64,000 nucleotides of DNA from Astropecten irregularis. Taxonomy: Eukaryota; Echinodermata; Asteroidea; Paxillosida; Astropectinidae. The notes under the pieces are model-generated. The model ran no database searches and was not told the DNA's origin. It saw only the letters and a list, made by a program, of their open reading frames with translations. This document shows, piece after piece, positions 1-64,000 of the stretch (position 1 is its first letter; each line of letters starts with the position of its first letter). The position numbers were made by a program, and so were the translations under genes. Where the stretch lies: NCBI GenBank assembly GCA_963971285.1, contig OZ020249.1, positions 9,052,001-9,116,000 on the forward strand, read 5' to 3'.

Positions 1-1203
1 TACATATTCATGTTATGCAAATAGTTCCTTTGAGAAAGGTACTGTATAATCAAAGTCTACAGCGCAGAGCTTCAACAATGTGCACCTGTTTTGGATTTCT
101 ATTCTGTCTCCCTCCAACTGCACTTATTGGTCACCATTACGCAATGCTGTACGAACAATGAAATAGGAACGCCACTTCTATAAATTAGATAATGAATGGT
201 AACAAATCGATTATTTCGGTCTTGTTCGACGTGTACACTGATCTGAGAGTTTCATCATGGATTACTATACATGTATACTCGGATTGTACATTTCTGATGT
301 TGATAAGATAAACGTTCCCGTTATTTCTAGAAGGCGGTTCACAGGCAGATGAGACAACGTATTGTCCTAATGATATTCAGGAAGGCCGTGAACAGATGAG
401 ATACGATTCGGTCAGCTACAGTGCATTTCGATTTTTGTGCACGACAGTAATAAGTTGTTCTTTACAGATTAGTGAAACTGTTGGGAAGTACCGGTATGAC
501 AATGGTTTAACAAAAGTCGGCCAAAATGTTTTGACTGTCTTCAAAGTTGAAACACAACACGAATTGAAACTAGAAAGAAATCGCAGCATGAAAATCTTTC
601 AGTCCACAATACTGTAAAAAAAATCTAGAAAATAGCATTGGAAGACCGAAATTAAATTTTGTGTTTCTTTCAATCAAAATTAAGGACAATTTGTTTATAA
701 TGTTAAAAAAATGTACGCGTATTCGAAACATTTCTCAGGAACACTTATCAACATCAGAAATACCATATCGAAAGTGAGTGCATATGGCAAGAAGAAAGGT
801 GATCAAATTCACGCGATATTGTGTTGCTGGTAGCGACGTTTCGGCTGCTGGTACTGCTAGCCTTCATGCTTTCCATGATGAAACAGCTTTCAGTTCATTG
901 TATACGTCGAACGAGACGTTTGAAAGCAGCTACAGCAAACCGAAATAACTGTTTCGTTACTCCATTATCTAATTTCTTGGACAAAAACAATTCTACATTG
1001 GCATAGCACAATACACATTATTACTTGCACATCATTAAGAAACAAACTGTTTTGTATTATTAGGCCTAATACATGAATATGTATGATGTGCAATGAATGC
1101 AACCGTTTGAATTGGGCTGAGCTTGTTGTACAGAGCTTCTCATTGGGTAATGACAAGATCAGTTCACGGTACTGCGCACGTTCAAAACGAAGGAATACTA
1201 TTA
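1..1203. mobile_element. Foldback-type element, copy cut by window edge
   Basis: The first 180 bases resemble 50458-50690. Bases 400-1203 resemble both 52830-53801 and the reverse complement of 50336-51385. Near 343-400 there is one copy of the unit containing TATTCAGGAAGG and CAGATGAGA that is tandemly repeated in the large element at 50-54 kb. The right end is CGTTCAAAACGAAGGAATACTA, close to the end of the 53.8 kb copy. No protein-coding potential is seen. The left terminus lies outside the window. Confidence 0.75.
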
Positions 1204-1329
1204 GCCCCGACACGGTCACTTAATTCCTCGTAGGCCTATCGATTGAACCTCTGCTCCATAGAGATGAACAAATTTACAATAATAATAACAGTCGATATTC
1301 TGCAGGTTTTTATTTTATCTGTATGTTTA

Positions 1330-1423
1330 CCCCAACCCAAACCCTAACTCTAGCCCTAACGCTATAACCATATAACCCTAAGCCTAACCCGGACCCCAAC
1401 CCTAACCCTAACCCTAACCCTAT
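1330..1423. repeat. Interstitial telomere-like repeat (CCCTAA)n
   Basis: A run of perfect and degenerate CCCTAA units, perfect at about 1396-1423 and degenerate to the left. This is the complement of the TTAGGG telomere repeat used by deuterostomes and many other animals. It is short and internal, so it is an interstitial block and not a chromosome end. Confidence 0.8.
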
Positions 1424-1735
1424 ACACGGCTTTACACTTCGGCGGCCATCTTAGCTTTTGATCGCAACTTCAATACACGGGTTTACACTTCCATAAAAGC
1501 GCATGCGTGGTAGTGCCTCAGTTCGAAGTCGCGATCAAAACCGCCGAAGTGTAAACCCGTGTATTGTCTTCGACAATGGACGGGCTTACACTTCGGAAAG
1601 TGCGCATGAGTGGAAGTGCCTCGTTTTGAAGTTGCGATGAAAATCTAAGATGGCTGCCTTGGTGTAAACCCGTGTATACGAGGCACCTCCACGCATGCGC
1701 ACTTTTCGAAGTGTAAACCCGTGTTATGGCATAAA
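1424..1735. repeat. Inverted-repeat element cluster (ACACGGGTTTACACTTCG)
   Basis: The word ACACGGGTTTACACTTCG and its complement CGAAGTGTAAACCCGTGT occur repeatedly in both orientations, with GCGCATGCGTGG-type words and a paired 'GCCATCTTAG / CTAAGATGGC' motif between them. The arrangement is that of one or two small non-autonomous inverted-repeat transposons. There is no open frame of note. Confidence 0.6.
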
Positions 1736-2009
1736 TGTTCAGCGCTGAAAAATGCGCATAAGCCCATGGTGTTTTTGTATTAAAAGAATGTATGAAAAAC
1801 TAACATCTGAAGGGCCCGATCACTCCATATGCAACTGATTAATTAATGAAAAATAAATAACAGTAAAAACCACCGGTTCAGTAATGTATGTATACATGTA
1901 CGTATGTTCACGCCTACATCAACATAATGACAGCAGCCTGAAATAACATAATTTGTAACGCACCGTCAACAGACGGGTATTTCGAGGGAACGAAATATTG
2001 TATTATTTT

Positions 2010-2230
2010 GTTTTACCTCTCTCCAACTTTTTTTTTTTGCCCGTCCCCTTAGGGGCTCCGTAGTTTATTCAACACTGACTGTAACCACAATTATTGTGTG
2101 TGTAAGTGGCTATGTGTCCAAAGAGTTTATACATGTCCTATATTGAGACCGAGGACAGGAGAATAAAGGAACAACAATGAAACCAATCTCGTCCTCGAGC
2201 GGACTTATTTTGTTTTTAATTGTCAACGGA
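2010..2230. repeat. Dispersed repeat module, second copy at 62160-62320
   Basis: The stretch with TTTATTCAACACTGACT, then GAGACCGAGGACAGGAGAA followed by TAAAGGAACAA, is found again at 62168-62310 in the same orientation. The module carries an AATAAA word, as expected for the 3' end of a retroelement or an LTR fragment. The family is not identified. Confidence 0.5.
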
Positions 2231-2239
2231 CATACAAAT

Positions 2240-3090
2240 ATGTGCTTGGTCTATTATTAGCTGTCGGAACAGGTTTAGTTTTCGTTCTGAGTGTTTTTCT
2301 ATTATACTTTCGCACAATATGCTCAATTAGCTTGGCAGTAAATCTCTGTATTGCTCATAGTGTCTCATCTGTGATCAGCCTAAATTAGGTACCCTATAAA
2401 AGCATTATAATCTATAAGGATTACTATGAAACTTAGTTGTAAAAATTCTTAATTATAGCAACGTGACAGTCATTTGAATATTAGTCAATTTTGTTCGTAG
2501 CGAACGCAGTTCGCAGTCGAAAACGACTAATGCTAGGGAAATGATTCTGTTTCCAAAAGCAATGTAAACAATACTTACCGTGACGTCATCATGACGTCAT
2601 GAAAAGGCTGATTTTTATTATCAGCATATCTTGAGATCGGTAAGTGCTACTGTAAGGGTTCTTTGTGTAAAATGTTTGCTAGATGGTGTAGATGTGCATG
2701 CTGCTGTAAAATTAATATGACGTCATATGACGTGGATTTTCAAAAGGATGATTTATTTCACTTAGCAGCATATCTCGAGAATGGCAAAGTCATGCTACGT
2801 AGTTCCTTCTATAAAAGCTTTGTTAGGTCCTGCACAGGTCCATGCTGCTGTGAAATTAACTTTGACGTCAGCACGACATCATCAAAAAGGCTAATTTTTT
2901 TATTATAGTAAACAATGTCTTATCGCCACGTAACTTGGTAGGTGTGATGTCTGTGCTACTGCAAAAATATTTCTGTGATGACGTCATTATGATTTAGACG
3001 TTACAGTGTATAAAGCTTATTAAATAAAGTCGGAACAGTCCTGTGTTCGTCCATGAACACTTAAATGTCAAGTCCTGTGTTCCTGTTATG
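2240..3090. repeat. Degenerate LTR-associated repeat with TGACGTCA motifs
   Basis: Contains CGTGACAGTCATTTGAATA, also found at about 6249, and TTAAATAAAGTCGGAACAG, also found at about 17432. Between them lie degenerate copies of a unit of roughly 170-180 bp that include TGACGTCA palindromes and 'CATATCT(C/T)GAGA' words. The shared words tie this stretch to the non-coding part of the Gypsy-like element at 5.8-6.5 kb. It looks like a decayed LTR or internal remnant. Confidence 0.45.
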
Positions 3091-3447
3091 GCGATCATGG
3101 TTTAATCCACGACCAGACATCATCTCTTGCTTACAGCAATATTCACGTGTCAAAATATTGTAGCCAATTCTCATTTATCAGTGATTGAAAACCCGGCAGA
3201 AACCGGCGGGTAACTAGAGGCTGAATTTTAAAGCCTCCCCTTATTAACAAATATTCAAATTCGATACCTTGCATCGCTGTATCTCATCAAGGTATGTAAC
3301 AATACAGGTAGGACATTTATGTATAACCTAACAAAGGATCGAACAATGTAGTATGGAATATATAAAATTACATTGATTTCAAAGCCGCATCCTGTTTCAG
3401 TGATCCCCATGTACTTTCTCGGGTTGCAGCATTGCAAATGTGGGCGC

Positions 3448-5560
3448 CTATGGATAAACTGATCCCTGGGATATAGCGATATGTGTGCAGATATCTGTTA
3501 TTGAGGGGTGAAGGACGGTTGCCACGTCATCCTGGAGACGCATTGGTTTGAGCTCACCAACCGGGTGACGGGAGACTGCATCCGCTGCGGCATGGCGCAC
3601 TCCAGGTATGTGGACAATGCGAAAGTAGTATCGCAGTGACTTCTCTTTGAGGTTGTGGAGACGAGGGTTCGGTATGTCGTCAAGGGATCTGTCACTGAAT
3701 ATCTCGAGGAGGGGTTTGTGATCAACGGCCACGATGAGGTCAGAGCAGCCCAGGACAAAGTGGCGTGCATTGTCGAGAGCATCAACGACCGCGAGTGCTT
3801 CTCCTTCCACTGGGTCATACCCTTACTCTGCCCGTGACGTGAAGCGACTCCCGACAAGCGTGATCTTCCAGCCAGTCTTGCAGCAGAAGGGCTTGGTGGA
3901 AGGGCAGGTGCAGTGCTTCTGGAGTAGCCAGAATCCGATGCCATCCTTGCTCCAATCGGTGGCGAGGCAGGTTGGCTTGGTCTTGTCAAAGATCTCAACC
4001 CCTTTGTGGATCTTGCTGATGATCAGGGATTTTGAGTCCTCAAAGATTCGGTTCAGTTGATCTGTCCAGACGAAGCGTGTACCAGGCTTAAGGAGTTCAC
4101 AAAAGGGCAGCATCCGTTCGGCGGAGGCGAAGGCATAGGAGACTTGGTTTACCAGGCCGAACCCGCTGCGTATGTCAGTGATGTTGCGAGGGGTGGGGAA
4201 GTTCTGGATGGCCTCAAAATACCGAGGGCAGGGGCGGACAGTGCTCGGAGTAACCTCAAAGCCGGCAAACTCGACAGTAGTCTTGGCAAACGAGAACTTG
4301 GAGGGGTTCAGTGTGATGCCGTTGCGGCCACAGATATCAAGCCACTCCAATGCCTGGAAGAATGCCTTCCCGGTTGTATCTGACCACAGCAGGGTGTCGT
4401 CCACGCACTTGGTCTTCCGTGGGATGTCAGCGACGATTTCATCGAATCGGCGGCTGTGGCCATCACCTGAGACGATGTACCCTTGTGGGGCAACACGGTA
4501 CCGGTAGCGGCCCCACGGGGTGATGAACGTTGTGAGATGGTGGTCCTTGTCGTCAAGGGAAATGCTGTGGTAACCGTTCCACGCATCAAGGATGGTCTTG
4601 CGTGTGTTGGGTGGGACTGCACGTGCTTGGTGGAAGGGCGACTGGGTGTGGTGGGTCTCACTGAGGGCGTGGCGATTGAGTGGTTGCAGATCGACAGTCC
4701 GCCTGGGCTTGCCAGATTTCTTGGTGCAGATCACCATCTTGTGGCACCAAGTGACCGGTGTGCCGACAGGGACTGGTTCAATAACATCAAGGCGTACATC
4801 TCTGTCAATGCCTGCCTTAACATCATCTTGCCAGTGTAGTGGGACGGGGATTGGTGTGTGGTGAGCCACTGTTCGAGCATTGGGATCGATCATGAGTTGC
4901 AGTGGGGGGCCGGACATCATGGGGAGTGGCTGATGCTCACATACATTGAAGGTACTGGACCTATAGCGCTGTAGCAGCCAGGTCTCGAGCCTCCCTCGGT
5001 TCTCCTCCGTGGCTGGGAATGGGAGAGATGTGGGTGGAGGTGGTGTCGCCTGGCGTCGTGGGCACTCACATGTGTGGGTAACGCAGGAATCGGGTGTGGG
5101 TATCGCTGTGGCAGCGGAGGAATCGGCTCTGAATCCAGTGGGGTCATGCGATTCTCCAATTGTAGTGAATGTGGTGGGTATCATGCCAAGTGCGACGCAA
5201 GCCTGCTTTGACAGAAACAGCCTGTCAGTGGAGTCAGTGAAGTACACTATCTGGCGTGTTTCAAGTGTCTCCCTAGACGGAGAGGTCCCAGAGATGCGGA
5301 GGACAAGGGCACCTTTGATGTCGATGGCATGGTTGTTGGCAGTAGTCATTTGCATAGTGACAGGAATGAGGTGGCGCCTTTCCAGGCCCAGCTTCGGTAG
5401 GAGCTTCGTGCCGACTAAGCATGACTGGTATCAAGTGTCAGTCATGGCAGGACAAGAGACAGGAGGGGTGGGGCTGAGGAATGAAGGGTTGAACCCAAGA
5501 GCTTGTCCATCGGATGGGATGGCCCGGATGGAGACATCGATGAATGGTTGAGGGTCAGAA
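3448..5560 (-). pseudogene. Gypsy-type LTR retrotransposon polyprotein, decayed
   Basis: Read on the minus strand, this encodes the end of a retropepsin, then a reverse transcriptase, then RNase H. The protease active-site Asp-Thr is at 5434-5439, but the expected Gly codon is replaced by TGA (5431-5433). The RT shows PRRTVDLQPLN, the WGRYRYRVAPQG stretch, and a CVDDT catalytic motif in place of the commoner Y-x-DD. A frame change near 3835 leads into RNase H, with VDHKPLL and the closing HIPGVRHAAADAVSR. No integrase follows, so the 3' part is missing. Codons are GC-richer than the surrounding DNA. The RT family assignment is firm and the copy cannot be functional as it stands. Confidence 0.88.
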
Positions 5561-5579
5561 GCTCTTATCTCGCATGCAG

Positions 5580-6520
5580 TGCAGAACCCATTATAGATAT
5601 GGTGCTGTAGTGTGATCGCATGGCCGTCGTTGCTGAGGCGTCGTCAACGGAGCATGGGGTATCGAAGATGGCCGTGGCGTTGTCTTGCAGCGGAAGCACG
5701 GCAGCCTGTGTGGGTTGCTGCTTCCGATTAGACTGCTGTATACTGCTAACTGCTGTATACTGTTTATGGGATGAAAGTTGCTGGTACTTGGTGAAGGTAG
5801 TGATCGATGGTGTAGCTGTTTAACAAGCCGTACCAAACGAGTTTCCGGTCAGATTATGTATTGTGGTTTGTGGACCCTGTTAACCCTATTTGTGAGACGC
5901 GTTGAGAGCAGTTGATTTTGCTAATCTACTTAAGAGCTTTGGTTAAATGATTCATTAGCTGTAAGCTGTTCCGAGATTTCTGTTGTCGGAACAACTTTAT
6001 ATTTTGGTCTAATGTTAAGCTGTTCTGACATTGCCGATGTCGTATAACAGGTTAAGTTTGCGTTCGGATTTTCCGAAATTTAATTGTAATTTAATTTAAT
6101 GTAATATTATTCTTTGTGCAACGAATTTGTATACTCCTTTTCTGTTCTAATCTTCATCTTATCAGATTGTCGTATCTTATGAAAGCTCATAAGCTGAAGT
6201 TTATAAAATAAAAGATGGAGTTTGTTAACATTCTTAATCAGTTAGGCACGTGACAGTCATTTGAATATTTGATTATTACATTTTGTGGCCAGTATATCTC
6301 TCGAGAACGACAAATGCTACGGAAATGTTTCTTTTTGCAAAAGCTTAGTAACATCCTGTAGATGTAGACAACATTTTAGGTTTTGCATGGTGACAATTGG
6401 TATGTGGATCGGTTTGCAGAAACACCGTGTAAGAATCGTTCGTGTTTTCGCACTTCGACATAAAAGGCGAACAATCACAGTGGACCTAAGCTCTATTCTT
6501 ATACTGTTCTGAATCACAAA
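5580..6520 (-). mobile_element. 5' part of the Gypsy-like element (gag remnant and LTR-like DNA)
   Basis: Upstream of the protease on the minus strand, a short frame beginning at 5836 (MVRLVKQLHH) has a twin at 17027 (MVQLVKQLHH). The sequence flanking both sites is closely similar for about 250 bp, including ATTGTGGTTTGTGGACCC. Bases 5940-6250 carry 'GCTGTTCCGA' and 'GTCGGAACA' inverted words that also occur at 2260, 3025, 17440 and 17530. I read this as leader, LTR and gag remnant, but no paired intact LTRs could be delimited. Confidence 0.45.
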
Positions 6521-7770
6521 GAAAATGAATGCAAAATATTTAGCACCTCATGAAGTTCTTCCCTGGTAGCTGTTGAAAAAATAAATTTGTTTTCGTTTTG
6601 TGTGTGTTTATCTGCTTATTGTGTACTCCAAACTGTTTTACAGTGTTTTGTTATTTTTACATCATATCAAAAATACATATTCACCGATCTCATCTCCTGT
6701 GCTTATCTCTTTGGTCACATTCGGAAAAATGCGCCGCCGAAAAATCCTTGTGTAACACGTGAATGTCAAACAAGAACAGAGAGTTTTGACGTATGTGTGC
6801 TTATGTTGGCAATGCTGCGCGTTGTTGTTGCAGGGCAAGATTCGAATTCCGGCGCGCCGTCATCAGGTGACGTCACAGTGCACCGTGACGTCGACATCTT
6901 TGACGCATAGATATCGGAAGATGGAAAATAAAATGTCCCTAGAAATAATTAGGTTGAAGTTTGATCAGTTCCAATCATGTAAAGGGTTTTACATCGGGAA
7001 TAAAACTGCACAGGTATGCAGTTCCTATAGTTTTATATGTAGATATTTACTTTCTACCGATTGAGGGCGCTGTTTATTCTGATGTTTTTTCTGTACGTAA
7101 AATTTGACGATTTTCTATCGCAAATTTCTCTTTAGGGAACACAAATTGGACGTAGGAACAAATAAATTCTTGTTCAGTAATGTCAGATCTACATCCATGC
7201 CGAATGGGAACAAATTCGGTGATGATGGTCACGTAACTCAAAAACTAAAGCGGATTTGGCCTCACGGCCCACGGACTATAAGTGTTCCCATGTTTAAGTC
7301 AGGAATTTAAAACGCGAACAGGCAAAATAAATACATGCCAAATTGAATTTTTTTAAATAAAATTCCGATCACTGCGGGTGCATTACCACCGGTGCAGACA
7401 CAGCGCTTGGGGGCTTGCGACGCATTCAGCCCGACGCTTGGGCCCGTGATAACCAGTGCGGTCCATCCTCTCATGGACGTTCTTGTAGTATTTTTTATGC
7501 GGGACAGCATGGCCTGCAAGTTCACTGAGTCATTCACCCGGTCCCCGTTGCATTTTTTTGGGAGGGGGAATTTTTGAGCGGAACGGGAAAGCCTATAGAG
7601 ACAATTTCTTGTCATACAATACATGGAACTCATTTCATGCCCTCAAAATATTTTTGTGTCATCAAAATTATATTTTGTGTATTCATGTGTAAACTTTTCG
7701 GTCCCTCAAAACATAGAGCTAAGAACGGATCAAAATTGTTTCATCGATCATGCCCCCAAATTCCTTTTGT
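6520..7770. other. Non-coding stretch, no gene recognised
   Basis: Short open frames only, none with a recognisable domain. GGTGACGTCACAG and GTGACGTCGACAT near 6866-6896 repeat the TGACGTCA theme of the 2.5-3.0 kb repeat. Nothing else could be supported. Confidence 0.4.
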
Positions 7771-7773
7771 CAA

Positions 7774-8113
7774 AAACATTGCGTCAACTCGCCAACATTG
7801 CGATAACTCGCAAAACATTGTGTCCACTCGCAAACATTACTTCAACTCGCAAACATTACGTCAACTCTCAAACATTGCGTCAACTCGCAAACATTGCCTC
7901 AACTCGCAAACATTAATTGCCTCAACTCGCAAACATTGCCTCAACTCGCAAACATTGCCTCAACTCGCAAACATTGCCTCAACTCGTAAACATTGCCTCA
8001 ACTCGCAAACATTTCCTCAACTCGCAAACATTGCGTCAACTCAAAAACATTACGTCAACTCAAAAACATTGCGTCAACTCAAAAACATTGCTTCAACTCA
8101 AGAACATTTTGTG
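7774..8113. repeat. 19-bp minisatellite (CTCAACTCGCAAACATTGC)n
   Basis: About 18 head-to-tail copies of a 19-bp unit. The left part is CAACTCGCAAACATT-rich and the right part changes to CAACTCAAAAACATT. Because 19 is not a multiple of 3 and the unit lacks in-frame stops, all three plus-strand frames are open through the array, each giving the same kind of 19-residue peptide repeat (for example NIASTRKHCLNSQTL). Protein-like open frames here are therefore a by-product of the repeat. Confidence 0.92.
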
Positions 8114-8550
8114 AATAATTCTTAAAAGCCTTATGTTTTCAACAGAAATGGATTTGTTTATGTTTTGCAGATGATTTTTGCATCGTGTACAGCTCGAACG
8201 TACTTGTATCGCGTTCCTGGAATTCTCATACGGCAGATGCAACATTTAGTCACCATTGGTGTGCCACATCATTCTAACACTTGTTACGGCTGGAAATGCG
8301 TATACGGTAACCTTTGACCTTATTTTGATTTCCGTTAATTAACCCTAATTAAACGACATATTTCTGACTTTTTTCACGAAAACCTTCATCAAGCGTTCTA
8401 GAAATATTGTGTTATACTCTGCACTCTTCCTTTTTCTTTTTTTTGACTTTGAAACGGGCGTGTACCTTTAAGATGATGCTGGTTCTGCCCATAGAATCAA
8501 TCAAGGCACACCTTGTTTGGAGTTTGCACTCATTACAATCCGTGGTGGCC

Positions 8551-9490
8551 ATGATGGCGGTCATACATGTAGCAAAGAGTATCTTGACTGGATTCGTCCT
8601 ATTTCTAATCTTTGGTCCCAGCGTCCAAGCGGGAAAGATCCTAATGTCTGCGGGAGTGGATCAGTCGCACTACATCTTCAGTTCCAAGATCGGTCGTGAA
8701 TTGGTTCGGCAGGGTCACAAAGTCACCTTCCTCCTGAGCAGCTCCTACATACATCGCCTGAACGGCAGCGATGCTGACTGGTTCGACTTCCAGGTGTACA
8801 ATTCACCGTACAGCCCAAAGGAAATGAAGCAAATAGTGGATACTTTCGTCATGGATGCTCTGAACAGCACCTACCAGGGATGGCTGGGGTATCTGTCTCT
8901 CTGGGCCAAGAGGCTGTTTGGACTGGAGCCCAAAGAGAAAGAAGAGTTAAAACCCTCCAAGCGCACGTACAAGTATCTGTCATTTGAATGCAATGTTCTG
9001 CTTGGAGACGAGGAAGTGATAGGAAGACTAAGATACAGTGAGTTTGATCTTATGACCTACCTTTGACCTTGTCAATCCTTGCATGGCACTGGTTGCTCAA
9101 AAGTTGTCTTTTCGATTCGTTGTTATTAATGCCGGCCTCATGGCGTCTGGTTTCGTCGATCGCTGGGCCGATATACCAGTGAATACGGCACACGTCCCGC
9201 TGTTCATGAGCGGCTACACGGATACGATGACATTTTGGGAAAGGTTTTTGAACTCAATCAATAATTACATAGCTATATCGTTCATGACGGATCGGTTTGT
9301 GCTGGGACCGTTCTATGCGCTTAAGACTCAACACGGCATCCGTACGGACATGAACATGAGAGACACAATGCGCAGTGCGGAGATGTGGGTGGTCAATACG
9401 CACTTCGCAATGGACTTTCCGAGAGTTGTACCGTCAAATGTGATCATGGTAGGAGGCTTATCTACTGATGAACCGAAACCACTCAATAAG
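8551..9490 (+). CDS. UGT coding exon 1 (acceptor-binding domain)
   Basis: Encodes the signal peptide and acceptor half, ending ...KPLNK before GTAACA. The reading frame changes between about 9045 and 9070, where TTTGATCTT and TTTGACCTT flank ATGACCTACC. Dropping one 19-base copy would bring the expected FDLVNPCMALVAQKLS stretch into frame. Confidence 0.88.
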
Positions 9491-12400
9491 GTAACAATAA
9501 GCATTCAAACCCAGATGCACACTAGATCAAGTTTTTGAGAAAAAAAACAAATGATTAGGAATATTTGGTTGTCAACTAAAACGTGAAAAAAACCATCAGT
9601 TGTCCCCATGTGCACTCGGTCGGTTGCACGAGACACACCCATAATTAAACCTACCAACATCTTCCAATCTAACAGTTCAGGTACTTGTTTTCCTTGGCGT
9701 TTTGTTTCACCCACAATCCCCCAACCCCACGCGGGTTATGTGGCCCCTTGCCTCCCACCCCCAGTAACTCAACTTCCTAAAAATCTTTAAATGGGGGGGG
9801 GGGGGGGGGGGGGCATGGGATGCACGGCAAAGCTCGGAACCATTCTTCATCTTCGTCACGTGGCCCAAATTGCTTCGTTTCGTTTTCTGGATAAGTGTCG
9901 GTAGCGAAATAAGTCCCAAGCCTAGCCCCGTGGTTTTATAAAATGACCCATACACAATGCATTTACTTGAAGAGGCAAGTGTCCTTTTGATAAGCCACGC
10001 CTTCTATATTTTAATAGTATCATGGAAGTTATATTAATACCCGTTCGAATAACTTTAGTGACATGTGATCAAGATCCACCAATCAGATGGCGGGGATTTA
10101 TGCGGGCATGGTATAATAATTATTCTCAAGATCTCGATAACTTACATATGTTTGACTAACTACCATCGATCATTGATATAGGCCTACGTTTATTGCGCTA
10201 CACCTATGGGTTCGAATCCCACCTGAGCACGCAAACCTCCTCCACGTTAGTGAAGGGCAAGCCTAATTTGCATAATTCTATCTCTCCGAGGAAAAATCAT
10301 TAATAATAACATTGCGATATTGGATTGGACTTACCCTGCTGACCCCAGCTAGTTTAGTGGTCTATTGATATATGACATCTGCACTATAGGTAGGGTAAGA
10401 ATCCCAAAATGGGCCAGCGCGTGGGTTTTTCGTGTGTACTAAAAAGCACTGAGTATGCAATGCTCATCCACGTCGGTGAAAGGCAAGACTAGTTTGCATA
10501 TAAATAATGTTTATTATCATTATTTGTTCGGGTGGGGGAAGCACAAATCTGACCAATGGACCTATAACAAAGTAAATTTTTTTCACTGACGAAATTTCTT
10601 TTTCTTGATACACAAGGAGCTTGAAGATTTCTTCGAGGGATCGGGAGAGAATGGCGTGGTTATCTTCTCGTGGGGCTCAGTGGTTGAGGTTATGGATACT
10701 ACTATGACTGAGACTATAGCTGCAGCTATGGATAGGCTTCCACAGCGAGTATTATGGCGATACCCTGGCCGTACACCACCCAAGAAACTTGGCAGGAATA
10801 CTAAACTCATGTCGTGGATACCGCAGAATGATATTCTAGGTCAGTGAACATATCATATAGAGTATATTCATTGGCACTGCAAATAATGACTTAACATGAA
10901 TGATTTTCAGCATTATTTGTTTCAATCACTAGTGTAACTGGTCGTTGTGATGCGCTCCAATCTGTGCATTGCACAGTACATCCTGTGAAAAAAACAATGT
11001 TGTATTGGTAACCCGCCCGACCCAAAAATATGCCCCGACCGTAAACATTTTAAACCAAAAAAAAAATAATAATAATAAATAAATAAATAAAAATCGGGAA
11101 CAAAAAAAATCGCAAAATTCTGTGCAGATTCAAAGCTTAAAAGGAGTAAAAAATGGAAACCAGACTGGTTAAAGTTGTTATGTCATTTCTTGTCTTTATT
11201 TGACACGTCAAATACTGTGATATACAAGGGAAAAAGCATTTAATACCCCAGGAAAAAAAAATCCGCCAGCCCTACCCTATTTTCCAAACCTCCGTTACGC
11301 CAATACAACAATTTTTTTTATGGCCTAATTACACATTACCCTCATAAATCCCCATCATCTGATTGGTGGATCTTGGTCATAAGTTCCAATACATACTGCG
11401 AAGTTCTCTTCAACGGGTTTATATATTTTAATAGCATATTTTAGTCTCCTTTTTGCCCCCTTGTACAGGTAAACACATTTTCAGTACTGATTGAATGCTA
11501 CCCTTATCTAAATTCCTCAAAAAAGTTCTGCAATTCAAGTTTGTTTTCTTACTGATCAATGAGCGGTAAAACTGGTATCATTGGAAAGCGTGATTATTAT
11601 TCTTTACAACGATATATCATTTGCTATGCAAATGAAATAGAGGAATCTACAATTCTGATAATATGCAGCAATGTCACAACAACATTTGTTGTTTTCAGTG
11701 GTGAATTCCCAATCGTTTCGAAGATGGACTGAGTTGATGAATGGTGTTGATGCACTGATGCGTGAAAGAACGGTCCAAACATGGTGTATTCTCATTTGAA
11801 TTGTGCAACATTTCACTTCTGTCTTTGTCCTGCATTGCTCTTTATTACATAATCACAACAGATGACACATCTATCATTTTAAGGAGGAATAATGAGACTT
11901 TCAAATCACAAGTTTCAACTGTCATAGATCAGAAAAATATATATTAACCCTGAAACTTGAATTGCAAAATCTTTTTGAGGGGTATTTTTGTTTTGTCATA
12001 CCTGAAAGATAGGCAAAACCTTTGGTAGCCCATCTTTGACATATTTTTAAATGAATGGCTGACAATTCTTTCTAGGACACCCAAAGACCAAACTTTTGAT
12101 CTACCATGGGGGTAACAATGGTATGCTGGAGACCATGCACCACGGCGTCCCAGTAATAGCTGTACCACTGGTTGGTGACAATAAAGACTGTTCAACCCGG
12201 CTTGGAGCGCGTGGCATGGCAGAAATGATACCACTGGCTGAATTCACAGAAGACAAGCTTCATGAAACAGCCGTCCGCATGCTGAGCAATGACAGCAAAG
12301 GTACAGTTACAGAGAAATTATATTGACATTTTTTTGATTATTTTGAAACAAATGCATTTGCATATCAAACTTCCAATCTATAATGATTCCTCCTTATCTT

Positions 12401-12705
12401 TAATTTCATTTCTGTTTTCCAGTTACGCCAAGAATGCCAAGCGCCTGTCGGGAATTATGAAGCACAATGTCGTACCACCAGTTAAAACTGCAGCCCATTG
12501 GATAGAACATGCCATGCTACACGGGGGTACCTACCTCCGAACCAGTGCGGGCAAGCTGAGTGTCATACAATATTATCTGATAGATGTTAGATTGGCTAGT
12601 GTGTGTATGATGGTCTTTTTGGCATTGATTACGACATGGATCTACTGGCTCCTGTGCTGTAAGATGGCTTATTCTGCCCCAAATAAGAAAGATAAAGAAT
12701 CGTAG
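8551..12705 (+). CDS. UDP-glycosyltransferase (UGT family), four coding exons, frame-disrupted
   Basis: Family role: transfers a sugar from a UDP-sugar to small lipophilic acceptors in the endoplasmic reticulum. Exons are 8551-9490, 10617-10839, 12076-12300 and 12423-12705, all with GT/AG borders. The start is the Met-Met pair before a hydrophobic signal peptide (VAKSILTGFVLFLIFG). Family marks: His in DQSHYIF at the N-terminal acceptor site, FSWGS, SWIPQNDILG, then HPKTKLLIYHGG and GVPVIAVPL of the UGT signature. The C-terminus has a membrane span (MMVFLALITTWIYWLL) and a short lysine-rich tail ending KKDKES. Length would be about 550 residues, normal for the family. Two lesions break the frame: an imperfect 19-bp duplication near 9045-9070, and a one-base mismatch of phase at the exon 3/4 junction. 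It is either a young pseudogene or carries assembly errors. Confidence 0.9.
9793..9813. repeat. Poly-G run in UGT intron 1
   Basis: Uninterrupted run of about 21 G. Comparable homopolymers are at 17627-17649 (A), 35468-35482 (C), 41607-41623 (G), 45040-45055 (C) and 54758-54783 (T). These are slippage-prone and are places where assembly length may be wrong. Confidence 0.9.
10160..10295 (+). repeat. SINE fragment in UGT intron 1
   Basis: Contains the RNA polymerase III B-box-like GGTTCGAATCCC (10209-10220) followed by CCACGTTAGTGAAGGGCAAGC and CTAATTTGCATA. The latter words recur at 10470-10505 and 39552-39582, defining a SINE family tail. Confidence 0.65.
10335..10520 (+). repeat. tRNA-derived SINE in UGT intron 1
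   Basis: TAGTTTAGTGGTC (A-box-like) and GGTAAGAATCCC (degenerate B-box) are spaced as in a tRNA-derived head, followed by the shared tail CCACGTCGGTGAAAGGCAAG and TTTGCATA. It is not a functional tRNA: the intervening length and pairing do not fit a cloverleaf. Confidence 0.65.
10617..10839 (+). CDS. UGT coding exon 2 (start of donor domain)
   Basis: Begins ELEDFFEGSGENGVV after a TACACAAG acceptor and ends SWIPQNDIL plus one base before GTCAGT. The join to exon 1 is in phase (…NK/ELEDF…). Contains the FSWGS donor-site motif. Confidence 0.9.
10987..11320. mobile_element. Small inverted-repeat element in UGT intron 2
   Basis: Left end AAAAACAATGTTGTATTGG and right end CCAATACAACAATTTTTTT are inverted copies. 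The interior is AT-rich with poly-A runs and has no coding potential. This is a non-autonomous DNA transposon-like structure; the superfamily is unknown. Confidence 0.55.
12076..12300 (+). CDS. UGT coding exon 3 (signature exon)
   Basis: Starts after TTCTTTCTAG and completes the split Gly codon, then HPKTKLLIYHGGNN, the core of the UGT signature. The usual D-Q after the proline-rich turn is D-N here (VGDNKDC). It ends ...SNDSK plus one base before GTACAG, one base short of the phase needed by the next exon. Confidence 0.9.
12423..12705 (+). CDS. UGT coding exon 4 (C-terminal, membrane anchor)
   Basis: Acceptor TCTGTTTTCCAG. Encodes YAKNAKRLSGIMKHN, the HGGTYLRTSAGKLS stretch, a single membrane span and a lysine-rich cytosolic tail, ending with TAG at 12703-12705. 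The exon needs an incoming two-base phase but the preceding exon supplies one base. Confidence 0.88.
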
Positions 12706-13268
12706 AACACTATCTTAGACAAAAGACATCATTACAACACCATATAGGGCGGGTCAATTATTATGGTGGAGGATTGGCACATAATTATATTCAAATGTCT
12801 TAGATTTAGTTGGCTCTATCAATTTTCTTCTGCTCTTCGGAAAATCAACTCGTTTCTTGTTAAACAGTAATTAGAAAAAAATAATGACAAGGAATATATC
12901 AAATGCTTGCAGTTAATAGTAATAGGAGGGTCTGATGTTTCGATCCTAGGATCAGAAGGATCTTTGCCGAAGGCTATATGACAAGAGAATAAGTACATGC
13001 AATCAAACATATACATACAAGGATGACAGGGTCAGAACAAAACTAGGGGGCCAGTGGCCCGGGAGGATATGGTAGGTAAGTGTGGTCGGGGAATGGGACA
13101 AATTGGGGTCTGTGGTAGGCAAGATCAAAGGTAGACAATAATGAAGGGCTATCCTCCCTTTTGTTTTGATTCTCTCATCCATTTATGTGTATCTTGACTA
13201 GTATGTCCTTATTCTCTTGTCATTTAGCCTTCGAGAAGGAGCCTGCTGGATTTAAACGTCGGGGCCTC

Positions 13269-13499
13269 CTAACTCTGGTCATCCATCAAAACATCATCTT
13301 CCTTGATCCTCTTCAAGCTGGCATCCGATAACTCTTCAACTTTTGCCTCGTCGTTGTAGTGATGTTTTGATGATGACTCAATTGGGACTGCGTTGACTTG
13401 GAATGAGTCGTAGACCTTGCCATGGAGACATCTCTGCACATCATGGATTGCCTTGTCCAAAACGGTGGCATTCTTGTCTGTACGCTCCTGCTTGTTCAA
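13269..13499 (-). other. Unassigned short open frame, possible terminal exon
   Basis: A 76-codon minus-strand frame rich in charged residues, ending EELSDASLKRIKEDDVLMDDQS before the stop. Composition is protein-like, but no domain is recognised and no upstream exon could be identified. It overlaps the left end of the plus-strand BEN-like frame. It may be a 3' coding exon or chance. Confidence 0.25.
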
Positions 13500-13611
13500 T
13501 TTGGTTTGTGTGTCGGGGCTTTTCTCTTCTCCGGGGATAGTTTCGGAAAGCTGGAGACATGTATCATGCAGCTAGACTTATTTTTTCTCTCTGTGTATCA
13601 ATATTATATTA

Positions 13612-14545
13612 TAGAAAGCAGTGATGACTCTGACGACGATATGGCTCTCTCCGGCCTGAGGAAGAAACTGCGTGTTGGCAATCAACACGAGGTGCAAGAG
13701 ATGATCCTGAATGCTGAGCCTACCCCAGATCCAGTATCAGTAGTGCTTGAGATGTTGACCAAGGTCAATCACAGTCTGCAGGCAGGATTTTCAGAAGTCT
13801 ACAGGCGATTAGATTCGATAGAGCAACGGCAAGGACAGCTAGCAACCGCTGTTAAATTCATTGCTGTCAAGGTATCACCGGAGATACTTGGACCGGTACC
13901 ACCCACGCCCCAGACATCGGTCCCGGTGACACCAACGCCCCAGCCATCTGTCCTGCCATCGGTCCCGGTGACACCCACGGCCCAGCCATCGGTCCAGGTA
14001 CCACCCACAGCCCACCCATCGATCTCAGAACCAGCAACGCCAGGTACTTCAAACGTTCCAGCGCCACTGCCAACAACACGTACGCAGCTATCACTTCCCG
14101 GGACACCCGTTTCATCCAGGCAAATCCACCCGAGATTTATAGCTGGCCCTTTGCCCGGTACCTACCTTCTCGGCGGAAACCACGGCATGGTTCGTGAGGT
14201 TCGTGACTACAAGATCATGCTTAGGGAAGTACAGATACGGAAACGGCATGGATCTGACAATGAACATGCAAGATTGCTGTGTCTCAATCTTCTGAAAAGG
14301 GAGATATATTAAAGGAAGAACTTGCTACGAAAAATGTCACCGGCAACTCTAGAGACGAGTCGAATAGAAAATGCAAAATCCCTCAAATCGACAAGGCCAT
14401 CTTGCATGACATCTTTCAGCAGGCAAAGTTGCAGTTTTCTGAGTTCACTGACTGGTACACGGACCATTCTTGCAAAACAGTCGAGATCCTCAACGATGGA
14501 TGCAAGAGGGCCAGGAAAGAGGTCAAGAGCCGACCAACGCACTAA
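13612..14545 (+). CDS. BEN-domain-like protein segment with Pro-rich linker (frameshifted)
   Basis: An acceptor-like TATATTATAG at about 13603-13612 opens into ESSDDSDDDMALSGLRKKL, then a helical stretch (VSVVLEMLTKVNHSLQAGFSEVYRRLDSIEQRQ) likely to form a coiled coil. A proline/threonine-rich repeat follows (about 13890-14040, PSVPVTPTPQ-like units). The C-terminal region reads ARLLCLNLLKR, then, after a frame change near 14300, KEELATKNVTGNS and a basic tail. This helix-plus-NVTG pattern resembles the BEN domain, a DNA- and protein-binding fold of chromatin factors. Start and 5' exons are not found. The frame change means a pseudogene, an assembly error or a missed small intron. The BEN call is by eye. 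Confidence 0.5.
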
Positions 14546-14549
14546 GTTT

Positions 14550-15580
14550 ATACAATGACTACACTTTGGTATAATAAAATACACGTTATAGCTAATCATG
14601 TAAATTGTGTCTTGTCCATTTCTTTACAATTTTGAGTTTGTAATGGTTAAAATACAATTTGTTAACATACATAAAGACATATTGGCTTCTCATCAGGCAT
14701 TGCATAAATACCACCGCCTCAAAATGATTAATTTGGGTGAATATAGAAAACTTTCACAAATACCCAAAAGGGAAAGTATCTGTCACTACTCCGAGTTTCT
14801 GAAAATAAGAAGAAATAATAAATCGACGTCAGAAAAAGATGTGAGATATTGATTACGTGAGATAAATCATGAAAACAGACTGACCCGTGAGTTAATACAA
14901 AAATATCAGAAATGGGGGTTGCATATTAGGGAGCGTTTCAAAATATAACCCCTGGTAAAAATAGCGGTATCACTGGTTTCATTAGTGGTAACGTTGAGGT
15001 TGCTCTTCTGACTGAAAATCTGAGCAGCTTCAATAATCGTATATTCAGGAGGTCAAATCTGGAGCCAGGAACTCATTAACACTTGGTCGGTAGTTAAAAG
15101 AAACTCATCTTTCAATGGACTATTGGTTTTCATTGTGAGCCCACTAGATAACGGACAAAAGAAATTGACACACACTGTGGGGCTAACCCCAATTTCAATG
15201 AGTTGTTGCTTTTACTCCTGGATGCCCAGTTGGAGGATTAAGGGGATTAAGATCACTATTGGTGCTAAACAAACAACGAGTCCCAGAGTGGGGTGAAAGT
15301 TGTGCCAGAATATTTTGTTTTCTAAAATCCAAATTTCAGCTGATATAAATGTGAAAATCGTTGTTTTTTGGAAAGGTTCTTTCATCATATTTTTGAACGG
15401 TAAAATTTGGTTAAGGAATGACTGAGATCAGACATTGTTCATTGCAGAGATTTTTCACCGGCTCCGGAAATCAAGCTTGCACACTGAGGGATTATCTCAC
15501 CAGGCTACTGATCAATCTCTGTGTACGACGAATACCTATTGTGTCTCAACTGTAGGTGTCAAACTATTTAATATATTTGT
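14550..15580. other. Non-coding stretch, no gene recognised
   Basis: Short frames without domain resemblance. No tandem or inverted structure was noticed. Confidence 0.4.
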
Positions 15581-15581
15581 T

Positions 15582-16250
15582 TTCCTGTATATTTGTGAAT
15601 CCTGTGTGTTAATATACTTGTTTTCAGGGACTTGACCGACCTTTATTGTATCTCTGAGTCCCGCCCTGCAATATTTTCGTCTCCCAACTATTATTTTCCC
15701 CGGCTGAGAATATATTTGTTTTGGGGACTTCGCCGACCATAATTGTATCTCTGAGACCCGCCCTGCAATATTTTCGTCTCCCAACTATTATTTTCCCCGG
15801 CTGAGAATATATTTGTTTTCAGGGACAACGCCGACCATTATCGTATCTCTGAGACCCGCCCTGCAATATTTTCGTCTCCCAACTATTATTTTCCCCGGCT
15901 GAGAATATATTTGTTTTGGGGACTTCGCCGACCATAATTGTATCTCTGAGACCCGCCCTGCAATATTTTCGTCTCCCAACTATTATTTTCCCCGGCTGAG
16001 AATATATTTGTTTTCAGGGACTTGACCGACCATTATCGTACATGTGTATCTCTGAGTCCCGCCCTGCAATATTTTCGTCTCCCAACTATTATTTTCCCCG
16101 GCTGAGAATATATTTGTTTTCAGGGACTTGACCGACCATTATCGTATCTCTGAGACCCGCCCTGCAATATTTTCGTCTCCCAACTATCAATTTCCCGGCT
16201 GAAAATATATTTGTTTTCCTGTATATTTGTGAATCCTGTGTGTTAATCTT
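15582..16250. repeat. Tandem array of a 97-98 bp unit, six copies
   Basis: The word CCGCCCTGCAATATTTTCG recurs at 15661, 15758, 15856, 15953, 16059 and 16157, giving spacings of 97-98 bp with one of 106. Each unit also has GACCGACCATTATCGTATCT and CCCCGGCTGAGAATATATTTG. The array is bracketed by the same flank, CCTGTATATTTGTGAATCC, at 15585 and 16217. Confidence 0.92.
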
Positions 16251-16599
16251 TTTCCTCGGGATTGTAAAAAGCATGATACTAAAATTACATCCTTATGTGC
16301 TATTAACGAGAGGGTAGTATGAAGAGGATCCCCGATTTTGTTTTTGATTACCACATCGTACATAAAATTCAAGTCATATAGGTCTATACCGTGTGGTAAG
16401 GTAAAACACGCAATATGTATAACTTATAAATGTTCCTTTATCATGCCGTTTTCAATACTTTTCAACTACAGATGCGGAGTTACAACAATACATGCTGCTT
16501 CCCTATTTCAAATCAAGCATTAAATCTTGCAAAAGTGGTACAAGTCAACAGATTATTGACCCCAACATCTTTGAAGAGTGTGGTGATTATTTCCCTGTC

Positions 16600-17560
16600 C
16601 AGCCTGCCCAGAGGATTATAGCTTTCCTAATTGGTCTTTTGTTAAGGCCAGCCAGCCTGGTCTCTCCAGCCAGTTGAGTTAATCCCCTGCTTGGCGTATT
16701 TAATCCCCCTGCAACCGGTGGCATTCACGATCCCGATCCCTCCACTTAACCGAGTGGGCCTTGTCCATCCGGTCCGGGAAGGGATTGTAAATAGACCTCG
16801 CGCCTAACATAGATTACTAGCTCTACATTGATATTTACTAGAAATATTGTCAGTGGTATTACGAGACATACTTGAATTAGATTAGATAAAGTTTGATTAA
16901 GGGTAATTTGTAAGGGGAATAATGTGTTAAACTTGAAATGTTTACTGCTGTATACTGTTAATTGAATGAAAGTTGCTGGTACGTGGTGAGGGTAGTGATG
17001 GTGTAGCTGTTTAACAAGCTGTACCAAACGAATTTCCAGTCAGATTATGTATTGTGGTTTGTGGACCCTGTTAACCCTATATTTGTGAGGTGCGTTTAAT
17101 TAGAGCAGTTGCTTTTGATAATCTGTTTAAGAGCGTTGGTTTAAAAGTTTCATAAGCTGTAAGCTTTTGAATCCAAAATAAAAGAGAAAAGACTTAAGAA
17201 ATACTGTGGTCGTGTTTCCCTGTTTTCTGAAAAAGTGGGCACAGTATGGGATTGATATTGCCCATAAATCTGTATTTCATTGAAACAAACCCAAATAATA
17301 TTACCTTTGAACCTTTTGATGAAAAAACGGTGATGCTAAATCGGCGCTACATGTCCCGACTCCAGTTACTGCTTTTTCAGTTTGATTGAACGTTTTGAAA
17401 GACTACTAAGAGCCGATAAATCTTATTAATTAAATAAAGTCGGAACAGCTCTGTGTTCGTCCACGATCACTAAAATGTCTGGTTAGCTGTCCTGACATTT
17501 CATATGTGGGCACAAGTTAAATTAGCTGTTCCGACATAAAGATGTCGTTCTTTTTCTTCA
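16600..17560. repeat. Second copy of Gypsy-associated leader/LTR-like sequence
   Basis: Bases 16940-17160 match 5740-5960 closely (GTTGCTGGTAC, ATTGTGGTTTGTGGACCC, GCTGTTTAACAAGC). 17430-17560 has the TAAATAAAGTCGGAACAG and GCTGTTCCGACAT words seen at 3015 and 5970. No polymerase gene accompanies it, so it is a solo fragment or deletion derivative. Confidence 0.5.
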
Positions 17561-17957
17561 TAATTAAATCTTGTTATGCCAAAACGGTGATGCTTATTTC
17601 CAATTAAACATTTTGTACATGAAATGCAAAAAAAAAAAAAAAAAAAAAATTGTTTTTCAAGCATGGCTTTTAGGCCTCAAACCCTAATAGTAACTTTGGA
17701 AACCTGTAGGCCCCCCCCCCGCCCCCTCGTCTGGAGGGTATTGAAATCATGACTCTTTTTGCTGCTTTTTGGTTGCGTAAAATTGTCAGTTTGATTAAAC
17801 TCTTTGGAAATATGCTTAGATTGTAAAGCTTATTCAATAATTCGGATCCGCTCCGTGTTCTTCCACAAAGAATTAAATGTTTAATAATAATTATAATTAC
17901 AGATTGGGTATTAGGGAGACACGTTACCGTCTTAACCTGGACATTAGGGAGACATCG

Positions 17958-18096
17958 GCAGCCGATTTCACGAAACTTTACGCCATGGCGTAAGTCCAAC
18001 TTACGCCACAAATGTTGCGTAAGTGGCGCAACTTACGCAACATTTGTGGCGTAAGTGGACTTACGCCATGGCGTAAAGTTTCGTGAAATCGGCTGC
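17958..18096. mobile_element. Near-perfect 139-bp palindromic element
   Basis: Starts GCAGCCGATTTCACGAAACT and ends AGTTTCGTGAAATCGGCTGC. The two arms of about 68 bases are essentially complementary throughout, with ACTTACGCCA motifs inside and almost no loop. It lies inside a locally repeated 'TTAGGGAGACA' context. It has the form of a miniature foldback transposon; target duplication is not clear. Confidence 0.8.
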
Positions 18097-18105
18097 AGGA
18101 CTTAG

Positions 18106-20700
18106 GGAGACATTTCGATGTCCGCTTTATGTACTAGCTACCTTTTACTGTCCATATTTTAATAGAAGGCAGAGAATATTCTCAATATGAACATATTATG
18201 TCAATTTCAGGTTCATTGGTTTGTTTCGAAATTAGTAAGTAAAGTTTGTGCACGGCCCTATGGGAAAGTCTCCCTAAGGTCCCATCCTCGGTTAATTGTA
18301 TTGTCAATATCATAACATGAACTCATCATAACGACACAAAATCAATTCTGAGTAAAATCGGGTGAATCTTGAAGTTTATTTTGGTACAATTGTGTAAATT
18401 ACACAGGTTTCCCGAGTTAGGTCGTTACAAACATACAAAATGCATACAAGATATCCTCTTCTAGTCTAAACATGATGCAATCAACAATGTGTAAAAGAAA
18501 TTCATACTTCCATAATAATTCAAACACAAATAACAGGTTTAACATCACACATCAAGTCTTAAGTCACACAATCACAGCAATGTCAAATTGAAGGAATACC
18601 TATTCCTCCCACAGTTAAAAGTAGTATCATACTTTGGTAAGAAACCAAAACAGAAATCTTCACAGATTTAACTATTACTTACAGAGTATATAGAGGGTGC
18701 TGGTAGAAACATAACATTGAAAATGCTCTGCCTGAAATGGTGTTTTTATACAGAAATGTGTAATACAACGACCGAAAATATTTAAAAGATCAAAAATAAC
18801 GGTTATAAGATTTAACAAATAGGAGTTTTTCACTGTTTTCTCAAAAGGTCGGCACCGTACGGGACTGGGAATTTCACAGAATTATATGACTGTTACTGTA
18901 TGTTACTTGATATTTTTACTCCATGAATCTGCCGTTTTTTTGACAAAAACCCAATTACCTGATGTGATTACATGACATTACCTTTAACATGGTACGTACA
19001 AAATAAAGATGATAGACAATCATTACTCAAAAGGAATTAATTACAGTATTTACATGTACATGAGGAAAGATCATAATACAGCATCAAGAATATACATGAC
19101 TTATGGCAACAATAATGTATCAAAGTGGTACATGTTAGAAATAATACAGACAAGTTATCAGCAAGTGTGGATGATAGGAGCATAACTTGTATCATAATGA
19201 GTGTTCACTGGGTCATTGCTGGTTGTATAATATCCAGCCAACTTCACGTATGTATATGTGACTTGCTGATGTAGCCACTAAATAGTATTCGGGCTAGTTC
19301 ATTATCATTATTCTTAACCAAATTCGGCATGTTTTAAAATTTACACAGTGCTGAGTTTCATACTCGCTACACATTGTTACAGCTCTAACCTATAATACAC
19401 TATGTACAAATTGTGCAAAGACATCAAATTCCAATGACATTTCATTAAATATACACAAATCAAATCAATTAATAAAAAACAGGCAAAAAATCAACAAAAA
19501 CAAACAACACTTCCCGTCAGAAAGAGGATTTTAAACAACGGTTTAAGTCATTTCCATTAAAGAAATTAAGTGCCACATTTCATGTATAATTATATTTAAC
19601 CAAACGAGTTCTTGACAAGTATTATGCTCTGCAAGAATCTCTTGAAATTACTTTTGTAAATCTCGTGTATATCAGCTCTGAGATTAATACATCGATCAAC
19701 ATATTTACATTTAATTATGCCAAATGATTTGATGCAATCTGCCAATCAAAAACAAAACATAGATCATCTTTAATACAAAATTATTTCCAAAATTCGTTCG
19801 ACACTTTTGTACATTTTCTGAATAATATCTTTTGGCTACAAACTACAAAATCCAAGCATAAATATGAACAGTACAGAAAAGAGATGTTCAAAAGTTTCGC
19901 TTTGAAATTTGCATTAGGAACATAAAACAACATGAAATGTGAACAACAATTATAATTTGATGAAACTGTGCAAATCACACGGTTTTCCCGAGAAGGTCAT
20001 TGCAAACTTACTACGAAGGTGCGACACAAAGAATGATTGGGCACAAATTAAGTTCTAAGTGAAAAGAATGTCAGTCTGCAAATATTCGCCTGAAAATAAT
20101 AATATCGTCATATTAGTTATTTGTTCATATGTAGCTATACAAGTACTATATCTTATACGCCATACACGCCAACCATCATACAATAGAACGTGCAGTATAT
20201 ACATTCAATGAAGTTATATAACTTACTCGAATAACTGAAAGAAAATTTAAATCAGCTTGAAAAAATGTTGTACAAAAGAAAATGAAGAATGACAAAGGAA
20301 TATCAACTACGTGATTCAATGTTGTAATTTCATTTACTCAATGAACATGAAAGTGGAATATCCCTATCTTTGAGTTTTATACATGTGTGATGATCTTGTG
20401 AGAGACGTAAATGAAGAACAAATGTAGAAATTTTTTTTAGATTCCCAAGCAGTTTCAATTTTCTAAAATAGGGTTATATAGACATACGAGATAGTGATAA
20501 AGATCGTTGAGTACAAAACGATTAAAAAAGATACAGATATAAGGCTCGTGTTCACTGGTGACATTTTGACGTCTTTCAAACTTTTGAATAAATGCCAAGT
20601 ATAAAACTTCGATACTAAAAGAATAATTTGGTATATACATTTGCATTTCGAAATGCATTTTTTTTTTTTACATATTTATAAGTAAAGTGACGTCAAGTTA
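18106..20700. repeat. AT-rich non-coding DNA related to 62.5-64 kb
   Basis: No coding potential. Several phrases are shared with 62570-64000, including ACGACACAAAAT(C/A)AATTCT, GAGTAAAAT, TGGTACATACAAAATAAAG-like words and 'CACAGCAA(T/C)GTCAAA', in the same orientation. The likeness is patchy, as for old copies of one dispersed AT-rich element or duplicated 3' untranslated DNA. Confidence 0.45.
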
Positions 20701-20849
20701 TACAAGCAACAAAGTATAAACATACATTCCAGTTGTAAACATGATTTGTCTAACAATAGTTTCAGGTTGGTGGCTTCTGTAAAAACAAAAGCCCTGCACT
20801 GTTTGTCCTCCACTTGTTGATTTCTCTATTTCTTAAATTTACACTTTTG

Positions 20850-21125
20850 TGATAATGTCTGTTTCCTTCTTTTTACTGCCATGTCCCTATGAAATACATG
20901 AAAACCGGTTCGTCACGCTTGAACAAAAAACATGTGCTCATTTGTTTCTGACATGGCCACTAGATCTGCACAGGTTAGAATTTTGCCGTTATTTTCAATG
21001 CAAACAGGCTGTTGAGATATTAATGGTTACCTTTGGTAAAAATATAGACAAAGCCTGGATGGGACCATTCCACATTCACAATGATCTCTTGTCCCGTTGA
21101 GTGAGTATGGTATAATACAGACGAA
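20850..21125. repeat. Duplicated 3' flank of the NLR locus
   Basis: Shares ordered words with 23385-23590: AATACATGAAAACC, TCTGCACAGGTTAGAATTTT, then GAGATATTAATGGTTAC. In each case the segment lies just downstream (minus strand) of an NLR C-terminus, so the two NLR units were duplicated together with their 3' flanks. Confidence 0.6.
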
Positions 21126-21421
21126 AGGTTCAACGTTGTGCGTCAATGTGATTTCCCCACCCCAGCCACGGCAGCCCCCATTAGGTTCTCGTACGTACGA
21201 TTCTTGTATACTTGAATAATTTCTCGACTGATGATTTCAGGACAGACTGCCATGTATTTGTATATGTAGGTTTATTTGACGGTCTGTTTTAGTTTTACTT
21301 CATTGGATTTCATTGGAGATTACATATCTTATTAGCAACAAGCAACATCCTGTGGACAGCCTAATTCCAACTCGATACACCCGGCTTGGTTGGGCATAAT
21401 TAGACAGGATGTATGGTTTAC

Positions 21422-21682
21422 AGGGGCGGATCCGGGGGCGTGAGGGAGTGGGGCGCACGTCCCCCTTCTTCCAACCAAAATGAAAAGAAAAAAAAAGACA
21501 GAAGAAACAATAAAGAAGAAAGGAGAATAAACAATATAAAGGGAGGGAGAAAAGCTCAAAAAGCATACAAAAAGGGGGTTCAAAATTAGCCAGCTTTGAT
21601 CACCCCGAAATGCATCCGTCACTATTGAATTGGCGCATTTTATTTCCAGGCCACCACCCTTTGGAAATCCTGGATCCGATCC
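21422..21682. mobile_element. hAT-like MITE with 8-bp target duplication
   Basis: Flanked by TGGTTTAC on both sides (21414-21421 and 21683-21690). The ends, counting the shared C/T borders, are CAGGGGCGGATCC and GGATCCGATCCTG, inverted and hAT-like. The 261-bp body has purine-rich filler and no transposase. It is inserted in the 3' coding end of the NLR pseudogene. Confidence 0.8.
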
Positions 21683-21689
21683 TGGTTTA

Positions 21690-23170
21690 CCTCGCCCCAT
21701 CACGCAGGGGTATTCCAAACCTTGGTATCCAACGTCCTTGTCCCATCTGAGGTAAACCTTCATCAGCTGATGACAATCTTCAACGAGTTTGACGGTAAGC
21801 CATGCAGCCAGCCCATGGAATTCATTTTTACTCTCCAAAGTCACTATTTCACTTGGGAGCTCGATTAACAGGGACGTTTGCTTGCTCGAGTAGTTTCCAT
21901 TGATGTCTTAAACCTCTAACGATCACTCGGTCTTCTTGTTTTGCTCCGGCGAAGGATCGATAAGATTACCCCCATGTTGCCAATCCAAAAGCTTCTGGTG
22001 AAGGTTTGTCATACACCCCACGAGAAACAATTTGAAAGCTCAGAGTGAGGACAACAAACAGGACCACTGTATTATATCAGGTAAAGCCTCTGCTGATATT
22101 GTATTCGTAGGAACTGGGACAAGTCTTGCAGATTGACCAAGAATGGGAGGACATCTTTAAGAAGAAGCTTTGAGTGCTCAGAGGTCAAGCCTATTTCGCC
22201 AAGTACCAGCTGATTGAGGTCCTTTAATAGTTATGCCACTTTATGCCAATGTTAAATGTAGACTAAATCAACAATTACTTGCAGATTTAAAGCCTTTGGA
22301 AGAACGTTGCAAACAAATAAGGGTGCCTGTTCACTTTTCTGAAGACGCTGTAAGAATCGCTGCTGCCAGATGGATGCAAGACCCGTGCCCACATTACATT
22401 CATACCGGAGAACGTCAGCAAGGGCTAGAATCTTAAAAGCTTTGAATGACGAGCATGCATTTCGTAGAGACTTCAGGAAAACTTCAATAGAAGTACGTCA
22501 ACACCAGATAAATGGATACCAAGAGACCGCTAAACCCATTGCTTCACAATGAGCGAAATATCGAATCGTCGACATTGGTCGATGCAAAGAGTGTCCGATG
22601 GGAAGACAGACACATTTCTCAGTAACTTCATCAGACAGATCTTCTTGACAATGCGAGCCTGTCCTGTTCCCTCAGTGATGCCTCTGTTGAATGAACCAAG
22701 ACAAATTTCACACGAATTCACACTGCTTTGCTACATGCTCATGAACAGAATCGCAGCAAGTAGTTCAGACTGACAAATTTTTGCTGGTGAAATCCACCAA
22801 ATTCTTCTTGGAAAGTCTTATGAATGAAAGTAACTTTCTGCACTGCCCGGAGTTTACTTTGTGCCCTCTTCTCGCACATGGTGGCAATTTAGGAAGCAAT
22901 TCCTATGCCTTTTTCCTTTCTTAAACATGGACGCTCAATCATTAACTCTTGCCCAGGAAGCAGTCTTGCCCCTTTAGTGCTATACCTTACTCAGCGCCTT
23001 CATTAAAACCTTGAAGAATCTTCGAAGATCCTTTGAGCGTGTCAGGCAGTTTCAGATCTTCTGACCAGACGAAGCACGTGACCGACAACACAACTGGTAG
23101 TCGAGGCAGTTTATGAAGAACGCCATCCTACACTGAAACTTTGAAAAGCCATAAAAACCTTTTGTTTCTC
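21690..23170 (-). pseudogene. NLR pseudogene, paralogue of the adjacent NLR gene
   Basis: Minus strand. Bases 21690-22230 match the C-terminal LRR part of the intact gene (23720-24260), for instance the peptide VEDCHQLMKVYL against LKDCHQLQILNL and the DNA word GAGGTCAAGCCTAT against GAGGTCAAACCCAT. Bases 22780-23170 match the post-NACHT part (27945-28370), for example CCCGGAGTTTACTT and GACAACACAACTGGTAGTCGAGGCAG. The 171-bp LRR array and most of the NACHT are missing, and unrelated DNA fills 22235-22770. Stops and frame changes are frequent. Confidence 0.8.
22235..22770. other. Unrecognised insert in the NLR pseudogene
   Basis: This segment has no counterpart in the intact NLR. Plus-strand frames give peptides such as PLEERCKQIRVPVHF and KALNDEHAFRRDFRKTS, with several stops between them. 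They look like decayed coding sequence, but the family is not recognised. No terminal repeats were found. Confidence 0.3.
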
Positions 23171-23669
23171 AGTTTGTAAATACAGAACAACTTAATTGGT
23201 ATCTGACAGTCATTTCTAAACCGCTGACCCGAATAATGGTCGAATTTATGAGAAACGTCACGTCCTTCAAGCACAAAGTGAGAAAACCCTTGTTCGTTGT
23301 TGTCCTGTTTTGAAATCCTATCTGTGTACTTTACTTATTTATTTATTTATTCACTTAATTGTCCAAAATTCTGTGTAATTGTTCATGTTTTACTGCTCTG
23401 TCCTTCAGTGAAATACATGAAAACCGTTCCGTCACATGGCCACATGACGTATAAATAGAAAACAAAATGCTAGATTTTAGGTTAGGACGATGAGGTCTGC
23501 ACAGGTTAGAATTTTGCCACTATTTTCAATGAGATATTAATGGTTACAGTTGCTTACTGAAGACAAAATAGAGGAAGCCTTTAGGGCGGCCACTGTCTGG
23601 GGGCCATCATCAATCATTTGTGCCCGTGAATGTTGTACGTTTATGCCAAGATGTCTGTTCTTCCACTGA

Positions 23670-26600
23670 CTATGGCTGGTGAACGTTAAGCCAGTAGGCG
23701 TTGGCCGTAGGATGCGACTGGATTCCTGGTTTATCTCCCAGCATCCGGGAGAGGTATTCCATACCTTGGTCTCCAACTGCGTCGTTGCGTCGGAGGTTTA
23801 ATATCTGCAGCTGATGACAATCTTTGAGTGCCTCAGCGAGTTTGACGGCATCAGAGTCGGTCAGGGCCATAAACTCCATGTTTACTTCCTTCAAGGTGTG
23901 CATTTCACTCAGGAGCTGGATTAACCGGGACGTGTGCTTGCCGAGGTAGTTTCCATGGATGTCTAAGACCTCTAATAAACACTCGTTCTTCTTGTTTTCC
24001 TCCGGCGAGGGATCGATGGGATTACCCCCTGTTGCAATTCCAGAAAGCTCTGGCGGAGGTTTGTCCACACACCCTGCAAGCTTCAAAGCTCGAAGTGAGG
24101 ATGAAGGAAGTGACCACTGTATCACATCAAGCAAAACGTCTGGTGATAATATGTTGTAGGAAAGGTCCAACCTCTGCAAATTGTTCAAGAATGGGAGCAC
24201 ATCATTAAGGAGAAGCACGATGTGCTCCGAGGTCAAACCCATATCGCTCAGTTCCAGCTCCTTGAGGTCCTTCAGCTGTGATAGAGCCTTCGTTATTTCC
24301 ATGATGGCGCCGCCGATGTCCTGTCCAGATAATCTAACAACTTGCAGGTGTGGAGCATTGGAAAGGATGTTACAAGTAGACGAGAGATCGGCCTGTATAC
24401 CAGGCTGCTCTATTTTTAAAAATCTCAACTGCTGGTCAGATCCACGAAACGGGGCAACATGGCATTGATCCCAGAGATTTTCATCCATATCCCTCAATCT
24501 TAATTCATCATGACGCAAAGACTGACATGGGTTATTTCTCAATAGAAGTACCTGAAGACTAGTAATGAACGCCGAGTCAGCTATACCCTTGACAATGGCA
24601 GGACATTCAATATCACTGACGAAAGGGAGCACAGGACCGAAAGCCAATTTCTGCAGTGATTTCATCCGATGGAGCGCCTCGACAAGATGAGCCTGGTCTG
24701 CCGGGTCTGTTTTTCCGTCCCTGATGTAATTGTCAAGATACAAATTCAAACTAGAAACATTCACGGCATAGCCCAGGATGGAGGTGACAAGGGGCCAGTC
24801 ATTCACTGTAACACCCTCGATAGCCAATTTCTGCAGTGACATCATTGGACGGATCGCCTTGACAAGTTGAGCCTGATCTGTTTCTCCTTTCTCAGAGCCT
24901 TGTTGAATCCTCAAAGACAAATCAGAAACATTTACGGCACTGCCCAGGATGGAGGCGACAAGGGGCCAGCCATTCACAGTAACACCACAGATAAACAATT
25001 TCTGGAGTGACCTCATTGGACAGATCGCCTTGACAGGTTGAGCCTGGTCTATTTCGCCTTCCGCTAAGTCATTGTCAAGATACAAATTCAAATCAGAAAC
25101 ATTCACGGCACTGCCCAGGATGGAGGTGACAAGGGGCCAGTCATTTACTGTAACATCATTGATAGCCAATTTCTGCAGTGACGTCATTGGACGGATCGCC
25201 TCGAGAATTTGAGCCTGGTCTGTTTTTCCTTTCACGAAGTCTTGCTGAAGACGCAAATTCAAATCAGAAACGGAAGCACTGCCCAGGATTGAGGTGACAA
25301 GAGGCCAGTCATTCACTGTAACACCATTGATAGCCAATTTCTGCAGTGACTTCATTAGACGGATCGCCACAAGAATTTGAGCCTGATCTGTTTTTTCTTC
25401 CGTGAAGTCTTGCGGAAGACTCAAATTCAAATCAGAAACATTCACGGCATTGCCCAGGATGGAGGTGACAAGGGGCCAGTCATTCACAGTAACACAGCGG
25501 ATAGCCAAGTTCTGCAGTGACTTCATTGGATGGATCGCCTTGACAAGTTGTGCTTGGTCTGTTGTTCCTTTCAAGAAGCATGGTTGAAGACTCAAATTCA
25601 AATCAGAAACATTCACGGCACTACCCAAGATGCAGGTGACAAGGGGCCAGTCATTCACAGTAACACCATTGATAGCCAAGTTCTGCAGTGACTTCATTGG
25701 ATGGATCGCCTTGACAAGTTGTGCTTGGTCTGTTTTTTCTTTCACGAAGCCTTCGGGTTGAACACTCAAATCCAAATCAGAAACATTCACGGCATTGCCC
25801 AGGATGGAGGTGACAAGGGGCCAGTCTTTTACTGTAACGTGATTAATAGCCAATTTCTGCAGTGACTCCATCGGACGGATCGCCTCAAGAATTTGAGCCT
25901 GATCTGTTTTTTCTTCCGTGAAGTCTTGTCTAAGACCCAAATTCAAATCAGAAACATTCACGGCATTGCCCAGGATGGAGGTGACAAGGGGCCAGTCATT
26001 CACTGTAGTACCATCGATAGTCAATTTCTGCAGTGCCGTCATCGGACGGATCGCCTTGACAAGTTGAGACTGGTCTGTTTTTCCTTTTACGAAGCCTTGT
26101 TGAAGACTCAAATACAAATCAGAAACATTCACGGCACTGCCCAGGATGGAGGTGACAAGGGGCCAGTCATTCACAGTAACACCATTGATAGCCAAGTTCT
26201 GCAGTGACTTCATTGGATGGATCGCCTTGACAAGTTGTGCTTGGTCTGTTGTTCCTTTCAAGAAGCATGGTTGAAGACTCAAATTCAAATCAGAAACATT
26301 CACGGCACTACCCAAGATGCAGGTGACAAGGGGCCAGTCATTCACAGTAACACCATTGATAGCCAAGTTCTGCAGTGACTTCACTGGATGGATCGCCTTG
26401 ACAAGTTGTGCTTGGTCTGTTTTTTCTTTCACGAAGCCTTCGAGTTGAACACTCAAATCCAAATCAGAAACATTCACGGCATTGCCCAGGATGGAGGTGA
26501 CAAGGGGCCAGTCTTTTACTGTAACGTGATTAATAGCCAAGTTCTGCAGTGACTTCATTGGATGGATCGCCTTGACAAGTTGTGCTTGGTCTGTTGTTCC

Positions 26601-29155
26601 TTTCAAGAAGCATGGTTGAAGACTCAAATTCAAATCAGAAACATTCACGGCACTACCCAAGATGCAGGTGACAAGGGGCCAGTCATTCACAGTAACACCA
26701 TTGATAGCCAAGTTCTGCAGTGACTTCATTGGATGGATCGCCTTGACAAGTTGTGCTTGGTCTGTTTTTTCTTTCACGAAGCCTTCGGGTTGAACACTCA
26801 AATCCAAATCAGAAACATTCACGGCATTGCCCAGGATGGAGGTGACAAGGGGCCAGTCTTTTACTGTAACGTGATTAATAGCCAATTTCTGCAGTGACTC
26901 CATCGGACGGATCGCCTCAAGAATTTGAGCCTGATCTGTTTTTTCTTCCGTGAAGTCTTGTCTAAGACCCAAATTCAAATCAGAAACATTCACGGCATTG
27001 CCCAGGATGGAGGTGACAAGGGGCCAGTCATTCACTGTAGTACCATCGATAGTCAATTTCTGCAGTGCCGTCATCGGACGGATCGCCTTGACAAGTTGAG
27101 ACTGGTCTGTTTTTCCTTTTACGAAGCCTTGTTGAAGACTCAAATTCAAATCAGAAACATTCACGGCACTGCCCAGAATGGAGGTGACAAGGGGCCAGTC
27201 ATTCACAGTAACACCAAAGATAGTCAATTTCTGCAGTGCCGTCATCGGACGGATCGCCTTGACAAGTTGAGACTGGTCTGTTTTTCCTTTTACGAAGCCT
27301 TGTTGAAGACTCAAATACAAATCAGAAACATTCACGGCACAGCCCAGGATGGAGGTGACAAGGGGCCAGTCATTCACAGTAACACCAAAGATAGTCAATT
27401 TCTGCAGTGCCGTCATCGGACGGATCGCCTTGACAAGTTGAGACTGGTCTGTTTTTCCTTTTACGAAGCCTTGTTGAAGACTCAAATCCAAATCAGAAAC
27501 ATTAACGGCATTGCACAGGATGGAGGTGACAACTGGCCAGTCATTCACATTAACACCACTGAGAACTAATTCCTTCAGCACGCTCCAAAATGCATCTGTT
27601 GTACCTTGGCAAATTGTTGACGACTTACAGGCACAATCGATCAGATATTTGAAAGCTGAGTTCAAGAAATCAGAGGAGCGGAATTGGAACTTCAGCCCAT
27701 GCCTTTCAATCAATGGCTTGGCGATGGTGTACAGTTCTCCAGAACCGGCTTCCAGATACATCAGAAGAAACGTGGAAAATGTGTCCCAACCAAACCTTGA
27801 ATTATCGGCTAGGCGTACAATGTGGGTCAATAGCATTCTCGCTGCTTTCACTGTCGCTCCTGAACAAAACCGCAGCAAGTATTCAAGACTCTGTATCTTT
27901 CTTTCTTCTATTTGAGTGAGGTAATGAGCGAATGATTTTTCGTCAGATTCGGCCAGGCTGGCCAAATAGAATCCAGCAAATGCTTCCTGCAAGGTTTTAT
28001 GGATGAAGTTAACTTTCTGCACGACCCGGAGTTTACTTCGTACCCTCTCCTTGGACAGGAAACCAAGTTCGCAAGCATTCTCAATGGCTTTGTCATTTTC
28101 AAATTCAGTTCGCTCAAACACTAACTTCTGCCCTGGAAGCAGCAGACCCCCCAGTGCTACCTTACCCACATCTTGTACCAGTGCATTCAGGATACTCTCT
28201 GAATATTTGTCGTCATAGCTACCAGGTTGTTTTGATTTCCCGAGGTGGCGATTGATGATGAAGAAAATAGCATCTCTGAAGAATTCTGTGAGCTTTTCAG
28301 GCAGTTTGCGCTCGTCTGACCAGATAAGGGACATGACCAACAACATCAATGGTAGTCGAGCCAGTTCATAATGAATGGGACTGTGCATCAAGAATTGATA
28401 CAGCTGCTGAGAAACCTCATCACCATCTGCTTGGAAAAAGCTTTCAATGTACTTCATAATTGCATCATCTGAGAAACCTTTGGATTTGACAAGAGTGAAC
28501 CGAGGGTTCAGCCCGCTAAGTGTGTCGACCATGTGGGGCCGCGTTGTCACAATAAGGGTGCAATCACAGAGAATTCTCCTTCTGATAACATCGATGATAT
28601 CGCCAACCTTTGGCAGCTGTGAACCAAATTCATCCACACCGTCAAAAATCATAAGGACATCGTGACCGTGTGTCTTCAGGTAATTTTCGAGACCTTTACG
28701 ACTCACCTGTATGTCTTTGGGAATGATCTGGTCGAAAATTGCTTCGGTCAGATCTGAAGTGCTCTCAAGTTCTCGCAGATTTAGGGCGACTAACAAGGGA
28801 AATTTTGACAGTGGTGATGCAGGATTCTGTAGTGACCAGTCGTACGCCAGCTTCGACGCAATGGTGGTTTTACCGCTTCCTGCTAACCCACTAAGTATTA
28901 TGTCCCTGACTTGTTCATCGTCTTCACGCTGAAGCTGCAATATATCCTCATAGGAGTGTATCTCACGCTGAAGCACTGCTGCACCCTTTCTCTCTTGCTT
29001 CTCGAGTGTAAGATCAACGAACATATCCTTCATCCAGCTGTAATCTGTTTTGAGCAAAGGATTTAAAGGCAGTTGACCCATTGTGTCTTTGTAGTATCGG
29101 ATAAACTCTTTGCGACAGAGGTCCAAGTTGAAGTCCTCTCCATGCGCAACAGGTT
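23670..29155 (-). CDS. NLR exon 6: NACHT ATPase and LRRs
   Basis: Acceptor CCAAATCAAACAG; a single 5.5-kb exon to the stop at 23670-23672. It begins EPVAHGEDFNLDL with a short helix-rich lead, then the NACHT with Walker A (about 28864-28890) and Walker B (about 28630-28660). The winged-helix and helical regions follow (28450-27600). The 17-unit LRR array comes next, then RI-type LRRs (LKELELSDMGLTSEHIVLLL, LQRLDLSYNILS, LLEVLDIHGNYLG). The stop follows ...AYWLNVHQP. An AATAAA run on the minus strand at about 23338-23352 could serve polyadenylation. Confidence 0.93.
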
Positions 29156-32100
29156 CTGTTTGATTTGGGAAGATAATCAAACATCACATTCAATTCAAGA
29201 AAACCAGCAATCCATTTCATATTACAGTCGCGATCGACAGCTTTCATTAGAGCCAGTGATGATTCTGATAGAGGCGTTTCTTGTGGTATACAGTGTGTCC
29301 CAGAAAAAAAACGAAATTTTAATTTCACTTTTGAATAGATAATATCACATACCTGGAAAGCTTATTTCCTCACCTTTCATTATTTTGATACCATATATTA
29401 TGATCCATACTTCACGCATGAGTGAGAAAAGACAATATGAAGCAAGGCTATCTAAAAGTATTTTATACAACGATATTTCACAACGATCACACAACGATCA
29501 CGTTTCTAGAAACTACATTTCCTTGCCTTTCATATGATGCCTCAGTCAAGAAAAATGAGCAAGGGATGACAGATATATCTGCCTTTGGATTGAAAATTTA
29601 TGTTTTTCAAATCCTTCGTTTATACCTGACCGATTTTCGAATAGATGCGGATCCATTATGTCCATTATGTTCACGTGCGTGAACCCCTGCCACTCTCCCA
29701 TCCCATTCATTTTGTCTAGGATTTATTCACTATGTCATGAACAAGTACGCATAATTTTGCATCAACATATAGCTTTGTCAGTGATATTTTTCGTTTTTAT
29801 TTGAGATGTCATACGTAAGGGCAGAAATTTTACTTTTTTACAGTAGGATTTTCCCGCCACATTGCCCCAAATGCTTTCATATCTATTAACTCGAAATTCA
29901 GATATTATTGAGATTTTTTTGTCTTTTAGTTGCGCTGCTTTCTTGTCTATTCTTTTTATTCACACATGTGTGAATTAAGTATGAACCTCAGGAGTGGTAT
30001 TTACTGGAAGAGAAGGAACTAAGCTTTGTAGATGTATAATTTATTAATCAAGATTGTGTGATTAATCATAACACGTTCATTTAATTTCCGCATCCTTTTA
30101 TGCAAAAAGCGGTCAGGTGTGAAAAATGCTTTGAAAAGAAAAACAGAGCGTGAAAATCCCCCCCCCCAAAAAAAAAAAACACCCCAACAAACAAACAAAC
30201 AAACAAACAAACAAGCAAAGACAAACAAGAAGGGGGGGGGTCAGAATGAAGCAAGATAGGTCTGTCACTAGCTCTATGAGTCTGCTGAACTGACTATTAA
30301 AATTGCACTGATCGAGTATAACGTTAGAACATGGAGGTAGAAATGCATGCTGTATTTATACAGAACTTAGAGTAAAACCAAACACCAAGCAATATTTTGA
30401 TCATGGTTAGACTAGATCCTTCTTCATGTTTCATAAGAAAAATTGAATCGCGTTTTCGCAAATTTCACGGGACTCTGATGTCCTATCAATGATATGAGTT
30501 CAAATTTTCACAGCCTTTAATATTTTTTTCAAAGTGCACATGATGGATTAGACATAAATAAGTGTTGTTCTATCACCAGATAAACCAGCGTACGTTGTAT
30601 AAAACCATTTAAACTCGGCGCAAGGAGATCTCTGGAATCTCCTCCCAGGGGATACTTGGAATGCAACTGGGCACCTGTCCTTGCTATGCTCCAACTGAAC
30701 AGGGCCAATCAGTTGCATAACATGCAGTATCATGTAGCATACTGACCAGACTGCATTCACATGGATGGGTTTGGAAGTGGGCGTAGACGCATTCACCAGC
30801 CGTTACATTGAATAAAAAAACGAAAAACCACAGGCTTTGGTGTAAAAAAAAAAAATACGCAACCGGCGTGTGGCCTTTGTATGCCAATTATGTACCTTAT
30901 TATGAATATTCATGATTTCCGCTGAAATGCAAAACAGGATGCCAAGCGGGCCGCGGGAGCGTCATATCACGGTTGGAGCTGCTGAAAATGTAAACAAACG
31001 CAAGACAGTCCGCGTCCAGACAGTTTCGGCCATAGACATTATACAAAACGTTTACATATGCATATCTATTGTCTCGGCGCGTGGTTTAACATGGTCTAGA
31101 TTGCTAGACGTTGTTATCGTTATGCGCGATAACCCGCCACCACGAGAGGGCGTATCATGACAATCCGCTAGCGACGCATGAGTGCACGACTACAAACTTG
31201 GACTTCGATAACTACGTCTAGACGATTTCTGAATTTTTACCCCCGAAAACGGGGGGGGGGGGGAGGGGAAACTAGTGCGCGTGCGCGATATTGTTGAATA
31301 ATTTGCGCTTCACACATGCGCACACATGTCACGTAAATTCAAAATAGCCAGGTAGGCCTACGCGGCGGGCCTCTGTTACTAGGCAAGGGCAACACACTAC
31401 ACGACTGACTTCTTCCGATCATTTCTCTCTCTTCTCTGTTTGACATTCGGGAATCTCTACAGGGGCCGGGGCTAGGTGTTGCTATGCTAGGAAAATAATA
31501 TTTTTTTAGAAATCCAGATGGCAGGTTAACGTAACGATAGACAGTACAGCTTCATACCAAGTCCCCCGGCCAAGCTGACTGTTCGGCCATTTTCCAGCAG
31601 GTTACAGTAATTATAAAGTTGTCGCTGTATAGCACAAAACGTGTAAACAGTGTAGTGCTACACCTGTCTCAACGGACGGGACCATTATTTAGCGCGCGTT
31701 GAGCCAACGGCCACGCCGTGAATCGCTTCGATACACGGTATACATACACCGCCAATCGACCTGTCTCAAGTTGAGTCGTCCCACCGGTCGACTTGTACTA
31801 ATTGTCTGACATTCAAATAGATTTCACGTATAAGCAAGACTTTCGGTTAGCGAAAAATTAATTCTAGGGTAACCGTGATTATTTTTGGCTAACGGGATAA
31901 CAAAGTAATCAGCATTCTGCAGAAATTTCTTGCTTACTGTTACCAACAAAAGTCTGCTACCGGACAAGGCCCTTATTAAGCGCGTTGAGCCAACTAAACG
32001 GGAACGCCGTGAATTGCTTCGATACACGGTATCTCACCGGTCGACCTGTCCTACCGGTCGACCTGTCTCAATGGTCGACCTGTCTCGATCTGTCTCACTG

Positions 32101-35100
32101 GTCAATCTCTCTCAAGTCGAGTTGTCCAACCGGTCGACTTGTCTGACTCCCCCCTCCCCCTTATTATGTACGTACACATTCTGTACAATCGAATATTCTG
32201 TACAATAAAAATAAAAAATAGGCCTACGTACGTAATATGTAAGGCAGCAAGGGGAGTCAGGGGATAAGATATATGAATATGCATCGTTTGGCTTTATTAT
32301 GCAGGCGAGTGTCATAAATTAGGCAAAGTAGGTGCGTGCGCATACGGTAAAAATTCAGATATCGTCTAGACGTAGTTATCGAAGTCGTGCACTCGTGCGT
32401 CGCTAGCGGATGGTCATGATACGCCCTCTCGTGGTGGCGGGTTATCACTCATAACGATAACTACGTCTAGCAATCTAGACTAGGTTTAACAGTCTGAGAT
32501 TCCGTGATTGTTGAATCGCAGACACAACATGGCGGCTACATTCAAAGCCATGCGATAGTGTCTCGTTTGTGGAAAGCTAGAGTTAATTACGCACCCACAA
32601 TTAATGTGTGTTATTTTAATACCATCAGCTTTCATGTTGTATTTACCATAATAGAAATAGATCGTGTGTACAGTATATAGTAACAGTGGCCAATGCCCTC
32701 ATGCATCAGGCATGTCCGGCTATGCGATGAATAGTATACTACCATGGCAACTATAGCAAGCAGTAGGCAAAACAGACATTATTTGAATGCCTCAAGACAT
32801 GCAGTACCACTATTCGCGGTCCCAAGACACCGGAACATAGTACATGTACGATACTGCATTAGCAGGGTACACAGAGGTCATTCGTTACAGGTCATCCATA
32901 TTCATTAGATACCGATTCAACTGGATTTTTGCTGGCGCTGATTGGTTCCTCCGGAAATCCGAAGGAAAAATAAAGAACAAGTTTAACAATTCATAGAAAA
33001 TTGCCAAGACTGTAATGCGAGCAACTTGCAAGCAATTGCTTCAAGCACAAGCAATTGCTTGTCAAGCAAAACATGAAGCTTAAGCAATTGCTTAAATCCG
33101 TATGCATAAACTTTTGCTTCTGCTTAAACCTTTTGCTTGCTATCAGTAAGCAGTTGCTTGAGGTTTCAACAATAAGGACGCCATGCCGGAACAAAAAACA
33201 TTCATGGGAGTACAAAGGCGGATTACGTAATATGTAACGTGGGTGGGGAGATGATCAGTACAGACTGCAAAACAGTCTTACATGGTCTACAGCAGGCAAA
33301 GACCACGATCATGACCTTTATTGGCAAAAAGGATGGATGAAAAATAAATAATGATACAAATGCCATCATGAAGACAAGAGCGAAAACAAAACACAAACGG
33401 AATAATTTGCGATAGGTCGCTTAAGCTATTTGTTCTCGATTTATTCTACTCCTGTACAACTTCAGGGTTTATATTAATATTATGAACATGATGACTAAAC
33501 GCAAACATAATATTCAGCAAGAGATCAATCAGGTATGACGGAGCTTTAACAAACGTAAGCAATTGCTCATAAGAGCAAGAAAAAAGTTCGTTTTATGCTT
33601 ATCTTTAAGCAGTTGCTTGCTGCCCGCAAGCAATAGCGTTCCGCACTAATGACGTCACACCATGCATGCACGCGCACACACACCCCCACTCACCACACGT
33701 TTGCATGGCCGGTTGCAATGTTTGTCTGAGGTTCGGTGCTATTTTTAGCGCATGCAGTGCGCAGCGCTATTGCTTGTGCTTACTAGCAAAAGTTTGAGCT
33801 TGCAAGCAATGGCTTATTTTTATGCATACGGATTCAAGTAAAAGGCTAGAAAAAGCAATTGCTACTTTTTATGCATACGGCCCTATGCCAACCCTTGCTC
33901 ATTATTTTTTCATTATTTTTTCCTGACTGACGCTTCATTTGGAAGGCAAGGAAATGTAGTTTCTAGGCATGTGATTGATTCTTTAAAATAAAAATATCAT
34001 TGTGCAAATAACTTTTTGATAGCCTTGCTTCATATTGTCTTTATTCACTCATGCGTGAAGTATGGATCATATGAATGGCATCAAATGAAACCTGAGGAAA
34101 TAAGCTATCCAGATATGTGTCATTTATTATTCAAAAGTGAAATTAAAATAGGATTAAACACTGACAAATCTCGTTTTCGGTTTTTCTTTTCTGAACACCC
34201 TGTATTATACAATAATGATTCGGCTGGTTACTCTTACCTTTGAGAATAGACGTAAGATCTGTCCTTCCGCAACTCTCCAGAGCCTTGCAGAGAGTGAGTG
34301 AAGCATCGCTTGCTCCATCCTGCTGCTGCTGCCATTTCACCAGCATCCGGAAGATCCTCTCCTCGGTTGTATGATAATCGGCCTCAATCCGATCAACCTC
34401 GTCCGCTCTGACACCCAAGTGCGTGGCCAACGTCTTCCACTCATGTCCAAGGTTTGAGGCGATACTCATCAGTGTCGTCTCACTCAGAGCAGCAGCAGCA
34501 GTAGCAGCAGCAGGTTCTGTTTGTTTTTAAAGAAAAATCAAGCATCATTATTGTTCCTTTAAAGAAAACCAACAATCGATTCCTATTTATAGTCGCGCTC
34601 GATCTAGCTACCAATTGAGCCAGTGATGATGTAATGATTCTAGTTTATTGGGTTTGTTTATATACGGCGTCATTTCTGTGAAAAAAAATAAAAACGATTA
34701 TTATATTTTAATTCATCGATCAGAATTTTAACTTGTGTCCATGCCATTTTTTTTTTGCATATTACATTCCTTTGGAGATACCCATTTTCAAAAAAATTAT
34801 GAGCAGAAATTGTATGTTTTCAGGATTTGATTTTTTGTCTATTGCATTGACTATCTCACTGGGTAAATTCTGACAAAATGTCAATACAAACCATTCATGT
34901 ATCGCCGAACAATTACTGATTGTGTTGAAAAGTCTATTTTGCTACTGTTACAAATGAGTGACAGTTGTGGTCATCTTAGTGGTGATCTGTGTATAGTGAA
35001 TGTGGGCGGCCAAGTCGAGGGGAGATTTTCAGATCACAACTAAGAATGTTAAGATGACCACCATTGTCACTCATTTGTAATTGCAGGAAAATTGACTTTT

Positions 35101-38100
35101 TCAGACAATAATAATAATAATAATAAACCACTTTTATATAGCGCAAATCACAATCAAACATGTCTCTAAGCGCTAATTACTCTGTGATGCATGAATGGAT
35201 TGCACTGAAATGTCCTCAGAATATGGCCTGGAGATATTGAATGCGATAGACTAAAAAGTCAAATACACTGTAGCTAAAACAGCTATAATCCATCTCAAAT
35301 TCGCTTTAGTCATCACGGTATCGTCCACCAGCTCTGCTTGTGTGTATATTTCATGGTAGCACCGAGAATTATTCATAAAACATAACACCGCTTGTGCAAA
35401 ATCCACGCTAACATTCTTCAATGCAAGTCAGACATCATTATAATAATAACGATACTTGATCTCAATGACCCCCCCCCCCCCCCAAGAGACAGGCTCGATT
35501 TTCATACCATTGGCCAGACTCGATCGGGCTTTAACTATCAGGTTTTACAATCTCACAGTGCAAAGTGAGTTTACCTTGGTGAGAGTCAGACTGCTCTGAT
35601 TCATTAGGAACGTTGCTTGGTGTAGGAACATCGTGCCCACTCGCACTTGATCCATGTGAACGTTGCTCGCTCGGTCCTGAAATCGAGATAGTAAAGCAGT
35701 ATCGTGAATCCAACAAGCCATTAATTGGTCGCTTACCCATGACATGTACCATCCAAAGAGACACGCACCTTAATGTGGTCGGAAGTGCGCATGTTTTACT
35801 TTTTACAATGGAATACACTAGGAGGACAACTTTTCTAAAGTTCCAACGGAAGTCTTCTAATATGAATATTAATTATTTGTATCCCAATGTTGCAATTCAG
35901 GTGTCCAGGCTTAAGATCCAATTACACCTCGCATCAATTTTGTTTAAAGCTCTAGTCCGGTGAGGTTTTTGAAAATCCAACAATGTACTTATCTCTGAAG
36001 GTATAATGTCAATGAAGACAGTGAAGAAAGAAAATGCTGTACTTTTTCCTCTGTATGTGAAACAATGCAGCGAAAAGTGAGGCCTACTGACGAGAGCTCA
36101 TCAAAAAACCTGGTACGCCATGACCTCATTGGACTAGACGTAGTAAAACGAATAGAGAAATATCGATTTTTCCCTCATGAATGACTATTTGAATAGTTTT
36201 CCTGTACTTACATAACAAGAACCAAACATTTATGGATTTCCTATCCCAGAAAAAGGACCACAAATTTGCCGATTTTGAGCCGGCGCCAAAGACATTTTTT
36301 GATAAAATGTGATCACGTGATTACCTAATTTGCATTAGTGATGGCGCGTGAAGGGGGCTCACCGACGGCTATCACGCATGCGTAGTCCCGCTGCCCGCCG
36401 GCGACTTTTGTACGTCATCAGTTTTCGCGGGAAAACTGCGTTCACGCATTGTATCAATATAATTATTGGACAGGGTATCACCACATACATATAAACGCAT
36501 AGACTGCCAGGTCCTATTCAAAACTAAAGGTTTTTTTCGTGATCTCCGCGGCGCCCGACTGAAGAGTTCCAGGCAAAACGAACATGAAGCCATTTTCCAA
36601 TTAAAGTTAGTTAAATTAGTTAGGCTGAAGTACTACAAAGTAATGGCATCACGTTTATACCTGAAAATGAATAGCTAGCGAGACAAAAAAAGCTCAAAAT
36701 CTTGGATTTGTTCTTATTACAGGACGCGCGTTGCGCGCCAAGCGCACGCAGTTTGCACGCGATTGACCGCTTTGCCATAGTTTTCAGAATCACAGATGAC
36801 TGCACACGCCTGGCCGTCTATGCGTTTATATGTCTATGGACCTTATCGAAGATAGCGCATAACTGGCTGTGCGCAAAGCACGCTGTGAAACACAGAGTTG
36901 CTAGGGCTGGTGATGAGTGCATCAAACGTACGGACATGAAATTTCAACTATAAATAAGTACTCAACTTTACATTGCTGGAACAAGTGACTCGACAGTAAC
37001 ATTCCATGGACCGTTGTGCAGCATCGCTATGTATAACAACTCAAAGCAAGGCTTTCTTCGAGGAAAAAAAACAACTTAAGTTATACGTGTACGTGTATCG
37101 ACGCGTGTGGTAAAACTTTAAAACCCACTGTTACCCACTGTCCTTTGCGCGCGCGCGCGCAGCGCTGAAAACAAGCTATCTTCGATAACGTCCCAACTAA
37201 AGTTGTATTTTTCCCTAGAAGAAAGCCTTGCTTTGAGTTGTTATACATAACGATGCTGCACAACGGTCCATGGAATGTTACTGTCGAGTCATTTGTTCCA
37301 GCGATGTAAAGTTGAGTACTTATTTATTGTTGAATGTTCATGTCCATACGTTTTATGCACTCAGCGCCAGCCCTAGCAACTCCAGAGTTTTCCAGAGTGC
37401 TTTGCGCACAGCTAGTTATGCGCTATCTTCGATAAGGTCCATGGGTATCACCTATCATGCATGTGTAGCGACCCCAGCGAGAAATTTACACAAATGTTAT
37501 CATACCATCCAGAAATAGGTCGAATTTCATTTAACGCGAAATATATTCTAGTTTGTAAAAATATGAAACTTCACAAATACATTTTTAATACACAAATAAC
37601 ACATTGGAAAACTCTCATCTGTTTTCAATATCCGTTTTAGTAGGTCTTGAACAAATTATAATATAAAGCTTTGCCGTGATTATATTAATTTCATCTGTCC
37701 GATGTTGTGATCGTTTGATGTATGCTTTACTTTTACCCATTTGTTTATCTTCAAATGTTCCAAACCAGTCTTTTTAAATTTCATAAATTTTCATTTTATT
37801 TCACGTATTATACTAGAGTCCTATAATCACAACAATCTAAATGTAATGGTTCATACTTTTTAGTCAGGCTTGCAACCGTCTTAGGACATTTTCAAACTAA
37901 AGCCAACTTGATACGAGTACAGAAGTCTACGAGTTGTATAAGGCCCAAGTCACAAAGGAAAATTTAAGTTAAAGTCAACACCTTTTTATTGTTGTTCCAA
38001 ATAGAAAAAAAAAGTCAACAAATTTTAATATAAATATTTTCAAAGTAAATTTTTCAGAGTCAGCAAATTTTAGAATATGGTCGAGTACATAATGAAAACT

Positions 38101-39346
38101 GCATGCGGAACCAGTTCTAATTAAAACTTTACCTGGTGTGTCCTTTTCATTAGCACCGCCCAGCAATCCTAGCGTGAGACGTAAATCTAAATTGGTATCT
38201 CGGTCAATGCTTTGATCTGCTAAGGAAAGTGCATCGCAAAGCTGTTTGTAAAGGAAATTAAAAACATTAAGTTCAAATTTCAATGTCAACAAGAATTGAA
38301 TCGATTGTCGTGAATACTGGAAGAAGAATATGTTTTAAATACATTATAGCAAAATAACAACTTCATTCTTACATATTCAAAGTATTTCTGTAACCTTTTT
38401 GTTGCTTTGTTAAATTACTCCGGAAAACAAGCTTGTGTGACGTAATCTCTGTGAATTGTTGACCTACCTCAAATCCACTCTTGGTAAAGAGATGCTGCTT
38501 TGTAGCTTCGATTCCGAGTTTGTCTTGTATCTTTTCCTTCACTGCTAATATCGAGGTGGACGATTGAAGTTGGAGACAGATAGTGGATGCCAACGGAGTA
38601 CGTATGAAAATCTGGGTGCTTACATTCTCAACCGTCTTCTCAACACTACAACCAAAGAAGCAAATAATCTCTTCTTTAGAAATGTTGCATGAACATGCTT
38701 GGATAAATGTGAACATGTTCTGCATACGCGGAATTGGTCAATATTAGTCTTAGTTTTGTAAATCTATTCCCGACGCTTACAGTAACTGTCCTAATTGAAG
38801 CAAAATGTAAGCGCTCACTGCTAATTGCTTTATGACAAATTCCACTGAGAGCGTAGGATAAAATGGCCGGTGGTATCGTATTAGAAAATCATTACGAGCC
38901 AACGCGGAGGAGTTAAAATGAGTACACAATTTAGCGGAAATACCGAGTTCTCCAAAAGAAAAGACATTCCACTTTCCAAAGTGCTGGAGAGGGAGCCAAA
39001 TAAATCTCATGTGATGTCATTAAATATGATTTATTGAGCTTCTGTACACCAAAATGCTCTCATACCTTTTTGACGAATCTTTACGGGCTTTTACAGTATG
39101 CTTTCGTTGATGAAACGATGTTTTCCCGTTGGTGTCTGGTTTCGATGCTCCGGCAAAATTCGTTTTTTGCATGGCGGAACTGTTCCTGGATCTCCGGACC
39201 TTTTTCGTCTTGTTGACCATCCTCGCCTGTGAATGGTCATAGACAACTCGAGCAACCCTCAAGGCTTCCTCCATGTCAGCGTAGGTCCTGGGTGCCTTCA
39301 TGCCTGGTGTTTCCCCGTAACTCATTTCAATGTCAAACTGAGGCAT
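23670..39346 (-). CDS. NLR gene: ubiquitin-like, Death, NACHT, LRR (six exons)
   Basis: Minus-strand exons: 39346-39066, 38645-38468, 38241-38133, 35676-35575, 34516-34238 and 29155-23670. All have GT/AG borders. Intron phases are 2, 0, 1, 1, 1 and the joined length is 6435 bases, exactly 2145 codons. Residues 1-93 are basic with no known domain; about 104-182 are ubiquitin-like (QIFIRTP, VKEKIQDKLGI, ending GLLGG); 190-223 are a Ser/Pro linker; 236-316 a Death domain; Walker A GLAGSGKTT at about 406-414 and Walker B LMIFDGVDEF at about 483-492 mark the NACHT. From about 850 to 1830 there are 17 tandem 57-residue LRR units, then canonical LRRs. NLRs are cytosolic sensors that oligomerise through NACHT and signal through the N-terminal domain. 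The link of the ubiquitin-like exons to the rest is inferred from strand, order and phase. Confidence 0.75.
24640..27560 (-). repeat. 171-bp LRR-coding tandem array, 17 units
   Basis: Unit of 171 bp (57 residues); for example GAGGTGACAAGGGGCCAG recurs at 27181 and 27352. The peptide core is VNDWPLVTSILGNAVNVSDL. Two or three copies have one extra codon (QPEGF or QLEGF) and one lacks a residue pair. Units 4-5-6 and 10-11-12 form near-identical trimers offset by 1032 bp, and units 6, 8 and 12 are the same at protein level, which shows recent higher-order duplication or conversion. Confidence 0.95.
29285..29565 (-). mobile_element. Intronic mobile element copy A (mariner-like end)
   Basis: Bases 29288-29565 are the inverted counterpart of 33890-34205. 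Shared words include GATCCATACTTCACGCATGAGTGA, of which 20 bases are ATCCATACTTCACGCATGAG, and the complement of GAAATGTAGTTTCTAGG. The outer end is TATACAGTGTGTCCCAGAAAA, close to ends seen in some Tc1/mariner relatives. It lies in NLR intron 5, near the NACHT exon. Confidence 0.6.
29570..31080. other. NLR intron 5, part without recognised features
   Basis: Intronic sequence with homopolymer and (CAAA)n runs at 30150-30240. No exon or domain was recognised on either strand. Confidence 0.45.
31092..32482. mobile_element. MULE-like element with perfect 9-bp target duplication
   Basis: GGTTTAACA flanks both ends (31083-31091 and 32483-32491). The termini are T(G/A)GTCTAGATTGCTAGACGT, inverted, and the inverted similarity continues for about 150 bp, with words such as CGATAACTACGTCTAGACGA and GAGGGCGTATCATGA. 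A 9-bp duplication and long terminal inverted repeats are typical of Mutator-like elements. No transposase is encoded in the 1.39-kb body, so it is non-autonomous. It lies in NLR intron 5. Confidence 0.8.
31670..32150. repeat. ACCGGTCGACCTGTCTC repeats inside the MULE-like element
   Basis: Two related blocks (31670-31812 and 31958-32148) each contain CGCGTTGAGCCAAC, TCGATACACGGTAT and several copies of the 17-bp ACCGGTCGACCTGTCTC unit. Each ends near GTCTGAC. The same unit forms an inverted-repeat element at 47602-47855, so this is a nested insertion of that family, duplicated once. Confidence 0.65.
33000..33875. repeat. AAGCAATTGCTT palindrome cluster
   Basis: Many perfect or near copies of AAGCAATTGCTT and AAGCAGTTGCTTG at 33027-33165 and 33555-33870, with GTATGCATAAA and its relative TTATGCATACGG at the borders of the blocks (33101, 33818, 33866). 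The layout suggests two or three copies of a short inverted-repeat element. It is intronic. Confidence 0.6.
33890..34205 (+). mobile_element. Intronic mobile element copy B, inverted to copy A
   Basis: Same element as 29285-29565 in opposite orientation, ending CTGAACACCCTGTATTATA only about 30 bases from the Death exon donor. The two inverted copies bracket most of intron 5 and could pair in the transcript or support inversion of the DNA between them. Confidence 0.6.
34238..34516 (-). CDS. NLR exon 5: Death domain
   Basis: Acceptor AAAAACAAACAG, donor AAAG/GTAAGA. After an alanine run coded by a (CAG/CTG)-type microsatellite, the peptide LMSIASNLGHEWKTLATHLG, then VDRIEADYHTTEERIFRMLVKW and SCGRTDLTSILK, shows the six-helix Death pattern including the conserved Trp. 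Death domains form homotypic signalling assemblies. Phase is 1 on both sides, so it is a symmetric exon. Confidence 0.85.
34930..35105. mobile_element. Small foldback element in NLR intron 4
   Basis: TTACAAATGAGTGACAGTTG and its inverted partner (ending GTCACTCATTTGTAA) bracket about 70 bp. Pairing extends outward through AAAGTC(A/T)ATTTT on the left and AAAATTGACTTTT on the right. It is followed directly by an (AAT)n run and a TTTTATATAGCGC...CTCTAAGCGCT motif at 35130-35175. Confidence 0.6.
35575..35676 (-). CDS. NLR exon 4: Ser/Pro linker
   Basis: A 102-base exon between TCGATTTCAG and GTAAAC, encoding GPSEQRSHGSSASGHDVPTP and similar low-complexity sequence. It links the ubiquitin-like and Death exons in phase 1 on both sides, so it could be skipped or duplicated without a frame change. 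The exon is small and the call rests on splice sites and phase alone. Confidence 0.55.
36835..37442. mobile_element. Foldback element, about 240-bp arms, in NLR intron 3
   Basis: Left end ATGGACCTTATCGAAGATAG and right end CTATCTTCGATAAGGTCCAT are perfect inverted copies. The arms (36837-37077 and 37200-37441) remain alike throughout, for example CAACTCAAAGCAAGGC and its complement, with a loop containing a CG-alternating run at 37147-37162. There is no coding capacity. No clear target duplication. Confidence 0.8.
38133..38241 (-). CDS. NLR exon 3: ubiquitin-like domain, second half
   Basis: Acceptor CCTTTACAAACAG, donor CCAG/GTAAAG. The peptide LSLADQSIDRDTNLDLRL followed by TLGLLGG continues the fold started in exon 2, matching the T-L-S-D-Y-x-I and final L-R-G-G region of ubiquitin. 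Seven further residues (ANEKDTP) follow the Gly-Gly, so the C-terminus is internal here. Confidence 0.75.
38468..38645 (-). CDS. NLR exon 2: ubiquitin-like domain, first half
   Basis: Acceptor CTTTGGTTGTAG, donor GAG/GTAGGT. After a lead VEKTVENVS, the peptide TQIFIRTPLASTICLQLQSS follows the beta-hairpin start of ubiquitin. VKEKIQDKLGIEATKQHLF follows the helix and the segment after it, including the K-x-K-I-Q-D-K-x-G-I pattern. The exon ends in phase 0 within the loop that precedes the ubiquitin L-x-D turn. Confidence 0.78.
39066..39346 (-). CDS. NLR exon 1: basic N-terminal region
   Basis: Starts MPQFDIEMSYGETPGMK; an in-frame stop lies 15 bases upstream, which supports this ATG. It ends after ...KARKDSSK plus two bases at a GTATGA donor. 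The composition is strongly basic (clusters such as TKKVRRSR and HQRKHTVKARK), so nuclear or RNA/DNA contact is possible. No domain is recognised. The two leftover bases (AG) are completed by T of exon 2, giving Ser. Confidence 0.6.
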
Positions 39347-39509
39347 AATGATATTGATACATTATTTTGTTAAACCATCTCAGTTCGACCTTTAAGTTCA
39401 CCTTCATAAAAGGCTAAAATAAACAAGGAATGATCCGACGTGGTCAAATTACATACTGGTTATTCAAGCTTCAGGAGTGTTCAGGATGTAAAATGAGCGA
39501 ATGAGTGAT

Positions 39510-39605
39510 TTTTTGACGTTCACAAGCACTGAGTATAAAGTTCACATCCACGTCGGTGAAGGGCATGCCTAATTTGCATATTATAGTTATATAGTTATGA
39601 AGAGT
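39510..39605 (+). repeat. SINE tail fragment
   Basis: GCACTGAGTAT, then CCACGTCGGTGAAGGGCATG and CTAATTTGCATA match the tail of the SINE at 10440-10505. The tRNA-like head is missing, so it is 5'-truncated. Confidence 0.6.
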
Positions 39606-39725
39606 GGGCCATTGATATGAAATCACATGACTGTAATGTAATTTTATATTTCATCTTCAACGCATCAATGTGTAAGTACCTGCAAAATTTGAACCGACTC
39701 GGCCAAATACTTTAATCTGAAAATA

Positions 39726-40431
39726 TGTACCGTCACATGATGCACATGAGGTGCAATGCAGGATATATTTAGGAATACTTCATGTGCTTGAGGTACAGAC
39801 GAACAAACTGCACCGTCACATGATGCACATGAGGTGCAATGCATGATGTATTTAGGAATACCTCATGTACTTGAGGTACAAACAAACCAACTTTACCGTC
39901 ACGTGATGCACATGAGGTGCAATGCATTATGTATTTAGGAATACTTCATGTGCTTGAGGTACAGACGAACAAACTGCACCGTCACATGATGCACATGGGG
40001 TGCAATGCGCAGGATGTATTTAGGAATACCTCATGTGCTTGAGGTACAGACGAACAAACTGCACCGTCACGTGATGCACATGAGGTGAAATGCATGATGT
40101 ATTTAGGAATACTTCATGTGCTTGAGGTACAGACGAACAAACTGCAACGTCACGTGATGCACATGAGGTGCAATGCATGATGTATTTAGGAATACTTCAT
40201 GTGCTTGAGGTACAGACGAACAAACTGCACCGTCACGTGATGCACATGGGGTGCAATGCGCAGGATGTATTTAGGAATACCTCATGTGCTTGAGGTACAG
40301 ACGAACAAACTGCACCGTCACGTGATGCACATGAGGTGAAATGCAGGATGTATTTAGGAATACTTCATGTGCTTGAGGTACAGACGAACAAACTGCAACG
40401 TCACGTGATGCACATGAGGTGAAATGCACTA
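39726..40431. repeat. 83-bp satellite array, about nine units
   Basis: The unit has ACCGTCACGTGATGCACATG, GATGTATTTAGGAATAC and CTTGAGGTACAGACGAACAA. ACCGTCAC-type starts occur at roughly 39730, 39811, 39893, 39977, 40063, 40146, 40229, 40313 and 40397. A diverged continuation is found at 41100-41220, beyond an inserted LINE. Each unit holds the palindrome TCACGTGA. Confidence 0.9.
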
Positions 40432-41075
40432 TGACAGCAAAGATGAATCGGATCTCATAGACAAAATCAATGAAGATATGACTCGTGTTGTGGAAAGGCT
40501 CAATCAAAACAAACTGAGTCTTAATGCTGAAAAACTGAATTTATCTTGCTGGGTACAAAGTCAAAGCTGCGCAACATACATGATGATACCGTAACCGTTA
40601 ACATCAACGGGACCCGACTTAAACGTGTATACAATGTAAACACCTTGGAGTTATTGTGGATGAAAACTTAACTTGGCGTGACCATGTTGATTATGTACGA
40701 AATAAGGTTCTGGTGGGAATGCATGTCACCAATAAAGTAAACAACTTAATCCCCCAGACAACTACGTACTAAACTGTTGTATAATGCCATAGTCTCTCCA
40801 TACTTTGATTACTGTGATGTTGTATGGGGGAATTGTGGTACAACACTTCAACCAAAACTGCAAAAATTACAAAACAGAAGCGCCCGTATGATAACCAATG
40901 CACACGGGAGTGTCCCTGGCAGCGTTAACTTAGATGTGCTAAAATGGGTTCCGCTTGAAGAAAGAAGACGTCAACACAAGGCAATCATGATGTTTAAAAT
41001 TGTAAACAATCTTGCACCAATGTACCTAAAAAACCTTTGGCTGAATGGGTTTTCCGTGTATAAATACGATTAATA
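40432..41075 (+). pseudogene. Non-LTR retrotransposon (CR1/L2-like) RT C-terminus
   Basis: Encodes the end of a LINE reverse transcriptase: YDSKDESDLIDKINEDM just after the lost catalytic Asp pair, LLGTKSKLRN in a second frame, then LYNAIVSPYFDYCDVVWGNC and LQKLQNRSARMI, typical of the thumb region. Frame breaks occur near 40540, 40640 and 40770. The 3' end has TAA-rich simple repeats (41070-41100). Flanking ATGCA in the satellite on both sides fits a short target duplication. It is 5'-truncated. Confidence 0.85.
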
Positions 41076-41219
41076 GTAATGATAAATAATAATAATAATG
41101 CAAGATGTATTTAGAAATATCTAATGTGCTACAAACGAACAAATTGAACCCTCACATGATATGCAATGTAGGATGTACTGAAAAATAGGCCTACCTACCT
41201 TTTGTACTTTTGGTACAAA

Positions 41220-42900
41220 CGAATAGGCCCCATTTACTGTACTTCGATTCCATGTGCATGGGTTCATGCACACGAGGCAGTATTTCCCGCCGAAAGTAGT
41301 GCCGTTCGTGCGCGATTCCATTCAGGGGAATTTTACATACATGTACGTACGGCGTACAGTACGCATGTACACCAGTATAACATTTCCTGCATAGGCTGTA
41401 GCGATACACGATACGTAGGCCTACGTACGCGAGTGTATAGGTAAGCCTACATGCCAGCTAGATACCAATGCTGTTATTGTTTATGACAAGCCTACACAGT
41501 AACGTTACAGTAGTTTATTAGGACTATAGTCCATCCAGGCTATATTATTTTGGCCTACGCCTACAATTCACGGTTGTAATGTCGCTTGTTTGTTGTTGGT
41601 CAGGGAGGGGGGGGGGGGGGGGGGTAGGGCCTACTTATTGACTTAGCATGCTAAGCCTTTATTTAGGGCCTAGGCCTAACACTGGTTTTAAACCCGACTC
41701 CGTTAATATTCTTAAAGCTGGACTCCAACGATTTCGAAAAATAAGATGTTCACATAAAATTGTGTTCACGTAGCTCCAATTAAGGTAAACATATCATTAA
41801 CCCTCACTATTAGAAGTTTGTTGATGTGAATTTTAAGCCACTTTTTACCGTTCCGCATTCGCCAAGAATAAGCCATTTTCTCTCGAATTTGCCGGTTTTT
41901 TGTTCATTTACATATCATGAATATTCATGTTTTCCTGAAGTTGATGACGTAGAAGAGGGGATTCGCTTTCCTTACGAATATGTATACACAGTGTGTTACA
42001 TTATTATAAACCCACACGAAATACATGTACTCCCATCATTTCGTTAGTAAAATGGCTGAAAATGATACATATAGCGACCGTCCTTGAGAGGAATACAGCA
42101 TCTATGAATAATCAATGTACCAATCGGATAGTAATGATCATTCGGGTAGTGATTCAGACAGTTTTAGCAAACAGAAACCGCATGTACACAAAAATCATTG
42201 GAAATCCCATACAACTCCCGCGCACAGGGGGTTCGTTCGTGGACAGTATCCCCTCGACTACGTCACACATTGACATGAATTTAAATAGCGCCACCCACGG
42301 CCAGTTTGGGTAAATAGTCCTCAGAATTTACAATTATCATCAAATTTTACTACCAATATTACCAAGTAATAAACAAAAACCAGCCCCATTGTATATTATG
42401 ATAAAGTTCTTATATGCCCTATAAACGAGGATTTGTATTTGTTTCATTTTTTTAACAATCGTTATTCTCCATCTTTAAATGTACTGAAGGCAGGAAGCAC
42501 CGTTACTAATGACTGTGTAATTGCAGTGGTGTTTATTGAGCTTGTGAATATAAATGGAACCTGTGTACCTTTTTCAAAGTCTGATAATGATCAACTTAGA
42601 GTCATACAACAAGTAGACAAGATGCTCAGTAAAAGGATCAAGAATGTGGAGCTATGTGGATCGGTTTGCGGAAACACCATGTAATAATCGTTCGTACTGT
42701 TGCGTACCTAACCATCGAGGTTTGACTCAACTACAGACACGCAAAAAATATATGTAATACTGAAGACTGTAACTTTGTGACAAAATATGACTGAGTTGGT
42801 TTATTAACATTCTCTATCTGGAATCACAGAACATGACATATATAAGCACATGGACAGAGTATACAAGATTGTATACGGTGAAACCTCTATCAGTTTACAC
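41220..42900. other. Intergenic, no gene recognised
   Basis: Contains several TAGGCCTA words, a poly-G run and an old repeat word at 42657-42690 (GATCGGTTTGCGGAAACACC) shared with 6408-6430. Short frames have no domain resemblance. Confidence 0.4.
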
Positions 42901-43324
42901 TGGAGAGCCGGTAAATCTCAGCATAGCTAACCCAAGGTCACGCATCCCACGATAGCCGCACATACACCATTCGGGTACACGAGGTACGTACGTGGCATGG
43001 TACGGGGATACCAATAACCCAGAACGCAGGGGAAGTATACGGGGGTATACTTTACAACATGCAAGTCAATGCTTACGATCGGAGGCACAACACAGCATTG
43101 CTTGTAGACCAATAGACACGACGAGGCACTCCTCTATTGGAATAACGCACGGTACGGGTATTGCTAGCTTTAATCGGAACCGGTGCTCATCAGCAAATGA
43201 ACAATGAATCTTAGGATCAGCTCGACTTAATATATCAAGAATCCTGGGCCTAAGAATGAATAAAACATAAGCAAGAAGATACACCTTAGCCAATGGGAAA
43301 GCAGCACGGTGAAGTATCCATAGC

Positions 43325-43470
43325 CTAAGGCGGTAGGAACGTTTGCAAAAGTATGGTGGGACGTGTGCAGGCGTGTGCAAAAGCATGTCGGGACGTGTGC
43401 AAACATGTGCATAAGCATGTCGGGACAATGTGCAAAGGATGTCGCGGGACATGTGCAAAAGCATGTTACA
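43325..43470. repeat. Short tandem repeat around GTGTGCAAAAGCATGTCGGGAC
   Basis: About five imperfect units of 22-40 bp with the core GTGTGCAAAAGCATG and CGGGAC. Open minus-strand frames here are products of the repeat. Confidence 0.6.
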
Positions 43471-43499
43471 CAACAACTTCTATCTCCTTATTTGGCACA

Positions 43500-45000
43500 A
43501 CTTCGCGCTAGAAGCTCTGATTGACAACTAGGTATAGTACGGGGCGTGTTCAGGAGACAAGTAGCATTCGATGTGCACATAATCTGGCTCTGTGTACAAA
43601 GCATTGCAGGGGCTTGCGTGCTCGCATGCGGCATCAAGGGTGGTCAACGAGAGTACACTGGGGAACTTAGCGGGTCAGTCACGGTGACTGTAGGCGGTCG
43701 CCTATCGGAGCCTACACGGCCTACCACTTCGGGAGCGAAGTGGTGAACTCCGAGAGAAATCTCAGCAAAATAGACTAAGTCCCAGAGAGCACTTTCGCTG
43801 TGGAACTAGGGGGAGGGGCTTTACGTGATCGCTCGCTGTGGCTCTGAATTATGCATAACGCAGCATCAGCTCCTGGGGCATATTGCATATGCAAGATATG
43901 GCGCAATCTCGGACGATCGTGTCACGCGGCATTGCATGGGTCTTGAGGGCCGGAAATAGCTTAGCCTTGCAATTACACTGATCAGTTCTTGGTCAATACG
44001 TGGTCAATAGCATATAATAGATAATCAATGGAAAATGATCACGTGTACAGCAAGGACACAATTCTAGAGGGCGCTAGTGCTTCGGTGTTACGAAATCGGT
44101 CCAGGCAAGGTTCACAACAGTACTTTCACACTTCTGTATCGTTCGCACTTCTATATCGTTCTCACTTCTCGCAATTAGGTCTCAACGTTTCGACTAGTCT
44201 GCTCTAGTCCTCATCAGGAGACATGTGGAGCTTATTTGAGTGATTGAGGTAAGAACATCAGGTATTTTGACTGAAAGTATTTGAGATCAAAACTCAAAAT
44301 GTAAACTATGACAGTTGCAAACCCGTTGCATTGCTAAGTTTAGTTCAGTGTGATTTGACCTCAGTGATGTCAACCCCATATGAGGTCTTTTATTGGGTTG
44401 TCATGGTGCTAAGGAAATTCACTGCCAGTTGACTTTTCTTGCATTAGCCATATAATAAGACCATTGTTTTTGCTTCAAAAAAGAAGTCATATATCCCACC
44501 GTAACGTAATTGTGCATATATATTTCATAGTTAGCAGTTCGTGAACAAGGTTTATCTTTACCCATCATAGAATTTGTCTGTTCATGTGGGAATTCGGTTC
44601 ATACCACATTGTTACAGAGACTTGACAAAATGAAGTAAATTAAAATATTATAATTGGGGGGATTTTTAATTCAAGCATTCAGATGTAATATGCAATAAAG
44701 AAAATCGTTTCACCCAATATTGTTTGTTTTAAGTTGCTACGAATTAAACTTGAATTCAATGTTTAAGAACATATTACATTTGTATTATCATGTTAAAAGT
44801 GGAAAATTTTTATAATCTCTGTTCTTACTCAATAGTCAAGGTAATTATCATTTCTGAGGTTGGTCATCGTCTCATCGTCACTATGTACCTCAAACTTTAG
44901 ATCACTTTGAGGTAAATAATTATGATGTCCTAACTTAGTGAGCAGGATTTTGATTCGAATATTATATCTCATTCCTCATGTTCATCATTCTCATATAAAC
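43500..45000. other. Intergenic, no gene recognised
   Basis: No convincing coding region or structured repeat was seen. A GGTCTCAACGTTTCGACT-type stretch with TCCTCATCAGG at 44179-44220 is reminiscent of common dispersed repeats but was not assigned. Confidence 0.35.
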
Positions 45001-45129
45001 TGCGTTGATGATGTATTGCAGTATCACGGTGTACGCCCACCCCCCCCCCCCCCCCAAAAAAAAAGCAAACCAGCATACGGCCATAAATATTTTGAGAGTT
45101 TGTGGTCATAACAAAAGAAGGGTCAGATT

Positions 45130-45475
45130 TCAACTTTGCATAATATCAAAATTAAGATACATGATTTACACTTCAAACAGGTTTAAGGCAACATTGACAG
45201 AAAAAGTACAGAATTGTACACAACACATTTGTTATTTGTTTAAATGTTCTCTTTTTGAAATTGAATTCAAAAAAGTGATTCATTATATGCAAGATGGTCT
45301 TTCTGTTTCAGTAATTTTAGACGAAAATAATTCTTTATTATTTTTTTCTGTTACCTTTTCTCCAGAGCAAACAGCCGAGGTATCCGAGGCATTATGTAAC
45401 AGATGTACAAGTGTAAGAGACAAAAAGCAGGACAGGAAATTGGAAAACAAGATCTTTTGCATGCAAGCAGTTTAT
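45130..45475 (+). other. Unassigned open frame
   Basis: Part of a 180-codon plus-strand frame with ordinary protein composition (for example FKATLTEKVQNCTQHIC and FSPEQTAEVSEALCNRC). No start context, splice sites or domain could be recognised. The frame runs into the GAGACGTC inverted-repeat element. Most likely a fortuitous or decayed frame. Confidence 0.2.
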
Positions 45476-45484
45476 CACACAGGG

Positions 45485-46045
45485 CTTGAAACTAGTACGC
45501 TACTAGTTCGCGACTCTTTTCCGCGACATCTCCCAGACGTCTCCTGAAAATTATTGAGTCTCCGAGGAGTCGCAAGAAGTTTAAACATGTTCGATTTGTT
45601 AGGAGACTTTTTCCAGTCCAGTCTGAGACGTCTCCATCAGTTCCGGCGACGTCTGCACGATTTGACCAATACGTCTCAGAGATGTCGGGGAGACCTGCTG
45701 GAGACCAGAAAGACTGATTGGACGTTTCGGAGACGTCTCGTATCTTCGACTCTACTTGACGTTTCTTCGACTCTACTTGACGCTGAGACCCACTTTATAA
45801 ACCAGGTGACTGAACACGTACTGAAATCGATTTCACTAACGCTTTGCCATCATAAAGCCCAAATCCATCGCTAAACGGAATTGCTATGCAATGTAGCGAT
45901 CGATTTTCTGTTTAGCGATGGATTTGGGTTTTACGATGATCGCAAAGCTTTAGTGAAATCTTGGTCTTATGTTGGAGTCGTCTCCGCGACTGCAACGACT
46001 GATAAATTGGAGACGTCGTGGCGACGTCTCCCTTGGTGAGATGCG
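45485..46045. mobile_element. Inverted-repeat element rich in GAGACGTCTC
   Basis: AGACGTCTCC and GGAGACGTCT words occur throughout. The right part (TGGAGACGTCGTGGCGACGT) mirrors the left. Interior copies of TTCTTCGACTCTACTTGACG are duplicated in tandem at 45740-45782. A palindromic element sits in the middle. Confidence 0.55.
45826..45960. mobile_element. Palindromic MITE nested in the GAGACGTC element
   Basis: Ends GATTTCACTAACGCTTTGC and GCAAAGCTTTAGTGAAATC are inverted. ATCCATCGCTAAAC pairs with GTTTAGCGATGGAT inside. Length about 135 bp. The flanking DNA belongs to the host element, so this insertion is the younger one. Confidence 0.7.
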
Positions 46046-46801
46046 GCATTTTACTTGCTCGATAAATTATGTTGTTAACTGGAAACGTGTTATCACTCGT
46101 GGAACTTCTACTTTACTGTGTATTCAGTTTACATAAGCCACTGGGGCTGGTATTATTTACACAGACAGTCCTTTAGTGACCTTCGATCAGTCGTGAATTT
46201 GGTTAATGTTGTTTTATTTGTTTATTTTGATATTTTACTCATTTATTTTATCGCCTCGTGATATCTAAAAACGATTCGATCATGGATGTATGGAGCGCCT
46301 TTGGGGCCAAAATTAATATTTTACAAAACGAATGATAAAAAGGACAAACGAAGATCACAATTTATAATACTAAGCAAAGAAAATTGTCATAAATAAGACA
46401 TCGAAAATATGAATAAAGTAACCTGAAAACGTATAACAGAAAACAAAAAACGAAGCTCAGCATATTCGTGCAGACAATAGTTTTGCAAAACCAACGATAA
46501 AAACCTGAAACGACCAAAAGACAAAATTTAAAGAATCAAAGGACAGAACCAAACGATCAACCGACAAAACTGAACAATCAAAGGACAGTGACCAATGATC
46601 AAAGTATTGTAAACACGAACGATAAAAACCTCAAACGGTCAAAGAACAAAACGAAGATGATCAAAGCATATAGTGCCGAGCGATCAATAGAAAACAGAAA
46701 ACGTTAAAGGACAAAACGAAACGATCAAAGGACAAACTGAAACAAACTAAACAATCGCCAATGTTGAGGGCGCTGTGATTTATTTAACCCATAATAACGC
46801 C

Positions 46802-46936
46802 GTGTCCCAATGGTTCTCTGGCGGCAGCGGCTGCAAATTATATACGCATGTATCTACGGCAGCCACTAGCCAGTGACTGCAGCCATTTCAACAGACTTGT
46901 GTGTTATTTTCGGTCGCAGCCAGAGAATTGGGACAC
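46802..46936. mobile_element. MITE with GTGTCCCAA ends
   Basis: Left end GTGTCCCAATGGTTCTCTGGC, right end GCCAGAGAATTGGGACAC, inverted with a two-base difference. Body 135 bp, non-coding. Confidence 0.65.
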
Positions 46937-46944
46937 AACCTTAA

Positions 46945-47174
46945 GCCCACCGCACATTATACGATCCGACATTCCGACTACGACCCGACTGGTTTTTGGA
47001 AGGATCGCAAAGCATTCTGGGAGTCTTAACCGTGATTGTTCCCAGGCGCAGACCCACTCTGATGGCCTGTCGGCAAGATTCAACTGTCGAATCACGATTA
47101 TGGCTCCCAGAATGCTTTGCGATCCTTCAAAAAACCAGTCGGGTCGTAGTCGGATCGTATAGTGTGCGGTGGGC
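46945..47174. mobile_element. 230-bp MITE, TTAA-like target
   Basis: Inverted ends GCCCACCGCACATTATACGA and TCGTATAGTGTGCGGTGGGC, with inverted similarity reaching inward through GACTGGTTTTTGGAAGGATC and CAAAGCATTCTGGGAG. Flanks are TTAA on the left and TTTA on the right, possibly a decayed TTAA duplication as in piggyBac-type elements. Confidence 0.75.
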
Positions 47175-47601
47175 TTTAGTTATACTTATGTCTGGTTTCA
47201 GGTTAACTCGGTCCGTAACAAACTCGGTCCGTGACCATCACGGTCCGTGACCAACTCGGTCCCTATAGGTGAATTGTACGCAATTGGTAATTTTGTTGCA
47301 GCAAAACGAGTACGTAATTGTCTCGCGAATTACGTGAATTTATTTATTTATTCATTATTTTAAATCTTTGGACATTTAAAAACAGTGTAACAGTAAAATT
47401 ACATACATTGGAAGGTGCTGCACAGGGAAGACAAAAGTAAAAAAATAAAATTGTCATCAAAAGATGTGCCTTCACAAACACATCATTATTATTAATTACA
47501 TGTATCTGATCTATTAATTTTTATATGTATACATAAAAACACGTTGTAATAAGGCATTTGATTTGACTGCGTGTATATTTTGATTGATATTTTAATTGGG
47601 A

Positions 47602-47855
47602 GTCAGACAAGTCAACCGGTGGGACAAGTCGACCGGTGAGATAGGTCGAGACAGGTCGACCGGTAAGACAGGTCGAGACAGGTCGACCGGTGAGATATAT
47701 ACCATTATATCAAAGCTATTCACGGCTTCCCCCGGCCCCATGGGGGGAAGAGATACTTTCCCCGTATCTCACCGGTCGACCTGTCTCACCGGTCGACCTG
47801 TCTCACCGGTCGACCTGTCTCAAGTCGAGTTGTCCCACCGGTCGACTTGTCTGAC
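47602..47855. mobile_element. Inverted-repeat element built from ACCGGTCGACCTGTCTC
   Basis: Begins GTCAGACAAGTCAACCGGTG and ends ACCGGTCGACTTGTCTGAC. Both arms are made of 17-bp ACCGGTCGACCTGTCTC repeats, four or so on each side. The repeats contain the ACCGGT and GTCGAC palindromes. The same family is nested in the MULE-like element at 31.7-32.15 kb. Confidence 0.8.
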
Positions 47856-48911
47856 ATTCTTTTAATTAATATACAGTACTGTGCTATTCTGTTTTCCTGT
47901 TTTCCCAATTATCTTATCATGTAACTATTCAAATTGCTGCATGATGAAGGAGAAAACAAAGTCCTGCAGTACAATAAAATAATGTATATCTTCACAGTTT
48001 CAGCCACAAGCAAAACATAACTGATATGATGGTAATCGTTATTATGACTCGACATTATATAATTGCAAGTATGTATAAAGGGACTCTAGGGTTGTCTATA
48101 GGTAAATAAATAAATCACAATCACAGCGCCCTTAACGGTGGCGATTGTTTAGTTCGTTTCAGTTTGTCCTGTGATCGTTTCGGTTTGTCCTTTAAACGTT
48201 TTCTGTTTTCTATTGATCGCTCGGCACGATATATGCTTTGATCATTTTCGTTTTGTTCTTTGACCGTTTGAGGTTTTTATCGTTCGTGTTTACAATACTT
48301 TGATCGTTGGCCACTGTCCTTTGATTGTTCAGTTTTGTCTGTTGATCGTTTGGTTCTAATTCTGTCCTTTGATTGTTTTATTTTGTCTTTTGATCGTTTG
48401 AGGTTTTTATAGTTGGTTTTTCAAACCTGTTGTCTGCACGAATATGCTGAGCTTCGTTTTATTTCATTTTATCACTTCAAGATAAAATTCATTATTCTCA
48501 TCAGCAAACACACGGTATGCATTTGCAGCCACTGTGTCAGTTGTCAACAACACTTGCATAGATTGGTTAACAAACGGCGAGCACAGTAAGCGCACCTGGC
48601 GACCCCCCCTTGTTATTGCACGAATTTAATACAAAATGTATACATTTGCAGATCATATGTGGGTCATCAATGAAATTGATACAAAAGGAAGAAGCCGGGT
48701 CACGTGTTACTATTTCCGCCATATTTTAGCTTTTCACCGCAAATACGCTGAAAATTAATTCCCTCTCAGAAAAAAATGGAATTTATTGACTTTTGATTGC
48801 GGCTCACTCCTTGGATATTTACTGGAAGTTTATTTCTGTGGCAACAAGTTTGCTGTTTTTTCTCCTTCCTGTTGACGCTGGATTTTCACGAACATTCGGC
48901 CAATTTATTGT

Positions 48912-49115
48912 GATTGTGTGCCGCAGTTTGCCTACTCTTCTAACTTTATCGAAGAATTGTGTCTCCTCAGTTTGCCTAATCTTCTCACGTTATCGAGGAA
49001 TGTATGCCGCAGTTTACCTACTCTTCTAACGTTACCGAGGAGTTTTTATCGAGGAATTGTGTGCCGCAGTTTGCCTATATACTCTTGTACAACTTTATCG
49101 AGAATTTGGTGCCGC
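48912..49115. repeat. Degenerate tandem repeat, about 55-bp unit, four copies
   Basis: GTGCCGCAGTTTGCCTACTC, TTCTAACTTTATCGA and GGAATTGTG recur four times with small indels. Frames read through the unit but are repeat-derived. Confidence 0.7.
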
Positions 49116-49173
49116 AGTACTGTCTGCTCTACTATTTATGCTAAGTAAAGTAGTAGTACTTGCTTACTAATAC

Positions 49174-49806
49174 CTCGGTCACATTTGCTATCCGGCTAGC
49201 GTACGGCGGCCGTTTGTACCCAAAATCGAGAGAAACGTGCGGCGGCCGCGGAAAACCTGCGGCGGCCTCAGGGTTGCCTTACGGCACATCCCTATTTTTT
49301 ACAGGCCGTAGGGGTGGCCGTAGAGTTATAGCGCGGAGTTATAACTCTTTTCATTTATACGTTCGCCGTGGCAATTCGACCCGCCGTAGCCATCCCGTAG
49401 AACGGTTTTTCGGTTCCCGTACGCTCAACGCACGCTATCCGTAACACTTTGGAAACTTTGCAATAACATGATCATTGTGAAAAATGTTGATGTGTATGGC
49501 AAACCCCTCATTATCATACTCATTGTATGCTGCGGGCGCTTTGCAGCAAGCTTGCGTTTTCCATTTTGGCAACGGCCGCCGCAGGGTCACCCTAAGGCGA
49601 CCCTGCGTCATCACTTCAAATGACAAACGGCAGCCGCAGGTTTTTTCTCCCCATAAATTAAAAATACGCCGTGCGGCAACCCTACCAATGTGACTGCTAC
49701 AGTGTGTAACCGTGGAAATACTGCGGCGACCCTGAAATTGTTACTGGCCGTAGATAATTTAGAATCCACGGCGACCGCAGCAAATGTGAGCAAATGTGAC
49801 CTAGGC
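49174..49806. mobile_element. Inverted-repeat element with CCTCGGTCACATTTGC end
   Basis: Left end CCTCGGTCACATTTGCTATC and right end GCAAATGTGACCTAGG are inverted. The interior holds many GGCGGCCG, GGCAACCCT and CTGCGGC(G/A)ACC words in both orientations. It abuts the start of the retrotransposon coding region and may have inserted into its terminal repeat. Confidence 0.6.
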
Positions 49807-49888
49807 ATTGCGATACAATTCGAGCAATTATTCCACGGGCGTTTTACTTTAGCAGGCTGGGCTAAAGGAGCCTTTGAGTCTTCCAAGA

Positions 49889-50335
49889 TGCCAGGACAGA
49901 GGCGACAGTACAAACCTCGCCAGAAGTCCCAGCCATACGTGACGGATCGCCGGCGTGGACCGGGACGCCCCCGAGGTCGAGGCGAGAGCATTAGCGAGGA
50001 ACGCGGCTCGATCGTCCACACCCAGCGGAGAAGACACTACTGTCCAAAGACACACGCCGAGCAACGACGCGTCATCCCCCGCTACTGCGGGCCCAATGGC
50101 TGATGATCCGTCGCCATGGATTGCGGGACAGTTGACGAGTCAACGCCCATGACCCAGTTCCCCCATGTGACAGCAGCAACGGATGGATTGACTACCACCA
50201 GAGAACCAACCGGCAGCGGAGTTTGCGGAGTTAGCGACGGTGAGGCCACCTCAATTACCGGACTGCTACTTTTACCCCAATGTCCTCAGAACTCTGTTGT
50301 TAACAGTAATGCTAACGTTAATAATGGTGGTAGTA
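49889..50335 (+). pseudogene. Ngaro-like gag, 5' part
   Basis: Begins MPGQRRQYKPRQKSQPYV with a strongly basic stretch (RRRGPGRPRGRG). Reading then shifts through the other two frames (PSGEDTTVQRHTPSND; then MTQFPHVTAATDG) to the insertion point at the TA dinucleotide 50334-50335. The two shifts are separate from the transposon insertions. The frame used last continues across both insertions into the 3' part. Confidence 0.6.
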
Positions 50336-51384
50336 CTAGTGTTCCTTCGTTTTGAACGTGCGCAGTACCGTAGTACCGTAAAGACCTTGCCATTGCCAAT
50401 GAGAAGCTCTGCACAACAAGCTCCGCCCAATTCAGACGGTTGCATTCATTGAACATCATACATATTCATGTTATACAAATAGCTCTTTATGAAAGGCAGA
50501 AAACCCCGTAATATATACCTGTGTAGTAAATACATGTATACAAAGTTTTACTCATGCGCAGAGCTGCAGCAATGTGCACCTGTAGCTGTATTACCGTATT
50601 GTAAACCTTCACTGAAGGCCAACTGTATTAAATGGTCCCCATTCGGCGCATTGCGGTACGAATAATGAAAAAAGAACTCCACTTGTGAATAGGCATTGAG
50701 CGCGTAAAATGATGTCATTTGAATGAGGGTTGTGTGCCGTGGCTCTGTCGCGACCCTCATTTTATATAAAGGTATTAATTATACAAAACAGTTTGTTGCT
50801 TAATACTGTGCAAGTAATAATGTTTATTGTGCTCTACCAATGTATAATTGTTTTAGTCCAAGAAATTAGATAATGAAGTAATAAAACAGTTATTTCGGGT
50901 CGCTGTAGCTGCCTTCAAACGTCTCGTTCGACGAATACACTGAACTAAAAGCTGTTTCATCATAGAAAGCATATGCACTCACTTTCGATATGGCATTTAT
51001 TTCTCTATCCTATTAATTTCTGATGTTGAAAATTGTTCCTGAGAAATGTTTCGAATACGAGTGCACATTTTTCAACATGTAAAAAAATTGTCCTTAATTT
51101 CGATGGATACAAACAATAATTTAATATGTGTCTTCCTATGCTATTTTCTCGACTTTTACTGTATTTTAGACAGACAATTTTTCATGCTGCGAATTCTTTC
51201 TCCAATTCGTGTTTTGTTACAACTTTGAAGACAGTCAAAACATTTTGGCCGACTTTTCTGAACCATTGTCATACCGGTACTTTGCAACAGTTTCAATATC
51301 TGTAAAGAACAACTTATTACCGTCGTGCACAAAAATCGAAATGCACTGTAGCTGACCGTAGCGTATCGCTTCTGACTATGCACA

Positions 51385-52030
51385 GCCTTCCTGAATAGCA
51401 TCAGGCCAGTACGTTATCTCATCTGAATGTGAACAGCAGACCTGAATAGCATTAGGACAGTACGTTGTCTCATCTGAATGCGAACAGCCTTCCTGAATTA
51501 GGACAGTACGTTATCTCATCTGAATGTGAACAGCCTTCCTGAATATCATTAGGACTGTACGTTATCTCATCTGAATGTGAACAGCCTTCCTGAATAGCAT
51601 CAGGCCAGTACGTTATCTCATCTGAATGTGAACAGCAGACCTGAATAGCATAGGACAGTACGTTGTCTCATCTGAATGTGAACAGCCTTCCTGAATAGCA
51701 TCAGGCCAGTACGTTATCTCATCTGAATGTGAACAGCCTTCCTGAATAGCATCAGGCCAGTACGTTATCTCATCTGAATGTGAACAGCAGACCTGAATAG
51801 CATTAGGACAGTACGTTGTCTCATCTGAATGTGAACAGCCTTCCTGAATAGCATCAGGCCAGTACGTTATCTCATCTGAATGTGAACAGCCTTCCTGAAT
51901 TAGGACAGTACGTTATCTCATCTGAATGTGAACAGCCTTCCTGAATATCATTAGGACTGTACGTTATCTCATCTGAATGTGCACAGCCTTCCTGAATATC
52001 ATTAGGACTGTACGTTATCTCATCTGAATG
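51385..52030. repeat. 51-bp tandem repeat, left arm of the foldback element
   Basis: About 12 units of CCTGAATAGCATCAGGCCAG followed by TACGTTATCTCATCTGAATG and TGAACAGCCTT. Variant units carry AGCAGAC in place of AGCCTTC, or a shortened GAATTAGGACAG, and the variants recur in a pattern (see 51480-51650 and 51900-52020), as expected from unequal exchange. Confidence 0.92.
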
Positions 52031-52429
52031 AACCGCCTATAGCTCAATTCAGACAGTTGCATTCATTAAACATCATGCATGCAGTTATACTATATTATTT
52101 ATATTTATATTTTTGGCATAGGCCTACTCGCAGAAACCCAGTGCAGTTTTAATGCAAAGTGTAATAGTCGACCGAAGAGCAGGAGTAAACCTTCACTGTA
52201 CTGTTTGGTCCCCATCCCCATTGCTCGTACCATAGAGCTACAAACAGTTTGTAGCTCTATGCTCGTACATTGCAGTATACGAACAATGAAATAGGAACGC
52301 CCGCTTGTGAATAGGCTTTGAGCGCGTAAAAGAATGTCATTTGAATCAGGGTTGTGGGGCGTGTATGTCGACGCGACTATTCGTGTCAGTATTTGAGAAA
52401 GGCATAGCTAGGCTACTAACAATCACTGC

Positions 52430-52830
52430 CCTAATGCTATTCAGGAAGGCTGTTCACATTCAGATGAGATAACGTGCTGTCCTAATGCTATTCAGGAAGG
52501 CTGTTCACATTCAGATGAGATAACGTACTGGCCTGATGCTATTCAGGTCTGCTGTTCACATTCAGATGAGATAACGTACTGGCCTGATGCTATTCAGGTC
52601 TGCTGTTCACATTCAGATGAGATAACGTACTGCTCTAATGCTATTCGGGAAGGCTGTTCACATTCAGATGAGACAACGTACTGGCCTGATGCTATTCAGG
52701 AAGGCTGTTCACATTCAGATGTGATAACGTATACTGCTCTAGTGCTATTCAGGAAGGCTGTTCACATTCAGATGAGATAACGTACTGCCGTTATGATATT
52801 CAGGTCGGCTGTGACAGTCATACGGTTCCG
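52430..52830. repeat. 51-bp tandem repeat, right arm (inverted)
   Basis: About eight units in the opposite orientation (ATGCTATTCAGGAAGGCTGT, TCACATTCAGATGAGATAAC). Same two variant types (CAGGTCTGCTG and CAGGAAGGCTG) as the left arm. Confidence 0.92.
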
Positions 52831-53893
52831 TCAGCTACAGTGTATTTTGATTTTTGTGCACGACGGTAATAAGTTGTTCTTTAAAGATAAGTAAAACTGT
52901 TGTACCGGTATGACAAAAGTCGGAAAGTTGAAACAAAACACGAATTGGAGAAAGAATTCGCAGCATGAAATTCTTTCAGTCTAAAATACAGTAAAAATCC
53001 AGAAAATAGCATTGGAAGACCCAAATCAATTTAATGTTTGTATCCATCGAAATTAAGGACAATTTGTTTATAATGTTGAAAAATGTGCACGCGTATTCAA
53101 AACATGTCTCAGGAACACTTATCAACATCAGAAATTAATAGGATAGAGAAATGTAATGCCACATCGAAAGTTAGTGCATATGCTTTCCATGATCAAACAG
53201 CTTTCAGTTCAGTGTATTCATCGAACGAGACGTTTGAAAACAGCTACAGCAAACCGAAATAACTGTTTTGTTACTTCGTTATCTAATTTCTTGGACTAAA
53301 AAAAAATATACATTGGCATAGCACACAGCATTAAGCAACAAACTGTTTTGTATATTATTAATACCTTTATATAAAATGAGGGTCGCGACAGAGCCACGGC
53401 ACACAACCCTCATTCAAATGACATCCTTTTACGCGCTCAATGCCTATTCACAAGTGGAGTTCCTTTTTCATCATTCGTACCGCAATGCGCTGAAATGGGG
53501 ACCATTTACATGTAATACAGTTGGCCTACAGTGAAGGTTTACAATACGGTAATACAGCTACAGGTGCACATTGCTGCAGCTCTGCGCATGAGTAAAACTT
53601 TGTATACATGTATTTACTACATTATTACGGGGTTTTCTGCCTTTCATAAAGAGCTATTTGTATAACATGAATATGTATGATGTTCAATGAATGCAACCGT
53701 CTGAATTGGGAGGAGCTTTTTGTACAGAGCTTCTCATTGGGCAATGGCAAAATCTTTACGGTACTACGGTACTGTGTACGTTCAAAACGAAGGAACACTA
53801 GTAGGCCTACATGTACCTATACTAGTACATGTACTTCTGATTGTTCTGTTGTAAGCCCAGTTGTTTCGACTGTCAATGCTAATGCCTTAGCTC

Positions 53894-54752
53894 CAGGGGC
53901 GTAGATAGCGGGGGGGTTGGGGGGGTTGCATCTCCCCCAGAATTTTAGGTGGGGGGGGTTGGTGTGTACAATCAACCCCCCCAGGTTTCTGTCGTGGGAA
54001 AATTAAAACTTAAGTATAATCGTGCAATGTATGCCAGTGAAAAAGTATTTAATTACATGTATTGTTAAAAGCATACAACATGCGTTTGAGAGATGAAACG
54101 CAAGGATAGACTGCCAGGAACGTTGCTGTTCTTCGGTGTCCATGCGTATGTGCACGACTCTTGATCCGTTCAACAAGGCCTTGCATTTTTTCAAAGCGTG
54201 CCGTTGGAGGATCAAGGGAAACAGGTTGGCTTTGTGTATGCGACACCCGCGGAACCGCGTTAAGGGGTTGTGCACTGAACTTTGCTTACCCATTTCTAAA
54301 CATTGACATAATATGTTCCTGTTGATCGAGAGCATTCTCTATTTTCTATAAAAATGTGGACAGTACAAAATTGTCTATAAAAAGGTACCTAAGACATTAG
54401 GGAGACACCAAAATGTCTCCTTAATGTTCAGTGTATCCCTAAGGTCAAATTTAAAGCAAACCTTGTCTCCTTAAGGTCCATTCCAGGTGTATACATATAG
54501 ATTATATATGTACCAGGCGCGGTTCTAGAGCCAATATTTTTGGGGGCTAGAAGAGCCATTTTTTTTTTGGGGGGGGGGGGTAGAAGACCCCAAGATTATG
54601 GGGGTTAGACCCTTCTTCTATAACACTCTCATCTGCTATGTCTTATTAGGGGTAGAAAAACACGCACATGTAGCCTACACAACGCGTTTTTATGTCATTG
54701 GCGCTTAATACTGAAAAGATGAAGTATTTTTCAGTTTTATTTTTTTCAATTG

Positions 54753-54785
<33 letters not shown>

Positions 54786-54942
54786 TATAATTTTTTTTTT
54801 GGGGAGGGCTAAACAATATTTTATGGGGGCACAACCCCCCTTCCCCCGTAGAACCGCCACTGAAATGTACACAATATAATACCAAAGTACGACCCAACTA
54901 GAGGATCAACCCCCCAGGTCTGAGAACCTGTCTACGCCACTG
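53894..54942. mobile_element. hAT-like element with 8-bp duplication CTTAGCTC
   Basis: CTTAGCTC precedes (53886-53893) and follows (54943-54950) the element. The ends are CAGGGGCGTAGATAG and CTGTCTACGCCACTG, the inverted CAG(G/T)GGCGTAG termini common in hAT elements. No transposase is recognisable in 1049 bp, so it is non-autonomous. It interrupts the retrotransposon gag frame exactly. Confidence 0.9.
54514..54862. mobile_element. Nested hAT-like MITE
   Basis: Ends CAGGCGCGGTTCTAG and GTAGAACCGCCACTG, inverted. Flanks ATATGTAC (54506-54513) and AAATGTAC (54863-54870) match at seven of eight bases. It lies inside the 53894-54942 element and has a long T run at 54758-54783. Confidence 0.82.
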
Positions 54943-54950
54943 CTTAGCTC

Positions 54951-55903
54951 ACCCAATGCGGGCCCCCATTGTCGGTAACACTAACAGCAATTTAGTTTGT
55001 GAACTTAATCAGGTCAGGGCAGCCGATGGCTCGCCGCTGTCATCGGCCGATTTGGTCTTGGGTATGCCTGCTTCTTGGCATTCATTGGGGCAAGATGCCC
55101 CTATCGACTTGCATGTGTCCCAAGGCATTAAAGAAAAAATCTGGAAGGGGCAGTATGTAGACTTAGCGTCACTTTACCGCGACCATGCCACTAAGGTTTT
55201 GACCTCTGCCGGCAGCGGCGCTGAATTGACCATGGCAGTCGAGCAAGGGAAGGTAGTTTTGCGCCCAGCGACTTCGCAGCCCCGTCGGCTCGATTCCATA
55301 GACAAATGGTCCAGCGCTTTTCATGTGTTTTTGGCCATTTATTCAACGCGACATCCTTGCCGCATCTTGGAATTGTTAAAATATGCAGAGATTGTTCGCT
55401 TGGCAGCATCGCAATTCCCTGGCCTAGGCTGGCGTAACTATGACGAGCAGTTCCGCCTGCGCATGGAAGCGAACCCATCCCGTTCATGGGCTTCCATGGA
55501 TATGGAACTTTGGGTTACGGTTGCCGCGGCCGGTAGCATGTTGCCCGCGGCTACTAGTACTACTGCTAATACCGGCACAACTGCTGGGGCTGCTCGGAAC
55601 CAATGGCCTACGCGCAATTGCTTCGCGTTTAATACCGTGTTGGGTTGCCGTTGGAATCCTTGCCGGTATACACACAGTTGCTTCCGGTGCGCAAGGCTAG
55701 GACACGGTGCGTCGTCGTGTAGATCGGTCGGGCAGCGCCCCATGCAAGGCCAGGGTGGCATACCGGCAAAGCATTCGATCGCTCCCGGTGGTAGCGGCAC
55801 GTACATGCGCTACACGAAGTCGCCGTGCCCGGCACCGGGCGTGGGGCAGTCTTTCAAGCCGGTGACAACCAGCACTGCCGGGCCGGCCACGGATGAGCGC
55901 TAA
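54951..55903 (+). pseudogene. Ngaro-like gag, 3' part with zinc knuckles
   Basis: Continues gag in frame if one copy of each target duplication and the two transposons are ignored. Encodes a helical capsid-like part (ATKVLTSAGSGAELTMAVEQ, WSSAFHVFLAIYSTRHP) and, near the C-terminus, a C-x8-C-x4-C-x3-H cluster (CFAFNTVLGCRWNPCRYTH) followed by a C-x2-C-x4-H-x4-C knuckle (CFRCARLGHGASSC). Gag packages element RNA. This part (about 316 codons) has no internal stop, in contrast to the damaged polymerase. Confidence 0.85.
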
Positions 55904-56073
55904 CATGCGCTATAGCGCCCCACGACCGAACGAGCAAGCGAATTTTCGTGCTCCCAACGCCCATTAAAGTAGCTGTTCTTCGGCAGTGGTTGGCGCATTA
56001 TCCGCTTTAGTCAGCGGCTGACACACTTACTCATGGTTTTTCACGGGGATTTTCCCTTGGTTTTCACGGGCCT

Positions 56074-57514
56074 ATGTTGAGGAAAGATTCCGATTGTCTT
56101 AAATTGGCCGCGGATAGGCCCGGTGTGGTTTTGCAGAAGCTGCAACAAGAAATTGATCTCGGTAGGATGTGGGACCTTTTGATTGTCCTCCCTTTCCTAA
56201 CCTGCAATGTTCGCCAATTGGGCTCGTTCCTAAACAACAACCCGGCTCATTTCGTTTAATCCACCATTTGTCATATCCTATGGGAAGCTCCGTGAATGAC
56301 TTTATCGATAAAGATGAATGTAAAGTGCATTATGCATCTTTTGATTCAGCCGTTGAATTAGCAATGTCTGTTGGCCGCCATGCTTGGTTAGCAAAAAGTG
56401 ACATCAAGTCTGCTTTTAGGCTCCTTCCAGTTTCCCCCTTTGATTACGAGCTTTTAGGTTTTCAATTTCAGAATAAGTTTTATTATGACAAATGTTTGCC
56501 CATGGGATGCTCCATTTCGTGTGCATTATTCGAGACATTTAGTACGTTTTTAGAGTTTCACGTGAAGCGGGCATCGAGAAAAAACACTGTAACGCATTAT
56601 CTTGATGATTTCTTGTTCATTGGCCAAAACAAGGAGCAATGTGCGTTCCTGTTAAGTACATTCCAAGATGTTTGCACGCAGCTACATGTACCACTGGCGG
56701 ATGAAAAGACGGAGGGCCCCTGTCAAACTATTACTTATTTGGGTTTGGAAATTGATACAGTCAGGCGCGAGATTCGGGTGCCAAGTTACAAAGTACTGGC
56801 GCTTCGGGAAAAAGATTCACGCGTGCCTAGGCAGAAAGAAGATGTCCCTGCGGGAAATACAATCCTTAGTAGGCTCGCTGAACTTTATTTGCCGTGCAGT
56901 AGCTCCAGGCCGGGCGTTCACCAGGCGCTTAATTAGCCTATCCCGGGGGCTTGCAAAGCCACACCATAAAACGCGCAAAGATGGACTTGTTAATGTGGTT
57001 AGAATTTCTTGATCATTTCAATGGGGTGTCTCCGTTCCGCGATCAGGGCTGGCTCGACAACGACACATTAGAACTTTTTACTGATGCGGCCGCCAGTATT
57101 GGCTTTGGTGGTTACCTTAATGGTCAGTGGTTTCAAGGAAAGTGGGCTCCTGAGCTAGTCGCATGTTCGCCATCCATAGCCTACTTTGAATTCTATCCGT
57201 TGGTGATTGCCGTGTACTGCTGGGCTCCCCAATTGACTAACCGCAGGGTACGTTTTCGGACTGATAACGAAGCCGTTGTTCATATTATTAACAAACAATC
57301 CTCACATTGCGATATGATCATGCAATTAGTGCGCCTCTTTGTTTGCCAGTGTCTGCGATTTAACATCACGTTTCAGGCAGTTCACATTCCGGGAATTCGA
57401 AATGACATAGCCGATTCCCTTTCTCGTTTCCAGGGGAATCGCTTTCGTGCCCTCGCCCCTCAGGCCGAGAACAATATGACCCCAATCCCAGACATCCAGA
57501 AGGTTAGAAGGTGA
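56074..57514 (+). pseudogene. Ngaro-like reverse transcriptase and RNase H
   Basis: Motifs in order: LVPKQQPGSFRLIHHLSYP, SDIKSAFRLLPVSP, LPMGCSISCALFE, the catalytic HYLDDFLFIG at about 56590-56630, and YLGLEID. RNase H begins LFTDAAASIGFGGYL near 57080, with FEFYPLVIAVYCW and RTDNEAVVHIIN, and closes HIPGIRNDIADSLSRF. Frame changes are near 56168, 56810 and 56955. The YLDD and RNase H features are those of DIRS-type polymerases. Confidence 0.88.
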
Positions 57515-58260
57515 GATGCACCGTCTTTTGGAGGCAGCTTCGGCTTCAAACACTCACAAAACTTATCAAACGGGTTGGCGGGCATTTTCCTTATTCAAAC
57601 ATTGCGGATTTAAAGACAATTCTCCCGCATCGCATGATGAGGTTGGTCAATTCATTGCACGGTTGTCCTAACAAGGCTTAGCAGCATCTACAATTGTCAC
57701 ATACGTGGCAGGTGTTGGCTATTATCATAAGATTCGGGGTTGGACAGATCCCACCCAGAGTTTTTTAGTGAATAAACTATTAACCGGTTGTCGTAGGGAT
57801 AAGGCAGGTAGCGACAAACGGTGGCCCATGACCATTCCGGTCTTGGCCAGAATTTTGCACGCACTTCCTCAAGTTTCTACCGATCACTATGAAGTTGTTC
57901 TTTTCCGTGCGGTTATGCTAGGCGCCTTTTTGGGGTTTATGCGCATAGGGGAATTGCCGCAATTTCTAAAACCCACATACAAAAATCGGTCCTACGTTCC
58001 TCTGACGTTGAATTTTTTTTGCCATTTTGGGGGTCAGGCGCTTACACAGTATCAATTTATGCCATCTTGAAAAGGGTGCTGTTTTTCTTGGACTTGGAGG
58101 AATGTCCATTTCGGGCGCATTTTTTCCGCATTGGGGCGGCCACAACTGCGGCGGCGCTGGGCACCCCGATTGACCAAATCCAAGCCATGGGTCGTTGGCG
58201 TTCAGAGGCTGTAAAACTTTATATTCGGCCCATAATGCAATGCCAATGGCCGGGGGTTTA
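57515..58260 (+). pseudogene. Ngaro-like tyrosine recombinase
   Basis: N-terminal core-binding region (EAASASNTHKTYQTGWRAFS, STIVTYVAGVGYYH) and catalytic part. The first Arg lies in FLGFMRIGEL, then H-x-x-R in AHFFRIGAATTAAALG, then the nucleophile Tyr in AVKLYIRP. A nonsense TAA (57669-57671) stands where a Gln is likely, and a frame change with some loss of sequence occurs at about 57970-58040. The recombinase would integrate circular cDNA without target duplication. Confidence 0.87.
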
Positions 58261-58329
58261 ATGGGCCGTACAGCACCTGTTGTTTTTAATGCTTTGGATC
58301 TCATGGGTAGACAATTCTGAATTAAATTT

Positions 58330-58861
58330 TTGTTTTTACAGGGGACGTATGGATCATAGGCGATTCTCTGATTCGCAGGGCATCTGCCAGTCTTGGTTGT
58401 AGACCGCTCGTTCGCTGGAATGGGCGGGGTGGAGCGAGATTCGCCGACATTGATAATTTAAAAAACGACCTGTCTCACCATTGGCCTCGGCCGGCTATGG
58501 TAATTGTCCACATTGGAACAATACAGATACAGATTTTTTCAGCATGCGCCAGCGTGTGAAGCTTCACATGCTGGCATTAAGAGAGGCGTTCCCGGGAACC
58601 AAGCTTGTCTGGTCAGATATTTTGCCGCGTGCCTGTTACTTTGGTGTCACAGATCATAAAATAATCGAAATGATTAGACGCAGGGTTAACAAGTGGGCCC
58701 GTTCATCTGGCCGTCGCATAGGAGTGTCAGTGCTCAACCATCCTCAGTTTAAGTGGTACGACTTTGAGCTGTTCCGCTACGACGGTGTTCACCTGTCACA
58801 AACCGGTAATACGCATTTTAGGTCCAACCTCCGTGGCTGTATTGACGCCACATTTGGTTAA
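58330..58861 (+). pseudogene. SGNH/GDSL-type hydrolase of the retrotransposon
   Basis: Opens GDVWIIGDSLIRRASASLG, with the GDS nucleophile motif, then VIVHIG (block III-like) and, after a frame change near 58515, DTDFFSMRQRV. The C-terminal catalytic pair lies in YDGVHLSQTGN (Asp and His). SGNH hydrolases are esterase-like enzymes and their role in these elements is unknown. TTTTTGTTTTTACAG just before the first codon looks like a splice acceptor or a coincidental pyrimidine tract. Confidence 0.8.
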
Positions 58862-59420
58862 AGTTCCGTTGCGCGGCATACTGTGCCCAGTTTCATTGTT
58901 GTAATGTTGGTCAGGTTTCCTTGTTTCTGTTTTTAAGCGGGCGTGCTGCCTGTCGTCCCATTTGGGGCGCGCACAGCGCGTTTGGCAGGAATTGTCTGGG
59001 AGCGACGGGCAACAGTGCCTCAATTCAAATTAATTAACAATTTGTTAAGAAGACTTGGAATTTTCCTGTTAAATGTTTACAGATTAATTCGTGTTCATTG
59101 TTAGAACTCTACGCCAAGCACCCGCTTGTTCTGGCGGGGCTTCCCATTCCAACCGTATGTGCTTATGGTGGACAAAATCGGCGTAATTTCATTTATTAAT
59201 TATTATTGTAATTGACACTGTGACTAATACTGACTATACACCCATTTGTTCTGATGGGGATAGTTTTATGCCAAGCGTGGCAAGTATTTGGCAAGCTGCC
59301 AGGAGATGCCAAGCGTGGCAAGTATTTGGGCAAGCGTGCCCCATAAATGGCCAGTTTTATGCCAAGCGTGGCAAGTTGGGCAGACGTGCCCACGTTTTCT
59401 TTTAAATGTCAGTTTATCTC
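58862..59420 (+). repeat. 3' non-coding and terminal repeat region of the retrotransposon
   Basis: Has direct repeats ATGCCAAGCGTGGCAAGT (59270, about 59308, 59360) and the ACCCNNTTGTTCTGNNGGGG pair. In Ngaro elements this position holds split direct repeats; the matching copy at the 5' end was not found, perhaps because of the 49174-49806 insertion. Confidence 0.45.
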
Positions 59421-59572
59421 AAAAAGTGTTTGGAAAATTGAATAAAGAAATATTGCGGTGCGAAGAGCTCTGCCAAAAAGTCAAACTTTGTTTCAAGTTG
59501 TTTTTTGTGTGTCGTCTGAGAATAATTGTCTGTTATGCGTTTTCAGGTTACTTTATTTATATTCTCGTTGTA

Positions 59573-59685
59573 TTATTTTTGAAAATTTTCTTTGCTAAGT
59601 ATTATATATTGTGATCTTCGTTTGTCCTAATGTCATTCGTTTTGTAAAATATTAATTTTGGCCGTAATGGCGCCCCATAGGAATG
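59573..59685. repeat. Repeat end, inverted copy of 46290-46390
   Basis: TGTGATCTTCGTTTGTCCTA, CATTCGTTTTGTAAAATATT and AATTTTGGCC(G/C)(T/C)AA are the reverse complement of the outer part of the 46.3-48.5 kb structure. The two could be ends of one 13-kb region or independent insertions. Confidence 0.6.
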
Positions 59686-59699
59686 ACATATGTAAGCGA

Positions 59700-60815
59700 A
59701 GAGTGCATGATGTAATATGAAGTGCGTACAAATGTGTGCATTGATTTCCCTTAATCAACAAAGACAGCATATTCATGGCAACCCAAACCCCAGGACACGT
59801 CAATACAGTATTCAGTTTCGCGTAATATTGCCATATATTGGACAGTAATATTCAGATAAATAAGGTGTATTACAGACCAACCTTTTATCGCTGTATAAAT
59901 GCAGCCCGGCAGCCAAATCCACCGACATAAACATTGAAGTGACATTTCTCGTTAAGCTTTTTATTTTAATATTAAAGAGGATTTCAAAATGCAATCTAAT
60001 AAAGTCGGACGCCTAACGAAAATTCATGTTTTCGGTAAAATAGGCCTTAACCTTGATATCTTGTAACTTTTAAACATCCGTTCTCTGTCAGCTAACTCGA
60101 GCGTTAGGTAGAAGGAAAATTGAGGAACGATAGGCTGTGAAAACAAAAATGGTATGTTTAGATACTTACAAGGTTTGGTGTCAGTTGATTATATCTGGTG
60201 ATGTAACGTGTCTTGATTCCTGTCTTTATATTACACAAGCGATCCCGTTCTCAATTATGTCGGCCTTATCTGTTTCCCTCGGAGGTTGAATATTGTCTCT
60301 CCTCCATGGTACAACAATGTTATTGCAATCTTGCTCCCATTTTGAAAGCCGCGTATCCGACGTCTACACGGTGCTACCCCTGCTTGAATATGGCTGTCAG
60401 TGGTATGATTCTGTTGGTAGACCTACGTGCAAACAGCACTGAAACTATTTCGCAATGAGCAGGCAGGGTACTAATATGTCTCTCATGAATGTTCACGTGA
60501 CTTATTTTATCGGCCCAGGGGAATTTTTTTCAGCCTAATAAGGTATAATTATGCATGGTGCGAAGGTCAAGAGCATGTTCTATGTTGACCATGGTTTTTC
60601 AAAACATCAAGTGGCAAACATAGTTGGAATATAATTTCTTATTCGTATCTGATTGTATGTGGTTGATGGTTAACTTATTTTATTTATTTTTTATAATAAC
60701 CCGTGTGTGGTTGATCGTATCTTTGCATTTTTTTGACACATACAATGGCAACTCGCACAGTCACAAAAGAAGACGATCAAATTCAGTCTTACGGCATAAG
60801 TGAAGATTTATTATG
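59700..60815. other. Intergenic, no gene recognised
   Basis: Only short frames without domain resemblance. No repeat structure was noticed. Confidence 0.4.
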
Positions 60816-60821
60816 ATAACT

Positions 60822-61140
60822 GTGGGGGGTGCTGTGGCCTAGTGGTCTGTCGAGTTGAACTCAAAGTCTTGTGTTCAATCTACAGATTATGGGTTCGAAT
60901 CCAGCCATTGGTTATTGGTGCTTGCATCCTTGGGCAAGACGCTTTGTCACATATCTTTTCTTCACCCAGGTGTAAATGGGTTTCTGTGTGGGTAGAGATG
61001 GCTTTGTGGTTTGGTTAGCCTCTGTGCACCGAATACGGTTGCCATGGCTGTATATACTCCCCAGGGAGTTGAGATGGTTTCAGGAATGTAAATTATGGCC
61101 CGATGACCAGGAATATTAATAAATTGTAATACGCAGTAGA
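60822..61140 (+). repeat. tRNA-derived SINE
   Basis: TGGCCTAGTGGTC (A-box) and GGGTTCGAATCCAGCC (B-box) are spaced for an internal RNA polymerase III promoter. Then comes CCTTGGGCAAGACGCTTTGT and a 3' unit ending ATTAATAAATTGTAA. The head has an enlarged central part and no sound cloverleaf, so it is a SINE and not a tRNA gene. Confidence 0.78.
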
Positions 61141-61239
61141 GTATATTCATAATAGTAGCTGCGCAATGTAAATGTCCGATATTAATATGATGATGTAATT
61201 GTTATGATAACAGTAACGAACTGAGTGTCATTTGAGATA

Positions 61240-61870
61240 GTAGGGAAAACAGCTTTCAAAGGTGAACTACCATCAGATTCACCGTTGAATCCAACAGTGA
61301 TTCACTGGTGTCGAACACCAGGCTGTGAATGTTTGGGACATTGTCATCAAGGCCATAGGGAATCCACACACTCACTACATCGTAACTTCTTCCTGTTTCT
61401 TGGTTGTTGGCCCAAGACACTTTCAGCAGCAGGGGCTCAAACTCGGACCTCAGACCTCAGTGTCCCAAGATCGCCCACCAGCAGCTCCAAAGTCTCCGCA
61501 ATGGTAACAGCATCATCGGCAAAGTCAAGGTCAGTTACCCTGTACGTCATCACCGGACGATACTCAACAGCCTTGAATCCTCCACCATCCTCCCCATGGC
61601 CCAGTCCATACAAGTGTTGAAAAGTGTGGGAGCCTCAACCTTTCATTGTCCCTTACCAGTCGGAATTTTGAAGAAATCATAGATAGAACCCCCACACCCC
61701 ACACCATTCGCGGTAGCTGGGTATAGTTTTAAAAGTAGAGTCATCAAAGCCCGCGGAAACACAGAAGCCACCAGAGGGCATCTCGATCCACCGAGTCCAA
61801 CGCCTTGCGGATATCGATATAGGCTGCAAAGAACCTACTACGATACTCGCGCAATAACAACAATATAAAA
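61240..61870 (-). pseudogene. LINE reverse transcriptase fragment
   Basis: Minus strand. 61860-61740 encodes AAYIDIRKALDSVDRDALWW, the RT block with the first catalytic Asp. 61540-61440 encodes LDFADDAVTIAETLELLV, with the catalytic Asp pair in FADD. A decayed tail follows. The part between the two blocks is shortened and stops are present. The family is a non-LTR element of the CR1/RTE-like assemblage. Confidence 0.75.
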
Positions 61871-61889
61871 AAAAACCCTCAAGTTTCGA

Positions 61890-62160
61890 TTGTCTCAGGT
61901 CACAGGTTCGAATCCAGCTCCAGTCAATTTTCTTTGTTCAACCTTCTTGGGGTGATTTTAACAGATCCGTCGCAGACTCATTTTGTGACTTCAGTCCCTA
62001 AACCATTAGATGATTCTGCAGATAACAATTATGTTGACTGGGACTATTAACGAAATCACAATATCGTTGTTAGAGGAGAAAACCATGTACTTAGTAAGAA
62101 GCAAGATAGTTGAAATAGGATCCTTGAAAGAACGGAGGCAGTCAATCTGGATCATACGTT
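61890..62160. other. Non-coding, with isolated B-box-like motif
   Basis: AGGTTCGAATCCAGC at 61903-61917 is a B-box-like word with no A-box at a proper distance; probably a SINE remnant. Confidence 0.35.
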
Positions 62161-62320
62161 GTACTGGGTTGTTTATTCAACACTGACTCCAACAAACATT
62201 CATATGAGTGGTCTGTTGCTACGTGTGTAAACAGTTTATACAGAGACCGAGGACGAGGATTGAGACCGAGGACAGGAGAATAAAGGAACAATAAAACCAT
62301 CATTGTCTTTGAATTGACTT
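62160..62320. repeat. Second copy of the 2010-2230 module
   Basis: GTTTATTCAACACTGACT, GTTTATACAGAGACCGAGGA and GACAGGAGAATAAAGGAACAA match the copy at the left of the window. A local duplication of the GAGACCGAGGA word occurs in this copy. Confidence 0.5.
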
Positions 62321-62569
62321 CTTATCTTTTAAATTGCACAATAATGTGTGCTTAGTCTATTGGAATGTATTAAAGTACAGGAACAATGGACAAGATAATG
62401 CATTGTCCTCGGACAATATGTCAAGTACATACAAACATGTATGTGGTCCCATAAATAAGAAAACTGATCGGAATGTGTATAATCCCCGATAAATACAAGC
62501 ATGTCTTGATATAAACACAAATGATATGTGCACAATTTAACTGACATAATTTTAATCAGCAATAACTAA

Positions 62570-64000
62570 AATGGAGTACAAAATAATATACACTAACAAT
62601 AATATTATGGAGTGCTTGATTGTATTAAGATATTAATGAATCAGTCGCTATATTACACTTCAACACCATATATAACGACAACAATTAATTCTGAGTAAAA
62701 TTAGAAGGAAAAAATGACATTTGAAAATAATTTGATGGAACTTTGTAAGTCCAGAATAAACAGACACTGAGAAATCAACAATAAAAGTATCATGCAAATT
62801 ACAACGTCGATAACACTTAACATAGTCACACTTAAATCAATTGAGTAGAATGAAAGAAAATATAGAAATACATCACACGACTTTCCAAATGAAATAAGGT
62901 CGTTGTAATCTTACTGCGAATGCACAAGGCGAATTACGAGGGTATAAAATGACGTCACACATTGATACAGAACAACTCGCATGATTAAAGTTCTTATTGA
63001 AGAATCATGTGCTCTGTCGGTCTGTGCACAATTGCCCATAATGTCTTGTCGTATTTCACCTCGCTTCACAATCTACAGGAAGCGTGATCAGGGTCTTAAC
63101 CTGCACATAACCTTTCATTTTCTTTTCATGAAAGTTGAGTTATGGGACTCCATATATTTACATTTGTACGACAAACATTTTCTTACAACCGTTTGACAGA
63201 CACAAATGTCGTCCGAAAAACACGAGCATATCCTAAAAATGCATAAATGACTTGTTGATCCACTAGTAATTTCAAGAAGCACTCAAACGGATTACAAGGA
63301 AATACACACAAAATCATTAAAATGGAGTACTTATTATAATGCAATACAATAAACACTATATATACCCCAAATGGAGTATAAACACTGTACATGTACTTAT
63401 TCACATATACATATATACGCACTTATTATGGCTTAACTGCAATGTCGAAGCATACTTTCATTATAACGATCATGCATTTACAGTATGATATCAAATCACG
63501 CATATATCACGTCACGATGGATCATAATCACTTCCTGTAATTCACGCAAACGTGATGTCTATTAACAACACAGTAATTGGACAATCAAGTAATCAAGGAT
63601 TAATAAGAGTTAATGAAATATAGACTCATCATAATCATTATTACGACACAAAATAAATTCTAAGTAAAAATCAAATGAAATGCTATACTTAAAAAAAACA
63701 TTTGCAAAATTCTTACAATTTTGTGGAAAAAGCTTCTTTCGAGAATGTCGTTGCAAATATACTGCGAAATGTATACCAGAAATCCTCTTTCAGTCTTAAT
63801 ATGATTTGTTGAGAAATCATTTTTAGGTAGTCACAAATATAAATTATACGTAATAGAAATTTCACAGTCCATAATAATTATACTCCAAAAACAGGCTCTA
63901 CACAGTCTTAAACCACAAAATCACAGCAACGTCAAAACTTCAAATTGAATGAACAACCCTTGTTCCTACAGTTAACATGGTACATACAAAATAAAGAGAA
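62570..64000. repeat. AT-rich non-coding repeat DNA
   Basis: Patchily similar to 18290-20000 and internally repetitive (AATTCT(G/A)AGTAAAA at 62688 and 63658; GAATGTCGTTGCAAAT at 63741). No coding potential. Confidence 0.4.

Follow-up and report, generated by a model that had tools for sequence, protein, structure and literature searches.

On balance, the window probably contains a real echinoderm NLR gene, in which an N-terminal segment encoded by exon 1 is followed by an integral ubiquitin-like (UBL) domain, a linker, a Death domain, a NACHT domain and LRRs, and in which the UBL would serve for docking. The window is the whole 64,000-nucleotide stretch analysed (C12:9052001-9116000) from the genome of Astropecten irregularis, which comprises 475.7 Mb in 168 contigs. 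A preliminary description had placed the UBL, Death, NACHT and LRR parts in one gene, an arrangement that gains support here from its paralogs, its splice sites, the compatible frames of its open exons and the constraint on it.

The six-exon structure proposed in that description was borne out in its coordinates, its borders, its phases and its length. The exons lie on the minus strand from 39346 to 23670, have AG/GT at every internal border and add up to 6435 nt, that is, 2145 codons including the stop, or 2144 amino acids; exons 2-6 begin in phases 2,0,1,1,1. Exon 1 (39066-39346, 281 nt) is without a Pfam domain. Exon 2 (38468-38645, 178 nt) encodes approximately the N-terminal two thirds of the UBL, and exon 3 (38133-38241, 109 nt) encodes the final third, terminating in GLLGG, the Gly-Gly of which (Gly181-Gly182) is encoded at 38160-38155. 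A linker rich in Ser, Pro and Glu follows in exon 4 (35575-35676, 102 nt, phase 1-1), and the Death domain occupies exon 5 (34238-34516, 279 nt, phase 1-1). Exon 6 (23670-29155, 5486 nt) carries the NACHT domain, an intervening region, the LRRs and the stop codon.

The Pfam models matched the protein in the order ubiquitin, Death, NACHT, LRR, so that the UBL sits N-terminal of the Death domain. The HMM check suggested earlier for the UBL was run, and Pfam PF00240 scored over its cut-off: residues 106-175 reached 26.8 bits within an 859-aa N-terminal piece, near the cut-off of 25.4, and the UBL scanned alone reached 31.8 bits. Searched against PDB with phmmer, the UBL matched single ubiquitin chains at approximately 1e-9 to 1e-10, and the best 60 of 289 and of 219 PDB matches were ubiquitin chains, fusions or engineered variants. 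The Death domain (PF00531, residues 240-317, 58.2 bits) and the NACHT NTPase domain (PF05729, residues 402-559, 71.1 bits; 28428-28901 on the minus strand) both scored over their Pfam cut-offs, and the translation of the latter contains GLAGSGKTT, DGVDEF and TTRP, which we take to be NACHT motifs, Walker A and B among them. In exon 6, the LRR_14 and R13L1-DRL21 models scored over cut-off and LRR_6 just under it; the LRR part holds a tandem repeat (24741-27562, minus strand) of 16.5 copies of a 171-bp (57-aa) unit with 86% matches. Two near-cut-off matches of the LRR repeats to DAM-like phage and GH66 families were taken as spurious. The gene has sequence features by which an NLR is recognised, namely a NACHT domain bearing both Walker motifs (A and B), C-terminal LRRs and a signalling domain of the Death superfamily, and by Pfam its NACHT-LRR part is without a SAMD9-like NTPase region.

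Several other features were seen in the window and the assembly. A frame at 21335-21907 resembles, by eye, a degraded copy of the last LRRs of the NLR and is perhaps a duplicate 3' end; it had no Pfam match. Reverse-transcriptase frames (PF00078) at 3826-5430 on the minus strand and 56166-56933 on the plus strand are retroelement remains, and frames like UDP-glucuronosyltransferase (PF00201) lie at 8368-9535 on the plus strand. Elsewhere in the assembly, COX1 matches were found in three places, on C131 (no TGA), C168 (10 TGA) and C25 (7 TGA). The match at C131:32162-33484 has a 552-aa open frame without TGA and is perhaps from a bacterial contig in the assembly. In the COX1 of C168, a contig of 16,335 bp taken as the mitochondrion, AAA stands for Asn, AGA for Ser and ATA for Ile, which is the echinoderm code, if the positions that we assume to be conserved are so; that code is also used by flatworms, but the sequence resembles those of deuterostomes, in favour of an echinoderm.

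The UBL belongs to a cassette that recurs across the genome. A search with the UBL gave 65 matches, which besides exon 2 were mostly exon-3 pieces and polyubiquitin. Matches to exon 2, grouped manually, fell in 16 places, 14 of them (window included) at 73-97% identity and two, on C9, degraded (59% and 42%), these and the other genome counts being lower bounds. The 14 places where exon 1 was found all have a UBL exon-2 copy as partner; 13 of them adjoin exon 2, and one lies approximately 10.6 kb upstream of the C12:20.244 copy. Cassettes of exons 1-3 are present as 14 intact copies, ten before Death-NACHT genes and four before SAMD9-like STAND genes, and two degraded ones. The degraded pair, at C9:3.427 and 3.517 Mb, has indels in exon 2 and a well-kept exon 3, and a TRADD-N match lies 13 kb downstream of the cassette at 3.517 Mb. 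All ten NLR-linked cassettes, located on C12 at 1.373, 1.395, 3.353, 9.090 (the window), 9.135, 9.246 and 10.616 Mb, on C136, and on C9 at 6.619 and 6.830 Mb, stand on the same strand as, and upstream of, a Death exon and then a NACHT exon.

A UBL cassette, with the Death exon between, accordingly lies upstream of at least 10 of the at least 43 NACHT matches in the genome. Death exons at least 83% identical to that of the window occur in 12 genes (14 Death exons), ten of which have the cassette. The other two, C12:9.819 and C12:10.630, are closely related Death-NACHT genes for which the genome search gave no UBL match, so that the UBL is not required for this type of NLR. A genome scan for unsplit ubiquitin, which is blind to split UBLs, gave 48 matches, none of them within 1 Mb of a NACHT match. 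At C21:8495189-8501560, a single open frame encodes polyubiquitin as 28 units joined head to tail. A UBL search of viral contigs gave four pattern matches and no confirmed relative.

The second class of receptor that carries the cassette consists of SAMD9-like genes, with cassettes at C12:20.199, 20.217 and 20.244 Mb and at C25:11.43 Mb; the genes themselves lie at C12:20.20-20.27 Mb and C25:11.42 Mb. The large exon downstream of the cassette that was searched with phmmer matched human SAMD9 at 5e-94. When the NTPase part of the SAMD9-like exon was searched against the genome, four places were found at 83-100% identity, a search by which distant relatives could be missed, and each of the four has a UBL cassette upstream, the one at C12:20.244 being approximately 29 kb away. 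Exons for TRADD-N and SAM-like domains, and beyond them the large exon, follow three of the four cassettes; the one TRADD-N exon scanned matched PF20694 at 36.9 bits, and the SAM-like exons were called by eye, the one scanned giving no Pfam match. The stretch downstream of C12:20.244, part of which is masked, showed a SAM-like exon only. Across the genome, seven of 11 TRADD-N matches are on the same strand as, and downstream of, a UBL cassette, one of these cassettes being a degraded copy on C9.

By simple consensus, the end of the UBL and the borders of the TRADD-N and SAMD9 exons are phase-1 candidates, as in the NLRs; no TRADD-N donor was found at C25 by the same simple splice consensus. 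Because phase-1 borders occur in both classes, the cassette could be swapped between them without loss of frame. An unrooted tree built on exon 1 together with intron 1 unites the SAMD9-linked cassettes, of which it included three, in a single group (support 0.999), which is consistent with a single transfer of the cassette between the receptor classes. The exon-2 tree is weakly resolved, and there the SAMD9-linked copies do not cluster.

It is possible in principle that exons 1-4 form a separate small UBL gene and that the NLR begins at the Death or NACHT exon. The exon structure is read here from genomic DNA, the symmetrical phase-1 exons would permit other joins, and the two related NLR genes without a UBL also fit such a division. 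We nevertheless regard this explanation as very improbable, since all 14 intact cassettes lie on the same strand as, and upstream of, a STAND gene (the 29-kb case included), since three paralogs keep the frame across exon 4 and on into the Death and NACHT exons, and since at C12:1.395 the stretch from exon 1 to the start of NACHT measures approximately 3.5 kb.

The paralogs on which this judgement depends were compared exon by exon at the nine other NLR-linked loci, a comparison that covered exon 6 in six of them, exon 4 in eight and, by alignment, the beginning of exon 5 in three. All borders compared were AG/GT, with two exceptions. At C12:10.616, exon 2 measures 180 nt from its AG, 2 nt longer than in the window, and the gene joined as modelled is frame-shifted and runs into stops in exon 2; at C12:1.373, one of two Death donors reads GTCA, still a GT, although a weak site. 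Four paralogs carry open UBL-Death-NACHT exons in compatible frame. In three of them (C12:1.373, C9:6.619 and C9:6.830), splicing gives a UBL-Death-NACHT frame that stays open from exon 1 to the end of the part of NACHT examined. The Death exons were selected here with a filter for an open frame and a motif, and of the two pairs of exon 4 and Death exon at C12:1.373 the second was taken; the joins of the two C9 loci fit within approximately 4 kb. In the fourth, C12:1.395, the frame is open without the Death exon, and the Death exon itself is intact, being 264 nt long and bordered by AG and GTAAG. Two Death exons each were seen at C12:1.373 and C12:9.246, and at C12:3.353, 9.135 and 9.246 the NACHT exon is further away and linked by position only.

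The same copies also bear on the start of the protein. The frame of the window is open from Met1 (MPQF, 39346), as the first-read gene model had it, but this methionine is kept in just four of 14 exon-1 copies and was rejected as the start of the family in favour of a methionine 3-4 residues before RTYAD, which all 14 copies have, at two alternative codon positions. Its counterpart in the window is Met16 (39301-39299), from which the frame is likewise open, and several exon-1 copies are frame-shifted upstream of this point. Judging from the alignment, Met16 (39301) is more likely than Met1 to be the start codon.

The exons of the cassette are better conserved than the introns between them. Among 13 copies, an average that leaves out the two degraded copies and C12:20.244 (whose exon 1 is approximately 10 kb away), mean pairwise identity is 96% in exon 2, 91% in exon 3 and 87% in exon 1, and in the introns of the same copies it is 77, 73 and 60%, the third intron being covered in part. 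The ten NLR-linked copies give 97, 94 and 89% for exons 2, 3 and 1, and 83, 77 and 74% for the introns, a divergence of 17-26%. Identity falls sharply at exon edges (nine copies), and exon 2 DNA of the window is 94-99% identical to that of the 13 other intact copies. A chance pairing of exons as the origin of the UBL was rejected on the strength of its recurrence, its kept borders and this conservation of exons over introns.

In nine NLR-linked genes (C12:9.135 left out), mean dN and dS were 0.093 and 0.208 for exon 1, 0.028 and 0.040 for exon 2, 0.051 and 0.132 for exon 3, and 0.061 and 0.082 for the Death exon. The resulting ratios by exon, 0.38-0.75, are not low, because the synonymous sites of exon 2 are also unusually conserved. 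Protein selection alone is therefore insufficient as an explanation, and gene conversion between copies or constraint at the nucleotide level may contribute to the conservation of exon 2.

This degree of conservation has to be set against a reading in which the UBL is an integrated decoy that mimics a target of microbial effectors within the ubiquitin pathway, so that its alteration trips the receptor. Integrated decoys occur in plant NLRs, and the presence of one cassette on two separate STAND classes resembles them; the Gly-Gly and the core of the UBL, moreover, are kept. A decoy would be expected to diversify, however, yet the UBL is the most conserved part compared, exon 2 exceeding even the Death exon, and there is no known effector. 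We consider a decoy decidedly unlikely.

The function that we favour is a different one, in which the UBL most likely serves as a non-covalent docking module for a dedicated partner, common to the two receptor classes. Residues are numbered here as we take them to be in ubiquitin, where L8, I44, H68 and V70 presumably form the reading surface. In the phmmer alignment these four are replaced by P, F, D and R, K48 by F, K63 by R, R72 by G and R74 by L, and the terminal Gly75-Gly76 is kept. From these replacements the domain is ubiquitin-like rather than ubiquitin. The suggestion that the receptor signals through ubiquitin-reading partners stands as a possibility, but with the reading surface altered a standard ubiquitin receptor is unlikely to be the partner. 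In the mechanism proposed, the LRRs would sense and the NACHT domain would oligomerise, and the clustering would gather many N-terminal UBLs and Death domains. The UBL would then dock non-covalently with a partner used by NLR and SAMD9-like receptors alike, for example a ubiquitin-pathway enzyme or a proteasome adaptor, and homotypic assembly would come from the Death domain or from SAM/TRADD-N.

The conserved end of the UBL raises the alternative of a cleavable fusion, in which a deubiquitinase would cut after Gly182 to free the UBL, perhaps for conjugation in the manner of ISG15, from a Death-NACHT-LRR receptor. Ubiquitin is itself made as N-terminal fusions, and GLLGG is invariant in ten of the ten copies aligned (of 14), the residue directly after it being A, V, T or R, or G in C12:1.373. 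However, the R72 and R74 of ubiquitin, which E1 and many deubiquitinases use, are those replaced here by G and L, with two extra residues in front. In addition, approximately 90-100 residues precede the UBL, whereas classic ubiquitin fusions begin at Met1, and the homogenisation of the exons makes the persistence of the Gly-Gly partly ambiguous as evidence. Release by cleavage thus seems rather unlikely. A broader proposal combines elements of docking and release, and we offer it tentatively: the single cassette could have become, in this lineage of echinoderms, a common N-terminal port of the NLR and SAMD9-like classes, which would converge on one dedicated UBL partner or conjugation pathway, possibly releasing free UBL after the Gly-Gly when activated.

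The window gene shares its Death-NACHT core with NLRs of the Death-NACHT-LRR type in sea urchin, amphioxus and sea cucumber, from which it differs in the extra N-terminal UBL. Neither 'ubiquit' nor 'UBQ' occurs in the main text of PMC2575513, and the available portion of PMC8913654 does not mention such a domain. The nearest precedent, as far as the accessible part of that article goes, is a UBQ label in a figure legend, which lists this domain among the NLR architectures of the sponge Dysidea avara (PMC12909245); NLRs with UBQ in that sponge may be a precedent, the legend label being what points to it. Apart from this label, no UBL-NLR was recognised in the open literature searched, insofar as its texts were available, and the sharing of a UBL by NLR and SAMD9 genes is undescribed in the portions of the open literature compared.

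Other known systems share single elements with the genes described here. The window gene is an NLR, unlike the STAND-like proteins of the SAMD9 family; compared with that family as it appears in the available part of PMC5445408, the SAMD9-like exons here are also preceded by the UBL cassette, with TRADD-N and SAM-like exons. The words 'ubiquitin' and 'TRADD' are absent from the main text of that paper, which, in the part available, gives the SAM of the family as restricted to vertebrates. TRADD-N of marine invertebrates is found in fusions with polyubiquitin and with domains of the ubiquitin system (PMC8195603), and as described in the accessible sections of that article, these TRADD-N immune proteins are, like the UBL genes here, modular and lineage-specific immune fusions; UBL-Death-NACHT-LRR is not reported in those sections. 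Sacsin, according to the portion of PMC3710099 at hand, is a giant protein whose N terminus holds a ubiquitin-like domain and which, in some animals, has a Death domain, but it carries HSP90-like and DnaJ modules, the window gene being a STAND receptor instead.

In summary, the UBL cassette stands at the start of ten NLR genes and before all four SAMD9-like genes found, which suggests a direct physical link between these two classes of STAND receptors and the ubiquitin system. To our knowledge, the N-terminal adaptors with which animal NLRs have been described form a small set. The UBL, which spans approximately 78 residues and has a defined end at the Gly-Gly, provides a handle on NLR signalling in echinoderms.
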